A stretch of DNA of 64,000 nucleotides from the NCBI GenBank assembly GCA_903813345.2, contig CAIIXF020000809.1, positions 126,001 through 190,000 of the forward strand, written 5' to 3'. Below are positions 1 through 64,000 of this stretch, piece after piece. Within the stretch, counting starts at the first letter, position 1. Each line of letters starts with the position of its first letter. The notes under the pieces were generated by a model, which searched no databases, was not told the DNA's origin, and saw only the letters and a list, made by a program, of their open reading frames with translations. The position numbers were made by a program, and so were the translations under genes. The DNA is from Owenia fusiformis (Eukaryota > Annelida > Polychaeta > Sabellida > Oweniidae).

Positions 1-148
1 AACAAAAACAGATTGCTTTTCATGCAAAGAAGCTGTTTTATGACTACAATACTGAAAATACCTGGTATGTAGAATACACTTGGGGAAGATATAATAGAGA
101 AGTTTCAATTGTAGGTTAAAGGTTAACAAGGGGTAAAGGATCACTTAC

Positions 149-316
149 CAGGGTCACATGGCTCTGTAGGCTCAGGCAGCCCTTGTGTCTCACAGTAAAT
201 TCCTCCTGTACATGGCTGACAGAACTGTATACCATATGCATGGGTTTGGCCGTTGAATGTCACTACAGGACAGGGATTCTCTGTTGCAAATGTTGCGTTT
301 ACTTCACAGTAGTACC
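149..316 (-). CDS. Exon of cysteine-rich GYYC-repeat protein (copy 1)
   Basis: Open exon of 168 bp, bounded on the minus strand by a TTTCATAG acceptor and a GTAAGT donor. It is phase 1 on both sides, so it encodes 56 codons with the first glycine completed across the junction. The peptide starts GYYCEVNATF, ends PTEPCDP and carries six cysteines. The spacing resembles ephrin-receptor-like/GCC2-GCC3 and TNFR-like extracellular modules. Known proteins of this type are large secreted or membrane proteins; the ligand is unknown here. Only four of the seven copy 1 exons are both open and phase 1-1, and this is one of them, so the locus may be a pseudogene even though this exon is clean. The counterpart is 32810-32977. 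Confidence 0.7.
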
Positions 317-420
317 CTATGAAATAAAAGGAGGACTAAAGTAACTGTCTATAAAACTGTCATTCTTCTAATTTATAGTGATTCTGTAAAGAAATATCTA
401 TTATTTTCATTTCATATAAT

Positions 421-967
421 TAAGGAATAAATAATGATAGGCCATTCAATATGGTGAAATTCAGCACGAGTTGGACAGAATGTTGTACAAAGCACGAACC
501 GAAGGTGAGTGCATTTGTACTAACATTCTGTCCAACGAGTGCTGAATTTCACCATATTGAATGGCCTATCATTATTTATTCCGATTCAAACATAAAAATT
601 AGTAAAAGCCGTGTCTGTGGAACGGGCATGGAGGAAGAATACGCATGCTGTCAAGATTCTGAAGTCGGCCGGAAAATTTTAGAATTTGTTTGGGCTGTTC
701 TATTTTACTCCACGTTTTAGATTTTATACGGTGTATGCAAACATGGGAGTTAAATAGTAACAGTAGTTACGGAGGGAGTAAAAAAGAACAGCTATCCCCG
801 GACAGAGCCCCAGATGTGCAGCTGAGATGTGACGTCACTCAAAACAATGCAAATTGCAGATTGAATAGAGCATGATCGTGCATCTATGGAGAATTAGAGA
901 ACGTTCTATATTGGCTATGCTGCATTCTGATTGGTTGAGAAATTCGAATAGAGCACAGTCATGTTTG
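421..967. mobile_element. Hairpin-bearing non-autonomous element, AAT target duplication
   Basis: This block is present in copy 1 and absent from copy 2. Copy 2 reads through CATACAATGTCACATTT, whereas copy 1 has AAT, the insert, then AAT again before GTCACATTT. That indicates insertion with a 3-bp target-site duplication after the segmental duplication. The left end carries a very long near-perfect hairpin (424-582). No protein-coding capacity is recognised, so the family is unknown. Confidence 0.6.
424..582. repeat. Near-perfect hairpin, arms about 72 bp
   Basis: The left arm starts GGAATAAATAATGATAGG and is complemented by the segment ending CCTATCATTATTTATTCC. Arms of 61 bp have only two mismatches, and complementarity then continues through GTACAAA/TTTGTAC toward a short loop near 500-515. 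It lies at one end of the 421-967 insertion. Confidence 0.85.
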
Positions 968-1216
968 AATGTCACATTTAATGAGATGAAAGGGACAAAA
1001 ATATTTACATTGTAATTATACCTAAGCAAGCAATGGTTTGTTTTTGCTCATGTCCTATCAATGACTGAATCAGTGTATAACAAGGATGCCACTCAATCAC
1101 AACCACAATCACTGCATGTTCTTACTGACGATAATATTTGGTTAATTAAAACACAGAATGAAATCCTGAGCTGAGGGCTGCTGTAAAAAAGTCAGTCAGT
1201 CTACTTACTCGCTTAC

Positions 1217-1388
1217 TAACTCAGCCATGGGGCAATATGAAGTATTGTAGAGTATGATTGGTGCCATTGTAATATCACTGTATAAACCCTGTGGACAATC
1301 CTTGCAGTATGCCATGCCCAGTTTGTCCTGGTATGAGCCAGAGGGACATCAGATAGGAGAAGCGTCACTTCCAGTGGGGCAATAGTGG
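1217..1388 (-). pseudogene. Broken exon of cysteine-rich gene (copy 1)
   Basis: Translates as HYCPTGSD followed, after a TGA at 1349-1351, by a second cysteine module (CPSGSYQ...CKDCPQGLY). The expected acceptor before the GHYC codon reads AAGC rather than AGGC, and the only nearby donor (GTAAGC) leaves the wrong phase for the next exon. The same stop and border defects occur in copy 2 at 33484-33652, which is also 3 bp shorter. The exon was therefore lost before the duplication, or is skipped. Confidence 0.6.
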
Positions 1389-1574
1389 CTTAAACATAAC
1401 AAGTTAATAAATATATGAAATTATGAACATCACTCAAGTGGAACAACAGTGACCTTATACAAATAACAAGTCAAAATATATGTGCAGTAATCGAAAATCC
1501 ATTTGAAATCAGTTGAGAAATTGGATCATCATAAAAGTTTACAAAATTAATGTTTCCTCATAAGAGCCATTTAC

Positions 1575-1814
1575 CTTCCTTGCAGTTATACCCAGTAGAG
1601 GAATCATCATCTTGACCCCCAGGATAGTAATATACAGCAGAACAAAGGCCAGTTGGGGCATCATTCCCACTACCAGCACAACAAAAGCCCGCAGTGCAGA
1701 GTTCACAGTCTGAGACGTCATCATTGCCAGTGCTGTTGAGGAAGTAACCAGCCTGACAGAGTTGAGGAGCAACTGTACCATTTGGACAGAATTCTTCACG
1801 AGGACAAATGTCCC
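1575..1814 (-). CDS. Exon of cysteine-rich gene, 80 codons (copy 1)
   Basis: Open 240-bp exon, phase 1-1, with a TTATTTCAG acceptor and a GTAAAT donor. The correct frame gives GDICPREEFCPNGT..., LCQAGYFLNSTGNDD, CELCTAGFCC and a final YYYPGG...YNCKE. The longer overlapping ORF starting MYNLLFQ is a different frame and is not coding. Potential N-glycosylation sites (NGT, NST) fit an extracellular protein. Copy 2 holds the same exon at 33839-34078 without a break. Confidence 0.68.
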
Positions 1815-2761
1815 CTGAAATAATAAATTATACAAACTTGAGTAATACTGTTGAATTGCATGAAGGTTCTATAAATCATATTGTGCAGCAGATTGCTAGC
1901 AGATAGCAAGTGTAAAATAATAATAAAAGAAATTGTCAATACTAAAACAACTTCAATAATGATTTACTTATTGAAACATTATCATTAATTTGGGAGAACA
2001 CTGAAGTGGTGAAAAAGGTTATTTTACAGGTTGTCAAATGGCGTTGTGTCCCCCCCCCCATCCACAGCATAAAGTAGGAGAAGTACACATACATACTATA
2101 TACCTTTGGAAAGAGCATATAATTGTTGTTAAAGTGTGAAAAGATGAAAATGCATGACAGAAAATAAGACAAATTTTGAACTAATTTTTGAAAGTGAGTA
2201 TGATCACCTTGGGCAGCGGAAAATGGCTGTGACTAGCTGGACATGAGTTATAAAATCCATGGAGAAGAGCAATGTCTTTCTCAAGAGATCTCAATACTTT
2301 TTTGAGGTCCTTGTGCAGGGTGGCTTTGGAATATCTGTTCTCTGTAGCTTCAATAAGGTGTTCTGTTTTATCCATTAATATGGACCTCATATGATCTGCA
2401 GTATTTAAGGGAGTTGTTGCTTGTGTATATGTCAATGCCGAAAAAGTCTATGCAGGAATTCGTCAAAATCATTAAAAAGAGCACCAACCTAGTATACTTC
2501 AGCTGTGAAAAAATATGTGAAAAAATATGTAGCAATACCTGACCTTGGTCATCTGCTGTTTATTTTATCAAGCATTGAATGCTATTTCCAATAACCTACA
2601 GAATGTATAGGTACTTCTCCTAGATAGGTACTTCTCCTAGTTTATGCTGTGGAAGGGGGAGGGGGGGGCACAATGCCATTTGACAACCTGTATAACTGTC
2701 ATGCAATTGGTCTCACTAGTTATATTTTTCTGTGACATAAACGTTTTTGCTTTATTCATAC
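1815..2761. other. Intron-like interval with a MITE
   Basis: No exon was recognised. The interval is mostly occupied by the inverted-repeat element at 2025-2692. Copy 2 lacks 2012-2330. Confidence 0.5.
2025..2692. mobile_element. MITE-like element with terminal inverted repeats
   Basis: The left end TACAGGTTGTCAAATGGC is matched in inverse by GCCATTTGACAACCTGTA at the right end. Complementarity continues through a C-rich tract, CCACAGCATAAA and TAGGAGAAGTAC, giving arms of about 68 bp (2025-2094 and 2624-2692). The right arm also carries a direct TAGGTACTTCTCC duplication. There is no coding capacity. In copy 2 the left arm and adjoining sequence were deleted, leaving only the right arm near 34555-34624. 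Confidence 0.7.
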
Positions 2762-2984
2762 CAGTGGTACCATCATTACTGGGGTTAGTCATAGTAGCTG
2801 ATGATGTGCAGTAATATCCTCCGAAACACTCACCAGACATTACTCCTAAATAATCAGTAGCACAATGGATCCTTCAGGGCAGTATTCTCTGGTCACGCAG
2901 TTGCAGACCTACCAGTATAATAATAAACTGCTTTACATAGGCCAGTTGAAGTTGTCAGGCCTGTTTATTCACAGTACTGTCCAC
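2762..2984 (-). pseudogene. Decayed exon of cysteine-rich gene (copy 1)
   Basis: Splice borders survive (ATTCAG acceptor; GTATGA donor), but the exon is 223 bp, one base out of frame. It begins GQYCE, then has a TAA at 2965-2967 and a later TGA. Recognisable family pieces sit in all three frames: TGLCKAVYYYTG, TREYCPEGS, and CFGGYYCTSSATM near the donor. The identical lesions in copy 2 (34690-34912) predate the duplication. Skipping this exon keeps its phase 1 neighbours in frame. Confidence 0.65.
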
Positions 2985-3220
2985 CTGAATGACAATGGAG
3001 TAATATGATCACAGAAGCGCAAGACAGAAGAGGAAGAATGAGAAAATATCCAATTGAGATTACAATTTATATGATAATAATATTTGTATCACTGTTTCCT
3101 CCTCAAAATATCTCTACTGTCAATTTTATTATTTTTTAAACTGCACGTTCATAGTTTTTACAAGATGAGTTTTCCCAGACTCAATAAAATACATAATTTA
3201 ATAAAAGAAACAGTACCAAC

Positions 3221-3385
3221 CTGGACAATCTAAGCAGTCTTCAACTTTAGTACGATGAGATATGTTGTTGTATTTCCCAGCTACACATGGGTACTGGTTC
3301 CATGCCTCAGTGCCATCTGGACAGTAGTGTCCACTGAGACAATCATAGTTAGCGTAGTTCACAGCACCACTAGGGCAGTAGTAAC
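3221..3385 (-). CDS. Exon of cysteine-rich gene, 55 codons (copy 1)
   Basis: Open 165-bp exon, phase 1-1, after a TTTTACTGTAG acceptor and before a GTTGGT donor. It encodes GYYCPSGAVNYANYDC, GHYCPDGTEAW and a final CLDCPG: two ephrin-receptor-like half modules with regular cysteines. The copy 2 counterpart has lost two of these cysteines and one Asn codon, so this copy is the better preserved of the two. Confidence 0.72.
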
Positions 3386-3826
3386 CTACAGTAAAACAAA
3401 GCATCTGTTGAATGTTGAGAACCAATAGGGTGGAGTCTTCCAAACCCTAGCCATCCAAAGATAAGCTTCCAAAGACAAGTTGAACCACCGAGCCAATCAC
3501 CCAAAGACAAGGAACTCCTAGTCACTTAGAGATAAATAAATAACTCATGTAACTGTTGTTTAAAGCAACTGACTGATTGATACCATGTGGAAACTCCCAA
3601 TCGACTCCAGAATTACACAAATTGCCTGCAGCAAAATCACCTGTAACATGAGCACTCAGAAATAAGTCTTTAAGAGCATTTAAGATTTAATTCTCTTTTA
3701 AAATCAGTTTTTTGAAATGACTTAAAACACAAATGCTCAGGCCAAGTTTTAAAGCTGGAATGAATCACGGAGCTTCAATCTCTTCATATCACAGTGACCA
3801 GGTAAGATATGGTTCAATGAATTTAC
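3386..3826 (-). other. Intron with possible small exon remnant
   Basis: A good acceptor (CATGTTACAG, exon side at 3640) precedes a short phase 1 open stretch reading GDFAAGNLCNSGVDW, which resembles the family only loosely. The frame ends at a TGA without a convincing donor. It is conserved in copy 2, but so is the rest of the intron. It is noted as a weak candidate only. Confidence 0.25.
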
Positions 3827-4246
3827 CTGAAGGTGTTGGGGGGCAGAGGTAGCACTTCATATCCTGGGTGTAGTTCACATAGTTGTTGGTTTTGCTGGGG
3901 ATAGGACCCGGGCAAGTTCCCTCAGAGCAGTAATGTCCAACTGGGCAGACAGTCGCTCGGGCACCACTCCATATTGAGCCTATTGGACAATAGTATCCAG
4001 GATCACACCTTGGTTTTAAAAAACCCTCAGTCTCAAAGTTTCCAGGACATGGGAAACATTTTGTATCATTCTTTAGTCCAGTTACATTGCTGTATGTCCC
4101 AATTGGGCACTGGATTTGGTTTACTGTGCTTTCAGTGCAGTATTGACCCTCTGGGCAGATGATGAAGTCAGGGGTTGTAATGCTACTGGGGCAGTTATAC
4201 CCTGTGTCACATTCCCCACTTGGCAGTTGGTTGCCACAGTAATAGC
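3827..4246 (-). CDS. Large exon of cysteine-rich gene, 140 codons (copy 1)
   Basis: The longest intact exon of the gene: 420 bp, phase 1-1, TTTCTAG acceptor and GTAAAT donor. It encodes at least five cysteine modules in a row: GYYCGNQLPSGEC, GYNCP, GQYCTES, CPIGTYSNVTGL...CFPCPG, GYYCPIGS, GHYCSEGTCPG and CYLCPP. The repeat grammar C-P-x-G-x-Y matches ephrin-receptor-like/GCC2-GCC3 repeats. Several NxT sequons suggest a glycosylated secreted protein. Copy 2 (36203-36622) is also open, with only a handful of differences, so this is the best probe for whether the locus is expressed. Confidence 0.78.
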
Positions 4247-4647
4247 CTAGAAACAAAGGCATATTTCTGATATGTTGAAAACTGAAGGACAAGTCATTAA
4301 CATGCAAATGTCAATTACTGCCATTTGTTAAAGATTCCAAACATAAACTGCTGACTGCCACCACCAAAAAGTTAGAGACTATAACAATTTGTCACCAGTT
4401 CTGTTGGTGACATGAAAATGTATTTTGAAGACTACCAACTCGATTTTCGTTCAAAATACCCTTTTCATTCAAAATACACCTAGATATTTTCCTTAATTAT
4501 AACATGCAGTAAAAATGTCAAGTAAAACACCTCTGATATACAAATAGAACACTTTTTCTTGTGACTCATTTGGCTTAGAGCACAAGTGGAACACTTTATT
4601 TAGAGGTTCTTGAGGTGTTCCACTTATGTTTTACCAGTATAACCTAC

Positions 4648-4822
4648 CCTGCATTGAAGATCTTTGAATACATGTATGCGGTCTGGGCAGTCTGATCACA
4701 GTAATAGCCACGGGGACACTCTGTACAATTTGCCTCATTCTGGAGCCCTGTTTCATTGCCAAATGTTTCACTGGGACGGGGATACTCATTGGATAAGTAG
4801 GTGCCAGCAGGACAGTAATAAC
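4648..4822 (-). CDS. Exon of cysteine-rich gene with out-of-phase donor (copy 1)
   Basis: The open frame begins GYYCPAGTYLSNEYP after a TTATTTCAG acceptor and contains CTECPRGYYCDQTAQT. The only good donor, GTAGGT, leaves phase 2, whereas the next exon (3827-4246) needs phase 1, so normal splicing would shift the frame. The same arrangement is in copy 2 at 37030-37204. The frame reported as an ORF over this stretch is shifted and is not the coding frame. Either an unseen alternative junction is used or this is another old lesion. Confidence 0.55.
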
Positions 4823-6580
4823 CTGAAATAAACAGTAATTATGTGATAAACAGTCCTCCAAATTGACCATTTGAGTCAAAATAAATTTTATGCTTAACAA
4901 GACAAAAAGCAATGCTGTGGCTTAGCAAATCCCATCGAACACCTTTTTAAGTGCCACACAAAGTTATGAGTCATCAGTTCTCAAAATGAAGGCATGAATC
5001 ATCTGTCCATGGGCCACACTGACGAGATGTACTTGATGGTGGCTGATTAGGCTCTCTGCATCTTCATTGGCAAATGAGATTGCTGGGACTAAATTGTCAA
5101 AAATCTATCTAAATCAATAAAAAGATGGCTAGGATTGAAAGAGATCTGAAATATAAATGAGGGTTTATGTATTTCTTCAAGTTGTAAAAAACAGACATCT
5201 GTTTTTGTCTTCAGTGATGATGGAAGCAAAATTGACCTGCCATTTATGATTCAATATTCTTGTAATTTCCTTTATTCATAAAGATATTTGGAAATGTACA
5301 AGTCAAACATTATTTTAATGGCAGTTGTGATTTATCTTAGTTTAATTATCAGTATTTAAAAAAATTGAAATGAGAGTTAATTTAAAAGGAGAAACAGATC
5401 TACAGAAAAAATGTTTCAATTATACAACATTTTGGTCTTAAATCATTCCTTATTACATTTATTCCTTAATAATCCCCAATTTTTATGTGTTAATTTTTCT
5501 GTAATGATATCAACATTGATTTTTTGAGAATTTTTACATGTTTGCACTTTGAATCTTATTGAATCTTCATTTGATATAATTTTTTTATTAAGATATATTT
5601 ATTTCATTTCAAAATTTTACAATATATATCCTTTCAAACGCCTGAGGGCATAATAGAAGGAAATATTAGATAAGACAAATACATATTAATATAAATAAGG
5701 CGAAGGAGTTAATACTGATAGAATATCAAAAAGCATTTGGAACATAATATGTTTGAAGTGATAAGGAACTGATTTGGAGCTCCAATGTACATATTGCTTG
5801 CAATTTTGTCAACCCATAAACTGTCTTTAGATCTGTTCCTGCCTTTAATGGTAAGCATTATAATATGGATTGAACTGAGAGGATTATGTTGGACTGGTTT
5901 AATGTAAAAGTTGGATTGGGTCAGGGAAGGTTGTACTTGGTAGAGAGGTATAAAGCGTTAGACACAACAAGCTAGGTGAAGTGAGTATTTTAAACTCAGG
6001 AGATTCCACATTTTGTAGAAATCTAACCCAATCCAGCTTTTACATAAAACCAATCCAACCCAATACACTCAATCAAATCCATATTTTAATGCCCATCCCT
6101 TTAAATAAAGTACTCACCTTAGGAGAGATTTTGCTTTTTCTCATTCACTCTAATTTATTCTAGTTCATATACATATGTCTATACTGCTGATGTACCTTAA
6201 CTTTTACATTCTATTATTAGTAATGAATACATTTAACTGTTAGGCAATCTTAATTGTTAAGCAATCTTACTTAATGTGGCAACCATATCTAAGATCAACG
6301 TCTACTTTAGCTATACATATATATTCTGTGTTAAATACTTTTTTTTCATTTTTCTATGGTCATTTATTGTTTTCCTCCCTGCTGTGTATTATCATATTAA
6401 CTGGTCTGTCCTGATCAAATGATAATACTATTCTGGTGTTCTGCTTTCAAAGATGTTCGTTTTCTTTTAAATGATAATCTTCTGTTTACTGTTATTGTGT
6501 TCAATATATCTTGTTTTCTCAGGTATTGTTTTTCATTTTGCCATGGTCTCTTATAGAACTGTTTTCTAGTAGTATCTTTC
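4823..6580. other. Non-coding interval between exons and Helitron tail
   Basis: AT-rich, with no convincing gene. Bases 4850-5289 are present here but missing from copy 2. At 5468 the sequence CCTTAATAATCCCC is the empty target site of the foldback element present in copy 2. A short T-rich stretch before 6580 probably belongs to the Helitron 3' region, but no terminus could be fixed. Confidence 0.5.
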
Positions 6581-6730
6581 TGTGGTATGTTTGAAATAAT
6601 ATATTTTCTGCAGGAGACATTTACATATAAACTTTGTTCGAGTAAAGGTTACTGTAAGGATTTAATATTGTGTACCGTCAGTATTTATTATCTTCAATAT
6701 CAATGTTCACCTTGCACATGGTTATCTAAT

Positions 6731-6778
6731 AATTACTTAACATTTCTAATAATCACTTTGACCATTTCATGGTAGCTC
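6731..6778 (-). pseudogene. Duplicated C-terminal tail of the Helitron ORF
   Basis: Reads SYHEMVKVIIRNVK then a stop, the same residues that end the full ORF at 7004. The match also continues beyond the stop (VTVR/GTAAGGA-type sequence around 6640 versus 6905). This is a tandem duplicate of the element's last ~140 bp, separated from the real end by a 19-20-bp minisatellite. Copy 2 has the equivalent near 43838-43885. Confidence 0.7.
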
Positions 6779-6779
6779 A

Positions 6780-6892
6780 GAGTACAGTAAGGACTACAGA
6801 GTACAATAAGGACTAGAGTACAGTAAGGACTACAGAGTACAGTAAGGACTACAGAGTACAGCAAGGACTACAAGGGTATCGTAAAGACTAAA
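6780..6892. repeat. ~20-bp minisatellite near Helitron 3' end
   Basis: About six imperfect units of ACAGTAAGGACTACAGAGT, some shortened or changed (ACAATAAGGACTAG, ACAGCAAGGACTACA). The equivalent array in copy 2 (43888-43978) has about one or two units fewer. Confidence 0.8.
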
Positions 6893-7003
6893 CTTGGATT
6901 GGGTAAAAGTTACTGTAAGGACTTCACATTGTGTAGCATCAGTATTTTATTATCTTTTCTTTTTTGGAGTCAATGTCTATCTTCCAAATGGTTTATTTAC
7001 CAA

Positions 7004-10000
7004 TTACTTAACATTCCTAATAATTACTTTGATCATTTCATGATAGCTGTAATAGATAGGTAAAACGCATACATCTACATTGTGTAATGTTTGACTAGCA
7101 TAAACATGATCGATACATGTTCCTAATTCAGTCGTTGGTACAGCTGGGTCTGACAGTAATCTGTATCTTTGGCGTATCAAGAAATCATGAATAGGGTGCT
7201 TCTCTGTATCAATCAAATTTTCATTTAAATCACCAACAATAAGAACTTTTTTATACTTTTTGTGAACATGATGTAAAATGTTCTCCATTTCTAAAATGAA
7301 TTTGGTATTCACTATTTTCGGTGACTTATATAATGTTATCACTGCCATATCTTTAACAATGGTTAAAGCATTGTCCAACGGTGATATTATGCTAGATGTC
7401 TGCAAGTTTCCTAAACTATTCTTCTTATAAATGGCAATTCCACCTTTACGGCTTGCGTCAATTTCTGTTTTTCTATTCACTATATGTGGAGGATCAAATG
7501 TTTCAATCTCAAGAATATCATACACATTTTCATGTCTAAGCCATGTTTCTGTGAGACACATAATATCACATGAGGTCAAATCAGTGTTACACTTTACATC
7601 TTCTATATGACCTATCAAACCCTGTGTATTATGATAAATAATTGTCAAGTCATTTTCGGTTGCTATTTCTAAGTGAGGTAAATATTGAGATATATCTAAC
7701 TCTGTCATCTCTTCTAAAGCCTTTGCTGTTTTTTCGTCGCAATATATTTTCTTTGGGTCGTAATCAATTATATAAAGACCTTCAGCTGATGTTACCCTAC
7801 TGAAAGCAACATATGCTTGACCACCTGTAAACAAGTTTGCACAAGATATGGCAAGTCTTTCGCATGTTTTTCCCTGCAATTTATGTATAGTGCAGCCATA
7901 TGATAATATCAGTGGTAGTTGACGTCTCATAAATTTGCCATTGACTTCATCATTATATGGTTCAATACATATAGAACCAGGGTGAGCTTTAGACTTATTT
8001 TTATATCTGCTCTTTATACCTACTTTTGGATTATCAAATTTAACCCATACGGCCTTCGGCATATTGTCTGTATCATTTTCAAATTCAATAGCGGTAACAA
8101 CACCAAATGCACCATTAGCCAGTCCATCAGCAGTACATATATTTTTTATCAGAAGAACATGTGCACCAACGCAAATTTGTATTTCATGAGAAAGGGTATC
8201 ATCCCGATGATTTGGTGGTTTGTCAGTTTTTTTCCATTCTTGGCCTTTCAATTTGGTGTAATCAATTGCTTTTACATTATATAGTGTATTATTAGTTGAC
8301 TTTGCATAAGACAATATTCTCTTCCGATTATACTCATTCACTTGGACATGCTTCGAATATATCCTCATGACATCTTCAGGAATTGGTTTTTTCATTATTT
8401 CTCTAATGAATTCATCGTCTTCAGTTGATAATTTTTCTCCTTTTTTAAGAATTCTAATTCTGTTTAAAAATTCGGCATATTTGAGATCATCTTTTTGTCT
8501 CATAATTTCAGTCAGCTCTATTTTCTTGAATTTTCCCCAAGGATTATAATCTGGCTCATCAGAGGTCAATAGACTTTTCTGCATAACTGGGGGCAATTGA
8601 TAGAAATCTCCAAATGCTAATACTGAGGTGTTACCAAAGTCTGGATGGTTGCCAGGTTTAATTTGCTTAAGTCTTCCCCGTACTGTGTTAAAAAGTCTGA
8701 CACTAACCATAGAAATCTCATCAACTATTAGATTCTCTAGAGATTTTAGTCTCATTTTTAAGGGAGCTATATCTTTTTCTTCGAGTGGCTTATATTTTGA
8801 AGACATAAATCTTGAAGTGATTCTAAATGCCGAATGCAACGTATTACCATTAATTTGGAAGGCGCTTGTTCCTGTTGGACTTGTTAATAGTACACTCAAG
8901 TCATCTGGGTTCTTTAAAATATTTCGCAATAAATGTGTGGAAATATAATGGATGCACTTAATTAAATGTGTTTTACCTGTCCCTGCTTTTCCACAGACAT
9001 GAAGAAATAACGGTTCAACTTTTTTATGCCACGATAACTCTAAGCATCGTTTCCTAATTAAGTAAAACACTTGTCTTTGCTTTGCATTCATGGTTCTCAT
9101 TAACTTCATGGCTTCCTCTGTAGGTATTGTATCTGTCTGTAATTCTACAAGACAATTTACATTTCCTTTAATTTTTGTTTTAAGGTCAATATCAGGCATA
9201 TCGTTTTCATCAATTTCATCACAATTGGGTTTAACATATTCAGAAATACACTCCTGTCTTTCCAGTTCTTGCTCTGGTGCTAACTGAGCCCATGCATTCT
9301 CATATGTATCATCTTCATTTAATTGTTCTTGCGCAGCATCTAAATCATCGCCAGTAACATCATAAATACATTTATATTTTGACACAATTTCAGACACTTT
9401 CAAAAATATTTCTCCATGTTTTATTTTTCCACACTTGAAATAGCCTTCAAATGTTTCATATTGAGCAGGTCGCAATTCTTGATCACTTCTGTGTGGTATG
9501 AAGAGTTGGAGCATACTATGATAGTATTCATCAGGATTGGTGTCCTTCGAGAATTTTGGATATCTTATAATAGCTGGTGGACTTTTTGATCTCTTCTGAA
9601 TATATCCTAAGCCATTTCTCAGTTGTATCTTTTTTGATGTTTCTGTTTGATTTTCAAATACTTCATCATCATAATTATATGTTACAACTCTGTACATTGA
9701 TGCAAACTCTGCCAAACATAATTCATCAAATTCTAAATTACATGGCCTTGCAAAATATCTTTCAATGATACTTGTTGCCCATATTTTATCTTGTTCATTC
9801 TCTTTGTGTCTGCGGATTTGTGAAATTGGTAATGACATCTTTATTGGGTTGTTACCCACTGGCAGAAATACTGTTTGTCTTGAACATTCTTTAAGATGAA
9901 GATTGGTGGCTCTGTACACGGCTTCTTGAGCACTAACTTCTCTATGTTGCATATATTTGTATCCGATCATTTTCATGAGTTTTGAGGCAGATGCATTTTT

Positions 10001-13000
10001 CTCTTTAGCTTCTTGTTCAGCATCTATTAGATTTTGACTCATATCACGTTCTTGTTTTGAAATGTATGATACAATATACACTACACACGAAAATACATCA
10101 AGAACATATTGTATATCCATGTTAGCTTCCCATGCTTTCAGAAGGTCTGGATTGTAGTTATTTATCCACATTTCCTGAACATTTCTCCTCAAGAATATGG
10201 TTTTCTTTCTTTTACTAGTCAAAACTCTAATAACATTTTCATATTTCTCCATTGTTAATCCTGGATATGCTTTCTCAAAAATTTCAGTTAATGTCATTTT
10301 AGCATAATCTTCTGACAGAAAGAACTCCCAAAGAGACTGAATAATATCTTCAGCTACTTTTATTGGTATAATCTCTGTTGGTTCATCAGAAATGTTGTCA
10401 TCAACAATAAAGGTTCTGTCAGATGGAAGTTTGGGGAAGTGAAATCTACAACTTGCTTTTTTATTTTTCTTACAACTTTTTGAATGGTTTTTGCTGTGTG
10501 TTTGAACTTCATTGACTAATCTGTTCAAATCTGGATCAATTGTTTCATCTGGCAGTTCACAAGAGATGTATCTATCAATGAATTCCTCAACATCTGATTC
10601 TTTTGATTTGCCATAAATGGGAGCATCTTCAATCCAAATTAAACAGTGTACATGGGGGGATCCTCTCATTTGAAACTCAACACGGTAAAACATATCTTTT
10701 ATTCTACCAATTGGTTCCGCAGGTGATTTCAAAACATCATTCATAAACCTTCTCCATCTGTTATCAAACATTCTTGCAACAGTAACTGGATTATCTCTGA
10801 TGAATTCACATCGTTCAGTTTTTGTTATATCTTCTGGCAAACGTGGGTCATTATTTTGTTTCAGGATTGTTTCAATAATCTCATTCCATTTCAAATCTGC
10901 TGATGAGAATGAACAAAACCATGTCGGTGGTCCAAGTTGCCGTATCATTGCAAATAAATCTTTTTGTACATGTTGCCAGTATGGTGGTGTGCCACGGATT
11001 GGTTGCAGATAGTGATGACCAACATTTTTCCGGCAAAGTCTTTCACTTTTATCTTTACTTATGATATCATCGGCTGTTACTACATCACCACTTGTTGACT
11101 TTTCTGTTATTTTCCTGAGGCTGATACTAACTTTAGAAATTATATTCTGAAGTTCAGTCAAATATTGGGCATAAAATATATATTGAGTATTTTTAGCAAA
11201 TCTTAAGTCTGCAGATAACAACCTATTGCCAAAATATTTGGTTGCTGACAATTTTTTTTCTCTCTTTTCAGCATTTGTATTTTTTCCATTTGGAAATAAA
11301 GTTGGGAATGAAAGTGCTTCATTGTTCTTTTCTTGGAGAATACGTATTGGCTTGTTGCTTTCTCCTGGTGCTATGCAGTATATCTTGTCAAGATGTGTGT
11401 CAATAATGTGCTGAGCAATATCATCAGGTTGCATACAAGTATCAAATACTATATTCTGTATATCACTACTAGTGTCTTTATCCAGGATTTCTGTATTGGT
11501 TTCTTGTTGATCTTGATCACAATCTGTCTCAGTAAGTTTTAAGTCACATTTACTTCCATATATTTTTTTATCTTCCTCACTTAAAATTTCAGGAGGTATT
11601 GAATTCACAAAATCATCTAATATTTCAATATCTTTGTATAGCTCATTGTTTTGTTTAAGGTACTCGAGTGCTTTTTTTACTTTAGAAATATTCACCAAGT
11701 TATATAAGTAATGACCCTTATATTCAAGTTTGCGTTTCAGTTTCACTGTGAAAAGTTGTTCATCACTAATTGGTCTTGGTAAGACTTTAATCGTTTCTTC
11801 GGCATTACTTGATACAGATATAACAGGACCATTCATACCAGATTGTCCTCCTCTTGGCAATTGTACTATTTTCATAAAAGGTAAACGTAACGAGACTAAA
11901 TGTTGTTCAAGGACATTCAAATCTTTCAGTTCTGGTGGAATCGATGGTACAGACATATTGTTGCTAAAAGACATCATTGGAATTTTACCTTTTTTAAAGT
12001 GAACATGACAGTTCTGACATATCCATAATTTGCTCTTAGGAGAATTGCAAAGTGTACAATTTTGGTTGCATAATATTTCTTTCTTATGTAAATATATTTT
12101 TGAAACACTCTTTTGTTCATCCTGACGAGATAATTTTGAATAAGAATTTTCTTTGTAGAGAAGCACTTGATTTTTAAAAAGCAATCTGTGACAAACGACA
12201 CAAATATAGTTTAGTCCATCATGTATTGTTTGTTTGAAGTCATGAATTACCTTTTCAATGTTTTCTCGTTGTGTCTTGTTAGTAATGTATTTTTGTTTAC
12301 CTTGATTGATCGTACTTTTCTTGAAGGCTTCATTAGTGTTATACTTTTTTTGGCTTTCTTGTCTCACTTTCTGTTGAAAATCTAGATCAGATTTATATTT
12401 TTCTTTGCTTTGTTGTTTCACTTTCTGTTGAAAATCTACATCAGATTTATACTTTGCTTTGCTTTGCTGTCTCGCTTTCTGTTGAAAATCTAGATCAGAT
12501 TCATACTTTTCTTTGCTTTGTTGTCTCGCTTTCTGTTGAAAATCTGGATCAGATTCATACTTTTCTTTGCTTTGTTGTCTCACTTTATGTTGAAATTGTA
12601 GATCTGATTCATATTTTCTTGTGCTCTGCTTTATCTTTCTCTGCTTGAAAAGTTCATCAGTTCCATATCTTTCCTTGCTTTGTTGCTTACTTTGGTCGAC
12701 CTTACTGTGTCTGAAAACCTTATCAGTAGAGTACTTGTGTCTTTCATATATCTTCTTCTTGTATTTCTTCTGATCTGACCTTGACATCTTTCTCAACTTT
12801 GCCTTGTCACTTTCTGAGAAAATATCTTCATTTTTACAATCAGCAGTAATTGGGCTACTACAACAGGTCTCATCTTTGGTACATTTAGTTGAATCATGTC
12901 TTGTTTTATCACAATTTCCAGCCATTACCTGACCATATGTTTCCTTTAATTTACATAAACGAACATATGACTGTTTGATTTGCAGACTGGTTGAACTAAC

Positions 13001-15871
13001 AAGATTCTGTTTGCTATCAAATACAGGTTGAGTGTCAGTATCTTCTGTGAAGTTTAATCTCCTTTTGCAAGATTTTCTTTCAATTGACTTCGAAGGATTA
13101 CAAGATGGTTCCCTACTTGTCTTTTTAACAGTCAAGTTTAGTGCTTCATTTTTGGTAGGATCATTTTTACATTTTATTTTGCTCGATATCGTTTGCCTCT
13201 GGATTTTAGCCTCGGGTACTGGGTCTTGTATCTGATTAGCTCTTGCACATTCTTCAAATGTTATACCATCGACAGAAAACCCATGCTTGACATTGGTTCT
13301 GTTTATCAAACTATCAGTTAATGACTCTGCAGTGTTCCACAAAAACATTGATATTTTTTCCAATGAATTTGACATATGAACAATTGCATTTCCAAAAACA
13401 TCAATTCGTCCTTGATCATTCCTACTGTGAGGATCAAATGAGTAATACATGTCTTTACTCTTCATTACACAAGTTGTTGTATTCAGGAATGTAACAAGGC
13501 ATGAGTTGTAATCTGTGAGCCCTTTTTCAATAGCTTCATGTAGAGTTAATCCATCATCGTCTTCTTCAGTATAATTCCAGTACTCTAAGTAGCCCTGTTG
13601 TTGTCTTGATTTGTATGTATAGTTTTTGTTGTTAAAGCTTAAGATTTTTGGAATATCAAATATTTCCAAATAACCTGTTGGAGTTGGATTTTGAGATATG
13701 ATACTATTGTATAATATGTTGCCTCGGACTAAAACATCAGTAATGAATTCTGCATTAATTTCACGGTGACTTTCATTTTGAAGCATCAGTAAAAATGACA
13801 AAGAGTTAGCATAACATTGTTTTCCTTGACCTATGCCTTCAAACATTAGATGATTTTGAGACATATTTCCTTCTATAACTTGATCAAATATCTGTATTGC
13901 TGATGCATTGTTCTTTGCAGGATTTGTATTTGTATTTGCCGCTATCACATCTGTTACCACGTCATAATGACATTGGCTAGAATGATCTAGGTACATACAT
14001 CTGTTAACAAATGTTTTTCCAAATACTGTCCATCTATTTGTGTTTTCAAAAGTAAGTATCTGGGTTTGGAATAAATGGCAAGCTGCGGCAATTTCAATAT
14101 CAGTTCCCCATACAGATGATCTATTCATATTTTGGGATTTTATATGATTTTCCAATTCTGTTGCGGTTATTCCTCTTGTTTTACAAATGTATTTCTTACA
14201 GCTTTGGTCATTTCTATGAGACACTATACTCTGTCTAATAGCAGTGTGGTCATTTTCATTGTTTGTTATACAATATGCAATTGCTCTAAAAAGACAGTTT
14301 CCATCACCTCTGATATGTTTTAAGGATTCATATTTTGGCTTCATAAAGGCAATTTCAACATTGTCATATACAGGATCATTGCTTTTTGGCGTATACTTGA
14401 GATGATGGATGTTGCATAAATGAACTTTCTCTTGGTTTTGCAAAGGGTTAAAATTCCCAATAGGCTCACTGTAGGTTTCTTTCAAAACAGTTACATCATC
14501 AGGACTTTCCTTTGATTTATCCTTAGAATTATCTTTTGGGTTGTAACCTCCAGTTTGGGAAACTTTGTATTTTGTTCCAGTTTGTAAATCTTTCGAAGAC
14601 ACATTTTCATTTAACAGTTTGTCATCATTGTCAGCTTCTAAGATTTCAGTCTTTTTCACTTCATATTTATGGTTCATGGAAGACAGTATTTCATTGTTTT
14701 TGCTATGACTATGAATCGTTACTGGTGGAACACGTAAACATCCTTCAGCAAAAATATCTTGCATTTGTTCTACAATTTCTACAAAGTATGGATTTTCACT
14801 GTCTGGCACATTTTTAGTTTCTGGTTTGTTTTTAGTTGTATCTGATTTGTAACTAAGATATTTGGATCTTTTCAATTCTTTCCTGTTTGAACAGTGTTCA
14901 ATATTCAGCTTGAACAGTGTTTCAGTGTTATCAATGTTTAAGATTTTGAGATCATTATTTTCAATTGGTGGTACTCTTACAGTGTTGTCAGACAAAAACT
15001 GTTCTAGATCATGGTGTGGCAATACATGTTTCTCTGGTTGTGAAGTTCTGAAAGTACTATCTGGGACATGCTTTTGTTGTTTTGAAGTTGAGTTGCTTTT
15101 CAATCGTCCAAGTTTACGCCTCGATAGTTTCTGTGTTTTTATAAGAATAGGCTGTAATGTTTCATTGTTTTTTAAATGTCGTTCCATTTTCTTTCTTCTT
15201 GCTTTCATTTTGATAACTTCAGATCTTTCTTGTCTCCTTATTTTGTTTCTTAAGTACTTTTCTGATTTCAACAGAGATCTAAGAATATCATTGTTATCAG
15301 TAAGAAGTGCGTTCACATCATGGATAATTTTGAGAGATTTTCCAAGAGTATCAATGCAGTTTGCTATTAAAATATCTTTTGGTTGTGTGACAGTTCCAAC
15401 CTCTGCTGACACATTGGCAAATTTGGTAAGTTTTCTGAGTTTCTTCTTCTCAGATTTCTTTATGGTATTCTGTATTAACAGTGTGGCCAACTCAGATATT
15501 AATGAATCTTCCATATCTTCTGCTAACACCTTGTGATGGTTTGTATTGTTCTCAGTAATATTAGAAGTTGTACGCGATATTGTATCAATGTTTTTATACA
15601 TATATTCAGTTGAACATGAGAATGCGACTTCCGAAAGTATGGTCTTATTGAAGCACAATGGTACTGGTATTTCTTGCTTTCCATATGGTATTTTAGGTAA
15701 ATTAGGCATTTCAGTTTGTATTTCAGTTTGTACTTCAGCTTGTACTTTAGGCACAGTAAGCACTTCAGTTTGTATTTCAGGTACAGTAAGCATTTCAGTT
15801 TCTATTTCTGGTACAGTAAGTGCTACAGTTTCTATTTCAGGATCGGTAAGCCCTTCAGTTTCTATTTCAGG
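7004..15871 (-). CDS. Helitron Rep-helicase polyprotein: OTU, C76-like, HUH Rep, PIF1, EEP (copy 1, 5' partial)
   Basis: Transposase of a rolling-circle transposon, expected to nick and unwind element DNA in the nucleus. Residues are counted from the Met at 15793. OTU protease ~480-620 has D497-G-N-C500 and H609. A second cysteine-protease-like domain ~640-830 has Q-C660 and D787-P-H789. Basic KYxSD repeats span ~1005-1175. A DUF6570-like region (~1195-1410) has CxxC pairs, then PELKDLNVLEQHLVSLRLPF. The Helitron N domain starts near 1490. The Rep has HVH at 1714-1716 and Y1906/Y1910. The PIF1 helicase has GKAGTGKTH (K2274), VDE (D2358), FGDFYQLPPV and AFSRV. The EEP endonuclease ~2710-2929 has HNTQGL, TETWL, GDLNEN and IDHVY. 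There is no internal stop. The Met at 15793 is not the natural start: the frame stays open, with the same 10-residue repeats, up to the gap. Confidence 0.95.
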   Translation of the reverse strand, partial: PEIETEGLTDPEIETVALTVPEIETEMLTVPEIQTEVLTVPKVQAEVQTEIQTEMPNLPKIPYGKQEIPVPLCFNKTILSEVAFSCSTEYMYKNIDTISRTTSNITENNTNHHKVLAEDMEDSLISELATLLIQNTIKKSEKKKLRKLTKFANVSAEVGTVTQPKDILIANCIDTLGKSLKIIHDVNALLTDNNDILRSLLKSEKYLRNKIRRQERSEVIKMKARRKKMERHLKNNETLQPILIKTQKLSRRKLGRLKSNSTSKQQKHVPDSTFRTSQPEKHVLPHHDLEQFLSDNTVRVPPIENNDLKILNIDNTETLFKLNIEHCSNRKELKRSKYLSYKSDTTKNKPETKNVPDSENPYFVEIVEQMQDIFAEGCLRVPPVTIHSHSKNNEILSSMNHKYEVKKTEILEADNDDKLLNENVSSKDLQTGTKYKVSQTGGYNPKDNSKDKSKESPDDVTVLKETYSEPIGNFNPLQNQEKVHLCNIHHLKYTPKSNDPVYDNVEIAFMKPKYESLKHIRGDGNCLFRAIAYCITNNENDHTAIRQSIVSHRNDQSCKKYICKTRGITATELENHIKSQNMNRSSVWGTDIEIAAACHLFQTQILTFENTNRWTVFGKTFVNRCMYLDHSSQCHYDVVTDVIAANTNTNPAKNNASAIQIFDQVIEGNMSQNHLMFEGIGQGKQCYANSLSFLLMLQNESHREINAEFITDVLVRGNILYNSIISQNPTPTGYLEIFDIPKILSFNNKNYTYKSRQQQGYLEYWNYTEEDDDGLTLHEAIEKGLTDYNSCLVTFLNTTTCVMKSKDMYYSFDPHSRNDQGRIDVFGNAIVHMSNSLEKISMFLWNTAESLTDSLINRTNVKHGFSVDGITFEECARANQIQDPVPEAKIQRQTISSKIKCKNDPTKNEALNLTVKKTSREPSCNPSKSIERKSCKRRLNFTEDTDTQPVFDSKQNLVSSTSLQIKQSYVRLCKLKETYGQVMAGNCDKTRHDSTKCTKDETCCSSPITADCKNEDIFSESDKAKLRKMSRSDQKKYKKKIYERHKYSTDKVFRHSKVDQSKQQSKERYGTDELFKQRKIKQSTRKYESDLQFQHKVRQQSKEKYESDPDFQQKARQQSKEKYESDLDFQQKARQQSKAKYKSDVDFQQKVKQQSKEKYKSDLDFQQKVRQESQKKYNTNEAFKKSTINQGKQKYITNKTQRENIEKVIHDFKQTIHDGLNYICVVCHRLLFKNQVLLYKENSYSKLSRQDEQKSVSKIYLHKKEILCNQNCTLCNSPKSKLWICQNCHVHFKKGKIPMMSFSNNMSVPSIPPELKDLNVLEQHLVSLRLPFMKIVQLPRGGQSGMNGPVISVSSNAEETIKVLPRPISDEQLFTVKLKRKLEYKGHYLYNLVNISKVKKALEYLKQNNELYKDIEILDDFVNSIPPEILSEEDKKIYGSKCDLKLTETDCDQDQQETNTEILDKDTSSDIQNIVFDTCMQPDDIAQHIIDTHLDKIYCIAPGESNKPIRILQEKNNEALSFPTLFPNGKNTNAEKREKKLSATKYFGNRLLSADLRFAKNTQYIFYAQYLTELQNIISKVSISLRKITEKSTSGDVVTADDIISKDKSERLCRKNVGHHYLQPIRGTPPYWQHVQKDLFAMIRQLGPPTWFCSFSSADLKWNEIIETILKQNNDPRLPEDITKTERCEFIRDNPVTVARMFDNRWRRFMNDVLKSPAEPIGRIKDMFYRVEFQMRGSPHVHCLIWIEDAPIYGKSKESDVEEFIDRYISCELPDETIDPDLNRLVNEVQTHSKNHSKSCKKNKKASCRFHFPKLPSDRTFIVDDNISDEPTEIIPIKVAEDIIQSLWEFFLSEDYAKMTLTEIFEKAYPGLTMEKYENVIRVLTSKRKKTIFLRRNVQEMWINNYNPDLLKAWEANMDIQYVLDVFSCVVYIVSYISKQERDMSQNLIDAEQEAKEKNASASKLMKMIGYKYMQHREVSAQEAVYRATNLHLKECSRQTVFLPVGNNPIKMSLPISQIRRHKENEQDKIWATSIIERYFARPCNLEFDELCLAEFASMYRVVTYNYDDEVFENQTETSKKIQLRNGLGYIQKRSKSPPAIIRYPKFSKDTNPDEYYHSMLQLFIPHRSDQELRPAQYETFEGYFKCGKIKHGEIFLKVSEIVSKYKCIYDVTGDDLDAAQEQLNEDDTYENAWAQLAPEQELERQECISEYVKPNCDEIDENDMPDIDLKTKIKGNVNCLVELQTDTIPTEEAMKLMRTMNAKQRQVFYLIRKRCLELSWHKKVEPLFLHVCGKAGTGKTHLIKCIHYISTHLLRNILKNPDDLSVLLTSPTGTSAFQINGNTLHSAFRITSRFMSSKYKPLEEKDIAPLKMRLKSLENLIVDEISMVSVRLFNTVRGRLKQIKPGNHPDFGNTSVLAFGDFYQLPPVMQKSLLTSDEPDYNPWGKFKKIELTEIMRQKDDLKYAEFLNRIRILKKGEKLSTEDDEFIREIMKKPIPEDVMRIYSKHVQVNEYNRKRILSYAKSTNNTLYNVKAIDYTKLKGQEWKKTDKPPNHRDDTLSHEIQICVGAHVLLIKNICTADGLANGAFGVVTAIEFENDTDNMPKAVWVKFDNPKVGIKSRYKNKSKAHPGSICIEPYNDEVNGKFMRRQLPLILSYGCTIHKLQGKTCERLAISCANLFTGGQAYVAFSRVTSAEGLYIIDYDPKKIYCDEKTAKALEEMTELDISQYLPHLEIATENDLTIIYHNTQGLIGHIEDVKCNTDLTSCDIMCLTETWLRHENVYDILEIETFDPPHIVNRKTEIDASRKGGIAIYKKNSLGNLQTSSIISPLDNALTIVKDMAVITLYKSPKIVNTKFILEMENILHHVHKKYKKVLIVGDLNENLIDTEKHPIHDFLIRQRYRLLSDPAVPTTELGTCIDHVYASQTLHNVDVCVLPIYYSYHEMIKVIIRNVK
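12361..12625 (-). repeat. Coding 54-bp tandem repeat (KYxSD units)
   Basis: Five close 18-residue units of the form KYESDLDFQQKxRQQSKE, flanked by more diverged ones (KYSTDKVF, RYGTDELF, KYNTNEAF). They form a Lys/Gln-rich, probably helical linker between the protease domains and the zinc/Rep part. Copy 2 has four close units, so the array changes length by whole units without breaking the frame. Confidence 0.88.
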
Positions 15872-15872
15872 T
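15720..15872 (-). repeat. Coding 30-bp tandem repeat at the Helitron N terminus
   Basis: Consecutive 10-residue units: PEIETEG, LTDPEIETVA, LTVPEIETEM, LTVPEIQTEV, LTVPKVQAEV, then degraded QTEIQTEMP. The array enters the N gap without ending, so the gap is probably an unresolved longer stretch. Copy 2 has fewer, more irregular units (LTVPRIERIETVV). Confidence 0.85.
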
Positions 15873-16372
15873 NNNNNNNNNNNNNNNNNNNNNNNNNNNN
15901 NNNNNNNNNNNNNNNNNNNNNNNNNNNNNNNNNNNNNNNNNNNNNNNNNNNNNNNNNNNNNNNNNNNNNNNNNNNNNNNNNNNNNNNNNNNNNNNNNNNN
16001 NNNNNNNNNNNNNNNNNNNNNNNNNNNNNNNNNNNNNNNNNNNNNNNNNNNNNNNNNNNNNNNNNNNNNNNNNNNNNNNNNNNNNNNNNNNNNNNNNNNN
16101 NNNNNNNNNNNNNNNNNNNNNNNNNNNNNNNNNNNNNNNNNNNNNNNNNNNNNNNNNNNNNNNNNNNNNNNNNNNNNNNNNNNNNNNNNNNNNNNNNNNN
16201 NNNNNNNNNNNNNNNNNNNNNNNNNNNNNNNNNNNNNNNNNNNNNNNNNNNNNNNNNNNNNNNNNNNNNNNNNNNNNNNNNNNNNNNNNNNNNNNNNNNN
16301 NNNNNNNNNNNNNNNNNNNNNNNNNNNNNNNNNNNNNNNNNNNNNNNNNNNNNNNNNNNNNNNNNNNNNNNN
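15873..16372. other. Assembly gap (500 N)
   Basis: Exactly 500 unknown bases, a typical placeholder length. It conceals the Helitron 1 5' end and the upper breakpoint of the segmental duplication. Confidence 0.99.
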
Positions 16373-16990
16373 GACTTCCGGTTTGAAAGTTATTGCGTTT
16401 TGAAATTTCGAGAAAAATCGATCTGATGTTATCCTGATAGAAAGTCAAGGAAAAAAGATTTTTTGAAGTGTAAAATACGAGATATGGATTGAGTACAGCT
16501 TAAGATAATGAATTCCTATAAAAGAAGGGGACCTTAAAAGCTACCTAGTTTCAATATTTGGACACCAAAATGCCTAGGTCAAAATCTAGGTCAAATTCAT
16601 AGTTTTTCCTTATTTTTACGATTCTGACACTACACTTTAATAATTTGCTTCAAAATTTTGTATACAGGTAGCAAATAGTGTGCTAATAGTGTTAGCCTTT
16701 TGCCGTCAGAAAGTATTTTGACCCACTTTTGAGATATGGTGTCCGAAACGTAGGTCAAAATCAAAAGTTCAAATTTAACGTATTAGTTATGAATTAAGGG
16801 TAGAATTTTCTCAGGAATCCGAATCTGCCAACCAAATTTCTATCCGACTTGTCGTTGGAAAGTTATGGCGTTTTGAAAGCTGAAACTTTAATTACTTGCT
16901 TCAAAATTTTGTATACAGGTAGCAAAAATTTCACCAAATTTAACGTATCAGTTATGCATTAAGGGTAGAATTTTCCCAGGAACCCGAATG
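16373..16990. repeat. Partial tandem repeats next to the gap
   Basis: Blocks recur within about 0.5 kb. TTCAAAATTTTGTATACAGG occurs near 16650 and 16900, GGGTAGAATTTT with its flanks near 16799 and 16963, and a TTTGAAAGTTATTGCGTTTTG-like block at 16382 and 16857. The array probably extends into the gap. Confidence 0.6.
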
Positions 16991-19727
16991 TTTACACATG
17001 TTTGGAGTTATTGAAGAAAATGTGATATGGGGGTGGTTCCGAATTTGAAGTCATTGCTGGAAAATATGATTTTAATACTTGAAATTATATCTATAAATAC
17101 AGCACTAAAAATAACAGTACACATGAAGTACATGTATGATTGTGTCCAGAAATGTTTGAAACCCTTACGGAAAATTCTGTCTGCATTTTGTCAAAATTGC
17201 TCTTTCTTCCCCCATTCTAGTGCTGTTTGAATGAATATATTTATTAATGTATTTCCAAGTAAAATATATAACATTCTTTTATAAACCACAAACATTTAGA
17301 TCATAAAAAAATTATTCAATACTTGAGTGAGCACGATATGCAAGGGTTACTAAGTTGACACAGTAAATGACCACTGACATTGTGTTAGTACATGCACATA
17401 GCGTATTCTGCTAATACACATCTGCCTTGAACACCCCTAACTTTCATAGATTAGTGATCGTGTCTGACTAATTGGTTTATGTTTACGTTTTAATGTGTTT
17501 TGTGCTCCTTGTTACAGCAAGGAGGGCCAGTAAAGTAGACTAACATGTTTGCATGGCAAATTTTGATCGAATATGTGAGACACTTTAATGTAAGGTGTAT
17601 GAAAAGATGTCACAAAGAGCGACATTTAGATGTACCCTATTTTATGCAATAATGTGTATAGATAGAGTTATATATGTTCCATAGATGGCATGATGTATTC
17701 TACAAGGGTGATTGCATATCTGCTTAAAGATATGCTAGGCAGATAAGTAGGTCAGTATTACATAATCATGAAATGAATAAGTCTGAAAATACAAATTGGT
17801 CAGAATGTACTAAAACCTGCTTGAAACTGAAAAACATTGCATGCTCTATTCCACACAATTTGGAGGCTTTTGAAATTCGCAGTAACAATGAATAAGTGCC
17901 TGTATATAATCATTGCATAGAAAACACTTCATGCAGTGTTTATCAGATGTATTGAGTTGACCAAAATACTCCTTTGTTTACTATATACTGGACTACATAC
18001 TGGCACCCTTACATATATGTTACAGTACATATTGTAGAATTAGCCCATAAGAGCTTTGCAAAATCAACATCTTATACAATCAACGTAAAAGATGGCTTGC
18101 CCAACCTTACAGGCAAACCATTTTAGACAAATTTGAAGATAAGACTGATATTGTCACATTGAATTATGATAATAAGTAAATAATGTTTTTGTAATATTTT
18201 GCATCGGTATAACCAGTCACAGTAGAATGAAACATAGGGTTACCCTAAATTGTAGAAACATGAATATATTTCGTATAATTAATTAATTCAGGTAACCCAA
18301 GGATTTCACCTATGTTCCCTTCCAAACCTGCCCAAACCTTATCTTATTTTTGATTTCTTACAATAAAGTAAACTACTCTTTTTGACATCTTATCATTTTT
18401 ATTTCCACATAATATTGACGTGAGAACTCAAATGATCAATGGGAAAACAATGCTAAACTTGTACACTGAAATATGTATTCCAGCAGACCTAGGAAAACAT
18501 GGCTAGAAAAAGATGCTACACGTATACAAGTGGACAAACTATTCCCCCTCAAAAGTATTTTAAGGGTCAGATCACTAAATTCATGATTGTGTTGAAAAGC
18601 TGTTGAAAATGATTGTGTTGAAGAATTCATATCGCTTATTACAAGTGATTATTTAGCATTGTTACTGAATATCTCATCAAGTTACCTCAACTACAGCAGC
18701 TAAAATAAGCATATCGAAATATTATAATTCAGTATGATTCGGAGAGGGGGATTATACAGTTATAAGGGATTAGCAATTTATTTATTATCTTACAATTTAG
18801 CTCAATTCTTGAATTTGAAGATCTATTGCCATATTGTTTAAAATGCATTATAATCGATCGATCTGATGGTAAGAACTAGTATGCGATATGATCGATTTTA
18901 CCTTTTTGTCATCATTGCTGAGGAGAATTAATGATAACTCACTTATTGTATTACTTGTGCTTGATACACATGCTGGAAGATATGCTTTTAAAATTAGTAA
19001 ACCATTACCAAAACTATGGTTACCCTGTAGTAGTGAGAGGCACATTAAAAATGATTATCACCCCCTTCAATCTATTTTTACAGGTTTTTATTATTATTTC
19101 ACATTTTTCTATATTTTGCGTAACCAGGATGGTGAATTTTCTTTATTTTTCTTCAAACATTTCGCCTTACCAATATTTATTATGTCTGTCAATTTCAAGA
19201 AAATAGCACCGCTACGTTTGAAAATAATTCAAATTGTGTCGTTTTTCCCATTGAGCTCCATTAAAAATGGAATTTTCAAACTTAATATTTTAATATTCTA
19301 CGTGGTGAAAAGTTGCATATTGAGTAGTTAGTTAATGTTATAGTGTTAAAAATTCAAAACAAAAAGGAATAAAGAAAAAATGCCACAGAGAAGTCTCAAT
19401 AGAGTCTCTTTAATACCCTGTGTATTCATTGTTGCATAATTGCGTATTTTAAAAATGAGCATGGATATGTCAACATGATTGTGTCCTGTAAAGTATGTAC
19501 AATAAAACATAAATTTGTTTAACAACTAGTAAAACACATAAGATGAAATACTTGTTTATATATATATTTGTATTGCATATTGTAAATGTATATTTGAAAT
19601 ATTACACATAATACATATGAGATGTATATTTCTTAGTTTTTCAAAGAAATCTACAAATATTTCGTTGCGGTTTTATCTTTACATCGTCATTTAAATCATC
19701 GTCATCATTTTTCTAACGAGTTACTTT
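16991..19727. other. No gene recognised
   Basis: AT-rich DNA with only short chance ORFs on both strands (for example around 17027 and 18888), none showing a domain or credible splice borders. Nothing more can be supported. Confidence 0.6.
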
Positions 19728-20233
19728 CACACCGGAATAGTTTGACAACGGTAAAGTCAGATACCGTTGTCACAAATGGCGGACATAACCTTTGTTTCAA
19801 CTGTTTAATCACTTGGTCCTCATTTCATGGAGTTTTATCGTCGCTAATTCTGTACATGTATTAAGCTCTTGTGATAATGTATAAAATTGGGTCGTGAATC
19901 GCTACAATATAGCGTCTTCGATACCGTCAGTGACAATGGAATCTGATTTTGAGTAATTTTAAAAGACAGCGGCATATGGTAATTAGTAATTACAGTGTCC
20001 GTTGTCCCGTATCTCATTTTGGTCGGTTAAATTAAAGACTTTATTTCGATGGTAGAACATTATTAACTGTACAATGAGTATTAAGACACTTTGATTGATT
20101 GTTGTTCCAAAGGAATTTAGTTTAAGTGCTCTATTAAACATACAGTTCATGAAAATCTAATTGAAGCGACGGTTATGTCCGCCATTTGTGACAACGGTAT
20201 CTGACTTTACCGTTGTCAGGCTATTCCGGGGTG
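19728..20233. mobile_element. ~0.5-kb MITE with ~60-bp inverted ends
   Basis: The left end (CACCGGAATAG...GACAACGGTAAAGTCAG...GGCGGACATAACC) is matched in reverse at 20170-20233. Each terminal repeat itself contains a palindrome, GACAACGGTA...TACCGTTGTC. No coding capacity was seen and the interior is AT-rich. A clear target-site duplication was not found. Confidence 0.75.
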
Positions 20234-20556
20234 ACCTTGAAATATCAAGACGGCATGGTATTCTCATACTTATGGAACTTAATATGACTGTCGTTCATCA
20301 TTTATTAAGCAATAAAAAAATATTAATTTGCATCATGGGTGACAATGTTTCTACTTTCCTGGTGAATGTCGAGTTTCACATCATACAGATGTAATTTTAT
20401 GCGATCTGTCTGCATGTCGTGAGTCTGTCTGATCGCAGAGAATATAAATTCCTTTCTTTTGGATTTGTTACTCCATGAGTTGCCATTTTCTTGTTTTTTG
20501 GGATTCTGTTACAACTTTTGGTCCTATGCATTTGGTACTAAAGTCTATGTCAATGA

Positions 20557-21038
20557 ATTAGGAATGAGCATTTTTGCTATAGTTTGCAAAAAAAAAATTA
20601 TTATCCACAAAACTGCAATATGTTGCAAATGGAATGCCTCTGTCCCAAATGAATTTGGGATTCAATTTTTGTTTCAGTTGATTTAATTGTTAAAGCTAGA
20701 AAATTCCAATGAGAATTTAACATGATGTAAACAAAAATATGCAAATCAGGGAGTAAGTATGTATATGAGGAAAAAGGTGTAAGGGTTTCCATTTTTTGAC
20801 CACCCTGTATATAGGTAATCACCCACTGAAATATTTTCAGACGGAAAAATTGAATAAATTGTGCCATGTTAAATTCTCATTGGAATTTTGTTTTCTCGCT
20901 TTAAAAACTATATCACCTTTAGAAAAAACTATTGAATCACAAATTCATTTGAGACAGAAGCATTCCATTTGCATCATTGCTATTTTGTGGATAAATTTTT
21001 TTATTTGCAAATTATAGCAAAAATGCTCATTCCTAATG
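20557..21038. repeat. Foldback inverted repeat, arms ~170-190 bp
   Basis: The left arm (from ATTAGGAATGAGCATTTTTG) and right arm (ending AAAAATGCTCATTCCTAAT) are imperfect reverse complements over most of their length. Shared blocks include TATCCACAAAA, GCAAATGGAATGC and ATTCCAATGAGAATTTAACA. A CCACCCTGTATA block lies in the spacer. Probably a decayed non-autonomous transposon. Confidence 0.7.
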
Positions 21039-21955
21039 CATTGCAATATACGTTAGTGCATAAATATTTAACATGTTTATAGAAAATAGCTAGACAAGAG
21101 CATGTTATTGTATTATTTCTTTTATTTCCTTATAGATTATTCACAAAATTATAATATTATATCATATAAAGTATCATGTGAAGTCGTCAACCAACAGGAA
21201 TGTACATGTGATTTGCATACAAAGTTATTATTTTATATCTGAATTAAACTATCATTTCAGTGGTAGCTACATGTAAACTTTAACCCTGTAGATACACATT
21301 GTGGTTCTATATCTACAATCATCTACTTTTCATAACTGACCACAATTATCTACAACTAGATACAGTTACTATGTTTATTTGAAATAGATTACTAGTATAG
21401 CATGAGATTAACTATGTAATCGGAGCTTTAGTATTGGAACATTGTCATCGATGTTTACAGTACTTCATATCTTTAATCATCAACTTTGAGTGTTTTGTTG
21501 ATGGTTGCATTTGTATTGAGTCTCGTTTCCAATATTACTTCCTCGAGCACAAGATCAATTTTCGTTTTTGGAGAATACCTCTCTGATAGATAAACAGCAG
21601 TTGCAGAATGTAGAAAGAGCGATACACTACTTAGATCTATGGAAAAATCTATATATGGGCCTCTGGAAGCTTATTTTTGAAGGACTGTTTTTTACATAAA
21701 TGAATTGGTGGAGTAAGACCAAGAACAATCTCCCCAAACTACCTCTGACACGCCCCTTACGTTGAAATTTTGAACATTTTTAATAAGACGAAAAATCAAT
21801 CTGAACCAATAAAGGAAATCATAAAATAAATTGTTTCATGCTTGTAAGGTTAATGGTCAGATCATATGTACTCGAGTGATTCAATAATGTGAATGATTTG
21901 ATTTTCCCTTTTCTCGAAACACAATCAGATACATATTTACAAATAAAAAGAATCA
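21039..21955. other. No gene recognised
   Basis: AT-rich sequence with no domain-bearing frame and no obvious repeat. Confidence 0.5.
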
Positions 21956-22290
21956 ACACCATGAATGGATAATGTCTGTAATGTGTATGCTCACACCTTC
22001 ATTTAAGTAATAATAAAGTTGAATGTTTGAACAACACAATTCTCACAACATTGTACAAAAAGGTAATGCTAGAATGCACATTATGTATGAATTAGGTTAC
22101 ATATGTAATATTGTAATATGTATGCCCATACTTTCATTTAAGTAATAAAATTAAAGTTTGAACATCATTATTCAAAAATCAAAGACGTTCTCAAAGATAA
22201 ATGAATGACAGAGGCATTATCATTAATTGGATAATGTCTGTAATGTGTATCCCCAAACCTTCATTTAGTAATATAGATGAAGGTTTGAGC
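21956..22290. repeat. Three diverged direct repeats (~130-150 bp)
   Basis: The block TCTGTAATGTGTATGC...CTTCATTTAAGTAATA...GTTTGAACA occurs at about 21972, 22115 and 22232, each followed by similar text about Ca/Aca-rich sequence. It looks like an old tandem amplification. Confidence 0.6.
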
Positions 22291-22793
22291 ATCATATTCA
22301 CAAAACAGACAATTCAATACATTTTATAAAGGACAATTCTCAAATTGGAAAACGAAATTCACCACTTTAAGTGAGCATTACCACTGCTTTGGACACATTT
22401 AATTTCTTTATGTAATATAGATTTGAATTTTTTTGAACAGTCATAATTTAATTTGGGTGATATTCCTAGATATTTTATTGAATCGGTCTACTGCACTGTT
22501 ATCCCTGCTTCGGGATATATTTCTATATTTTTCATAAAAATATTAGCTCAGGAGACTGTTCTCCAAACCGAGATGTGTCCTTTAATAACATTACACAATA
22601 CATTATACGATATATATATTTAATCATCAATTTCTGAAATATTGTAACTGATTCAGTTGACAAAAATAAGATTACTCTTGTGAGCTTTAGAGGAATTCAA
22701 ACAAGGATAATGCATTTTAATATGCTTAAACATGTTCTTTAGGTTGGATTATTAAATCACAAAACTATAAAGCAAAACTGTCATGAATATCAT

Positions 22794-24042
22794 ACCTGTC
22801 AAGTAAAATAAATAACAATCTGGATTTTTGAAGAAAAGTCGGGGTTAAATCGGTATTTTTTAAGAAAAATCGAGAGAAAATCGGTATTTCTATAAAAAAT
22901 CGGGATTGTTAAGGATAATCGGGAGTTTACAAAGAAAATCGGAGTAAAGTAATCAGGGTAAGTAATCGTAATCGGGAGAAAATTGGGAATGATAAGGGTA
23001 ATCGGGAGAAATCGGGAGTTTACAATGAAAATCGGGAGGAATTCGGGGTTTTCAAAAATAATCAGGAGAAAATCGGAATTGATGAGGATAATCGGGAGAA
23101 AATCGGGAGTTTACAATAAAAATCGGGAGTTTACAATAAAAATCGGGAGGAAATCGTGGTTAACAGGAGTAAATTGATAAATACGTTTTCGAATTGCATT
23201 TGGGCCGTTTACTATCTTTGTGAATTAATATATTTTCACGAGATATCATCTGCATTAAACCAAGCAACACATCATAATAAATTAATGTGAATAAACCCTC
23301 AAAACTTATTATTAGTTATGGCCCTGCAATTTAACCAAACTTTAATCATGGTTTCCGTATTATTCATTTGGACCTCACAGCACAATACTCGCAATAGTCA
23401 AATATCAGAAATAATTATCTAATCTACATCTAGTACTCACACAATCAATTATATTTGTGATAAAGCATGGAATACTGTCAATAAAAACGTTGTATTGAAT
23501 ATCTCAGTGTCAGTATGATCGATTAAATTAAATTCTGGTTTCGATAGTTTAAAGAAGATTATATAAGCAAATGGTATGTGTAGTAGGGTATTTCGTTTCA
23601 TCACAAAAATGCTTTTGCGTATTTGTTTTCACCACGTTCCAATATTCGTTTCAATTGGTCGGAATTTTTCAGTCCCAGAACGTTCGATTTATTTCTGGTC
23701 TAGAATACTGTAGTTAAAAGAAGAAGAAAGAGCTTTACAAGTGCATTTTGTATGTGTAGTTAGCTACTGTATTTTGTTTTATCACAAAACCTGTCGTATA
23801 ATTTTCTGCGAGAGCATCTCATTGACAAATCGGAAGTTTTGAACGAAAATCGGGAGGGTACTATTTAAACATTGGGAGTTTTAACTGAAAAATCGGGATG
23901 TCTCAAATCGGGAGTTTTGAACACAAAATCAGGATATGGGAAAAATCGGGATTACATGCGAAAAGTTAGAATATTTTCTTAAAATCGGGATAATTTACAA
24001 AAAATCGGGATTTCTCGTAATTTAAATCGGGATGTGACAGGT
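22794..24042. mobile_element. AATCGGGA-repeat element with ACCTGTCA ends
   Basis: Starts ACCTGTCA and ends TGACAGGT. Just inside the left end (22830-23160), and again inside the right end (23825-24030), lie many irregular direct copies of AAAATCGGGA/GTTTACAA, all in the same orientation. The middle (~23170-23820) is ordinary AT-rich sequence. Together the ends and subterminal arrays look like one ~1.25-kb non-autonomous DNA transposon. The target-site duplication is unclear. Confidence 0.6.
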
Positions 24043-24117
24043 GAGAAATATTATAAAATAAAATTGAGGTGTAAGATGGGAATTCCAATCAAGAAAAAAT
24101 ACCAATGCCATGACTAA

Positions 24118-24375
24118 CGTAGGCTATGAACGTCTCTATAGCAATCATAGAAATTATATATGATTGTCTCAAGGTTCTGATAAGGACTGTTAAAAAGTGA
24201 CTGAGAGATTGTCCATGTTGATCATATGTAAGGATCAAATATCAAAATCTTCTCAGTCAACAAACCATATGTAAATTCACATAAATTGAAATGAATAAAA
24301 ACATTGTTGGACCAAATATCCAAGCTTAATCTCAACACAGTACACATACAGTAACTTGATTAATGGCATGGCATT
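24118..24375. repeat. Direct duplicate, copy A
   Basis: Shares long blocks with 25025-25360: CAATCATAGAAATTAT, GTTGATCATATGTAAGGATC, TGTTGGACCAAATATCCAAG and CAGTACACATACAGTAACTT. The order and orientation are the same in both, with small indels. Confidence 0.75.
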
Positions 24376-25024
24376 TACAAAATTACAGGGCAACATGTAA
24401 TTATCAGTCAATTTTTATACTTCAACTTCATTTGACTTAGGCCTAAGTTAAGATTTTGTTCCCAAAATATTAAATTAGTTAACTCAATAACTAAATGATA
24501 TTAACTGGGGTAAGTCGCTCCCCTCCCACAACTCTCTCTCACTCTCTGTATATATATATACGAGATAATTATTCAAGCTAGGGATGAGATGTACATTTAC
24601 AAAGAAAATGAGGGAGACTTGCTAGAGTTGCTTTTATAAGTCCATACATTAATATACAACTGGAATAATTCTCTCACCTCTTGTTTCTCTCTCTCTGTCT
24701 GTACACTTGTTTACAATAATATAATCATATATACACATATTTAGAGACTTATTCCAGTGAGAGATGCAAGAGAAGAACTTACATCAGTTTCTTCATTTGG
24801 CTCCCTTATACCATATATGTATCATAATATCACATATATGTGGTATTGAAAACTTTGAGGCAGTCTACCAGAGAGTTTAACTTCAAGTAGAATGTTCATG
24901 CCTCAAGTGTACTTCTCGACATTGAGAAATACCTACAGCAACTATAGAAAATCTACCGTTGCTTCAAGGTTGCAAAGCAGTTTATCCCAATAAAGAAAAG
25001 TACTAGAGACAATTGTACAGGAAG
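24376..25024. other. No gene; short CT/TA microsatellites
   Basis: Contains TCTCTCTCACTCTCTG and TATATATATA near 24533-24560 and another CT run near 24688. No coding signal. Confidence 0.5.
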
Positions 25025-25360
25025 TCTGATCGTCTCTACAGCAATCATAGAAATTATGATTGCCTCAAGGTCTACAGCATGTCTATGAGTTTACTAATAA
25101 TAGTAGATTGCATGACTGCCATAGCAAATGTGACTATAATGTCACATACTATCACCATTACTATGATGACCCTTTTATCTTTGAGAAGGAACATTAAGAA
25201 GTGAATGACAGATGGTCAATGTTGATCATATGTAAGGATCAAATATCCAAATCTTATCAAGCAACAAACCATTTGTAAATTCACATAAACTTAATTGTTG
25301 GACCAAATATCCAAGCTTGATCTTTTCACAGTACACATACAGTAACTTGATTAACAGTAT
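25025..25360. repeat. Direct duplicate, copy B
   Basis: Second copy of 24118-24375, carrying about 80 extra bases after the first block. The chance ORF here is not considered a gene. Confidence 0.75.
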
Positions 25361-25946
25361 GGTACATTTTGATTCCAAAAGATAAAAGAATGAAACTCAA
25401 TACCTAAATTATGCTAACTTGAGTAAGTTGCTTCATGAGTCTCATACATTAATATAATTCAATATACGTTCTCCTATTTTATATATATTGTCAGTTTTTA
25501 AATAAAACTGTGCTATTAACAAATATAGGCAGTCTACCAAGTATATGTAGTTCAACTTCTACTTTATTGAACATTTTGTCTACTGTGACTAAGCAGCAGC
25601 AGTAAATATATAAATTGTCAATGATTGTCCATGAACGTTGTATCTTTGTATCCATTATTCTGTGGCTTTACCAAGATAAAGGTCACAAACCTGGAAAAGG
25701 TTACAAAAGTGTAAGCATTGGTTACAAAAGTGCTAGGGAAATACTAAAATCAAAGTAAGACGAGGCATTAGAAGAACACAACTGTGTACTTTATATCCCC
25801 AACAATGGGTGATTCTTTATAGATTTTTCATTTGTAAGAGGAAAAAGGGATTCATAGAGAAGGCGCTTCAATCGAGTTTCTTCATCACATGTTTCTATAG
25901 AAAACTGATTTATACTGGTATTGTAGTAGGGAATATTATAGCTAAC

Positions 25947-26121
25947 CTGGGTGATGTTTTGCAGTACTCTAGAAGGCCCTCGTCCAAACCTCATCCCCTC
26001 AATGGCAGGAGCCAGACATGGTAAAGTAAATGTGTAAGAGCATCTTCACAGCCAAAGTCAAATATCCCCAGAGCAATGTAACCAAAGCTGACATACTCAG
26101 GTCTGACTGCGAAACAGGTTC
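25947..26121 (-). pseudogene. Exon with non-cysteine-rich module, frameshifted
   Basis: The acceptor TATATTCTAG is followed by a phase 1 frame that joins correctly to the upstream exon's ...EEVVAG. It reads GTCFAVRPEYVSFGYIALG, then FDFGCEDALTH. A different frame then gives CLAPAIEGMRFGRGPSRV up to a GTTAGC donor, implying an internal indel. The sequence lacks the GYYC pattern and may mark the transition to another domain of the same protein. Nothing downstream before the Helitron could be linked to it. Confidence 0.45.
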
Positions 26122-26463
26122 CTAGAATATATAAGAACAGGTACAATAATAATTTGATGTTTAACCTCAATTATCTAAATTCTAATTACTACGTAAGTAG
26201 CCAACCTTTATTTTTAATATACCACTATTTCATAAATTCATCATTATTCAGTTTGGCAATTACTGCAAAACTACATTTATCAAAATCAGGCTTATTACAC
26301 CTAATAGCCAACTCAAAAATCACATTTACTACATCAAAAAGATTGAATAAATGAATTCTATATATATCTAACAATATATCACCACTTTTAGTTTGGTTGT
26401 GTCAATGTGTCACATAAACTTCATTGTAAAACATAGGATGAATTTAAATGCAGTCATCATTAC

Positions 26464-26676
26464 CTGCAACAACCTCCTCACAGTAGAAACCAACAGGGCA
26501 TTCAAGACATACAGATGCCTGAGTGAGATTTATATAGGTGCCTAGATCATATGGTACTGGGCTGGGGGTCCTTTGTGGACAATCAAGCACAGGGAGTATT
26601 GTAACAGGGGTCACCACTGAATTCCCACCAGGGCAATAAAATCAAGAGTCATACTTTCCAGTTGGTGCTGACATTC
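26464..26676 (-). pseudogene. Exon of cysteine-rich gene with one TGA
   Basis: A 213-bp phase 1-1 exon with good borders (AATTTCAG; GTAATG). It encodes GMSAPTGKYDS, a TGA (26642-26644), FYCPGGNSVVTP..., LGTYINLTQASVC and LECPVGFYCEE. Only this stop breaks an otherwise normal module. It connects in phase to exons on both sides, so the gene model here is real but inactivated. Confidence 0.65.
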
Positions 26677-26734
26677 CTGAAATTTATGAAATAACAATTA
26701 AAGAGTATTTTTTCATTCACCAACTGACCCAATT

Positions 26735-26990
26735 TTGACAAAAGAGGTCTTTCTCATATACATCTTATTTATGTATTTCTATATATTTCTAATACAAATG
26801 ACTGTACAAATAATTCAGGATGACATATCATTTTGACAAAAAGGATCTTTCCTAAATATACATATAAGTATAAATATTTCTCACACAAATGACTGTACAA
26901 ATAATTCAGGATGGCATATCATTTTGACAAAAAGGGTCTTTCTTAAATATATATATCAGTAATTTAGGATGACATTTAATGACTGGTGTC
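26735..26990. repeat. ~115-bp tandem repeat, about 2.5 units
   Basis: The block TTTTGACAAAAAGG(A/G)TCTTTC...AAATGACTGTACAAATAATTCAGGATG is repeated, with internal TA-rich length changes. It lies in the intron between two exons. Confidence 0.75.
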
Positions 26991-27019
26991 AACTTGAGAA
27001 ATTAAGTATACATTGTAAC

Positions 27020-27201
27020 CTGTTTCACTGCAGTACATTCCAGCATCACATGGTCTTCACATAGTTACATTGGGGTAGCCTACACTATTACTATAGGTTT
27101 CTGCAGGGCATGCCTCTGGTTCATTGGATCCTTTTACGCATTTGTGCTCCACAGCGCATACAATGGAGGTAGCGTTCTCTGATGCTGTCTCACAGTAGTA
27201 C
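27020..27201 (-). pseudogene. Exon of cysteine-rich gene with one TGA (phase 2-1)
   Basis: Begins after an AATTGTAG acceptor in phase 2, continuing the previous exon as ...CSEE/YYCETASENATSIVC. Later text gives CPAETYSNSVGY, a TGA at 27057-27059, and RPCDAGMYCSETG at a GTTACA donor. Length, 182 bp, fits phase 2 in and phase 1 out, matching both neighbours. The phase match with its neighbours argues for true exons rather than random ORFs. Confidence 0.65.
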
Positions 27202-27445
27202 CTACAATTAATACATATGGCATTTTATAACAAACGGTATTTCATTGGGATTTAGAATGGTTTAAATCTTTGAACACGAATGAAAAAAATTTGAAACAAT
27301 ATGCAGAACCATCAACATTTACTGGATATTTACATCATAAATTGAAATGGACTTAAGACTTCATAAATCAAAGACAAATTAAAATTAGTTTATTTTATAA
27401 CTTTTTCAACACCGAAAAACTGGCAAACTTTAGAGGATTATACTA

Positions 27446-27872
27446 CAGTGGCGTCAGAAGGATTTGCCAAGGGAGGGGTCGACTTTTGGGTATGGATGAG
27501 TCATGCGTGAAGCGTGCCACACAGCACAATCTGTGAGATCCAGGGTATATAACCCATAAACAAGACAAAATGTGTTTTTAGAAAACATAACCTGACTTTG
27601 ACTTTTACTAAAATAAAATAAACATTTTTCACTCATTCTTCAAAGTATTTACATGCTGTATGGGTTCCTGAGTAACTATACATAGTATATTAGAATTCCA
27701 TATAATATGAGAAATGAGATCTTCTATGCTTGATGTAGACTAGATAATGACATAGTATAATTTCTGTCATTATTATTTTACAATTTGACTTTTATTAGCT
27801 CTAGGCACTTCTAGGCTCAATTTCAAATCTAGGGCGGTCGCCCCCCACACCCTCCCCCTTCCGACGCCAATG
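27446..27872. mobile_element. MITE-like element, CAGTGGCGTC ends
   Basis: The left end CAGTGGCGTCAGAAGG is matched by CCTTCCGACGCCAATG at the right end. G-rich (GGGAGGGGTCGAC) and C-rich (GTCGCCCCCCACACCC) tracts follow just inside. The TACT just outside each end is a possible but offset target duplication. No transposase is present; it sits in an intron. Confidence 0.65.
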
Positions 27873-27956
27873 TACTGTAAGGTTGTTTTGAAAATAACAT
27901 TTTTCAGATTTACCATTAAGTAACTTAATAAACTGCATGATGTAAATTAAACATAC

Positions 27957-28139
27957 TCTTCAGAGCAGTCCAGTGCGTTGTAGCAGTGCCACTTGATCAC
28001 AATAACTACCAGCATTGTACACAGTCACTCTCAGCCTCTAGACCCGTTTCATTGTTGTAAGTTCCCTTGGGGCACAGGGCAGGGTCAGTGGTGCCCTCTA
28101 TACAGTAATGACCCACATCATTGATATTGGCATTAGTAC
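27957..28139 (-). pseudogene. Frameshifted exon of cysteine-rich gene
   Basis: Opens in phase 1 as GTNANINDVGHYCIEGTTDP, then CPKGTYNNETGLEAESDC and VQC, and then loses frame. The remaining pieces are AGSYCDQVA and, before a GTATGT donor, CYNALDCSEE, whose phase 2 end fits the next exon. The 183-bp length is incompatible with phases 1 in and 2 out, confirming a net indel. Confidence 0.6.
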
Positions 28140-28356
28140 CTGTAGATGACATGTGTCAAAATTAACATGAAAAATGGATTCATTAAGTAAAACATATTTC
28201 TTTAATCCATATTACTATATTGGCTAATTAAAACACAGAATTAAATACTGCACTAAGGGCCGTCGTCAGTCCTCCCTAGTGGGGATTGAACCCATGACAC
28301 CTCACTTTCCGGGTGTCAACAAAAAACTCAAACTTAAAATCAATGCTAATGCATAC

Positions 28357-28474
28357 CTTGATTTGGTGAGGCAGTCTCAGCTAGGTTCTTACAGAAGTAG
28401 ACTGCAGCAGTGCTGGAGTGACCATAACAAGGGTAGGGCAGTAAAAGCCACCTGGACAGGGTTATCAGAGAGTC
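28357..28474 (-). pseudogene. Short frameshifted exon of cysteine-rich gene
   Basis: Contains CPGGFYCPTLVMV in one frame and SSTAAVYFCKNLAETASPNQ in another, ending at a GTATGC donor in phase 1 that matches the following exon. TGA and TAA follow the acceptor if phase 2 is used. A one-module exon destroyed by an indel. Confidence 0.5.
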
Positions 28475-28723
28475 CTACAAGGCAAACAGAATTTAGTAAA
28501 CTGGATCTAAAATCTGGAAATATGAGATAAATATCAGTAATATCAGAATCTCCAAATAGCAGAAAATGAATGAATGGCCCGGTTAAGTATTTCCAATTGC
28601 AGCCTAAATATTCATGTAATACAATTACTAGAGACAAAATACTCAATAGAAATCTTGTGTGACAAGCTAATCTGGAAGATCATTAAGATACTAGAAATAT
28701 TTTGACATATTCAAAACACTTAC

Positions 28724-28876
28724 CCGTGCGGTGGTTGAATGTTCCAATAGGGCAAGGAATTCATTGTTAAATAGCCAGCTGGGCATGTCTGTTGGGTCTC
28801 CTGATCCTAGTAAGTCCCATTCTCACAATGTATTGGGGCCTGAGTGCTTGAGGGATAGTAGTGGCCAATTGGAAAT
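28724..28876 (-). pseudogene. Broken exon of cysteine-rich gene (phase 2)
   Basis: Starts in phase 2 after TTCCAG, matching the previous exon's AG-ending codon, and reads FPIGHYYPSSTQAPIHC. The usual HYC cysteine is tyrosine. It has a TAG at 28807-28809, then TCPAGYLTMNS, and a GTAAGT donor. Lesions include both a stop and a lost conserved cysteine. Confidence 0.55.
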
Positions 28877-29245
28877 CTGGAATTACAGTTGTGTATTGTA
28901 TTTTACCACTCATATTTAAATAAATGAAGATACACATTATTTTACAAGACAAAGTACAGAAGTATAATTGAAAGTAAATACATGTAGGATTAAAATTCAA
29001 AATCAAGTACAGTACAGTATGTATAACAAAGCACATGACTAAAATCAGTGTTAAATTGTGCTTGGAAGAAACATAACAACAGTTTGTCTTCAAGAATCAA
29101 TTTCAAAAGAAAATCAGTTAGAGACACTGGGTTTTTTCATTGTCCTGTGTCATACTTTGCGCCCCCTTTATATTTTTAAGGAACAATATATGTTGGTGGA
29201 TATTTTGTGAAAAAGGGACGAAATTAAGGATATTTCTTCACTCAC

Positions 29246-29527
29246 CTGAGTTCATATAGAGCAGAATTATTCTGGCCCCCTGGACAATAGTAGCCATTGT
29301 CACAGTTTGCAACAGGTGTCTCATCCCCCATTCCAGGAGAATACATGCCTCCAGTACATAGTTTACAATCTCTTGGTTCATCTTGTTGAGTTGCATCAAG
29401 GAAGTAGCCTGGGGGAGAGGGAGTGGGACTTGAGGATCCCTCAGGACAGTAATGCTCCAGGGGACATTCTACACCTGTTGTGTTGTCAGTGGGTGTAGCT
29501 GTTGATGATTTGAGAACACAGTAATAG
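29246..29527 (-). CDS. Open exon of cysteine-rich gene, 282 bp
   Basis: Uninterrupted frame from a CTCCAAG acceptor to a GTGAGT donor, phase 2-2. It encodes YYCVLKSSTATPTDN, VECPLEHYCPEGSSSP, GYFLDATQQ, CKLCTGGMYSPG and NCDNGYYCPGGQNNSA. Its phase 2 end joins properly to the exon at 28876. An unspliced ORF runs upstream into the intron, but the family pattern begins only at YYC. The weak acceptor (AAG) could itself be a mutated AGG, in which case the exon would have been phase 1 in. Confidence 0.6.
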
Positions 29528-30467
29528 CTTGGAGAAAAAATATTCAGAAGTAAGACATCTTGCAGAATTACCAAACATACACATCGGATCAATTTTGCAT
29601 CAATTTCTGACTTGAAATGTGACGTCCAGTGTCCACATGTATAAGGTACACATGTATATGGAATATAAAATCTCAATATTAGAGTTAACCATTTTATGGA
29701 AATAATTACGAAGATTTTATGGTTTACCTTGTTTCATTTTTATGATCTAAAAGCACTTGTTCATTTTAATATAAAATTTTACACATGACAATCACAGACC
29801 CATTTACAGTAAAAAAATGTTATAAATGTTGTAACTGAGTTAAATTGATTGACCTATTCTGTGATGAGAACAAGAAAATCTGAGTAGATTTGAGGAAATA
29901 ATAATAAATCTGCTATAACTTAAGTCATGGGTCTCACTACCAACCCCAACTTAAAGTTTTAGGAACAAAACACTAATTGGGAGTATGATGTCATTGCACA
30001 ACTAATACCCTTCTACTTCAGGGACTAGGACTCTCTGTGCCTTCCAAACCCTAAGAGCCTTAATGTAAGGAGTTATCAATACATAAGGCATGCTTTTTAC
30101 TCTTTCCATGGACCGATCATTTAACAAATATATCATCCAGTAGTGGACATAGGTTATTACATTTAACAAAAGTATCAAGCAAAGGTACTTTAAATGCCAA
30201 GTAAAGTGGTTGATGTTTCATTCAGGGTATCACTCATAATAAACCAGTTGTTCCTGTCAAACTGGTAGACTGCAGATTGCCAGAATCCAGAATGGGTTAA
30301 TTGGTTCAGTTTTTGTGAAGACCATGTTTGCTCATTGGTGATCAACTTTCACCCTGAACCTAATCTGACCTTTACCCAATACATTTCAAATTCACATCTC
30401 ATTCAGTAATGATAGAATTCAAGAATCAATGTCTACATTTTTTAGAATTTATTTCGATCATCTTTAC
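29528..30467. other. No exon recognised
   Basis: Intronic, AT-rich. No frame with the cysteine pattern was found. Confidence 0.5.
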
Positions 30468-30690
30468 CTTCTAGACAAATGTTAGCATCAGTGGTTTTGT
30501 TTAAGGTGAAGCGATCTCTGACTAACAATGGGAGAAATATCCAGCCTGGCAATATCCTGAAGACCATGTCTGCCTTACAATCCCACAGTACATTCCCCCG
30601 AGACATAGGGTACAGGTGGAGCTACAGCTGTATTGTTGTATCCTGTGTCATTTCCAAATGTGCCAAAAGGACAGAGCCGTTTGTCAGATT
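30468..30690 (-). pseudogene. Frameshifted exon of cysteine-rich gene
   Basis: Family text is spread over frames: RLCPFGTFGNDTGYNNTA, then STCTLCLGGMYCGI and GYCQAGYFSHC, then FTLNKTTDANICLE at a GTAAAG donor with a phase 1 end. At least two indels are needed to explain it. The upstream border is not clear. Confidence 0.5.
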
Positions 30691-31873
30691 TTTTCATACT
30701 TAAAATACATGATGGCTTGGTTGAGGTCTTGTCATATATATATCGTCCCATTATTTCAACATTGTTATAACTCACTTTTGACAGGTTTTGAGATAAGTAT
30801 ACAATCTTTCCCAATTTTTCACGAGGAATTCATTTCTGAGGTCCATTTTAATGGATCTCATCTTCTTTTGGAGATATCCAGTGCCACATTGTTATAAGTA
30901 CAAAATGAGGAAAAAAATTGAATGCCACCTTGTCATAGCCAATCAGGCACATAATTTTGATCATGTGACTAATAGTTATAACAAATAGTTATAACAATGT
31001 GGAAATAATAGGAGGATCTCCTACTATTATACTTTGTAGGTAATTAACAAAGGAGATCATAAATCATGACACTAAACATGTAGTACAAACAAAAGAAAGC
31101 AGATTTGCACATTATTTGTAAATAAAATATAAGTTCATTCGGTGAACTTAATCAATTACTGACCTGTTATACCTTTACCAGTCAAAATGGAACATGAATA
31201 ATATGCTGTATAATTAGATGGGCAGACTAATGGTAAACGGACAGTAACAAAATGGAAGTGAATAAAAATTCAGTTTTCAGGGTTATTTTGTTATTTCAAA
31301 AAGATGTGTTTTAAATGTTAATCAGTGATTTTTGCTCTGCAAGGCCTACATATACACATGATTACCTATACCAAAAATAGGTTTCAAAAATTACAACTCA
31401 AAAGTTATGAAGACCTATATTTCAACCTCTGATTTCTCAATATCAGTGAAAATGCAATTGTAACAATGTGGAAATAATAGGACGATATGTAGATATAGGT
31501 ATATATGTAGATATAGGTGGTGCATAGTAATTTTTGCTTCTTTGTGTTTTGATTAGAAGTATGGCATGAAGATTAAAATGTAAAGAATATTTTTTAGTTT
31601 TTCATCATAAAATGGCAGTAGCTTGATACCTTATGTAATATAAAGATTTGAATCATCAGTTATTTTAAAAATAAGTAAAATTCTTAAATTATTGGGGAGG
31701 TTTCACATAAGGGATATGGCTAAAACGCATCTGCAACCCAATCTCATTCTGATCGAACTGCTATGCCTAAATCTGGTGAATTAAGTAAAAATGTGCGAAA
31801 CCTCTCTAATAGAAATGCTATTTTAACAATTATTTAGTTGAGACTTGATTATGCAAGCTAAGTTCTCACTCAC
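30691..31873. other. Intron-like interval, no gene
   Basis: AT-rich. The phrase AACAATGTGGAAATAATAGG occurs twice (near 30993 and 31463), and a GTAGATATAGGTATATAT stretch near 31490 is locally repetitive. Nothing coding was recognised. Confidence 0.5.
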
Positions 31874-32122
31874 CAGGGGAACAGTGGTATCCAGCTGGAC
31901 ATGTCACTGTTTCATCAATCACCACAGCACCATTACTGTTATCACAATAGAAACCTGCAGGACATAACTTTCACTCACTCTGACCAATGTTACCTTGGTA
32001 TCCGTCACTGTCGTAGATGAATGAGTCGTATGTGCCCTCAGGACAGTAGTAGCCTATGGGGCATGCCTGAGGGTTCTCAGTGATCTCACCTTGGGGGCAG
32101 TAGAAACTGGCACTGCAGTTAA
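31874..32122 (-). pseudogene. Exon of cysteine-rich gene with one TGA
   Basis: A 249-bp phase 1-1 exon. It encodes NCSASFYCPQGEITENP, GYYCPEGTYDSFIYD, then TGA (31971-31973) where the repeat pattern expects a cysteine (SE-stop-KLCPAGFYC), and GYHCSPG at the GTGAGT donor. A single TGC-to-TGA change would explain it. It splices in phase to the exon at 32348-32581. Confidence 0.65.
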
Positions 32123-32347
32123 CTGTAAGTCGAAGTAAAATAAAATGAAATTAAAATGATATGTTTGAACAGTACCATTAATGAATCACAATGAATCAGT
32201 CTAATATCTAATGTTGGGTGTTTTCCTAATGGCAAGTGCAGTAACTGACAGTATGTTCTTTTTGTAAAACCCAAGTCATGAAAATGGACAGAGAAAGTTT
32301 TGATTGAAATCAGCCTATCCCCTCTCATACTGCATCAAGCTACATAC

Positions 32348-32581
32348 CAGCATCCCAGGGTGAACCCACTGCAGTCATATTCCATTTGGGACAGTAATTC
32401 CCACCAGTGCAGTTCAAACAGTTTCCTACAGATGCCCTCCTAGTTGCACAGTTTTATGTCCCTGGGGGACAAGCTAGTGGGGCAGAGAACTGTTGGGGGC
32501 AATAATGACACGTGGGACACTCATCAGCACTTGCCCCCAGGAAGGGTATGGTACTATCTGATCCAAATGCACAGAAGTAAC
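32348..32581 (-). pseudogene. Exon of cysteine-rich gene with one TAA
   Basis: A 234-bp phase 1-1 exon with good borders (CAATACAG; GTATGT). It reads GYFCAFGSDSTIP, CPTCHYCPQQFSAP, CPPGT, then TAA at 32454-32456 where the family has tyrosine, then NCLNCTGGNYCPKWN. It is otherwise open and connects in phase on both sides. Confidence 0.65.
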
Positions 32582-32809
32582 CTGTATTGTAAAAAATACA
32601 TGTTTACAATTCAAATTATCCATTTATCTTTAATATCCTCTCTACTTAATAAAGAAGAACAAAAACAGATTGCTTTTCATGCAAAAAGCTGTTTTATGAC
32701 TATAATACTGAAAATACCTGGTATGTAGAATAGAATACACTTGGGGAAGATATAATAGAGAAGTTTCAATTGTAGGTTAAAGGTTAACAAGGGGTAAAGG
32801 ATCACTTAC

Positions 32810-32977
32810 CAGGGTAACATGGCTCTGTAGGCTCAGGCAGCCCTTGTGTCTCACAGTAAATTCCTCCTGTACATGGCTGACAGAACTGTATACCATATGC
32901 ATGGGTTTGGCGGTTGAATGTCCCTACAGGACAGGGATTCTCTGTTGCAAATGTTGCGTTTACTTCACAGTAGTACC
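32810..32977 (-). CDS. Exon of cysteine-rich gene, 56 codons (copy 2)
   Basis: Counterpart of 149-316: the same 168 bp, phase 1-1, open. The visible change is CDP to CYP just before the donor, plus a few silent or conservative changes. Here the downstream partner exon (32348-32581) is inside the window and the junction is in phase (CYP/GYFC), which supports the gene model for both copies. Confidence 0.7.
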
Positions 32978-33483
32978 CTATGAAATAAAAGGAGGACTAA
33001 AGTAACTGTCTATACAAGGCATTCACATGCAAAATGTCAACACCTGCCATTTGTTACAGACACCAACTGCCAAACACCAACTGCCAAATGATAAACACCA
33101 ACCACTGAACACTGTCCACAAAAAAGTTTGAGACCATAACAATATGTCACCACTTGTGGTGGTGACATAAAAACTGTTATTCTTCTAATTTATAGTGATT
33201 CTGTAAAGAAATCTCTATTATTTTCATTTCATACAATGTCACATTTAATGAGATGAGAAGGACAAAAATATTTACATTGTAATTATACCTAAGCAATCAA
33301 TGGTTTGTTTTTGCTCATGTCCTATCAATGACTGAATCAGTGGACAACAAAGATGCCACTCAATCACAACCACAATCACTGCATGTTCTTACTGACGATA
33401 ATATTTGGTTAATTAAAACACAGAATGAAATCCTGAGCTGAGGGCTGCTGTAAAAAAGTCAGTCAGTCTACTTACTCGCTTAC

Positions 33484-33652
33484 TAACTCAGCCATGGGGC
33501 AATATGAAGTATTGTAGAGTATGATTGGTGCCATTGTAATATCACTGTATAAACCCTGTGGACAATCCTTGCAGTATGCCATGCCCAGTTTGTCCTGGTA
33601 TGAGCCAGAGGGACATCAGATAGGAGCGTCACTTCCAGTGGGGCAATAGTGG
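33484..33652 (-). pseudogene. Broken exon of cysteine-rich gene (copy 2)
   Basis: Same TGA, same defective AAGC acceptor and same out-of-phase donor as 1217-1388, with a further in-frame 3-bp loss (one Ser codon). The shared lesions date inactivation before the duplication. Confidence 0.6.
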
Positions 33653-33838
33653 CTTAAACATAACAAGTTAATAAATATATGAAATTATGAACATCACTCA
33701 AGTGGAATAAGAGTGACCTTATACAAATAACAAGTCAAAATATATGTGCAGTAAATGAAAATCCATTTGAAATCAGTTGAGAAATTGGATCATCATAAAA
33801 GTTTACAAAATTAATGTTTCCTCATAAGAGCCATTTAC

Positions 33839-34078
33839 CTTCCTTGCAGTTATACCCAGTAGAGGAATCATCATCTTGACCCCCAGGATAGTAATATACA
33901 GCAGAACAAAGGCCAGTTGGGGCATCATTCCCACTACCAGCACAACAAAAGTCCGCAGTGCAGAGTTCACAGTCTGAGACGTCATCATTGCCAGTGCTGT
34001 TGAGGTAGTAACCAGCCTGACAGAGTTGAGGAGCAGCTGTACCATTTGGACAGAATTCTTCACGAGGACAAATGTCCC
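33839..34078 (-). CDS. Exon of cysteine-rich gene, 80 codons (copy 2)
   Basis: Open counterpart of 1575-1814, with identical borders and length. Differences include a Ser-for-Cys-type or Arg-adjacent change in the CTAGF/CTADF region and Phe-to-Tyr before LNSTGND. There is no lesion. Confidence 0.66.
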
Positions 34079-34689
34079 CTGAAATAATAAATTATACAAA
34101 CTTATGTAATACTGTTAAATTGCATGAAGGTTCTATAAATCATATTGTGCAGCAGGTACTAGCAGATTGCAAGTGTAAAATAATAATAAAAGAAATTGTC
34201 AATAATAAAACAACTTCAATAATGATTTACTTATTGAAACATTATCATTAATTTGGGAGAACACTGAAGTGGTGAATATCTGTTCTCTGTAGCTTAAATA
34301 AGGTGTTCTGTTTTATCCATTAATATGGACCTCATATGATCTGCAGTATTTAAGGGAGTTGTTGCTTGTGTATATGTCAATGCCGAAAAAGTCCATGCAG
34401 GAATTCGTCAAAATCATTAAAAAGAGCACCATACTAGTATACTTCAGTTGTGAAAAAATATGTAGCAATACCTGACCTTGGTCATATGCTGTTTATTTTA
34501 TCAAGCATTGAATGCTATTTCCAATAACATACAGAATGTATAGGTACTTCTCCTAGATAGGTACTTCTCCTAGTTTATGCTGTGGAAGGGGGAGGGGGGG
34601 GCACAACGCCATTTGACAACCTGTATAACTGTCATGCAATTGGTCTCACTAGTTATATTTTTCTGTGACATAAACATTTTTGCTTTAAC

Positions 34690-34912
34690 CAGTGGTACCA
34701 TCATTACTGGGGTTAGGCATAGTAGCTGATGATGTGCAGTAATATCCTCCGAAACACTCACCAGACATTACTCCTAAATAATCAGTAGCGCAATGGATCC
34801 TTCAGGGCAGTATTCTCTGGTCACGCAGTTGCAGACCTACCAGTATAATAATAAGCTGCTTTACATAGACCAGTTGAAGTTGTCAGGCCTGTTTATTCAC
34901 AGTACTGTCCAC
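34690..34912 (-). pseudogene. Decayed exon of cysteine-rich gene (copy 2)
   Basis: Counterpart of 2762-2984, with the same length, stops and frameshift. In addition, a 5-bp loss changes the donor from GTATGA to GTTAAA. The remnant right arm of the 2025-2692 MITE lies just beside it. Confidence 0.62.
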
Positions 34913-34998
34913 CTGAATGAAAATGGAGTAATGTGATCACAGAAACGCAAGACAGAAGAGGAAGAATGAGAAAATATCCAATTGAGATTACAATTTAT

Positions 34999-35465
34999 GG
35001 TATGAGTACCGTAATCCAACACCAAATTCGAAAATTCATAACAATACTTTGCACATATGTCGTTCGGGACCACTATAAAATGGTTACCCCCCATAGTGTT
35101 ATATATCAAAATGTACCTTTCATATAGGGGTTCGATTGATCTACATCAAATTATAGGGAGTCAGGTTACTTTTTGAGATATCAGCGTCCATTTATCTTAA
35201 CTCGCGTTTGCCACCACTTCCTCAATTCTGATATGATGGGCAAACGCGTAGTAAACATGCTCACGTCGGAACTATTTTTGACCTAAATCGCTATCATCGT
35301 AATTCAAATGAAAGTTGAACTCCTCCTCTTTATTTTGATACCAAATAGTGGCATACTAGGTACCCTAGAAGCCAACTATGGCGTCATTTTGAACAATACC
35401 ACAGGTTTTTAAATGGACTATACAGGAGTCATACCTTTTGGCGGATGGATTAGGAACCTCATACC
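34999..35465. mobile_element. 467-bp MITE with TTAT target duplication
   Basis: Present only in copy 2. The ends are GGTATGAGtaCCgTAATCC and, in reverse, GGTATGAGGTTCCTAATCC. Flanking TTAT at 34995-34998 and 35466-35469 corresponds to a single TTAT in copy 1 (near 3068). The interior has no coding frame. A 4-bp TTAT duplication is unusual, and the family is not assigned. Confidence 0.85.
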
Positions 35466-35619
35466 TTATATGATAATAATATTTGTATCACTGTTTCCTC
35501 CTCAAAATATCTCTACTGTCAATTTTATTATTTTTTAAACTGCACGTTCATAGTTTTTACAAGATGAGTTTTCCCAGACTCAATAAAATACATAATTTAA
35601 TAAAAGAAACAGTACCAAC

Positions 35620-35781
35620 CTGGACAATCTAAGAAGTCTTCAACTTTAGTACGATGAGATATGTTGTATTTCCCAGCTACACATGGGTACTGGTTCCATG
35701 CCTCAGTGCCATCTGGACAGTAGTGTCCGCTGAGACGATCATAGTTAGCGTAGTTCACATCACCACTAGGGCAGTAGTAAC
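35620..35781 (-). CDS. Exon of cysteine-rich gene, degraded (copy 2)
   Basis: Counterpart of 3221-3385, still open but 3 bp shorter (one Asn lost). Two conserved cysteines are replaced: NYDC becomes NYDR and VEDC becomes VEDF. Loss of paired cysteines in an otherwise open exon indicates relaxed constraint in this copy. Confidence 0.6.
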
Positions 35782-36202
35782 CTACAGTAAAACAAAGCAT
35801 CTGTTGAATGTTGAAAACCAATAGGGTGGAGTCTTCCAAACCCTAGCCATCCAAAGACAAGTTGAACCAATGAGCAAATCACCCAGACAAGGAACTCCTA
35901 GTCACTTAGAGATAAATAACTCATGTAACTGTTGTTTAAAGGAACTGACTGATTGATGCCATGTGGAAACTCCCAATCGACTCCAGAATTACACAAATTG
36001 CCTGCAGCAAAATCACCTGTAACATGAGCACTCAGAAATAAGTGTTTAAGAGCATTTAAGATTTAATTCTCTTTTAAAATCAGTTTTTTGAAATGACTTA
36101 AAACACAAATGCTCAGGCCAAGTTTTAGAGCTGGAATGAATCACGGAGCTTCAATCTCTTCATATCACAGTGACCAGGTAAGATATGGTTCAATGAATTT
36201 AC

Positions 36203-36622
36203 CTGAAGGTGTTGGGGGGCAGAGGTAGCACTTCATATCCTGGGTGTAGTTCACATAGTTGTTGGTTTTGCTGCGGATAGGACCTGGGCAAGTTCCCTCA
36301 GAGCAGTAATGTCCAACTGGGCAGACAGTCGCTCGAGCACCACTCCATATTGAGCCTATTGGACAATAGTATCCAGGATCACACCTTGGTTTTAAAAAAC
36401 CCTCAGTCTCAAAGTTTCCAGGACATGGGAAACATTTTGTATCATTCTTCAGTCCAGTTACATTGCTGTATGTCCCAATTGGGCACTGGATTTGGTTTAC
36501 TGTGCTTTCAGTGCAGTATTGACCCTCTGGGCAGATGATGAAGTCAGGGGTTGTAATGCCACTGGGGCAGTTATACCCTGCGTCACATTCCCCACTTGGC
36601 AGTTGGTTGCCACAGTAATAGC
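36203..36622 (-). CDS. Large exon of cysteine-rich gene, 140 codons (copy 2)
   Basis: Open counterpart of 3827-4246, with the same 420 bp and borders. All cysteines are kept; changes such as CDT/CDA, SSI/SGI and PIPS/PIRS are mild. Together with its twin this is the best preserved part of the gene. Confidence 0.76.
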
Positions 36623-37029
36623 CTAGAAACAAAGGCATATTTCTGATATGTTGAAAACTGAAGGACAAGTCATTAACATGCAAATGTCAACTACTACCAT
36701 TTGTTACATTTGTTAAAGATTCCAAACATCAACTGCTGACTGCCACCACCAAAAAGTTAGAGACTATAACAATTTGTCACCAGTTCTGTTGGTGACATGA
36801 AAATGTATTTTGAAGACTACCAACTCGATTTTCTTTCAAAATACACTTTTCATTCAAAATACACCTAGATATTTTCCTTAATTACATGCAGCAAAAAATG
36901 TCAAGTAAAACACCTCTGATATACAAATAGAACACTTTTCTTGTGAGTCATTTGGCTTAGAGCACAAGTGGAACACTTTATTTAGAGGTTCTTGAGGTGT
37001 TCCACTTATGTTTTACCAGTATAACCTAC

Positions 37030-37204
37030 CCTGCATTGAAGATCTTTGAATACATGTATGCGGTCTGGGCAGTCTGATCACAGTAATAGCCATGGGGACA
37101 CTCTGTACAATTTGCCTCATTCTGGAGCCCTGTTTCATTGCCAAATGTTTCACTGGGACGGGGATACTCATTGGATAAGCGTGTGCCGGCAGGACAGTAA
37201 TAAC
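37030..37204 (-). CDS. Exon of cysteine-rich gene with out-of-phase donor (copy 2)
   Basis: Counterpart of 4648-4822: open, same acceptor, and the same GTAGGT donor leaving phase 2. Changes include TYLS to TRLS and R to M before AITV-equivalent codons. The sequence that follows upstream in copy 1 (4850-5289) is missing here. Confidence 0.52.
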
Positions 37205-37413
37205 CTGAAATAAACAGTAATTATGTGATAAACAGGAAATGTACAAGTCAAACATTATTTTAATGGCAGTTGTGATTTATCTTAGTTTAATTATCAGTAT
37301 TTAAAAAAATTGAAATGAGAGTTAATTTAAAAGGAGAAACAGATCTACAGAAAAAATGTTTCAATTATACAACATTTTGGTCTTAAATCATTCCTTATTA
37401 CATTTATTCCTTA

Positions 37414-40400
37414 TAGCGCAGTCAGATGTCCCTTTGGTAGTTCGACTTTTTCAGGAAAGCAACAAACTTGGCACAGTTGTAGAAACATATGATCTGAATG
37501 AAAAATGATTTCGGGACAAGTGATTCGGGGTGGTCTTCATGGATTGTAAGCCTCTGACCCCCACCCCTATCAGGCGGGGAGGGGGTACATTATAATAAAA
37601 TAAATAAAAATAGTTGTAAAGTATATTTCTTTAAATGACTTCATTTGGTAATTGCTTTGAGCCTTGAAATTGAGAAAAACCTATTTTAGAAGTGGTGTTT
37701 AGGAAGGAAAATACATTTTAACCCAATTATCTAGCGTGAATTCACCTTTCAAAGGGTCAAATATGGGACATCAAGTACTGTATTTCAAGAATGTGATGTC
37801 TGATCATCCTGAAAAAATTCATACTAATAGAGATATAGGTGTTAATCACTCATATGATATATGGCTTGTGTAGCTCATGTAATTTTTGAGAAATAAATTA
37901 TCGAAATATGGATATTTAAGCCCTTACGGCCTAGGGGTGACCTTATTTTACCTTAATAATTTTTAAGATACGCAATGTTTGGGCCTCATATGAATTCTAA
38001 ATGTTGCATTAAGTATTGTTTTGTCATATTATTCCTAATTAAATGTAAAAAAATTATTGGAAATTAAAAAAAAATCAAATTTTCATTTTCGGTTCTAAAG
38101 GGCCAGGGGTAACCATATTTTACCCTAATAATTTCCCAGATATGTAATATATGCATCTCAAATTAGCTCAAGATGTTGCATATAGTTCTGTTTAATCATA
38201 ATACCTCCAATAAGATGTAGAAAATGATCGGATATATCTAAAAATTCAAAATTTTCACTTAAGCTCTTGATGGCCCTGGGGTAACCTTATTTTACCTTAA
38301 TAATTTTCTAAATATGAGACATAGTCACCTCAGATGAGCTTAAGATGGTATATTTAGTCCTGTTTTATCATATCATTCCCAAGGAGTGAAAAAATGATTG
38401 GAAATTATAAGAAAATGACATTTTCATATTACACCCCCAATCCGCAACATCTTCTTGCAGCGCTGTAAACAGTACTGAACAGTGCAGTCAGAGTACTGCA
38501 CTATATAGCAATGTACAATGCTATTCTAACACCATCTGTTTTGGACTGCATAGTACAGTACTGTTTTTACAGCTCAGTACTGTTTTAGAAAACAGCTGTG
38601 TTCAGTACTGTTTTTACAGCACTGTTTATGAAACCATGCTGTTTGATGCAGTTTGAGATTGGTAGTGTAGTTTATGATAGGTCAGGAATGACCTAATTTT
38701 ACCTTAAAAATTTAAACAAAGATATATCATATTGTCTAATTAAATGAGCTCAAAATAATGAATATAGTCTAGTTTTGTCATATTATTGCTACTGAGATAT
38801 ACAATAATGATTAACAATTATAACAAAATGAACCTCAACAGCCATTTATTCCTTTTTAGTACCAATGGCAATACTATCTAGTTTTATAGAACATTTTCTA
38901 AGATATGAAAATGTTTGATAAGTCCAGAGCAAATCAGACCTGCTTTCAAACATTTGCATCTGTTCTCTTGACACAGGTATCTACCCCATGACCTACATTT
39001 TATGTTGTGGCCTCAGTATCAGCAGTGGGAGTAGTCCAGCCACATTCATGTGGTGATAGAAACTGTGGGTAAGAATGCATCAGAATGAATAAGGACTCTA
39101 GTCTTCTAATTTTAGGGTATCAAAAAAGATTTAAAGCTTTTAAAAGGACACTTGCGTAACCTCTGGGTACACCTTCTATTCCTGCAAATCAGTTGATTTA
39201 AGAGTAGTAGCAGAATGCATCTAGCGATTGTATGAAAAATGGTAAGGCCAAGTGGCCTTGAAATATCTAAGGCAGGTCGTACATACTGGAGGAATTTCCC
39301 CTCACCATAGGCCATATGCAATCCAAATTGACATTTTCAGCACAAGTTACTGCCAGTTTAAACCACATCAAAATCAACTGTATTGACTATGATTCTTATT
39401 AGGTCATGACAGAAGCAGTCTTTGGCATGCTTCTTCATATGAGCGAATGGTGATGGCAGATACTTCACTATCGGGCTAAGATATTGCATTACCTCATTGT
39501 GAGGTCACTATCTTCTTGCCATCTTCCTCCAGGGTTTCAGTTTTGATGCCTGGAAGGAAAACAGCTCCCTCTTGTTCCAACCATCTTAGGAAATCTTGCC
39601 AATTCCACAGAAGAAAATTAGTAGGATATACTTTCCTCACTGTTCCAGTTTTGTGCTGTTTGTATCTATGCTCATTAACATCAAAGTTGAATGACTAAGC
39701 TACATAGTAGATGCCAAAATAATAGACAGGGCATGTATAGTTAAACATGCTAACAGTGAAATATAAAGAAAATTTGGTGATTATGCAAATATGATATTAC
39801 CCACGTAAAAGTCTGCAAATAGTTCATTGCCTTGATGTCAGCTGGGATGTTTACAAGGACACTAGCTTAAAGGGGCAACAAGGTCTGTAGAAGATTCAAT
39901 TTTGTTACTTTTTCTGAGCTATCAGGGCAATATTTGGCTTTGACATACCTATTTTCTTAAAATGTATGGATAAACTATCAATTTCAGCATTAAGAAGTGT
40001 AAATTCAGTTCAAAGCTTCTATAAAGGGAGTCCCACTTATAGGTTTTTAAGATCCAAAACATTTCAAGAGGAATCAGCTGAAATAATGTTCATCCAGGGG
40101 GTTTCTTTGGAAAGAAATAAACATATATGTTAGTCTTGATGAAATATCAAAACTTGAATATATTTTGACACTGGTCCATGATCGTTGAATGGCCCCTTTG
40201 CACTAATTGTTGCACCTTTAAAACAGCACTAGAGAGACTTGTGGAACTGAAACAAGGACAGTTCAAGGAGGAAACTGAAACCCTTGAAATGGATGGAAAG
40301 AAGAAAGTGACCACATAAATTAAGGAGGCAATGCAATGTTTTAGCCCAACAGTGAGGTTCTGCCATCACCCTTGCTCTTATAAGAAGAAGCAGATTCAAG

Positions 40401-42257
40401 GATATTTCTCAATATTTTCAGTTAGACTGCTTCAATCATGGCCTTCAAGAGAAAGAATAATACTCCTTACATTTAATTCTGATGTGGTTATCCTGGCATA
40501 TATGTGATGTTAAAAACTGAAAAAGTCAATTTGGATAGCATATGGTAAGGGAGAAAACATATCAATATCTACCTGCCCATGACCAAAGTTTAATCCTCCC
40601 CATTTCTCATACAATCATTGGATGTGATGTTACATCTGTATTCTACTGCTATGGAAAAATGGAATAAATGGATTGAGATTTAAATGTGTCACTGAATTTT
40701 CTAATTGTTGTTAATCATTATCTCAGTAGGAATAAAGTGAAAAACAGACTATTTTCCCCATTTTGAGATCATTTTATCTTGAAAATTATTGTGATAACAT
40801 TTGGCATTCTTGTGCCCAATCATTGACTGTCATTATTCACTGACAGAATCGTTGACAGAAGCAGCTCACCTATTAACCCCCCCATCAGCCTAAGGTGACT
40901 GGACTTACTACCCTTTGCATTCATTCGACTTTCCTTCTCAAAAGAGAGCTTCGTCTTCACTCTATCAGTTTTCAATGAATCTCTGAACTCACTGCGCTAA
41001 TCAGAGTTTGTTGTCGAAATAAGGACGGCTTTCTATATGGTCATTTTCTCTGACGAAATCGCATCATTAATGTGCACGCATTTACCACTTGTTCTTTCAA
41101 GCTCGCTGATTGGTTGAGAATAGGTCAGCATGGTTTATTGCAGCTTGGGTCATAAATGCTTTAAGACCCAAGCTGCCAATGGCATCGGTCATGGGGACGG
41201 GGCTGCTAAACTCACTCCATCCTTTGCTTCTATATTATATGGTAATATATGATAAAATCACCCCTGACCTGTCAATAGCTAAAAATGTCATTTTTCAAAT
41301 TTCCATTATTTTTTACATCTCCTAAGGAATAATATGACAAAACAAGAGTATATGACACAATTCTAAACTCATTTGAGATGCATACGTCTCATAATTAAGA
41401 AAAGTTCAAGGTTAAATAATTAAGAAATGTTCAATCATTTTCTACATCTTATTGGAGGTATTATGATTAAACAGAACTATATGCATCATCTTGAGCTAAT
41501 TTGGGATACATATATTACAAACCTTGAAAGTTATTAAGGTAAAATATGGTTACCTGGCCCTTCAGAAGCGATAATGAAATTTTATTTTATTTTTGAAAAG
41601 TTCCAATCATTTTTCAATCCAAATAGGAATAATATGACAAAACAAGACTCAATGCACCATTTTGAGCTCATATGAGACCCATACATTGCATATCTTAAAA
41701 ATTATTAAGGTAGAATAAGGTTACCCCTAGGCCGCAAGGGCTTAGAAATTCAAATTTCGATAATTTTTATTTCAAAAAATACATGAGCTACCCAAGCCAT
41801 ATTCTATATTTGTGATGAACACTTATACACCTATTAGTATGAATTTTTCCAAGATGATCAGACATCACATTCTTGAAATACAGTACTTGATGTCCCATAT
41901 TTGACCCTTTAAAAGATGAATTCACGCTAGATAATTGGGTCAAAATGCATTTTCCACACTTAACACCACATCTACAATCAGTTTGTCTCAATTTCAAGGC
42001 TCAGAGCAATCACCAAATGAAGTCATTTAAAAAAATTTACTTCACAACCATTTTTATTTATTTTTTATAATGTACCCCCTCCCCGCCTGATAGGGGTTGG
42101 GGTCAGAGACTAAAAAATCCATGAAGACCACTCCGGATCACTTGCCCCGAAATCATTTTCCACTCAGATCAAGTGTTTCTACAACTGTGCCAAGTTTGTT
42201 GCTTTCCTGAAAAAGTCGAACTATAAAGGGCTCATTTCTGGACATCTGACTGCGCTA
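37414..42257. mobile_element. 4.84-kb foldback DNA transposon, TTA target duplication
   Basis: Inserted in copy 2 at a site that is empty in copy 1. The left end is TAGCGCAGTCAGATGTCC and the right end its exact complement, flanked by TTA at 37411-37413 and 42258-42260. The arms stay alignable in reverse for at least 1 kb, and matching blocks recur farther in (about 39.4-39.6 kb against 40.2-40.45 kb), so most of the element is a giant imperfect palindrome. Each arm contains ~173-bp sub-repeats with GGGGTAACCTTATTTTACC. No transposase was recognised. A 3-bp TTA duplication fits PIF/Harbinger-like elements, but the ends do not identify the family. Confidence 0.85.
37925..38720. repeat. ~173-bp sub-repeats in the left foldback arm
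   Basis: The phrase GGGGT(A/G)ACC(T/A)TATTTTACC starts near 37932, 38105 and 38278, with a diverged unit near 38685. Each is followed by a similar AATATG...TTAGCTCA(A/G)GATG text. Between 38450 and 38650 a shorter motif, CAGTACTGTTTTTACAGC, recurs. Confidence 0.75.
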
Positions 42258-43837
42258 TTAATAATCCCCAATTTTTATGTGTTAATTTTTCTGTAATGAT
42301 ATCAACATTGATTTTTTGAGAATTTTTACATGTTTGCACTTTGAATCTTAATAACTTCTTCATTTGATAGAATTTTTTTATTAAGATATATTTATTTCAT
42401 TTCAAAATTTTACAATATATATCCTTTCAAACGCCTGAGGGCATAATAGAAGGAAATATTAGATAAGACAAATACATATTAATATAAATAAGGGGAAGGA
42501 GTTAATACTGATAGAATATCATAAATCATTTGGAACATAATATGTTTGAAGTGATAAGGAACTGATTTGGAGCTCCAATGTACATATTGCTTGTAATTTT
42601 GTCAACCCATATACTGTCTTTAGATCTGTTCCTGCCTTTAATGGTAAGCATTATAATATGGATTGGACTGAGAGGATTAGGTTGGACTGGTTTAATGTAA
42701 AAGTTGGATTGGATCAGGGAAGGTTGTACTTGGTAGAGAGGTATAAAGTGTTAGACACAACAAGCTGAAGTGAGTGTTTTAAACTCAGGAGATTCCAAAT
42801 TTTGTAGAAATCTAACCCAATCCAGCTTTTACATAAAACCAATCCAACCCAATACACTCAATCAAATCCATATTTTAATGCCCATCCCTTTAAATAAAGT
42901 ACTCACCTTAGGAGAGATTTTGCTCTTTCTCATTCACTCTAATTTATTCTACTTCATATACGTATGTCTATACTGCTGATATACCTTAACTTTTACTTTA
43001 TATTATTGGTAATGAATACATTTAACTGTTAAGCAATCTTACTTAATGTGGCAACCATATCTAAGATCAACGTCTACTTTAGATATACATATATATCTTA
43101 AAACAAAATAAAAGCATATTATATCATTCATATCTTCTGTTCATGATTTCTGCTTGTCATAATCGGTTGTTTATTCTGGTTTAGTCTGTTGTAGATCTGT
43201 TTTTTTAAATTATTGATTTTTCCTCTAATGTTTGTTTTTCTGTGTTAAATACTTTTTTTCATTTTTTCTATGGCCATTTATTGTTTTCCTCCCTGCTGTG
43301 TATTATCATATTAACTGGTCTGTCCTGATCAAATGATAATACTATTCTGGTGTTCTGCTTTCAAAGATGTTCGTTTTCTTTTAAATGATAATCTTCTGTT
43401 TACTGTTACAATGTGTTAAACTTATCTTGATTTTTTGGGGTTTTGGTTGTTGACATCCTCTTACTCCTTTTTCTAACCTCATTTTTGCATTCCATTATTA
43501 GTAACAAATAAAATACATATATGACTATTTGTGGCAACTATATCTAAAAAGATCAACAAATATATTTTACCACAAAATAAATTTATTTAATCAAATTAAG
43601 GCCTCTTCCGTTTAATATATCTTGTTTTCTCAGGTATTGTTTTTTTCATTTTGCCATGGTCTCTTATAGAACTGTTTTCTAGTAGTATCTTTCTGTGGTA
43701 TGTTTGAAATTTTTCTGCAGGAGACATTTACATATAAACTTTGTTCGAGTAAAGGTTACTGTAAGGATTTAATATTGTGTACCGTCAGTATTTAATTATC
43801 TTCAATGTCAATGTTCACCTTGCCCATGGTTATCTAA

Positions 43838-43885
43838 TAATTACTTAACATTGCTAATAATCACTTTGACCATCTCATGGTAGCT
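43838..43885 (-). pseudogene. Duplicated C-terminal tail of Helitron ORF (copy 2)
   Basis: Counterpart of 6731-6778, reading SYHEMVKVIISNVK and a stop. It confirms that the tail duplication existed before the segmental duplication. Confidence 0.65.
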
Positions 43886-43887
43886 CA

Positions 43888-43978
43888 GAGTACAGTAAGG
43901 ACTACAGAGTACAGTAAGGACTAGAGAACAGTAAGGACTACAGAATACAGCAAGGACTACAAGGGTATCGTAAAGACT
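43888..43978. repeat. ~20-bp minisatellite near Helitron 2 3' end
   Basis: Same ACAGTAAGGACTACAGAGT units as 6780-6892, but about four or five copies. Confidence 0.78.
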
Positions 43979-44087
43979 AAACTTGGATTGGGTAAAAGTT
44001 ACTGTAAGGACTTCACATTGTGTAGCATCAGTATTTTATTATCTTTTTTGGAGTCAATGTCTATCTTCCAAATGGTTTATTTACCAA

Positions 44088-47000
44088 TTACTTAACATTC
44101 CTAATAATTACTTTGATCATTTCATGATAGCTGTAATAGATAGGTAAAACGCATACATCTACATTGTGTAATGTTCGACTAGCATAAACATGATCGATAC
44201 ATGTTCCAAATTCAGTCGTTGGTACAGCTGGGTCTGACAGTAATCTGTATCTTTGGCATATCAAGAAATCATGAATAGGGTGCTTCTCTGTATCAATCAA
44301 ATTTTCATTTAAATCACCAACAATAAGAACTTTTTTATACTTTTTGTGAACATGATGTAAAATGTTCTCCATTTCTAAAATGAATTTGGTATTCACTATT
44401 TTCGGTGACTTATATAATGTTATCACTGCCATATCTTTAACAATGGTTAAAGCATTGTCCAACGGTGATATTATGCTAGATGTCTGCAAGTTTCCTAAAC
44501 TATTCTTCTTATAAATGGCAATTCCACCTTTACGGCTTGTGTCAATTTCTGTTTTTCTATTTACTATATGTGGAGGATCAAATGTTTCAATCTCAAGAAT
44601 ATCATACACATTTTCATGTCTAAGCCATGTTTCTGTGAGACACATAATATCACATGAGGTCAAATCAGTGTTACACTTTACATCTTCTATATGACCTATC
44701 AAACCCTGTGTATTATGATAAATAATTGTCAAGTCATTTTCAGTTGCTATTTCAAAGTGAGGTAAATATTGAGATATATCTAACTCTGTCATCTCTTCTA
44801 AAGCCTTTGCTGTTTTTTCGTCACAATATATTTTCTTTGGGTCGTAATCAATTATGTAAAGACCTTCAGCTGATGTTACCCTACTGAAAGCAACATATGC
44901 TTGACCACCTATAAACAAGTTTGCACAAGATATGGCAAGTCTTTCACATGTTTTCCCCTGCAATTTATGTATAGTGCAGCCATATGATAATATCAGTGGT
45001 AGTTGACGTCTCATAAATTTTCCATTGACTTCATCATTATATGGTTCAATACATATAGAATCAGGGTGATCTTTAGACTTATTTTTATATCTGCTCTTTA
45101 TACCTACGTTTGGATTATCAAATTTAACCCATACGGCCTTCGGCATATTGTCTGTATCATTTTCAAATTCAATAGCGGTAACAACACCAAATGCGCCATT
45201 AGCCAGTCCATCAGCAGTACATATATTTTTTATCAGAAGAACATGTGCACCAACGCAAATTTGTATTTCATGAGATAGGGTATCATCCCGATGATTTGGT
45301 GGTTTGTCAGTTTTTTTCCATTCTTGGCCTTTCAATTTAGTGTAATCAATTGCTTTTACATTATATAGTTTATTATTAGTTGACTTTGCATAAGACAATA
45401 TTCTCTTCTGATTATACTCATTCACTTGGACATGCTTAGAATATATCCTCATGACATCTTCAGGAATTGGTTTTTTCATTATTTCTCTAATGAATTCATC
45501 GTCTTCAGTCGATATTTTTTCTCCTTTTTTAAGAATTCTAATTCTGTTTAAAAATTCGGCATATTTAAGATCATCTTTTTGTCTCATAATTTCAGTCAGC
45601 TCTATTTTCTTGAATTTTCCCCAAGGATTATAATCTGGCTCATCAGAGGTCAATAAACTTTTCTGCATAACTGGGGGCAATTGATAAAAATCTCCGAATG
45701 CTAATACTGAGGTGTTACCAAAGTCTGGATGGTTGCCAGGTTTTATTTGCTTAAGTCTTCCGCGTACTGTGTTAAAAAGTCTGACACTTACCATAGAAAT
45801 CTCATCAACTATTAGATTCTCTAGAGATTTTAGTCTCATTTTTAAGGGAGCTATATCTTTTTCTTCAAGTGGCTTATATTTTGTAGACATAAATCTTGAA
45901 GTGATTCTAAATGCCGAATGCAACGTATTACCATTAATTTGGAATGCGCTTGTTCCTGTTGGACTTGTTAATAGTACACTCAAGTCATTCGGGTTCTTTA
46001 AAAGATTTCGCAATAAATGTGTGGAAATATAATGGATGCACTTAATCAAATGTGTTTTACCTGTCCCTGCTTTTCCACAGATATGAAGAAATAAAGGTTC
46101 AACTTTTTTATGCCACGATAACTCTAAGCATCGTTTCCTTATTAAGTAAAACACTTGTTTTTGCTTTGCATTCATGGATCTCATTAACTTCATGGCTTCC
46201 TCTGTAGGTATTGTATCTGTCTGTAATTCTACAAGACAATTTACATTTCCTTTAACTTTTGTTTTAAGGTCAATATCAGGCATATCGTTTTCATCAATTT
46301 CATCACAATTGGGTTTAACATATTCGGAAATACACTCCTGTCTCTCCAGTTCTTGCTGTGGAGCTAACTGAGCCCATGCATTCTCATATGTATCATCTTC
46401 ATTTAACTGTTCTTGCGCAGCATCTAAATCATCACCAGTAACATCATAAATACATTTATATTTTGACACAATTTCAGACACTTTCAAAAATATTTCTCCA
46501 TGTTTTATTTTTCCACACTTGAAATAGCCTTCAAATGTTTCATATTTAGCAGGTCGCAATTCTTGATCACTTCTGTGTGGTATGAAGAGTTGGAGCATAC
46601 TATGATAGTATTCATCAGGATTGGTGTCCTTTGAGAATTTTGGATATCTTATAATAGCTGGTGGACTTTTTGATCTCTTCTGAATATATCCTAAGCCATT
46701 TTTCAGTTGTATTTTTTTTGATGTTTCTGTTTGATTTTCAAATACTTCATCATCATAATTATATGTTACAACTCTGTACATTGATGCAAACTCTGCCAAA
46801 CATAATTCATCAAATTCTAAATTACATGGCCTTGCAAAATATCTTTCAATGATACTTGTTGCCCATATTTTATCTTGTTCATTCTCTTTGTGTCTACGGA
46901 TCTGTGAAATTGGTAATGACATCTTTATTGGGTTGTTACCCACTGGCAGAAATACTGTTTGTCTTGAACATTCTTTAAGATGAAGATTGGTGGCTCTGTA

Positions 47001-50000
47001 CACAGCTTCTTGCGCACTAACTTCTCTATGTTGCATATATTTGTATCCGATCATTTTCATGAGTTTTGAGGCAGATGCATTTTTCTCTCTAGCCTCTTGT
47101 TCAGCATCTATTAGATTTTGACTCATATCACGTTCTTGTTTTGAAATGTATGATACAATATACACTACGCACGAAAATACATCAAGAACATATTGTATAT
47201 CCATGTTAGCTTCCCATGCTTTCAGAAGGTCTGGATTGTAGTTATTTATCCACATTTCCTGAACATTTCTCCTCAAGAATATGGTTTTCTTTCTTTTACT
47301 AGTCAAAACTCTAATAACATTTTCATATTTCTCCATTGTTAATCCTGGATATGCTTTCTCAAATATTTCTGTTAATGTCATTTTAGCATAATCTTCTGAC
47401 AGAAAGAACTCCCAAAGAGACTGAATAATATCTTCAGCTACTTTTATTGGTATAATCTCTATTGGTTCATCAGGAATGTTGTCATCAACAATAAAGGTTC
47501 TGTTAGATGGAAGTTTGGGGAAGTGAAATCTACAACTTGCTTTTTTATTTTTCTTACAACTTTTTGAATGGTTTTTGCTGTGTGTTTGAACTTCATTGAC
47601 TAATCTGTTCAAATCTGGATCAATTGTTTCATCTGGCAATTCACAAGAGATGTATCTATCAATAAATTCCTCAACATCTGATTCTTTTGATTTGCCATAA
47701 ATCGGAGCATCTTCAATCCAAATTAAACAGTGTACATGGGGGGATCCTCTCATTTGAAACTCAACACGGTAAAACATATCTTTTATTCTACCAATTGGTT
47801 CAGCAGGTGATTTCAGCACATCATTCATGAACCTTCTCCATCTGTTATCAAACATTCTTGCAACAGTAACTGGATTATCTCTGATGAATTCACATCGTTC
47901 TGTTTTTGTTATATCTTCTGGTAAACGTGGGTCATTATTTTGTTTCAGGATTGTTTCAATAACCTCATTCCATTTCAAATCTGCTGATGAGAATGAACAA
48001 AACCATGTTGGTGGTCCAAGTTGCCGTATCATTGCAAATAAATCTTTTTGTACATGTTGCCAGTATGGTGGTGTGCCACGGATTGGTTGCAGATAGTGAT
48101 GACCAACATTTTTCCGGCAAAGACTTTCACTTTTATCTTTACTAATGATATCATCGGCTGTTATTACATCACCACTTGTTGACTTTTCTGTTATTTTCCT
48201 GAGGCTGATACTAACTTTAGAAATTATATTCTGAAGTTCAGTCAAATATTGGGCATAAAATATATATTGAGTACTTTTAGCAAATCTTAAGTCTGCAGAT
48301 AACAACCTATTACCAAAATATTTGGTTACTGACAATTTATTTCCTCTTTTTTCAGCATTTGTATTTTTTCCATTTGGAAATAAAGTTGGGAATGAAAGTG
48401 CTTCATTGTTCTTTTCTTCAAGAATACGTATTGGCTTGTTGCTTTCTCCTGGTGCTATGCAGTATATCTTGTCAAGATGTGTGTCAATAATGTGCTGAGC
48501 AATATCATCAGGTTGCATACAAGTATCAAATACTATATTCTGTATATCACTACGAGTGTCTTTATCCAGGATTTCTGTATTGGTTTCTTGTTGATCTTGA
48601 TCACAATCTGTGTCAGTAAATTTTAAGGCATGTTTACTTCCATATATTTTTTTATCTTCTTCACTTAAAATTTCAGGAGGTATTGAATTCACAAAATCAT
48701 CTAATATTTCAATATCTTTGTATAGCTCATTGTTTTGTTTAAGGTACTCGAGTGCTCTTTTTACTTTAGAAATATTCACTAAGTTATATAAGTAATGACC
48801 CTTATATTCAAGTTTGCGCTTCAGTTTCACTGTGAAAAGTTGTTCATCACTAATTGGTCTTGGTAAGACTTTTATCGTTTCTTCGGCATTACTTGATACA
48901 GATATAACAGGACCATTCATACCAGATTGTCCTCCTCTTGGCAATTGTACTATTTTCATAAAAGGTAAACGTAACGAGACTAAATGTTGTTCAAGGACAT
49001 TCAAATCTTTCAGTTCTGGTGGAATTGATGGTACAGACATATTGTTGCTAAAAGACATCATTGGAATTTTACCTTTTTTAAAGTGAACATGACAGTTCTG
49101 ACATATCCATAATTTGCTCTTAGGAGAATTGCAAAGTGTACAATATTTGTTGCATGATTTTTCTTTCTTGTGTAAATACATTTTTGAAACACTCTTTTGT
49201 TCATCCTGACGAGATAATTTTGAATAAGTATTTTCTTTGTAGAGAAGCACTTGATTTTTAAAAAGCAATCTGTGACAAACAACACAAATATAGTTTAGTC
49301 CATCATGTATTGTTTGTTTGAAGTCATGAATTACTTTCTCAATTTTTTCTCTTTGAGTCTTATTAGTAATGTATTTTTGTTTACCTTGGTTGATCTTACT
49401 TTTCTTGAAGGCTTCATCTGTGTTATACTTTTGTTGGCTTTCTTTTCTCACTTTCTGTTGAAAATCTAGATCAGATTTATACTTTTCTTTGCTTCGTTGT
49501 CTCACTTTCTGTTGAAAATCTAGATCAGATTCATACTTTTCTTTGCTTCGTTGTCTCACTTTCTGTTGAAAATCTAGATCAGATTCATACTTTTCTTTGG
49601 TTTGGTGTCTCACTTTCTGTTGAAAATCTAGATCTGATTCATATTTTCTTGTGCTCTGCTTTTTCTTTCTCTGCTTGAAAAGTTCATCAGTTTCATATTT
49701 TTCCTTGCTTTGTTGTTTACTTTGGCCAACCTTACTTTGTCTGAAGACCTTATCAGTAGAGTACTTGTGTCTTTCATATATCTTCTGCTTGTATTTCTTC
49801 TGATCTGACCTTGACATCTTTCTCAACTTAGCCTTGTCACTTTCTGAAAAAATATCTTCATTTTTACAATCATCATTAATCGAGCTACTACAAAAGGTCT
49901 CGTCTTTGGTACATTTTGTTGAATCATGTCTTGTTTTATCACAATTTCCAGCAGCTACCTGACCACATGTTTCTTTTAATTTACATAAATGAACATATGA

Positions 50001-53000
50001 TTGTTTGATTTGCAGACTGGTTGAACTAACAAGATTCTGTTTGCTATCAGATAAAGGTTCTATAGTTTTAAACTCTTTACTGGGTTGGATGTCAGTATCT
50101 TCTGTGAAGTTTAATCTCCTTTTGCAAGATTTTCTTTTAATTGATTTCGAGGGCATACAAGATGGTTCCCTACTTGTCTTTTTGACAGTCAAGTTTAGTG
50201 CTTCATTTTTGGTAGGATCATTTTTACATTTTATTTTGCTTGATATCGTTTGCCTCTGGATTTTAGCCTTGGGTACTGGGTCTTGTATCTGATTAGCTCT
50301 TGCACATTCTTCAAATGTTATACTATCGACAGAAAACCCATGCTTGACATTGGTTCTGTTTATCAAACTATCAGTTAATGACTCTGCAGTGTTCCACAAA
50401 AACATTGATATTTTTTCCAATGAATTTGACATATGAACAATTGCATTTCCAAAAACATCAATTTGTCCTTGATCATTCCTACTGTGAGGATCAAATGAGT
50501 AATACATGTCTTTACTCTTCATTACACAAGTTGTTGTATTCAGGAATGTAACAAGGCATGAGTTGTAATCTGTGAGCCCTTTTTCAATAGCTTCATATAG
50601 AGTTAATCCATCATCGTCTTCTTCAGTATAATTCCAGTACTCTAAGTAGCCCTGTTGTTGTCTTGATTTGTATGCATAGTTTTTGTTGTTAAAGCTTAAG
50701 ATTTTTGGAATATCAAATATTTCCAAATAACCTGTTGGAGTTGGATTTTGAGATATGATACTATTGTATAATATGTTGCCTCGGACTAAAACATCAGTAA
50801 TGAATTCTGCATTAATTTCACGGTGACTTTCATTTTGAAGCATCAGTAAAAATGACAAAGAGTTAGCATAACATTGTTTTCCTTGACCTATGCCTTCAAA
50901 CATTAGATGATTTTGAGACATATTTCCTTCTATAACTTGATCAAATATCTGTATTGCTGATGCATTGTTCTTTGCAGGATTTGTATTTGTATTTGCAGCT
51001 ATCACATCTGTTACCACGTCATAATGACATTGGCTAGAATGATCTAGGTACATACATCTGTTAACAAATGTTTTTCCAAATACTGTCCATCTATTTGTGT
51101 TTTCAAAAGTTAGTATCTGTGTTTGGAATAAATGGCAAGCTGCGGCAATTTCAATATCAGTTCCCCATACAGATGATCTATTCATATTTTTGGATTTTAT
51201 ATGATTTTCCAATTCTGCTGCGGTTATTCCTCTTGTTTTACAAATGTAATTCTTACAGCTTTGGTCATTTCTATGAGACACTATACTCTGTCTTATAGCA
51301 ATGTGTTCATTTTCATCATTTGTTATACAATATGCAATTGCTCTAAAAAGACAGTTTCCATCACCTCTGATATGTTTTAAGGATTCATATTTTGGCTTCA
51401 TAAAGGCAATGTCAACATTGTCATATACAGGATCACTGCTTTTTGGCGTATACTTGAGATGATGGATGTTGCATAAATGAACTTTTTCGTGGTTTTGCAA
51501 AGGGTTAAAATTCCCAATAGGCTCACTGTAGGTTTCTTTCAAAACAGTTACATCATCAGGTCTTTCCTTTGATTGATCCTTAGAATTATTTTTTGGTTTG
51601 TAACCTCCAGTTTGAGAAACTTTATATTTTGTTGCCGTTTTTATATCTTCAGAGAACACCTTTTCATTAAACAGTTTGTCATCATTGTCAGCTTCTGAGG
51701 TTTCAGTCTTTTTCACATCATATTTATGGTTCATTGTAGACAGTATTTCATTGTTTTTGCTATGACTATGAAACATTACTGGTGGAATACGTAGACATCC
51801 TTCAGCAAAAATGTCTTGCATTTGTTCTACAATTTCCGAAAAGTATGGATTTTCACTGTCTGGCCCATTTTTAGTTTCTGATACATTCTCACTGTTTTTA
51901 GTTGTATCAATATCAGACTTGTAACTAAGATATTTGGATCTCTTCAGTTCTTTCCTGTTTGAACAGTGTTCAATATTCAGTTTTAACAGTATTTCAGTGT
52001 TATCAATGTTTAAGATTTTGAGATCATTATTTTCAATTGGTGGTACTCTTACAGTGTTGTCAGACAAATACTGTTCTAGATCATGGCGTGGCAATACATG
52101 TTTCTTTGGTCGTGAAGCTCTGAAAGTACTATCTGGGACATGCTTTTGTTGTTTTAAAGTTGATTTGCTTTTCTGTCGTCCAAGTTTATGCCTCGATAGT
52201 TTCTGTGTTTTCATAAGAATAGGCTGCAATGGTTCATTGTTTTTTAAATGTCGTTCCATTTTCTTTCTTCTTGCTTTCATTTTGATAACTTCAGATCTTT
52301 CTTGTCCCCTTATTTTGTTACTCAAGTACTTTTCTGATTTCAACAGAGATCTAAGAATATCATTGTTATCAGTAAGAAGCGAGTTCACATCATGAATAAT
52401 TTTGAGAGATCTTCCAAGAATATCAATGCAGTTTGCTATTAAAATATCTTTTGGTTCTGTGACACTTCTAACCTCAACTGACACATTGGCAAATTTGGTA
52501 AGTTTTCTGAGTTTCTTCTTCTCAGATTTCTTTATGGTATTCTGTGTTAACAGTGTGGCCAACTCAGATATTAATGAATCTTCAATATGTTCTGCTAACA
52601 CCTTGTGATGGTTTGCATTGTTCTCACTAACATTAGACGTTGCACGCGATATTGTATCAATGTTTTTATACATACATTCAGTTGAACAAGTGAATGCAAC
52701 TTCGGAAAGTATGGTCTTATTGAAGCACAATGGTACTGGCATTTCTTGCTTTCCACATGGTATTTTAGGTATATTAGGCACTTCAGTTTGTATTTCAGTT
52801 TCTACTTCAGCTTGTACTTTAGGCACAGTAAGCATTTCAGTTTCTATTTCATGTTCAGTAAGCACTACAGTTTCTATTCTAGGTACAGTAAGCACTACAG
52901 TTTCTATTCTTTCTATTCTGGGTACAGTAAGCACTACTACAGGTTGGGAATGCATTTGGTCTCCCTCCAGCCGCGATGCAAATGCATCACCCCCACCGCG

Positions 53001-53156
53001 ACCTTCGCAGGAATCATACCTCTTTCTCCTTTTCCTCCCGTCAGGTGAGGCCTGCAAAAAATTAATACTTACTGTACTAATATTAATATTTTTTCGTATG
53101 CCATTATATTTTGCGCTTTTTAAGAGCATTATAAATTTGTAAAACGAAGAAGCCAT
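44088..53156 (-). CDS. Helitron Rep-helicase polyprotein: OTU, C76-like, HUH Rep, PIF1, EEP (copy 2)
   Basis: Rolling-circle transposase of 3022 codons without a stop. Key residues, counted from the Met at 53156: OTU C602 (DGNC) and H711; second protease C762 and DPH ending at H891; HUH from H1807; tyrosines Y1999 and Y2003; helicase GKT lysine K2367; C-terminal EEP with TETWL, GDLNEN and IDHVY. Compared with copy 1 it has one KYxSD unit fewer and a short insertion (SKEFKTIEPL) before them. The first ~45 residues are doubtful. A TTTTTTGCAG acceptor-like site at 53051 precedes ASPDGRKRRKRYDSCEG, so the segment beginning MASSFYKF may be intron or leader. The GC-rich DAFASRLEGDQMHSQP stretch has no counterpart visible in copy 1 because of the gap. 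Confidence 0.95.
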   Translation of the reverse strand: MASSFYKFIMLLKSAKYNGIRKNINISTVSINFLQASPDGRKRRKRYDSCEGRGGGDAFASRLEGDQMHSQPVVVLTVPRIERIETVVLTVPRIETVVLTEHEIETEMLTVPKVQAEVETEIQTEVPNIPKIPCGKQEMPVPLCFNKTILSEVAFTCSTECMYKNIDTISRATSNVSENNANHHKVLAEHIEDSLISELATLLTQNTIKKSEKKKLRKLTKFANVSVEVRSVTEPKDILIANCIDILGRSLKIIHDVNSLLTDNNDILRSLLKSEKYLSNKIRGQERSEVIKMKARRKKMERHLKNNEPLQPILMKTQKLSRHKLGRQKSKSTLKQQKHVPDSTFRASRPKKHVLPRHDLEQYLSDNTVRVPPIENNDLKILNIDNTEILLKLNIEHCSNRKELKRSKYLSYKSDIDTTKNSENVSETKNGPDSENPYFSEIVEQMQDIFAEGCLRIPPVMFHSHSKNNEILSTMNHKYDVKKTETSEADNDDKLFNEKVFSEDIKTATKYKVSQTGGYKPKNNSKDQSKERPDDVTVLKETYSEPIGNFNPLQNHEKVHLCNIHHLKYTPKSSDPVYDNVDIAFMKPKYESLKHIRGDGNCLFRAIAYCITNDENEHIAIRQSIVSHRNDQSCKNYICKTRGITAAELENHIKSKNMNRSSVWGTDIEIAAACHLFQTQILTFENTNRWTVFGKTFVNRCMYLDHSSQCHYDVVTDVIAANTNTNPAKNNASAIQIFDQVIEGNMSQNHLMFEGIGQGKQCYANSLSFLLMLQNESHREINAEFITDVLVRGNILYNSIISQNPTPTGYLEIFDIPKILSFNNKNYAYKSRQQQGYLEYWNYTEEDDDGLTLYEAIEKGLTDYNSCLVTFLNTTTCVMKSKDMYYSFDPHSRNDQGQIDVFGNAIVHMSNSLEKISMFLWNTAESLTDSLINRTNVKHGFSVDSITFEECARANQIQDPVPKAKIQRQTISSKIKCKNDPTKNEALNLTVKKTSREPSCMPSKSIKRKSCKRRLNFTEDTDIQPSKEFKTIEPLSDSKQNLVSSTSLQIKQSYVHLCKLKETCGQVAAGNCDKTRHDSTKCTKDETFCSSSINDDCKNEDIFSESDKAKLRKMSRSDQKKYKQKIYERHKYSTDKVFRQSKVGQSKQQSKEKYETDELFKQRKKKQSTRKYESDLDFQQKVRHQTKEKYESDLDFQQKVRQRSKEKYESDLDFQQKVRQRSKEKYKSDLDFQQKVRKESQQKYNTDEAFKKSKINQGKQKYITNKTQREKIEKVIHDFKQTIHDGLNYICVVCHRLLFKNQVLLYKENTYSKLSRQDEQKSVSKMYLHKKEKSCNKYCTLCNSPKSKLWICQNCHVHFKKGKIPMMSFSNNMSVPSIPPELKDLNVLEQHLVSLRLPFMKIVQLPRGGQSGMNGPVISVSSNAEETIKVLPRPISDEQLFTVKLKRKLEYKGHYLYNLVNISKVKRALEYLKQNNELYKDIEILDDFVNSIPPEILSEEDKKIYGSKHALKFTDTDCDQDQQETNTEILDKDTRSDIQNIVFDTCMQPDDIAQHIIDTHLDKIYCIAPGESNKPIRILEEKNNEALSFPTLFPNGKNTNAEKRGNKLSVTKYFGNRLLSADLRFAKSTQYIFYAQYLTELQNIISKVSISLRKITEKSTSGDVITADDIISKDKSESLCRKNVGHHYLQPIRGTPPYWQHVQKDLFAMIRQLGPPTWFCSFSSADLKWNEVIETILKQNNDPRLPEDITKTERCEFIRDNPVTVARMFDNRWRRFMNDVLKSPAEPIGRIKDMFYRVEFQMRGSPHVHCLIWIEDAPIYGKSKESDVEEFIDRYISCELPDETIDPDLNRLVNEVQTHSKNHSKSCKKNKKASCRFHFPKLPSNRTFIVDDNIPDEPIEIIPIKVAEDIIQSLWEFFLSEDYAKMTLTEIFEKAYPGLTMEKYENVIRVLTSKRKKTIFLRRNVQEMWINNYNPDLLKAWEANMDIQYVLDVFSCVVYIVSYISKQERDMSQNLIDAEQEAREKNASASKLMKMIGYKYMQHREVSAQEAVYRATNLHLKECSRQTVFLPVGNNPIKMSLPISQIRRHKENEQDKIWATSIIERYFARPCNLEFDELCLAEFASMYRVVTYNYDDEVFENQTETSKKIQLKNGLGYIQKRSKSPPAIIRYPKFSKDTNPDEYYHSMLQLFIPHRSDQELRPAKYETFEGYFKCGKIKHGEIFLKVSEIVSKYKCIYDVTGDDLDAAQEQLNEDDTYENAWAQLAPQQELERQECISEYVKPNCDEIDENDMPDIDLKTKVKGNVNCLVELQTDTIPTEEAMKLMRSMNAKQKQVFYLIRKRCLELSWHKKVEPLFLHICGKAGTGKTHLIKCIHYISTHLLRNLLKNPNDLSVLLTSPTGTSAFQINGNTLHSAFRITSRFMSTKYKPLEEKDIAPLKMRLKSLENLIVDEISMVSVRLFNTVRGRLKQIKPGNHPDFGNTSVLAFGDFYQLPPVMQKSLLTSDEPDYNPWGKFKKIELTEIMRQKDDLKYAEFLNRIRILKKGEKISTEDDEFIREIMKKPIPEDVMRIYSKHVQVNEYNQKRILSYAKSTNNKLYNVKAIDYTKLKGQEWKKTDKPPNHRDDTLSHEIQICVGAHVLLIKNICTADGLANGAFGVVTAIEFENDTDNMPKAVWVKFDNPNVGIKSRYKNKSKDHPDSICIEPYNDEVNGKFMRRQLPLILSYGCTIHKLQGKTCERLAISCANLFIGGQAYVAFSRVTSAEGLYIIDYDPKKIYCDEKTAKALEEMTELDISQYLPHFEIATENDLTIIYHNTQGLIGHIEDVKCNTDLTSCDIMCLTETWLRHENVYDILEIETFDPPHIVNRKTEIDTSRKGGIAIYKKNSLGNLQTSSIISPLDNALTIVKDMAVITLYKSPKIVNTKFILEMENILHHVHKKYKKVLIVGDLNENLIDTEKHPIHDFLICQRYRLLSDPAVPTTEFGTCIDHVYASRTLHNVDVCVLPIYYSYHEMIKVIIRNVK
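49440..49640 (-). repeat. Coding 54-bp tandem repeat (KYxSD units, copy 2)
   Basis: Four close units of KYESDLDFQQKVRQRSKE type, one fewer than in copy 1 and more homogeneous. A recent whole-unit length change is likely. Confidence 0.88.
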
Positions 53157-53206
53157 GAAATTCTAATCTAAATTCACAAAAAATAATAATTGCAATTATT
53201 CTAGGA

Positions 53207-54651
53207 AATTTATGGAAGTTAAAGATTTATCACTCAGAGTTGGCAGTATTTTACTGTTTTGCAATAAAGGTATTCTTGTTTTTAATTTTATTGAAAAAAC
53301 ATTGGAAGCCTTTGGATTTAACAATATATTCATTAATTTTTTTCAAAGTATATATAAAAATTCAAACACTTGTGTCATTAATAATGGCGAGTCCTCTAGC
53401 TTTTTTAGAGTTCACAGAGGAGTAAGACAAGGCGACCCCCTGTCAGGATTACTTTTTATAATGGTCATTGAGATTCTCTGCCTTGCAGAAAAACGAAATA
53501 CAAATGTTCAGGGTGTTACAATTCAAGATCAGGAAATAAAAGCGTGTCAGTACGCCAATGATGTCACAGTTATACTTAAGAATGAAGAATCTGTTACAGA
53601 AATAATGAGAATCTTAGAAAAATTCGAAGTTTGTTCTGGCCTTAAATTGAACAAAAATAAAACTGAGCTGATGTGGATAGGAAATGCAAAAAACAAAAAT
53701 GATAGTATCAATGACTTAAAAACAGTTAAACAAGCTAAAACCCTTGGATATTGTTTTACATATAATGAACATATTCACATCAAAAATAACATTTTAGATA
53801 AAATACAAGTAATGAAGTCAAAACTTAAAACATGGAATGGAAGAGATCAAAGTATAAAAGGCAGAATTCTTTTAGTCAAATCTATTGGTATATCCCAGCT
53901 TACTTACATTTCAGCAACTTCAGTGATTCCAGAGAAATATATTAAGGAAATTGATGATGTTATTCAAAAATTTATTTGGAGGAATAAACCTCCTAAAATC
54001 AAGAAGAAAACTTTAATTGGAAATATTTGTGATGGAGGGCTAAAAATGGTTTAATTCAAGCTCATGGATCAAGCCCTAAAAGCAGCATGGGTAAAAAGAC
54101 TGACCAACAAAGAGGCAGGGCTGTGGAAAACCATACCCAATATAATGTTTGCTAATTTTGGAACCAACATCATATTTGAATCACATTATGATTATAAATC
54201 ATTAGATTTATCAAATGTTTCAACCTTTTATCAAGAAATTTTAAAAACATGGAGTATAATTGTAAAATCAAATTTTTCAATGCAAAATTCTACACAATAT
54301 TATAGTGTGTCAAGATAAACTATTTAAAATGAATATAGCAGATACAAATCTTTGTCCATATTGTCAACAAAGACACACAATCAAACATATGTTAGATGAT
54401 TGCATTAAAGCTCAATTAAGAAAATTAAACTAAGTGACAAAGATATTTTATATGGCCATCAACCTAAGGATGATGAATTTAATGTTTTAAATTTAGCTAT
54501 TATTTTGATGAAACATTATATATACAGAAGCTTTATTGATAAGATAGATGTAACCTTTGTTGGATTTAAAATATATTTTAAAGATTATATTACAAAATCA
54601 ACATTTTTTAAGGCAAATTATAAATTACAAGAAATAAATAAAATATTATAA
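53207..54651 (+). pseudogene. Truncated LINE reverse transcriptase (Tx1/L1-like)
   Basis: A 5'-truncated non-LTR retrotransposon ORF2. It shows the RT segment GVRQGDPLSGLLFIM, the catalytic box as YAND instead of YADD, CSGLKLNKNKTELMW, and the downstream LKTWNGRDQSIKGRILLVKS typical of the thumb and following region. An in-frame TAA at 54052 separates GGLKMV from MDQALKAAWVKRL, and another stop follows at 54316. Beyond it, shifted frames give LCPYCQQRHTIKHMLDDC (CCHC-type) and KHYIYRSFIDK to the end near 54651. The start Met at 53212 is a chance codon. Clearly dead; it lies head-to-head with Helitron 2. Confidence 0.88.
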
Positions 54652-57191
54652 AATTTAACTCACTGTTCAATAAAATTTGGATGAATGTGTGAATGAGTGA
54701 AAATGAATGGCAGAATGAATGAGGGATGAATGCTAAATTGTTTTGCTCTGTTCATACCACACATATAACACAAAACAAATAAATCTGTTACAAATAATAC
54801 AACTATATATGTACTGGATCACCTAATGATACAAAATATTAATTTAAGTTAACATTCTAAGGTGCATACTTTTTCAGATTACAATATGTTTTAACAATAA
54901 TTGAATGTATGATGTGAACAAAATGAAATAAATTGTGAAAAAAATAAAAATAAAATAAAAAATAAAAATAAAGGTATTTTTGAAAGCATGAGCCTGGTCT
55001 GAGATAAAACCAACAAATTTTTATGAGGGCACTAGTATTGCTGATATTAATTTTCAATAAATTAAGGTAAACATGCAAATTTACATAAAAAAAACATGTC
55101 TCAAATCACCAAATATGAATTATAAATTTGAAAAAAGTGAAAGTTACAGAAAACTAACAGTAAATGAAAATTTTCAATAACACAAAAAAGCAAAATATAA
55201 AACCACAGAATATTACAAAGAGTATAGTATCTGGTATTCAGATGAATGAATGACTAATACAAACTAGACAATAGCAACGCCAAAGCGTAGAAAATCCCAT
55301 CAAACAGCCATGGCTGGCATATTTACAAAAAGTGTCATTAGACAGTGTGCCATGCTTATAGTAAAATACGTTAAAATGGTGGCCATTTTTCAAATAGACT
55401 AGGTACGAGTAGAAATAATCTTTATTTACGTCATTAAATAATCAAAATTCAGTCAAAGTGATGTCATATTTGAAATCTACATGTAAAAGTACATCTAATA
55501 ATATGGTTTCGAAAATTGTTTATCAACTTTGAAAATTTAATTTTTTTTGAAAATGTGACTTCTTGTTCGGGTTGATTCCCCATAGACCCCATGATACAAA
55601 ATCACAAAAAGTGAAATATCTTTTCTTGTATTGGATAGATAACATTTTCTTTTACTGGACATATTTCAGTTTACATAGCTATTAGATACATAAGGGTTAT
55701 ATGAAAATTGAATCATTAAAACAGATGTGATTTAAGTTTAAGGGAACTCTCTCCTATACCCGCCATGCTATCTGACCCGAACGAGCCACCTGGTGGTGAA
55801 TCTGGTAACTACCTACTCGCATCTGCGTTATTGGCCGCCTTTTACCAAAAGTGTCATTAGACAGTGTGCCATGCTTATAGTATTCACATACCATATATGA
55901 ACAAAATCACTTCACTACTTTTTGAGTTGCAGCAAAATTGTAAAATAACAAGTCCGCCATTTTTCAAGATGGCTGCCATGTGCTTTTTAATAACTACATT
56001 TCCAGCTTTATTAATGTCCTGTATCATTTTTTACACTTAAAACATTTTGCTATTACAGTTTTACATATTGCACCTAAATTACTGTAAAATTGGCACTTAA
56101 ATGGCCGCCATTTTTTAAAATCGGCTTTCTAGTAGAACTTCTACCCCCATAGGATATATATGTGCAACATATGAACAAAATCGGGCCAACAGTATTTGAG
56201 TTACTGCCCTGATGGACGGACAGATGTACATATGTATGGACAGACAGACGGAAGGACGCGTTCCCTATGTCTCTCCGAATTTTGTTCGATGGGATAATGA
56301 ATACATACCTATGTAAATCACTTTCGCAGGGTTAGGATGCTACATAGCCAGTTTGATGTATCCAGTGCCTGAGATTGATGGACTAACTCACTTTAACACA
56401 CTAGACGTCATATTCATACTCACATACCACAACTCTCCAACTGGAAGCTTAGTGACAATAAATGAATAAAAAGAGCACAGGTACAACTTATCCAATGCCC
56501 ATGACTATTCAGAAAGTCCCCAAAACTGAGTGTTTCATTACATATTTTCACTACATTCAAACACACTGTCCTTAAAAACATACAGTGGAACACTTTCGTC
56601 ATAGATGAATCAATAAGCACAATTGTCTTTTAACTCATGATCTGTAATTGCAAAAACAATTGTCAATCTTGATTTATCCTGAAATGTTTACAGCTCAGGA
56701 AATCTTTAAATGACATAAGTTATGCACAGACATTTTCACTCAATTGTTCCTAATGACTTGGAACAAGAAACTCTGCCACTTAAAGCCAAGACATTGATCA
56801 TAAATGAGTTAAAATATATAAAGCCCACACCCAATTAAACTTCTAGGTTATAGCACCAATCACCTTACCTGATATATCCAGAGCTGTATACTACTTGGCT
56901 AGCTTTCATTAGCCAAGGATGCCTAGAAGTACTACAGTTCACTCAAACACATACCTACAATAACTCAACTGTCCTTAGAACTCACAACTGGAGCTGTCAA
57001 ACTTTTGTAACTGAAACCTCAGACAGAGATCATTGTCTATAAAGATGTTTCTCAATCTCACAATCTCTTGGTTACAATGTACCTACCCATTAGCTCTGGA
57101 TTATGAAATGTAACCGAAGAGCTAATATAACTCTGCTCTCCATCTAGTTTACATTAAGGTAACAACAAGAATTACTATTTGTTTAGTTTAC
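54652..57191. other. No gene; AT-rich with local repeats
   Basis: GAATGAATGA-type runs near 54680-54725 may be the LINE 3' end. The block GTGTCATTAGACAGTGTGCCATGCTTATAGT occurs at about 55335 and 55850. A GACGGACAGA-rich patch ending TTTTGTTCGATGGGATAATGA (56210-56300) is a degenerate relative of the tandem arrays further right. No credible ORF was seen. Confidence 0.55.
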
Positions 57192-57262
57192 CTTCTTGAG
57201 ATTTAACTTTGCTCTTCTTAAGTTCTCCCTCTTCCTTATATTTCTTGGTGGTCTTGCCATGG
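57192..57262 (-). CDS. Possible small exon of an unidentified host gene
   Basis: A pyrimidine-rich acceptor (ATTTTATGCAG) and a GTAAAC donor flank 71 bp open in two frames. One gives HGKTTKKYKEEGELKKSKVK, the other MARPPRNIRKRENLRRAK. Both are very basic. No partner exon in matching phase was found; a short open stretch at about 56875-56940 has borders but the wrong phase. It may be chance. Confidence 0.25.
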
Positions 57263-58200
57263 CTGCATAAAATAAAAAATAAAAAAGATCAAGACAATGG
57301 ATATACATCTTCTATGATATGTGCCACATGTATAAAACCTCAGAAAGTAACTTTTGAAAAGGGCCATGTAATGAATTGCAAACAATTTTGGACAGGAGTA
57401 TTGTGGAATTGCACATTCTTCATTTTACTTAAGAATAAAATGTTATTTTCAACTTGAAGACAAAAAACAATAAAAAAATTGGATTGTACTGATAGACCAT
57501 AGAAAAATTATGTACTTCTCACTTTTTCAAAGGTAGCTCTGTCCTTATTTTTTTATTTCTCCTTGGATAATTTTTAGAAAAAAGAAGATTGCAACGAACC
57601 ATAACAATTTTCTAATATGAAAAAGAGCGGGAGTGTTATGCTATTTTTCTTTTCAAGTGCAATTAAAAAATTCCAAGGGGAAATCAAGTGTTACATATAA
57701 GCTATTTTATTTAATCTAAAACAAAATGTTTCAATACATGCAATTTAAGCATACAATTTAGCCAAATGAATTGTAAATAAACTTATATTCATTTTATTGT
57801 TTTATTCTCATACTGAATTAGTCTGAACATGAATGAGTATATGGTTTGTACTATATATAAATAGTATTCAATAAAACTATGTTTTGAATATACCATAACT
57901 TAATGCTTAAAATTCAAAATTCAAATACTAAAACTTTCATTTGAGATTCTGTTAAAAAATTCAAAAATCAAAAGGTGCACTTTACACAATGAACTTCAAT
58001 ATTGTTGTAATGGTATGGGATCTATTATAATTGTATTTCTATAAGGCACATATCATAGAAATTTTATTTTTTAATTCACTGAATAAAATGTTACATAAAA
58101 TCATGGCACTGTAGATAGTGTTACAAACAAATTTCAAACTTTTATACTTAAGGTATTTGGAATGACTTATCAAGAATTTAGTTGTGGATTTTATGAAAAC
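57263..58200. other. No gene recognised
   Basis: Strongly AT-rich, with only chance ORFs. Confidence 0.5.
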
Positions 58201-58319
58201 TAGCGCTCTACCCGTTTGAGTGGGTTACCAAGGGTAACAGTAACCCCCCACATGGCAGCAGCCCCCACATGACAGCAACTCCATAAAATGCTAACCTGTA
58301 TATTGATCAAGGTGAACTT

Positions 58320-58835
58320 GTGCAAAGGCCTTGAAACGCCAAATACCTAGATATTCCTTTGACCTTGAGATGACCTTAGCCCATAAAAATTGAATTTGAC
58401 CTCAGGTTACCTAATAATAAGTTGCCAAGGGTCAAAGTATCCTTCAAGTGCCTTAACACGCCAAACTTAGATATTGACCTTTGACCATAGAATGGCCTTG
58501 ACCTCAGGTAACCTAATCATGGGTCGCCAATGGTCAAAGCAGCCCCCAGGGTCTCAAAATGCCAAATACCTAGATATTGACATTTGACTTTGGAATGACC
58601 TTGACCTCAGGTCACCTAATCATGTGTCGTCAAGGATCACAGTTGCCCTAAGGTCCTTAAAATGCCCAAATCTTTGACATCGAGAACCATAAATCACTAA
58701 ATACCTAGATATTGACATGGGAATGACTTGACCCAAGGTCACCTAATCATGGCCTCAAAGGGTCACAACAGGCCCAAATGTATTAAAACGCCAATTACCA
58801 AGATATTGACCTTTGACCTTGGAATGACTTAAGTG
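58320..58835. repeat. ~113-bp tandem repeat rich in TGACCT half-sites
   Basis: Five units, each starting near a CCAAATACCTAGATATT block (about 58339, 58452, 58561, 58692, 58792). The consensus then runs GACCTTTGACCTTGGAATGACC TTGACCTCAGGTCACC in two parts, AATCATGGGTCGCCAA, and GGTCA. TGACCT/AGGTCA hexamers occur in most units; for example 58807-58819 is TGACCTTTGACCT. Confidence 0.85.
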
Positions 58836-58989
58836 AATTAATGTTAACGTTTAAAAAGCTATTCTTCTAGTAGTTTGTCGATAAGAATTTTGGCATTTGT
58901 CTTCAAAATGACTGGCAGGAAGTAGGTATGGAGTTGAAATTTTTCTCCCCTATCTGTATGTACTCCCTGAAAATGTGAAAGTGGTCTGT

Positions 58990-59384
58990 AGCAGTTTTGG
59001 AGAAAACTGTGGGACGTATGTATGGATGGATGGACATACAGAGTAACATACATACATACGATCCTAGGCTGACAATATGGCCCCACACTGAGTGGTGGAA
59101 ACATAAAAACTGGAGTGATGAACAGACAGGTGGCTTCTTGAACTTGTCGACAATATGGCCACACACTGTGTGGTGGGAACATAAAAACTGGAGTTATGAA
59201 CAGATGGGTGGCTTCTCGAACTTGGTTCAGTGGGATAATGAAATTTTGGAAGGTGATATCTGTGGCAATTTTGAAGAAAACTGTGGGACATACAGATGGA
59301 CGGACATACCAACATACATACATACATGCAGGCGTGCAAGCACAGGCGCACACGCACATACACACACACGCACATACATACATA
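58990..59384. repeat. Left part of ~218-bp tandem array plus CA/CATA microsatellite
   Basis: Two diverged partial units (ACAATATGGCC...GTGGTGG..ACATAAAAACTGG...GAACAGA..GGTGGCTTCT) are followed by a CATACATACA/CACACGCACA stretch into which the mariner-type element inserted. The overlapping long ORFs on both strands are repeat artefacts. Confidence 0.75.
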
Positions 59385-60426
59385 CGGGGTGTTCCAAAAG
59401 TAACAGGACTGGTGCTGGCATTTTGTCAATTCTGCACCGAGTGTGTTCAAATTTTCAAAAATTGTACTTTGACGCAGTGCAACTAAAATTGTAAAGTCTC
59501 AGAAAAATGATAAAATGTGGGTAAAGTTATGGTTACTATAGTAACGTGACATCACAACACCCGGGGCAACTTTTTCATGAAAATGTAGTATCTAACATTT
59601 TTATATAACTGAAGAAAGTATCTAATTCACCTATTACAATACAACATTTCTTGTTTGTTTTATTAGTTGCTTTATAGTTATGATGTTGGTATAAAACTCA
59701 GATTCAAGTATGATTTCATAATAATAATATTTATTCAATTTCCTGAAATATCATTATGTATAACAGTCTTCACAATTCACTGTTGAGTTTTTGAAAAGAC
59801 CTAATTTGAAGCGAGTCATCCAACTTGATAAGGCGCCTGCCTGCAAGTCAGCGTTAAAGACCACTGCATTATAGTGGAGCTAGGTCTTGAGGTCTAAGAC
59901 GATGCACCATAATCTTCTGATCATGCAATATCTAATTTTTACTTTTATATGGAGAATGGAATGCTAATCAGCACGGTAAGATAGTTAAAGATGAGAATGA
60001 CTTTCTCCAAGTCCTATCGACCCTGCATGACATGTCATCAAATGGGTTCACTCATGTGTTTGAGTCATGGATACTGAGTGCTACTCTTGTACTAACCCAA
60101 GAGGATCGTACTTTTCAAAGTAGGGGATACATAGGAATATCAAATGATGTATTTAGCAAAGATGTAATTCCCACCAGTTGTTCGATTCTAACTTTGATAT
60201 GGCATGTACAAAATGCTTAAATTCTCTGTAACTTTCTGCGTGGAATGTTGCCCCGGGTATTGTGATGTCATGTTACCATAGCAACCATAACTCTACCCCA
60301 GTTTCATATTTTTTATCGAAACTTTGCAATTTTAGTAACAATACATGAAAGTATATTATTTTGAAGACAATTGGTGCATATTCAACCAAATCCCAGCACC
60401 GGTCCTGTTACTTTTGGAACACCCTG
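59385..60426. mobile_element. Non-autonomous mariner-type element, TA target duplication
   Basis: The ends C(G/A)GGGTGTTCCAAAAGT are inverted and flanked by TA on both sides (59383-59384, 60427-60428). The arms match for about 190 bp and include AGTTATGGTT(A/G)CTAT and CCCGGGGCAAC. The CAGGGTGTTCCAAAAGTAAC type end is characteristic of mariner/Tc1-group elements. The ~650-bp interior has no transposase. Confidence 0.85.
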
Positions 60427-61610
60427 TACATACAAGCTTAGGCTGACAATATGGCCCCACACTATGTGGTGGGGACATAAATACTATACGGATGAACAGA
60501 CGGGTGGCTTTTCTATATCCCTCTTGAGTTTCTTCCATGGGATAATAAAATTTTGGAGGTGATATCTGTAGCGGATTTGGAAATAACTATGGGATGTACG
60601 GATGGACAGACTGACAGACACACTAACATACATACATACAAGCTAAGGCTGACAATATGGCCCCACACTATGTGGTGGGGACATAAATACTATACAGATG
60701 AACAGACGGGTGGCTTTTCTATATCCCTCTTGAATTTCTTTCATGGGATAATAAAATTTTGGAGGTGATATCTGTAGCGGGTTTGGAAAAAACTATGGAA
60801 TGTACGGATGGATGGATGGATGGACAGACTGACAGACACACTAACATACATACATACAAGCTAAGGCTGACAATATGGCCCCACACTATGTGGTGGGGAC
60901 ATAAATCCTATACAGATGAACAGACGGGTGGCTTTTCTATATCCCTCTTGAATTTCTTTCATGGGATAATAAAATTTTGGAGGTGATATCTGTAGCGGGT
61001 TTGGAAAAAACTATGGAATGTACGGATGGATGGATGGATGGACAGACTGACAGACACACTAACATACATACATACAAGCTAAGGCTGACAATATGGCCCC
61101 ATACTATGTGGTGGGGACATAAATACTATACGGATGAACAGACGGGTGGCTTTTCTATATCCCTCTTGAATTTCTTCCATGGGATAATAAAATTTTGGAG
61201 GTGATATCTGTAGCGGGTTTGGAAAAAACTATGGGACGGATGGATGGATGAACATACAGACACACTTACATACATTGTATACAAGTCTAGGCTGACAATA
61301 TGGACCCATACTATGTGGTGGAGACATAAAAAACTGACAGATGAACAGCAGACAGGTGGCTTCTCTATATCCCTTTCGAATTTCTTCTATGAGCTAATGA
61401 CATTTTGGAGGTGATATCTGTAGTGGGTTTGGATAAAACTGTGGGATGCACAGATGGATGGCCATACAGACAGACTAACATACATACATACATACATAAG
61501 AGCCTAGACTGACAATATGCCCCACACTAAGAAGTGGGGACATAAAAACTGGATGTGTGAACAGATGGGTCCTTCCGAACATTGTTCGGTAGGATAATGA
61601 AAAGAAACAT
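60427..61610. repeat. ~218-bp tandem array
   Basis: Five to six units beginning GGCTGACAATATGGCCCCAC at about 60440, 60648, 60867, 61085, 61290 and 61510. Each contains GATGAACAGACGGGTGGCTT, GGGATAATAAAATTTTGGAGG and ends in GGATGGATGG/ACATACATACA. The middle units are almost identical and the outer ones diverged. Each unit stays open in one frame on the plus strand, which explains the serial ~75-codon ORFs; these are not genes. Confidence 0.9.
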
Positions 61611-62159
61611 CCCTTCAAATTGAAGATTAATCCAGAAAAAATTGGTCTGAACATATTGATGAATCATGCAGAAAAGATTTTATGAAAGAAAATTCAAAAT
61701 TATGTTTTTTTTAATATACAAATCGCTATTCCAAATCTTATATGTCCAATTCTGTCTGCTTTTCCAGCATTTACATTTAGTCTCAGGGTTAATTGTCATG
61801 TTGTCTTTTTTCTTATAATATCAGTATAGGTTCCTCCGATGTTTCCCTCAGTATCTGGTAATGTATCATTAATTCAACTTATATGTATTTTTGTATGTCA
61901 CGTTTCATTGATAACCATACTGCAGAACCTCCTCTTAGAGAAAATCTTTTAATATCACAAATGCCTCCCTAACCTTGTCCTGTGCTTGAGATCTACTTGC
62001 TACCCAACCATCACACTACCCTACCTCAATTGCAAATGTGCAATTTTTTTGACTTTTGCCCAGGCTACTTTTGAGTAAATCAACTCAAAAATGTTACAAA
62101 AGTAGGTGAACAAGTTGTGATAAACATGTTGCGATCATAGCGAGCACAGCAAGAGTACT
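61611..62159. other. No gene recognised
   Basis: Spacer between two tandem arrays, AT-rich with no coding signal. Confidence 0.5.
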
Positions 62160-63935
62160 GGGGAGATCAATGGACTGAATCGATATCCATTCAGCCATTT
62201 AAAAGGACACTGCTTGTAAGGTAGCTTTCATTCAATTAACACTTCAATGTTTTAAACAAAGAAACAAATGGACCAATCTATTTTAAATTCATCATTCATG
62301 CTTGGCCATGATGATATATGACTGAGGGACTGGATCTATATCCATTTAGCCATTTAAAGGGGCACTGCTTGTAAAGTAGTTCTCAACCAAAGAATGAAAT
62401 GGGTTAATCTATTTATAATTCATCATTCATGCCTGTCCCTGAAGATGATATATTGCTGAGGGACTTGATCAATATCCATTTAGCCATTTAAAGGGACAGT
62501 GCTTGTAAAGTAGTTTACATATTAATGAACACTTAAGTATTTTGAACAGAGAAACAAATGGATCAATCTATCTTGAATTCATTGCTCATCCCTGTCCATG
62601 ATGATATATTGCTGAGGAACTTGATCAATATCCATTTAGCCATTTCAAGGGACAGTGCTTGTAAAGTAGTTTACATATTAATGAACACTTAAGTATTTTG
62701 AACAGAGAAACAAATGGATCAATCTATCCTTAATTCATTGCTCATCCCTGTCCATGATGATATATTGCTGAGGAACTTGATCAATATCCATTTAGCCATT
62801 TAAAGGGACAGTGCTTGTAAAGTAGTTTACATATTAATGAACACTTAAGTATTTTGAACAGAGAAACAAATGGATCAATCTATCTTGAATTCATTGCTCA
62901 TCCCTGTCCATGATGATATATTGCTGAGGAACTTGATCAATATCCATTTAGCCATTTAAAGGGACAGCGCTTGTAAAGTAGTTTACATATTAATGAACAC
63001 TTAAGTATTTTGAACAGAGAAACAAATGGATCAATCTATCCTTAATTCATTGCTCATCCCTGTCCATGATGATATATTGCTGAGGAATTTGATCAATATC
63101 CATTTAGCCATTTAAAGGGACAGTGCTTGTAAAGTAGTTTACATATTAATGAACACTTAAGTATTTTGAACAGAGAAACAAATGGATCAATCTATCCTTA
63201 ATTCATTGCTCATCCCTGTCCATGATGATATATTGCTGAGGAACTTGATCAATATCCATTTAGCCATTTAAAGGGACAGTGCTTGTAAAGTAGTTTACAT
63301 ATTAATGAACACTTAAGTATTTTGAACAGAGAAACAAATGGATCAATCTATCTTTAATTCATTGCTCATCCCTGTCCATGATGATATATTGCTGAGGAAC
63401 TTGATCAATATCCATTTAGCCATTTAAAGGGACAGTGCTTGTAAAGTAGTTTACATATTAATGAACACTTAAGTATTTTGAACTGAGAAACAAATGGATC
63501 AATCTATCTTTAATTCATTGCTCATCCCTGTCCATGATGATATATTGCTGAGGAACTTGATCAATATCCATTTAGCCATTTAAAGGGACAGTGCTTGTAA
63601 AGTAGTTTACATATTAATGAACACTTAAGTATTTTGAACAGAGAAACAAATGGATCAATCTATCTTTAATTCATTGTTCATGACTGTCCATGATGATATA
63701 TTGCTGAGGAACTTGATCAATATCCATTTAGCTATTTAAAGGGACGCTGCTAGTAAGGTAGTTTTCATATTAATGAACATTAAAACATGTTAAATGAAGA
63801 AACAAATGGGTTAATCTATTTTTAATTCATCATTCATGCCTGTCCCTGAAGGTAATATATTGCTGAGGGACTGGATCAATATCCCTTTAGCCATTTAAAG
63901 GGGCACTGCTTCTGAGATAGTTCTCACCCTGCTAG
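62160..63935. repeat. 156-bp satellite, about 11 units
   Basis: Units share ATCAATATCCATTTAGCC, AGGGACAGTGCTTGTAAAG, TTTGAACAGAGAAACAAATG and CATGATGATATATTGCTGAG. Starts near 62600, 62756, 62912, 63067, 63223, 63378, 63534 and 63690 give a 156-bp period. Central units are nearly identical; the first two or three and the last are clearly diverged. Confidence 0.93.
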
Positions 63936-64000
63936 TAAGGTAATTCCCCAAAGAAATAATGAAACTAAGCCTTTTTAACTTGTAACCCCCCCCCCTGACA

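Follow-up and report, generated by a model that had tools for sequence, protein, structure and literature searches.

Results

Organization of the polyprotein locus

The window analysed in this study, a stretch of 64,000 nucleotides from Owenia fusiformis, harbors two copies of a long ORF that probably encodes a Helentron polyprotein. Copy 1 (7004-15793, minus strand) encodes 2929 aa and contains its terminal stop only. Upstream of it a further 26 codons can be read, as the frame remains open to 15872, where it meets a 500-base N gap (15873-16372) that hides the 5' part of this copy. The original prediction had placed the end of the feature at 15871, because the frame of copy 1 stays open to the edge of the gap. 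The second copy (44088-53156, minus strand) encodes 3022 aa, carries the same six domains and agrees with copy 1 at 2755 of the 2966 columns that could be aligned (93% identity). In copy 2, 74 residues precede the aligned start, some or all of which are covered by the 26 additional upstream codons of copy 1 together with the gap. All polyprotein features described below are given for copy 1 and lie on the minus strand.

From the N- to the C-terminus, the domain order is OTU, a second cysteine protease, a DUF6570/zinc region, Helitron_like_N, PIF1 and EEP. Six Pfam domains scored above the curated cut-offs in each of the two copies: the OTU, Helitron_like_N, PIF1, Exo_endo_phos and DUF6570 profiles, for which a search had been proposed, and PF04843, which identified the second protease. 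The single frame combining an OTU, a second Cys...DPH domain, a zinc region, Rep, PIF1 and EEP, as read from the sequence by the original prediction, was thus borne out by Pfam and by motifs, zinc binding being the inferred part. The motifs searched for, which had been picked by eye from the sequence, were retained in both copies. A scan against NCBIfam returned 0 families. Scans of viral contigs for relatives gave 5 and 8 pattern matches, 0 of which were confirmed, using single-sequence patterns whose reach is limited to close relatives.

The middle part of the polyprotein includes DUF6570 (11615-11992, residues 1268-1393; PF20209, 1.1e-23), preceded by cysteine pairs (12008-12202) detected by motif search as CxxC at residues 1198, 1246 and 1259. 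These pairs may bind zinc. Between the second protease and the cysteine pairs, the ORF contains a 54-bp tandem repeat (12341-12693; 18-aa unit, 6.6 copies), and the copy number of this array is 6.6 in one ORF and 5.6 in the other. Tandem repeats with 54-bp and 30-bp units were observed in the polyprotein frame at 12341-12693, 49425-49723 and 15732-15872.

Two cysteine protease domains

The OTU cysteine protease domain (13919-14338) spans residues about 486-625, with the match to PF02338 at residues 495-592 (2.2e-8; 35.1 bits, cut-off 23.3). Both the OTU profile and the active-site signature of the family, DGxC with the catalytic His, were found, in the form of the motifs GDGNC (C500) and CHYD (H609). 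When residues 470-640 were compared with solved structures by phmmer, the top match was 7jms (2.7e-6), followed by weaker matches to viral L-protein OTUs and to OTUD3, OTUD1 and OTUD5; in all, 20 distinct sequences had an E of 0.1 or lower. The single alignment shown, that with 7jms, has the columns of C500 in DGNC and of H609 in register.

The second module (13412-13831, residues 655-794) matches the Herpes_teg_N profile PF04843 (1.1e-7) with 32.1 bits against a Pfam cut-off of 25. We take this family to be Peptidase C76 of MEROPS. Next to the profile match, the Cys and D-x-H active site of the family was found in the motifs KQCYAN (C660) and FDPH (D787, H789). The module is a predicted member of the herpesvirus large-tegument deubiquitinase family of the type named VTD by Erven et al. 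2022 (PMC9741609), according to whom most non-viral VTDs sit in Helitrons of the Helentron subclass. Among solved structures, residues 627-841 gave 4 matches, led by 8add (E 1.4e-5) and 8adb (6.6e-4), the remaining two being weak (0.076 and 0.68). Both leading entries are solved VTD proteins, and 8ADD is a VTD of the zebrafish Helitron DrT1, labelled DrT1-VTD2 in the structure section of the publication but DrT1-VTD1 under data availability (PMC9741609). C660 aligns with a Cys of 8add, and FDPH aligns with its FDSH. The triad published for DrT1-VTD2 consists of C322, D451 and H453, and its alanine mutants are termed catalytically inactive (PMC9741609). Counting along the printed 8add chain, the aligned Cys is C322 and the residues F, P, A and L fall on 398, 405, 406 and 407; in the same count, Asp and His are off by one residue relative to the published numbering. 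As read from this alignment, the ubiquitin contacts F398, P405, A406 and L407 of the zebrafish VTD are replaced by Q, N, Y and T, and E377 of 8add stands opposite D713.

An unrelated linker that matches the profile by chance and is no protease would be a very improbable explanation of this module. AlphaFold returned no confident fold for it (mean pLDDT 32.5), which might be taken to favor a linker; however, this low value is expected because the input alignment consisted of two near-identical rows, and the model is uninformative on the fold. PF04843, on the other hand, exceeds its curated cut-off in both copies, and the two leading entries among the 4 matches, 8add and 8adb, are solved VTDs, with Cys and D-x-H aligned. 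The protease-like domain that had been suspected at residues 640-830 is real.

Rep, helicase and endonuclease modules

The HUH Rep nuclease is represented by Helitron_like_N (10637-11224, residues 1524-1719; PF14214, 2.5e-32), with the motif HVH at residue 1714 and YIVSYISK at 1906, outside the Helitron_like_N match. The PIF1 helicase (8456-9091, residues 2235-2446; PF05970, 3e-22) carries GTGKT at 2271. The C-terminal Exo_endo_phos or AP-type (EEP) endonuclease (7055-7591, residues 2735-2913; PF03372, 2.3e-9) contains GDLNEN at 2854 and DHVYAS at 2895, and a phmmer search of residues 2709-2929 against solved structures at E 0.01 gave 0 matches. We presume that the Rep, PIF1 and EEP motifs of this ORF are catalytic. 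Rep (HUH) and a PIF1-type helicase thus lie within one ORF, as indicated by PF14214, PF05970 and the motifs, and the AP-type endonuclease follows C-terminally to Rep/Helicase, near the end of the 2929 residues. Helentrons are defined by an AP endonuclease fused at the C-terminus of Rep/Helicase (Thomas et al. 2014, PMC4067079).

Duplication of the locus and its flank

DNA blocks over most of 1-15836 are repeated in order at 32658-52908, flank included. Two independent insertions were considered as an origin of the two copies and rejected, because the flank was duplicated along with the ORF: blocks from 1-6517 reappear in the same order at 32658-43434. This arrangement would fit either a segmental duplication or a haplotype left uncollapsed next to the assembly gap. 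Over eight in-order blocks of the flank, 99 mismatches were counted in 5248 alignment columns, gaps included (1.9%). Between 6499-15836 and 43610-52908, 291 of 9254 columns differ (3.1%), and these differences cluster towards the N-terminus and in the repeat-linker region. There, as many as 26 of 300 bases differ, compared with about 1.9% in the non-coding flank and 1-4 of 300 in the VTD stretch. A mosaic history or relaxed constraint may lie behind a divergence of the N-terminal and linker parts that exceeds that of non-coding flank. The longest identical run between the copies is 321 bp (13619-13939) and covers the OTU-VTD junction and the first half of the VTD. In 1000 shuffles the mean was 194 and the maximum 389; the run lies within this range and is therefore not strong evidence of gene conversion.

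Several other features were observed in the window. The flank of copy 2 contains an insertion of ~4.8 kb (37414-42257) that is missing from copy 1 (site 5466-5468). Its inverted ends start TAGCGCAGTCAGATGTCC, the triplet TTA is duplicated, and it contains long inverted repeats (37430-38228 and 41434-42230, 88%); it looks like a DNA transposon, and one frame within it was scanned against Pfam and gave no match. Immediately upstream of the copy 2 ORF, a reverse transcriptase fragment lies on the plus strand (53167-54051; RVT_1, 1.4e-14, profile positions 88-203 of 205), which looks like a 5'-truncated LINE. Cys-rich frames of the GYYCxx type (3792-4310 and 36168-36686, minus strand) are duplicated with the locus, and Ephrin_rec_like reached 15 bits in the 3792-4310 frame, under its cut-off of 23.1. 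Of 53 further frames of the window, 10 were scanned against Pfam, and among these the RT frame alone scored above a cut-off. Satellite-like arrays with 218-bp and 156-bp units occupy 60427-61550 and 62397-63911. About 95 bases into the copy 2 ORF, a splice-acceptor-like stretch, TTTTTTGCAG, is located at 53052-53061 (minus strand) and is followed by a G+C-richer segment. The true start of copy 2 may lie in an upstream exon.

Selection between copies

dN/dS was calculated for copy 1 versus copy 2 by the Nei-Gojobori method and amounted to 0.353 overall. The N-terminal 485 residues (0.689) and the linker 1421-1520 (0.751) gave the highest values, the DUF6570 region (0.406), residues 846-1185 (0.328) and the OTU (0.318) gave intermediate ones, and values were lowest for PIF1 (0.163), Rep (residues 1521-1930; 0.127) and residues 1931-2230 (0.093). 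Rep and PIF1 look constrained between the copies. The VTD interval holds 4 nonsynonymous and 0 synonymous differences, which leaves dN/dS undefined, and the EEP holds 4 nonsynonymous and 2 synonymous differences (0.547). Taken alone, VTD and EEP give no sign of purifying selection, on counts too small for a verdict either way.

Low dN/dS from Rep through PIF1 (0.09-0.16) and the duplication of flanking DNA together with the ORF would both fit a locus that is a domesticated host gene of Helentron origin and not a transposon copy, and domesticated VTDs are described by Erven et al. (PMC9741609). Nevertheless, we consider domestication improbable. The non-transposon VTD genes in the published account are without recognisable transposon context (PMC9741609), whereas RepHel and EEP are kept here. 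Furthermore, the N-terminal part has a dN/dS of 0.69, and no intron/exon structure is established for the locus, the splice-acceptor-like stretch being the only hint of one.

Element ends

Helentron termini are described as having subterminal inverted repeats, a 3' palindrome and insertion into T-rich sequence without target duplication (PMC4067079). Between the flanks of copy 2, the longest inverted match measured 13 bp; 60 shuffles gave 12.3 on average and 15 at most. For the 3' flank, hairpins as good as the best one observed arose in 34 of 100 dinucleotide shuffles for copy 1 and in 35 of 100 for copy 2. Neither search revealed an element end. The 5' side is occupied by the gap in copy 1 and by the RT fragment in copy 2.

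Discussion

The ORF described in this study is most probably the principal one of a Helentron, a rolling-circle transposon with an AP endonuclease, of the OTU+VTD type known from earlier work; the element is putatively autonomous. From the domains, the motifs and the constraint on Rep and PIF1, we give this reading a probability of about 0.92. Going by the respective families, the HUH Rep would nick and join single-stranded transposon ends, strand unwinding would fall to the PIF1 helicase, and the EEP nuclease at the C-terminus might help in nicking the ends or the target. Endonuclease nicking in flanking T sequence was proposed by Thomas et al. 2014 (PMC4067079). The OTU and VTD proteases could strip ubiquitin from proteins of the element or the host, possibly from K48 and K63 chains by analogy with zebrafish VTDs, and such deubiquitination may shield the transposition machinery from proteasomal loss. 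That deubiquitination protects proteins needed for transposition was suggested by Erven et al. (PMC9741609). Ubiquitin cleavage was demonstrated for three zebrafish Helitron VTDs, and the VTD of DrT2 reacts with a ubiquitin probe and favours K48 and K63 chains, being less active than the DrT1 enzymes; for OTU domains of transposons, ubiquitin cleavage was still unassayed as of that publication (PMC9741609). One might go further and speculate that both proteases are active with different chain preferences and act jointly on the proteins of the element as a two-enzyme ubiquitin shield, and that the altered contacts let this VTD recognise ubiquitin differently from the zebrafish enzyme, but we regard this as unlikely.

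The original prediction had regarded the fusion of two proteases as not a standard description. This does not hold, and novelty of the two-protease content is rejected: OTU, VTD, RepHel and AP endonuclease were published together in 2022, with 121 VTD-Helitrons that also carry an OTU, and Helitrons with recognisable VTDs bear a C-terminal AP-type endonuclease (PMC9741609). The architecture is hence already catalogued as far as domain content is concerned, the published domain order lying outside this comparison. The locus adds two open copies to the OTU+VTD Helentron type and leaves the view of what Helentrons encode unchanged.

With the Helentrons of Thomas et al. 2014 (PMC4067079) the element shares Rep/Helicase and the C-terminal AP endonuclease, and OTU proteases are known there as well; in contrast, a tegument-like protease is absent from the passages on those elements, and their terminal features were not found here. 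The VTD of zebrafish DrT1 (8ADD) is the nearest solved relative of residues 627-841 and shares the aligned Cys and D-x-H, although the four published ubiquitin-contact residues differ in the alignment as read here. DrT1 itself differs in possessing two VTDs and no OTU (PMC9741609). In domain content by published description, with sequence, domain order and tandem repeats outside the comparison, the element resembles zebrafish DrT2, an AP-endonuclease (Helentron) Helitron with one active VTD and one OTU (PMC9741609).
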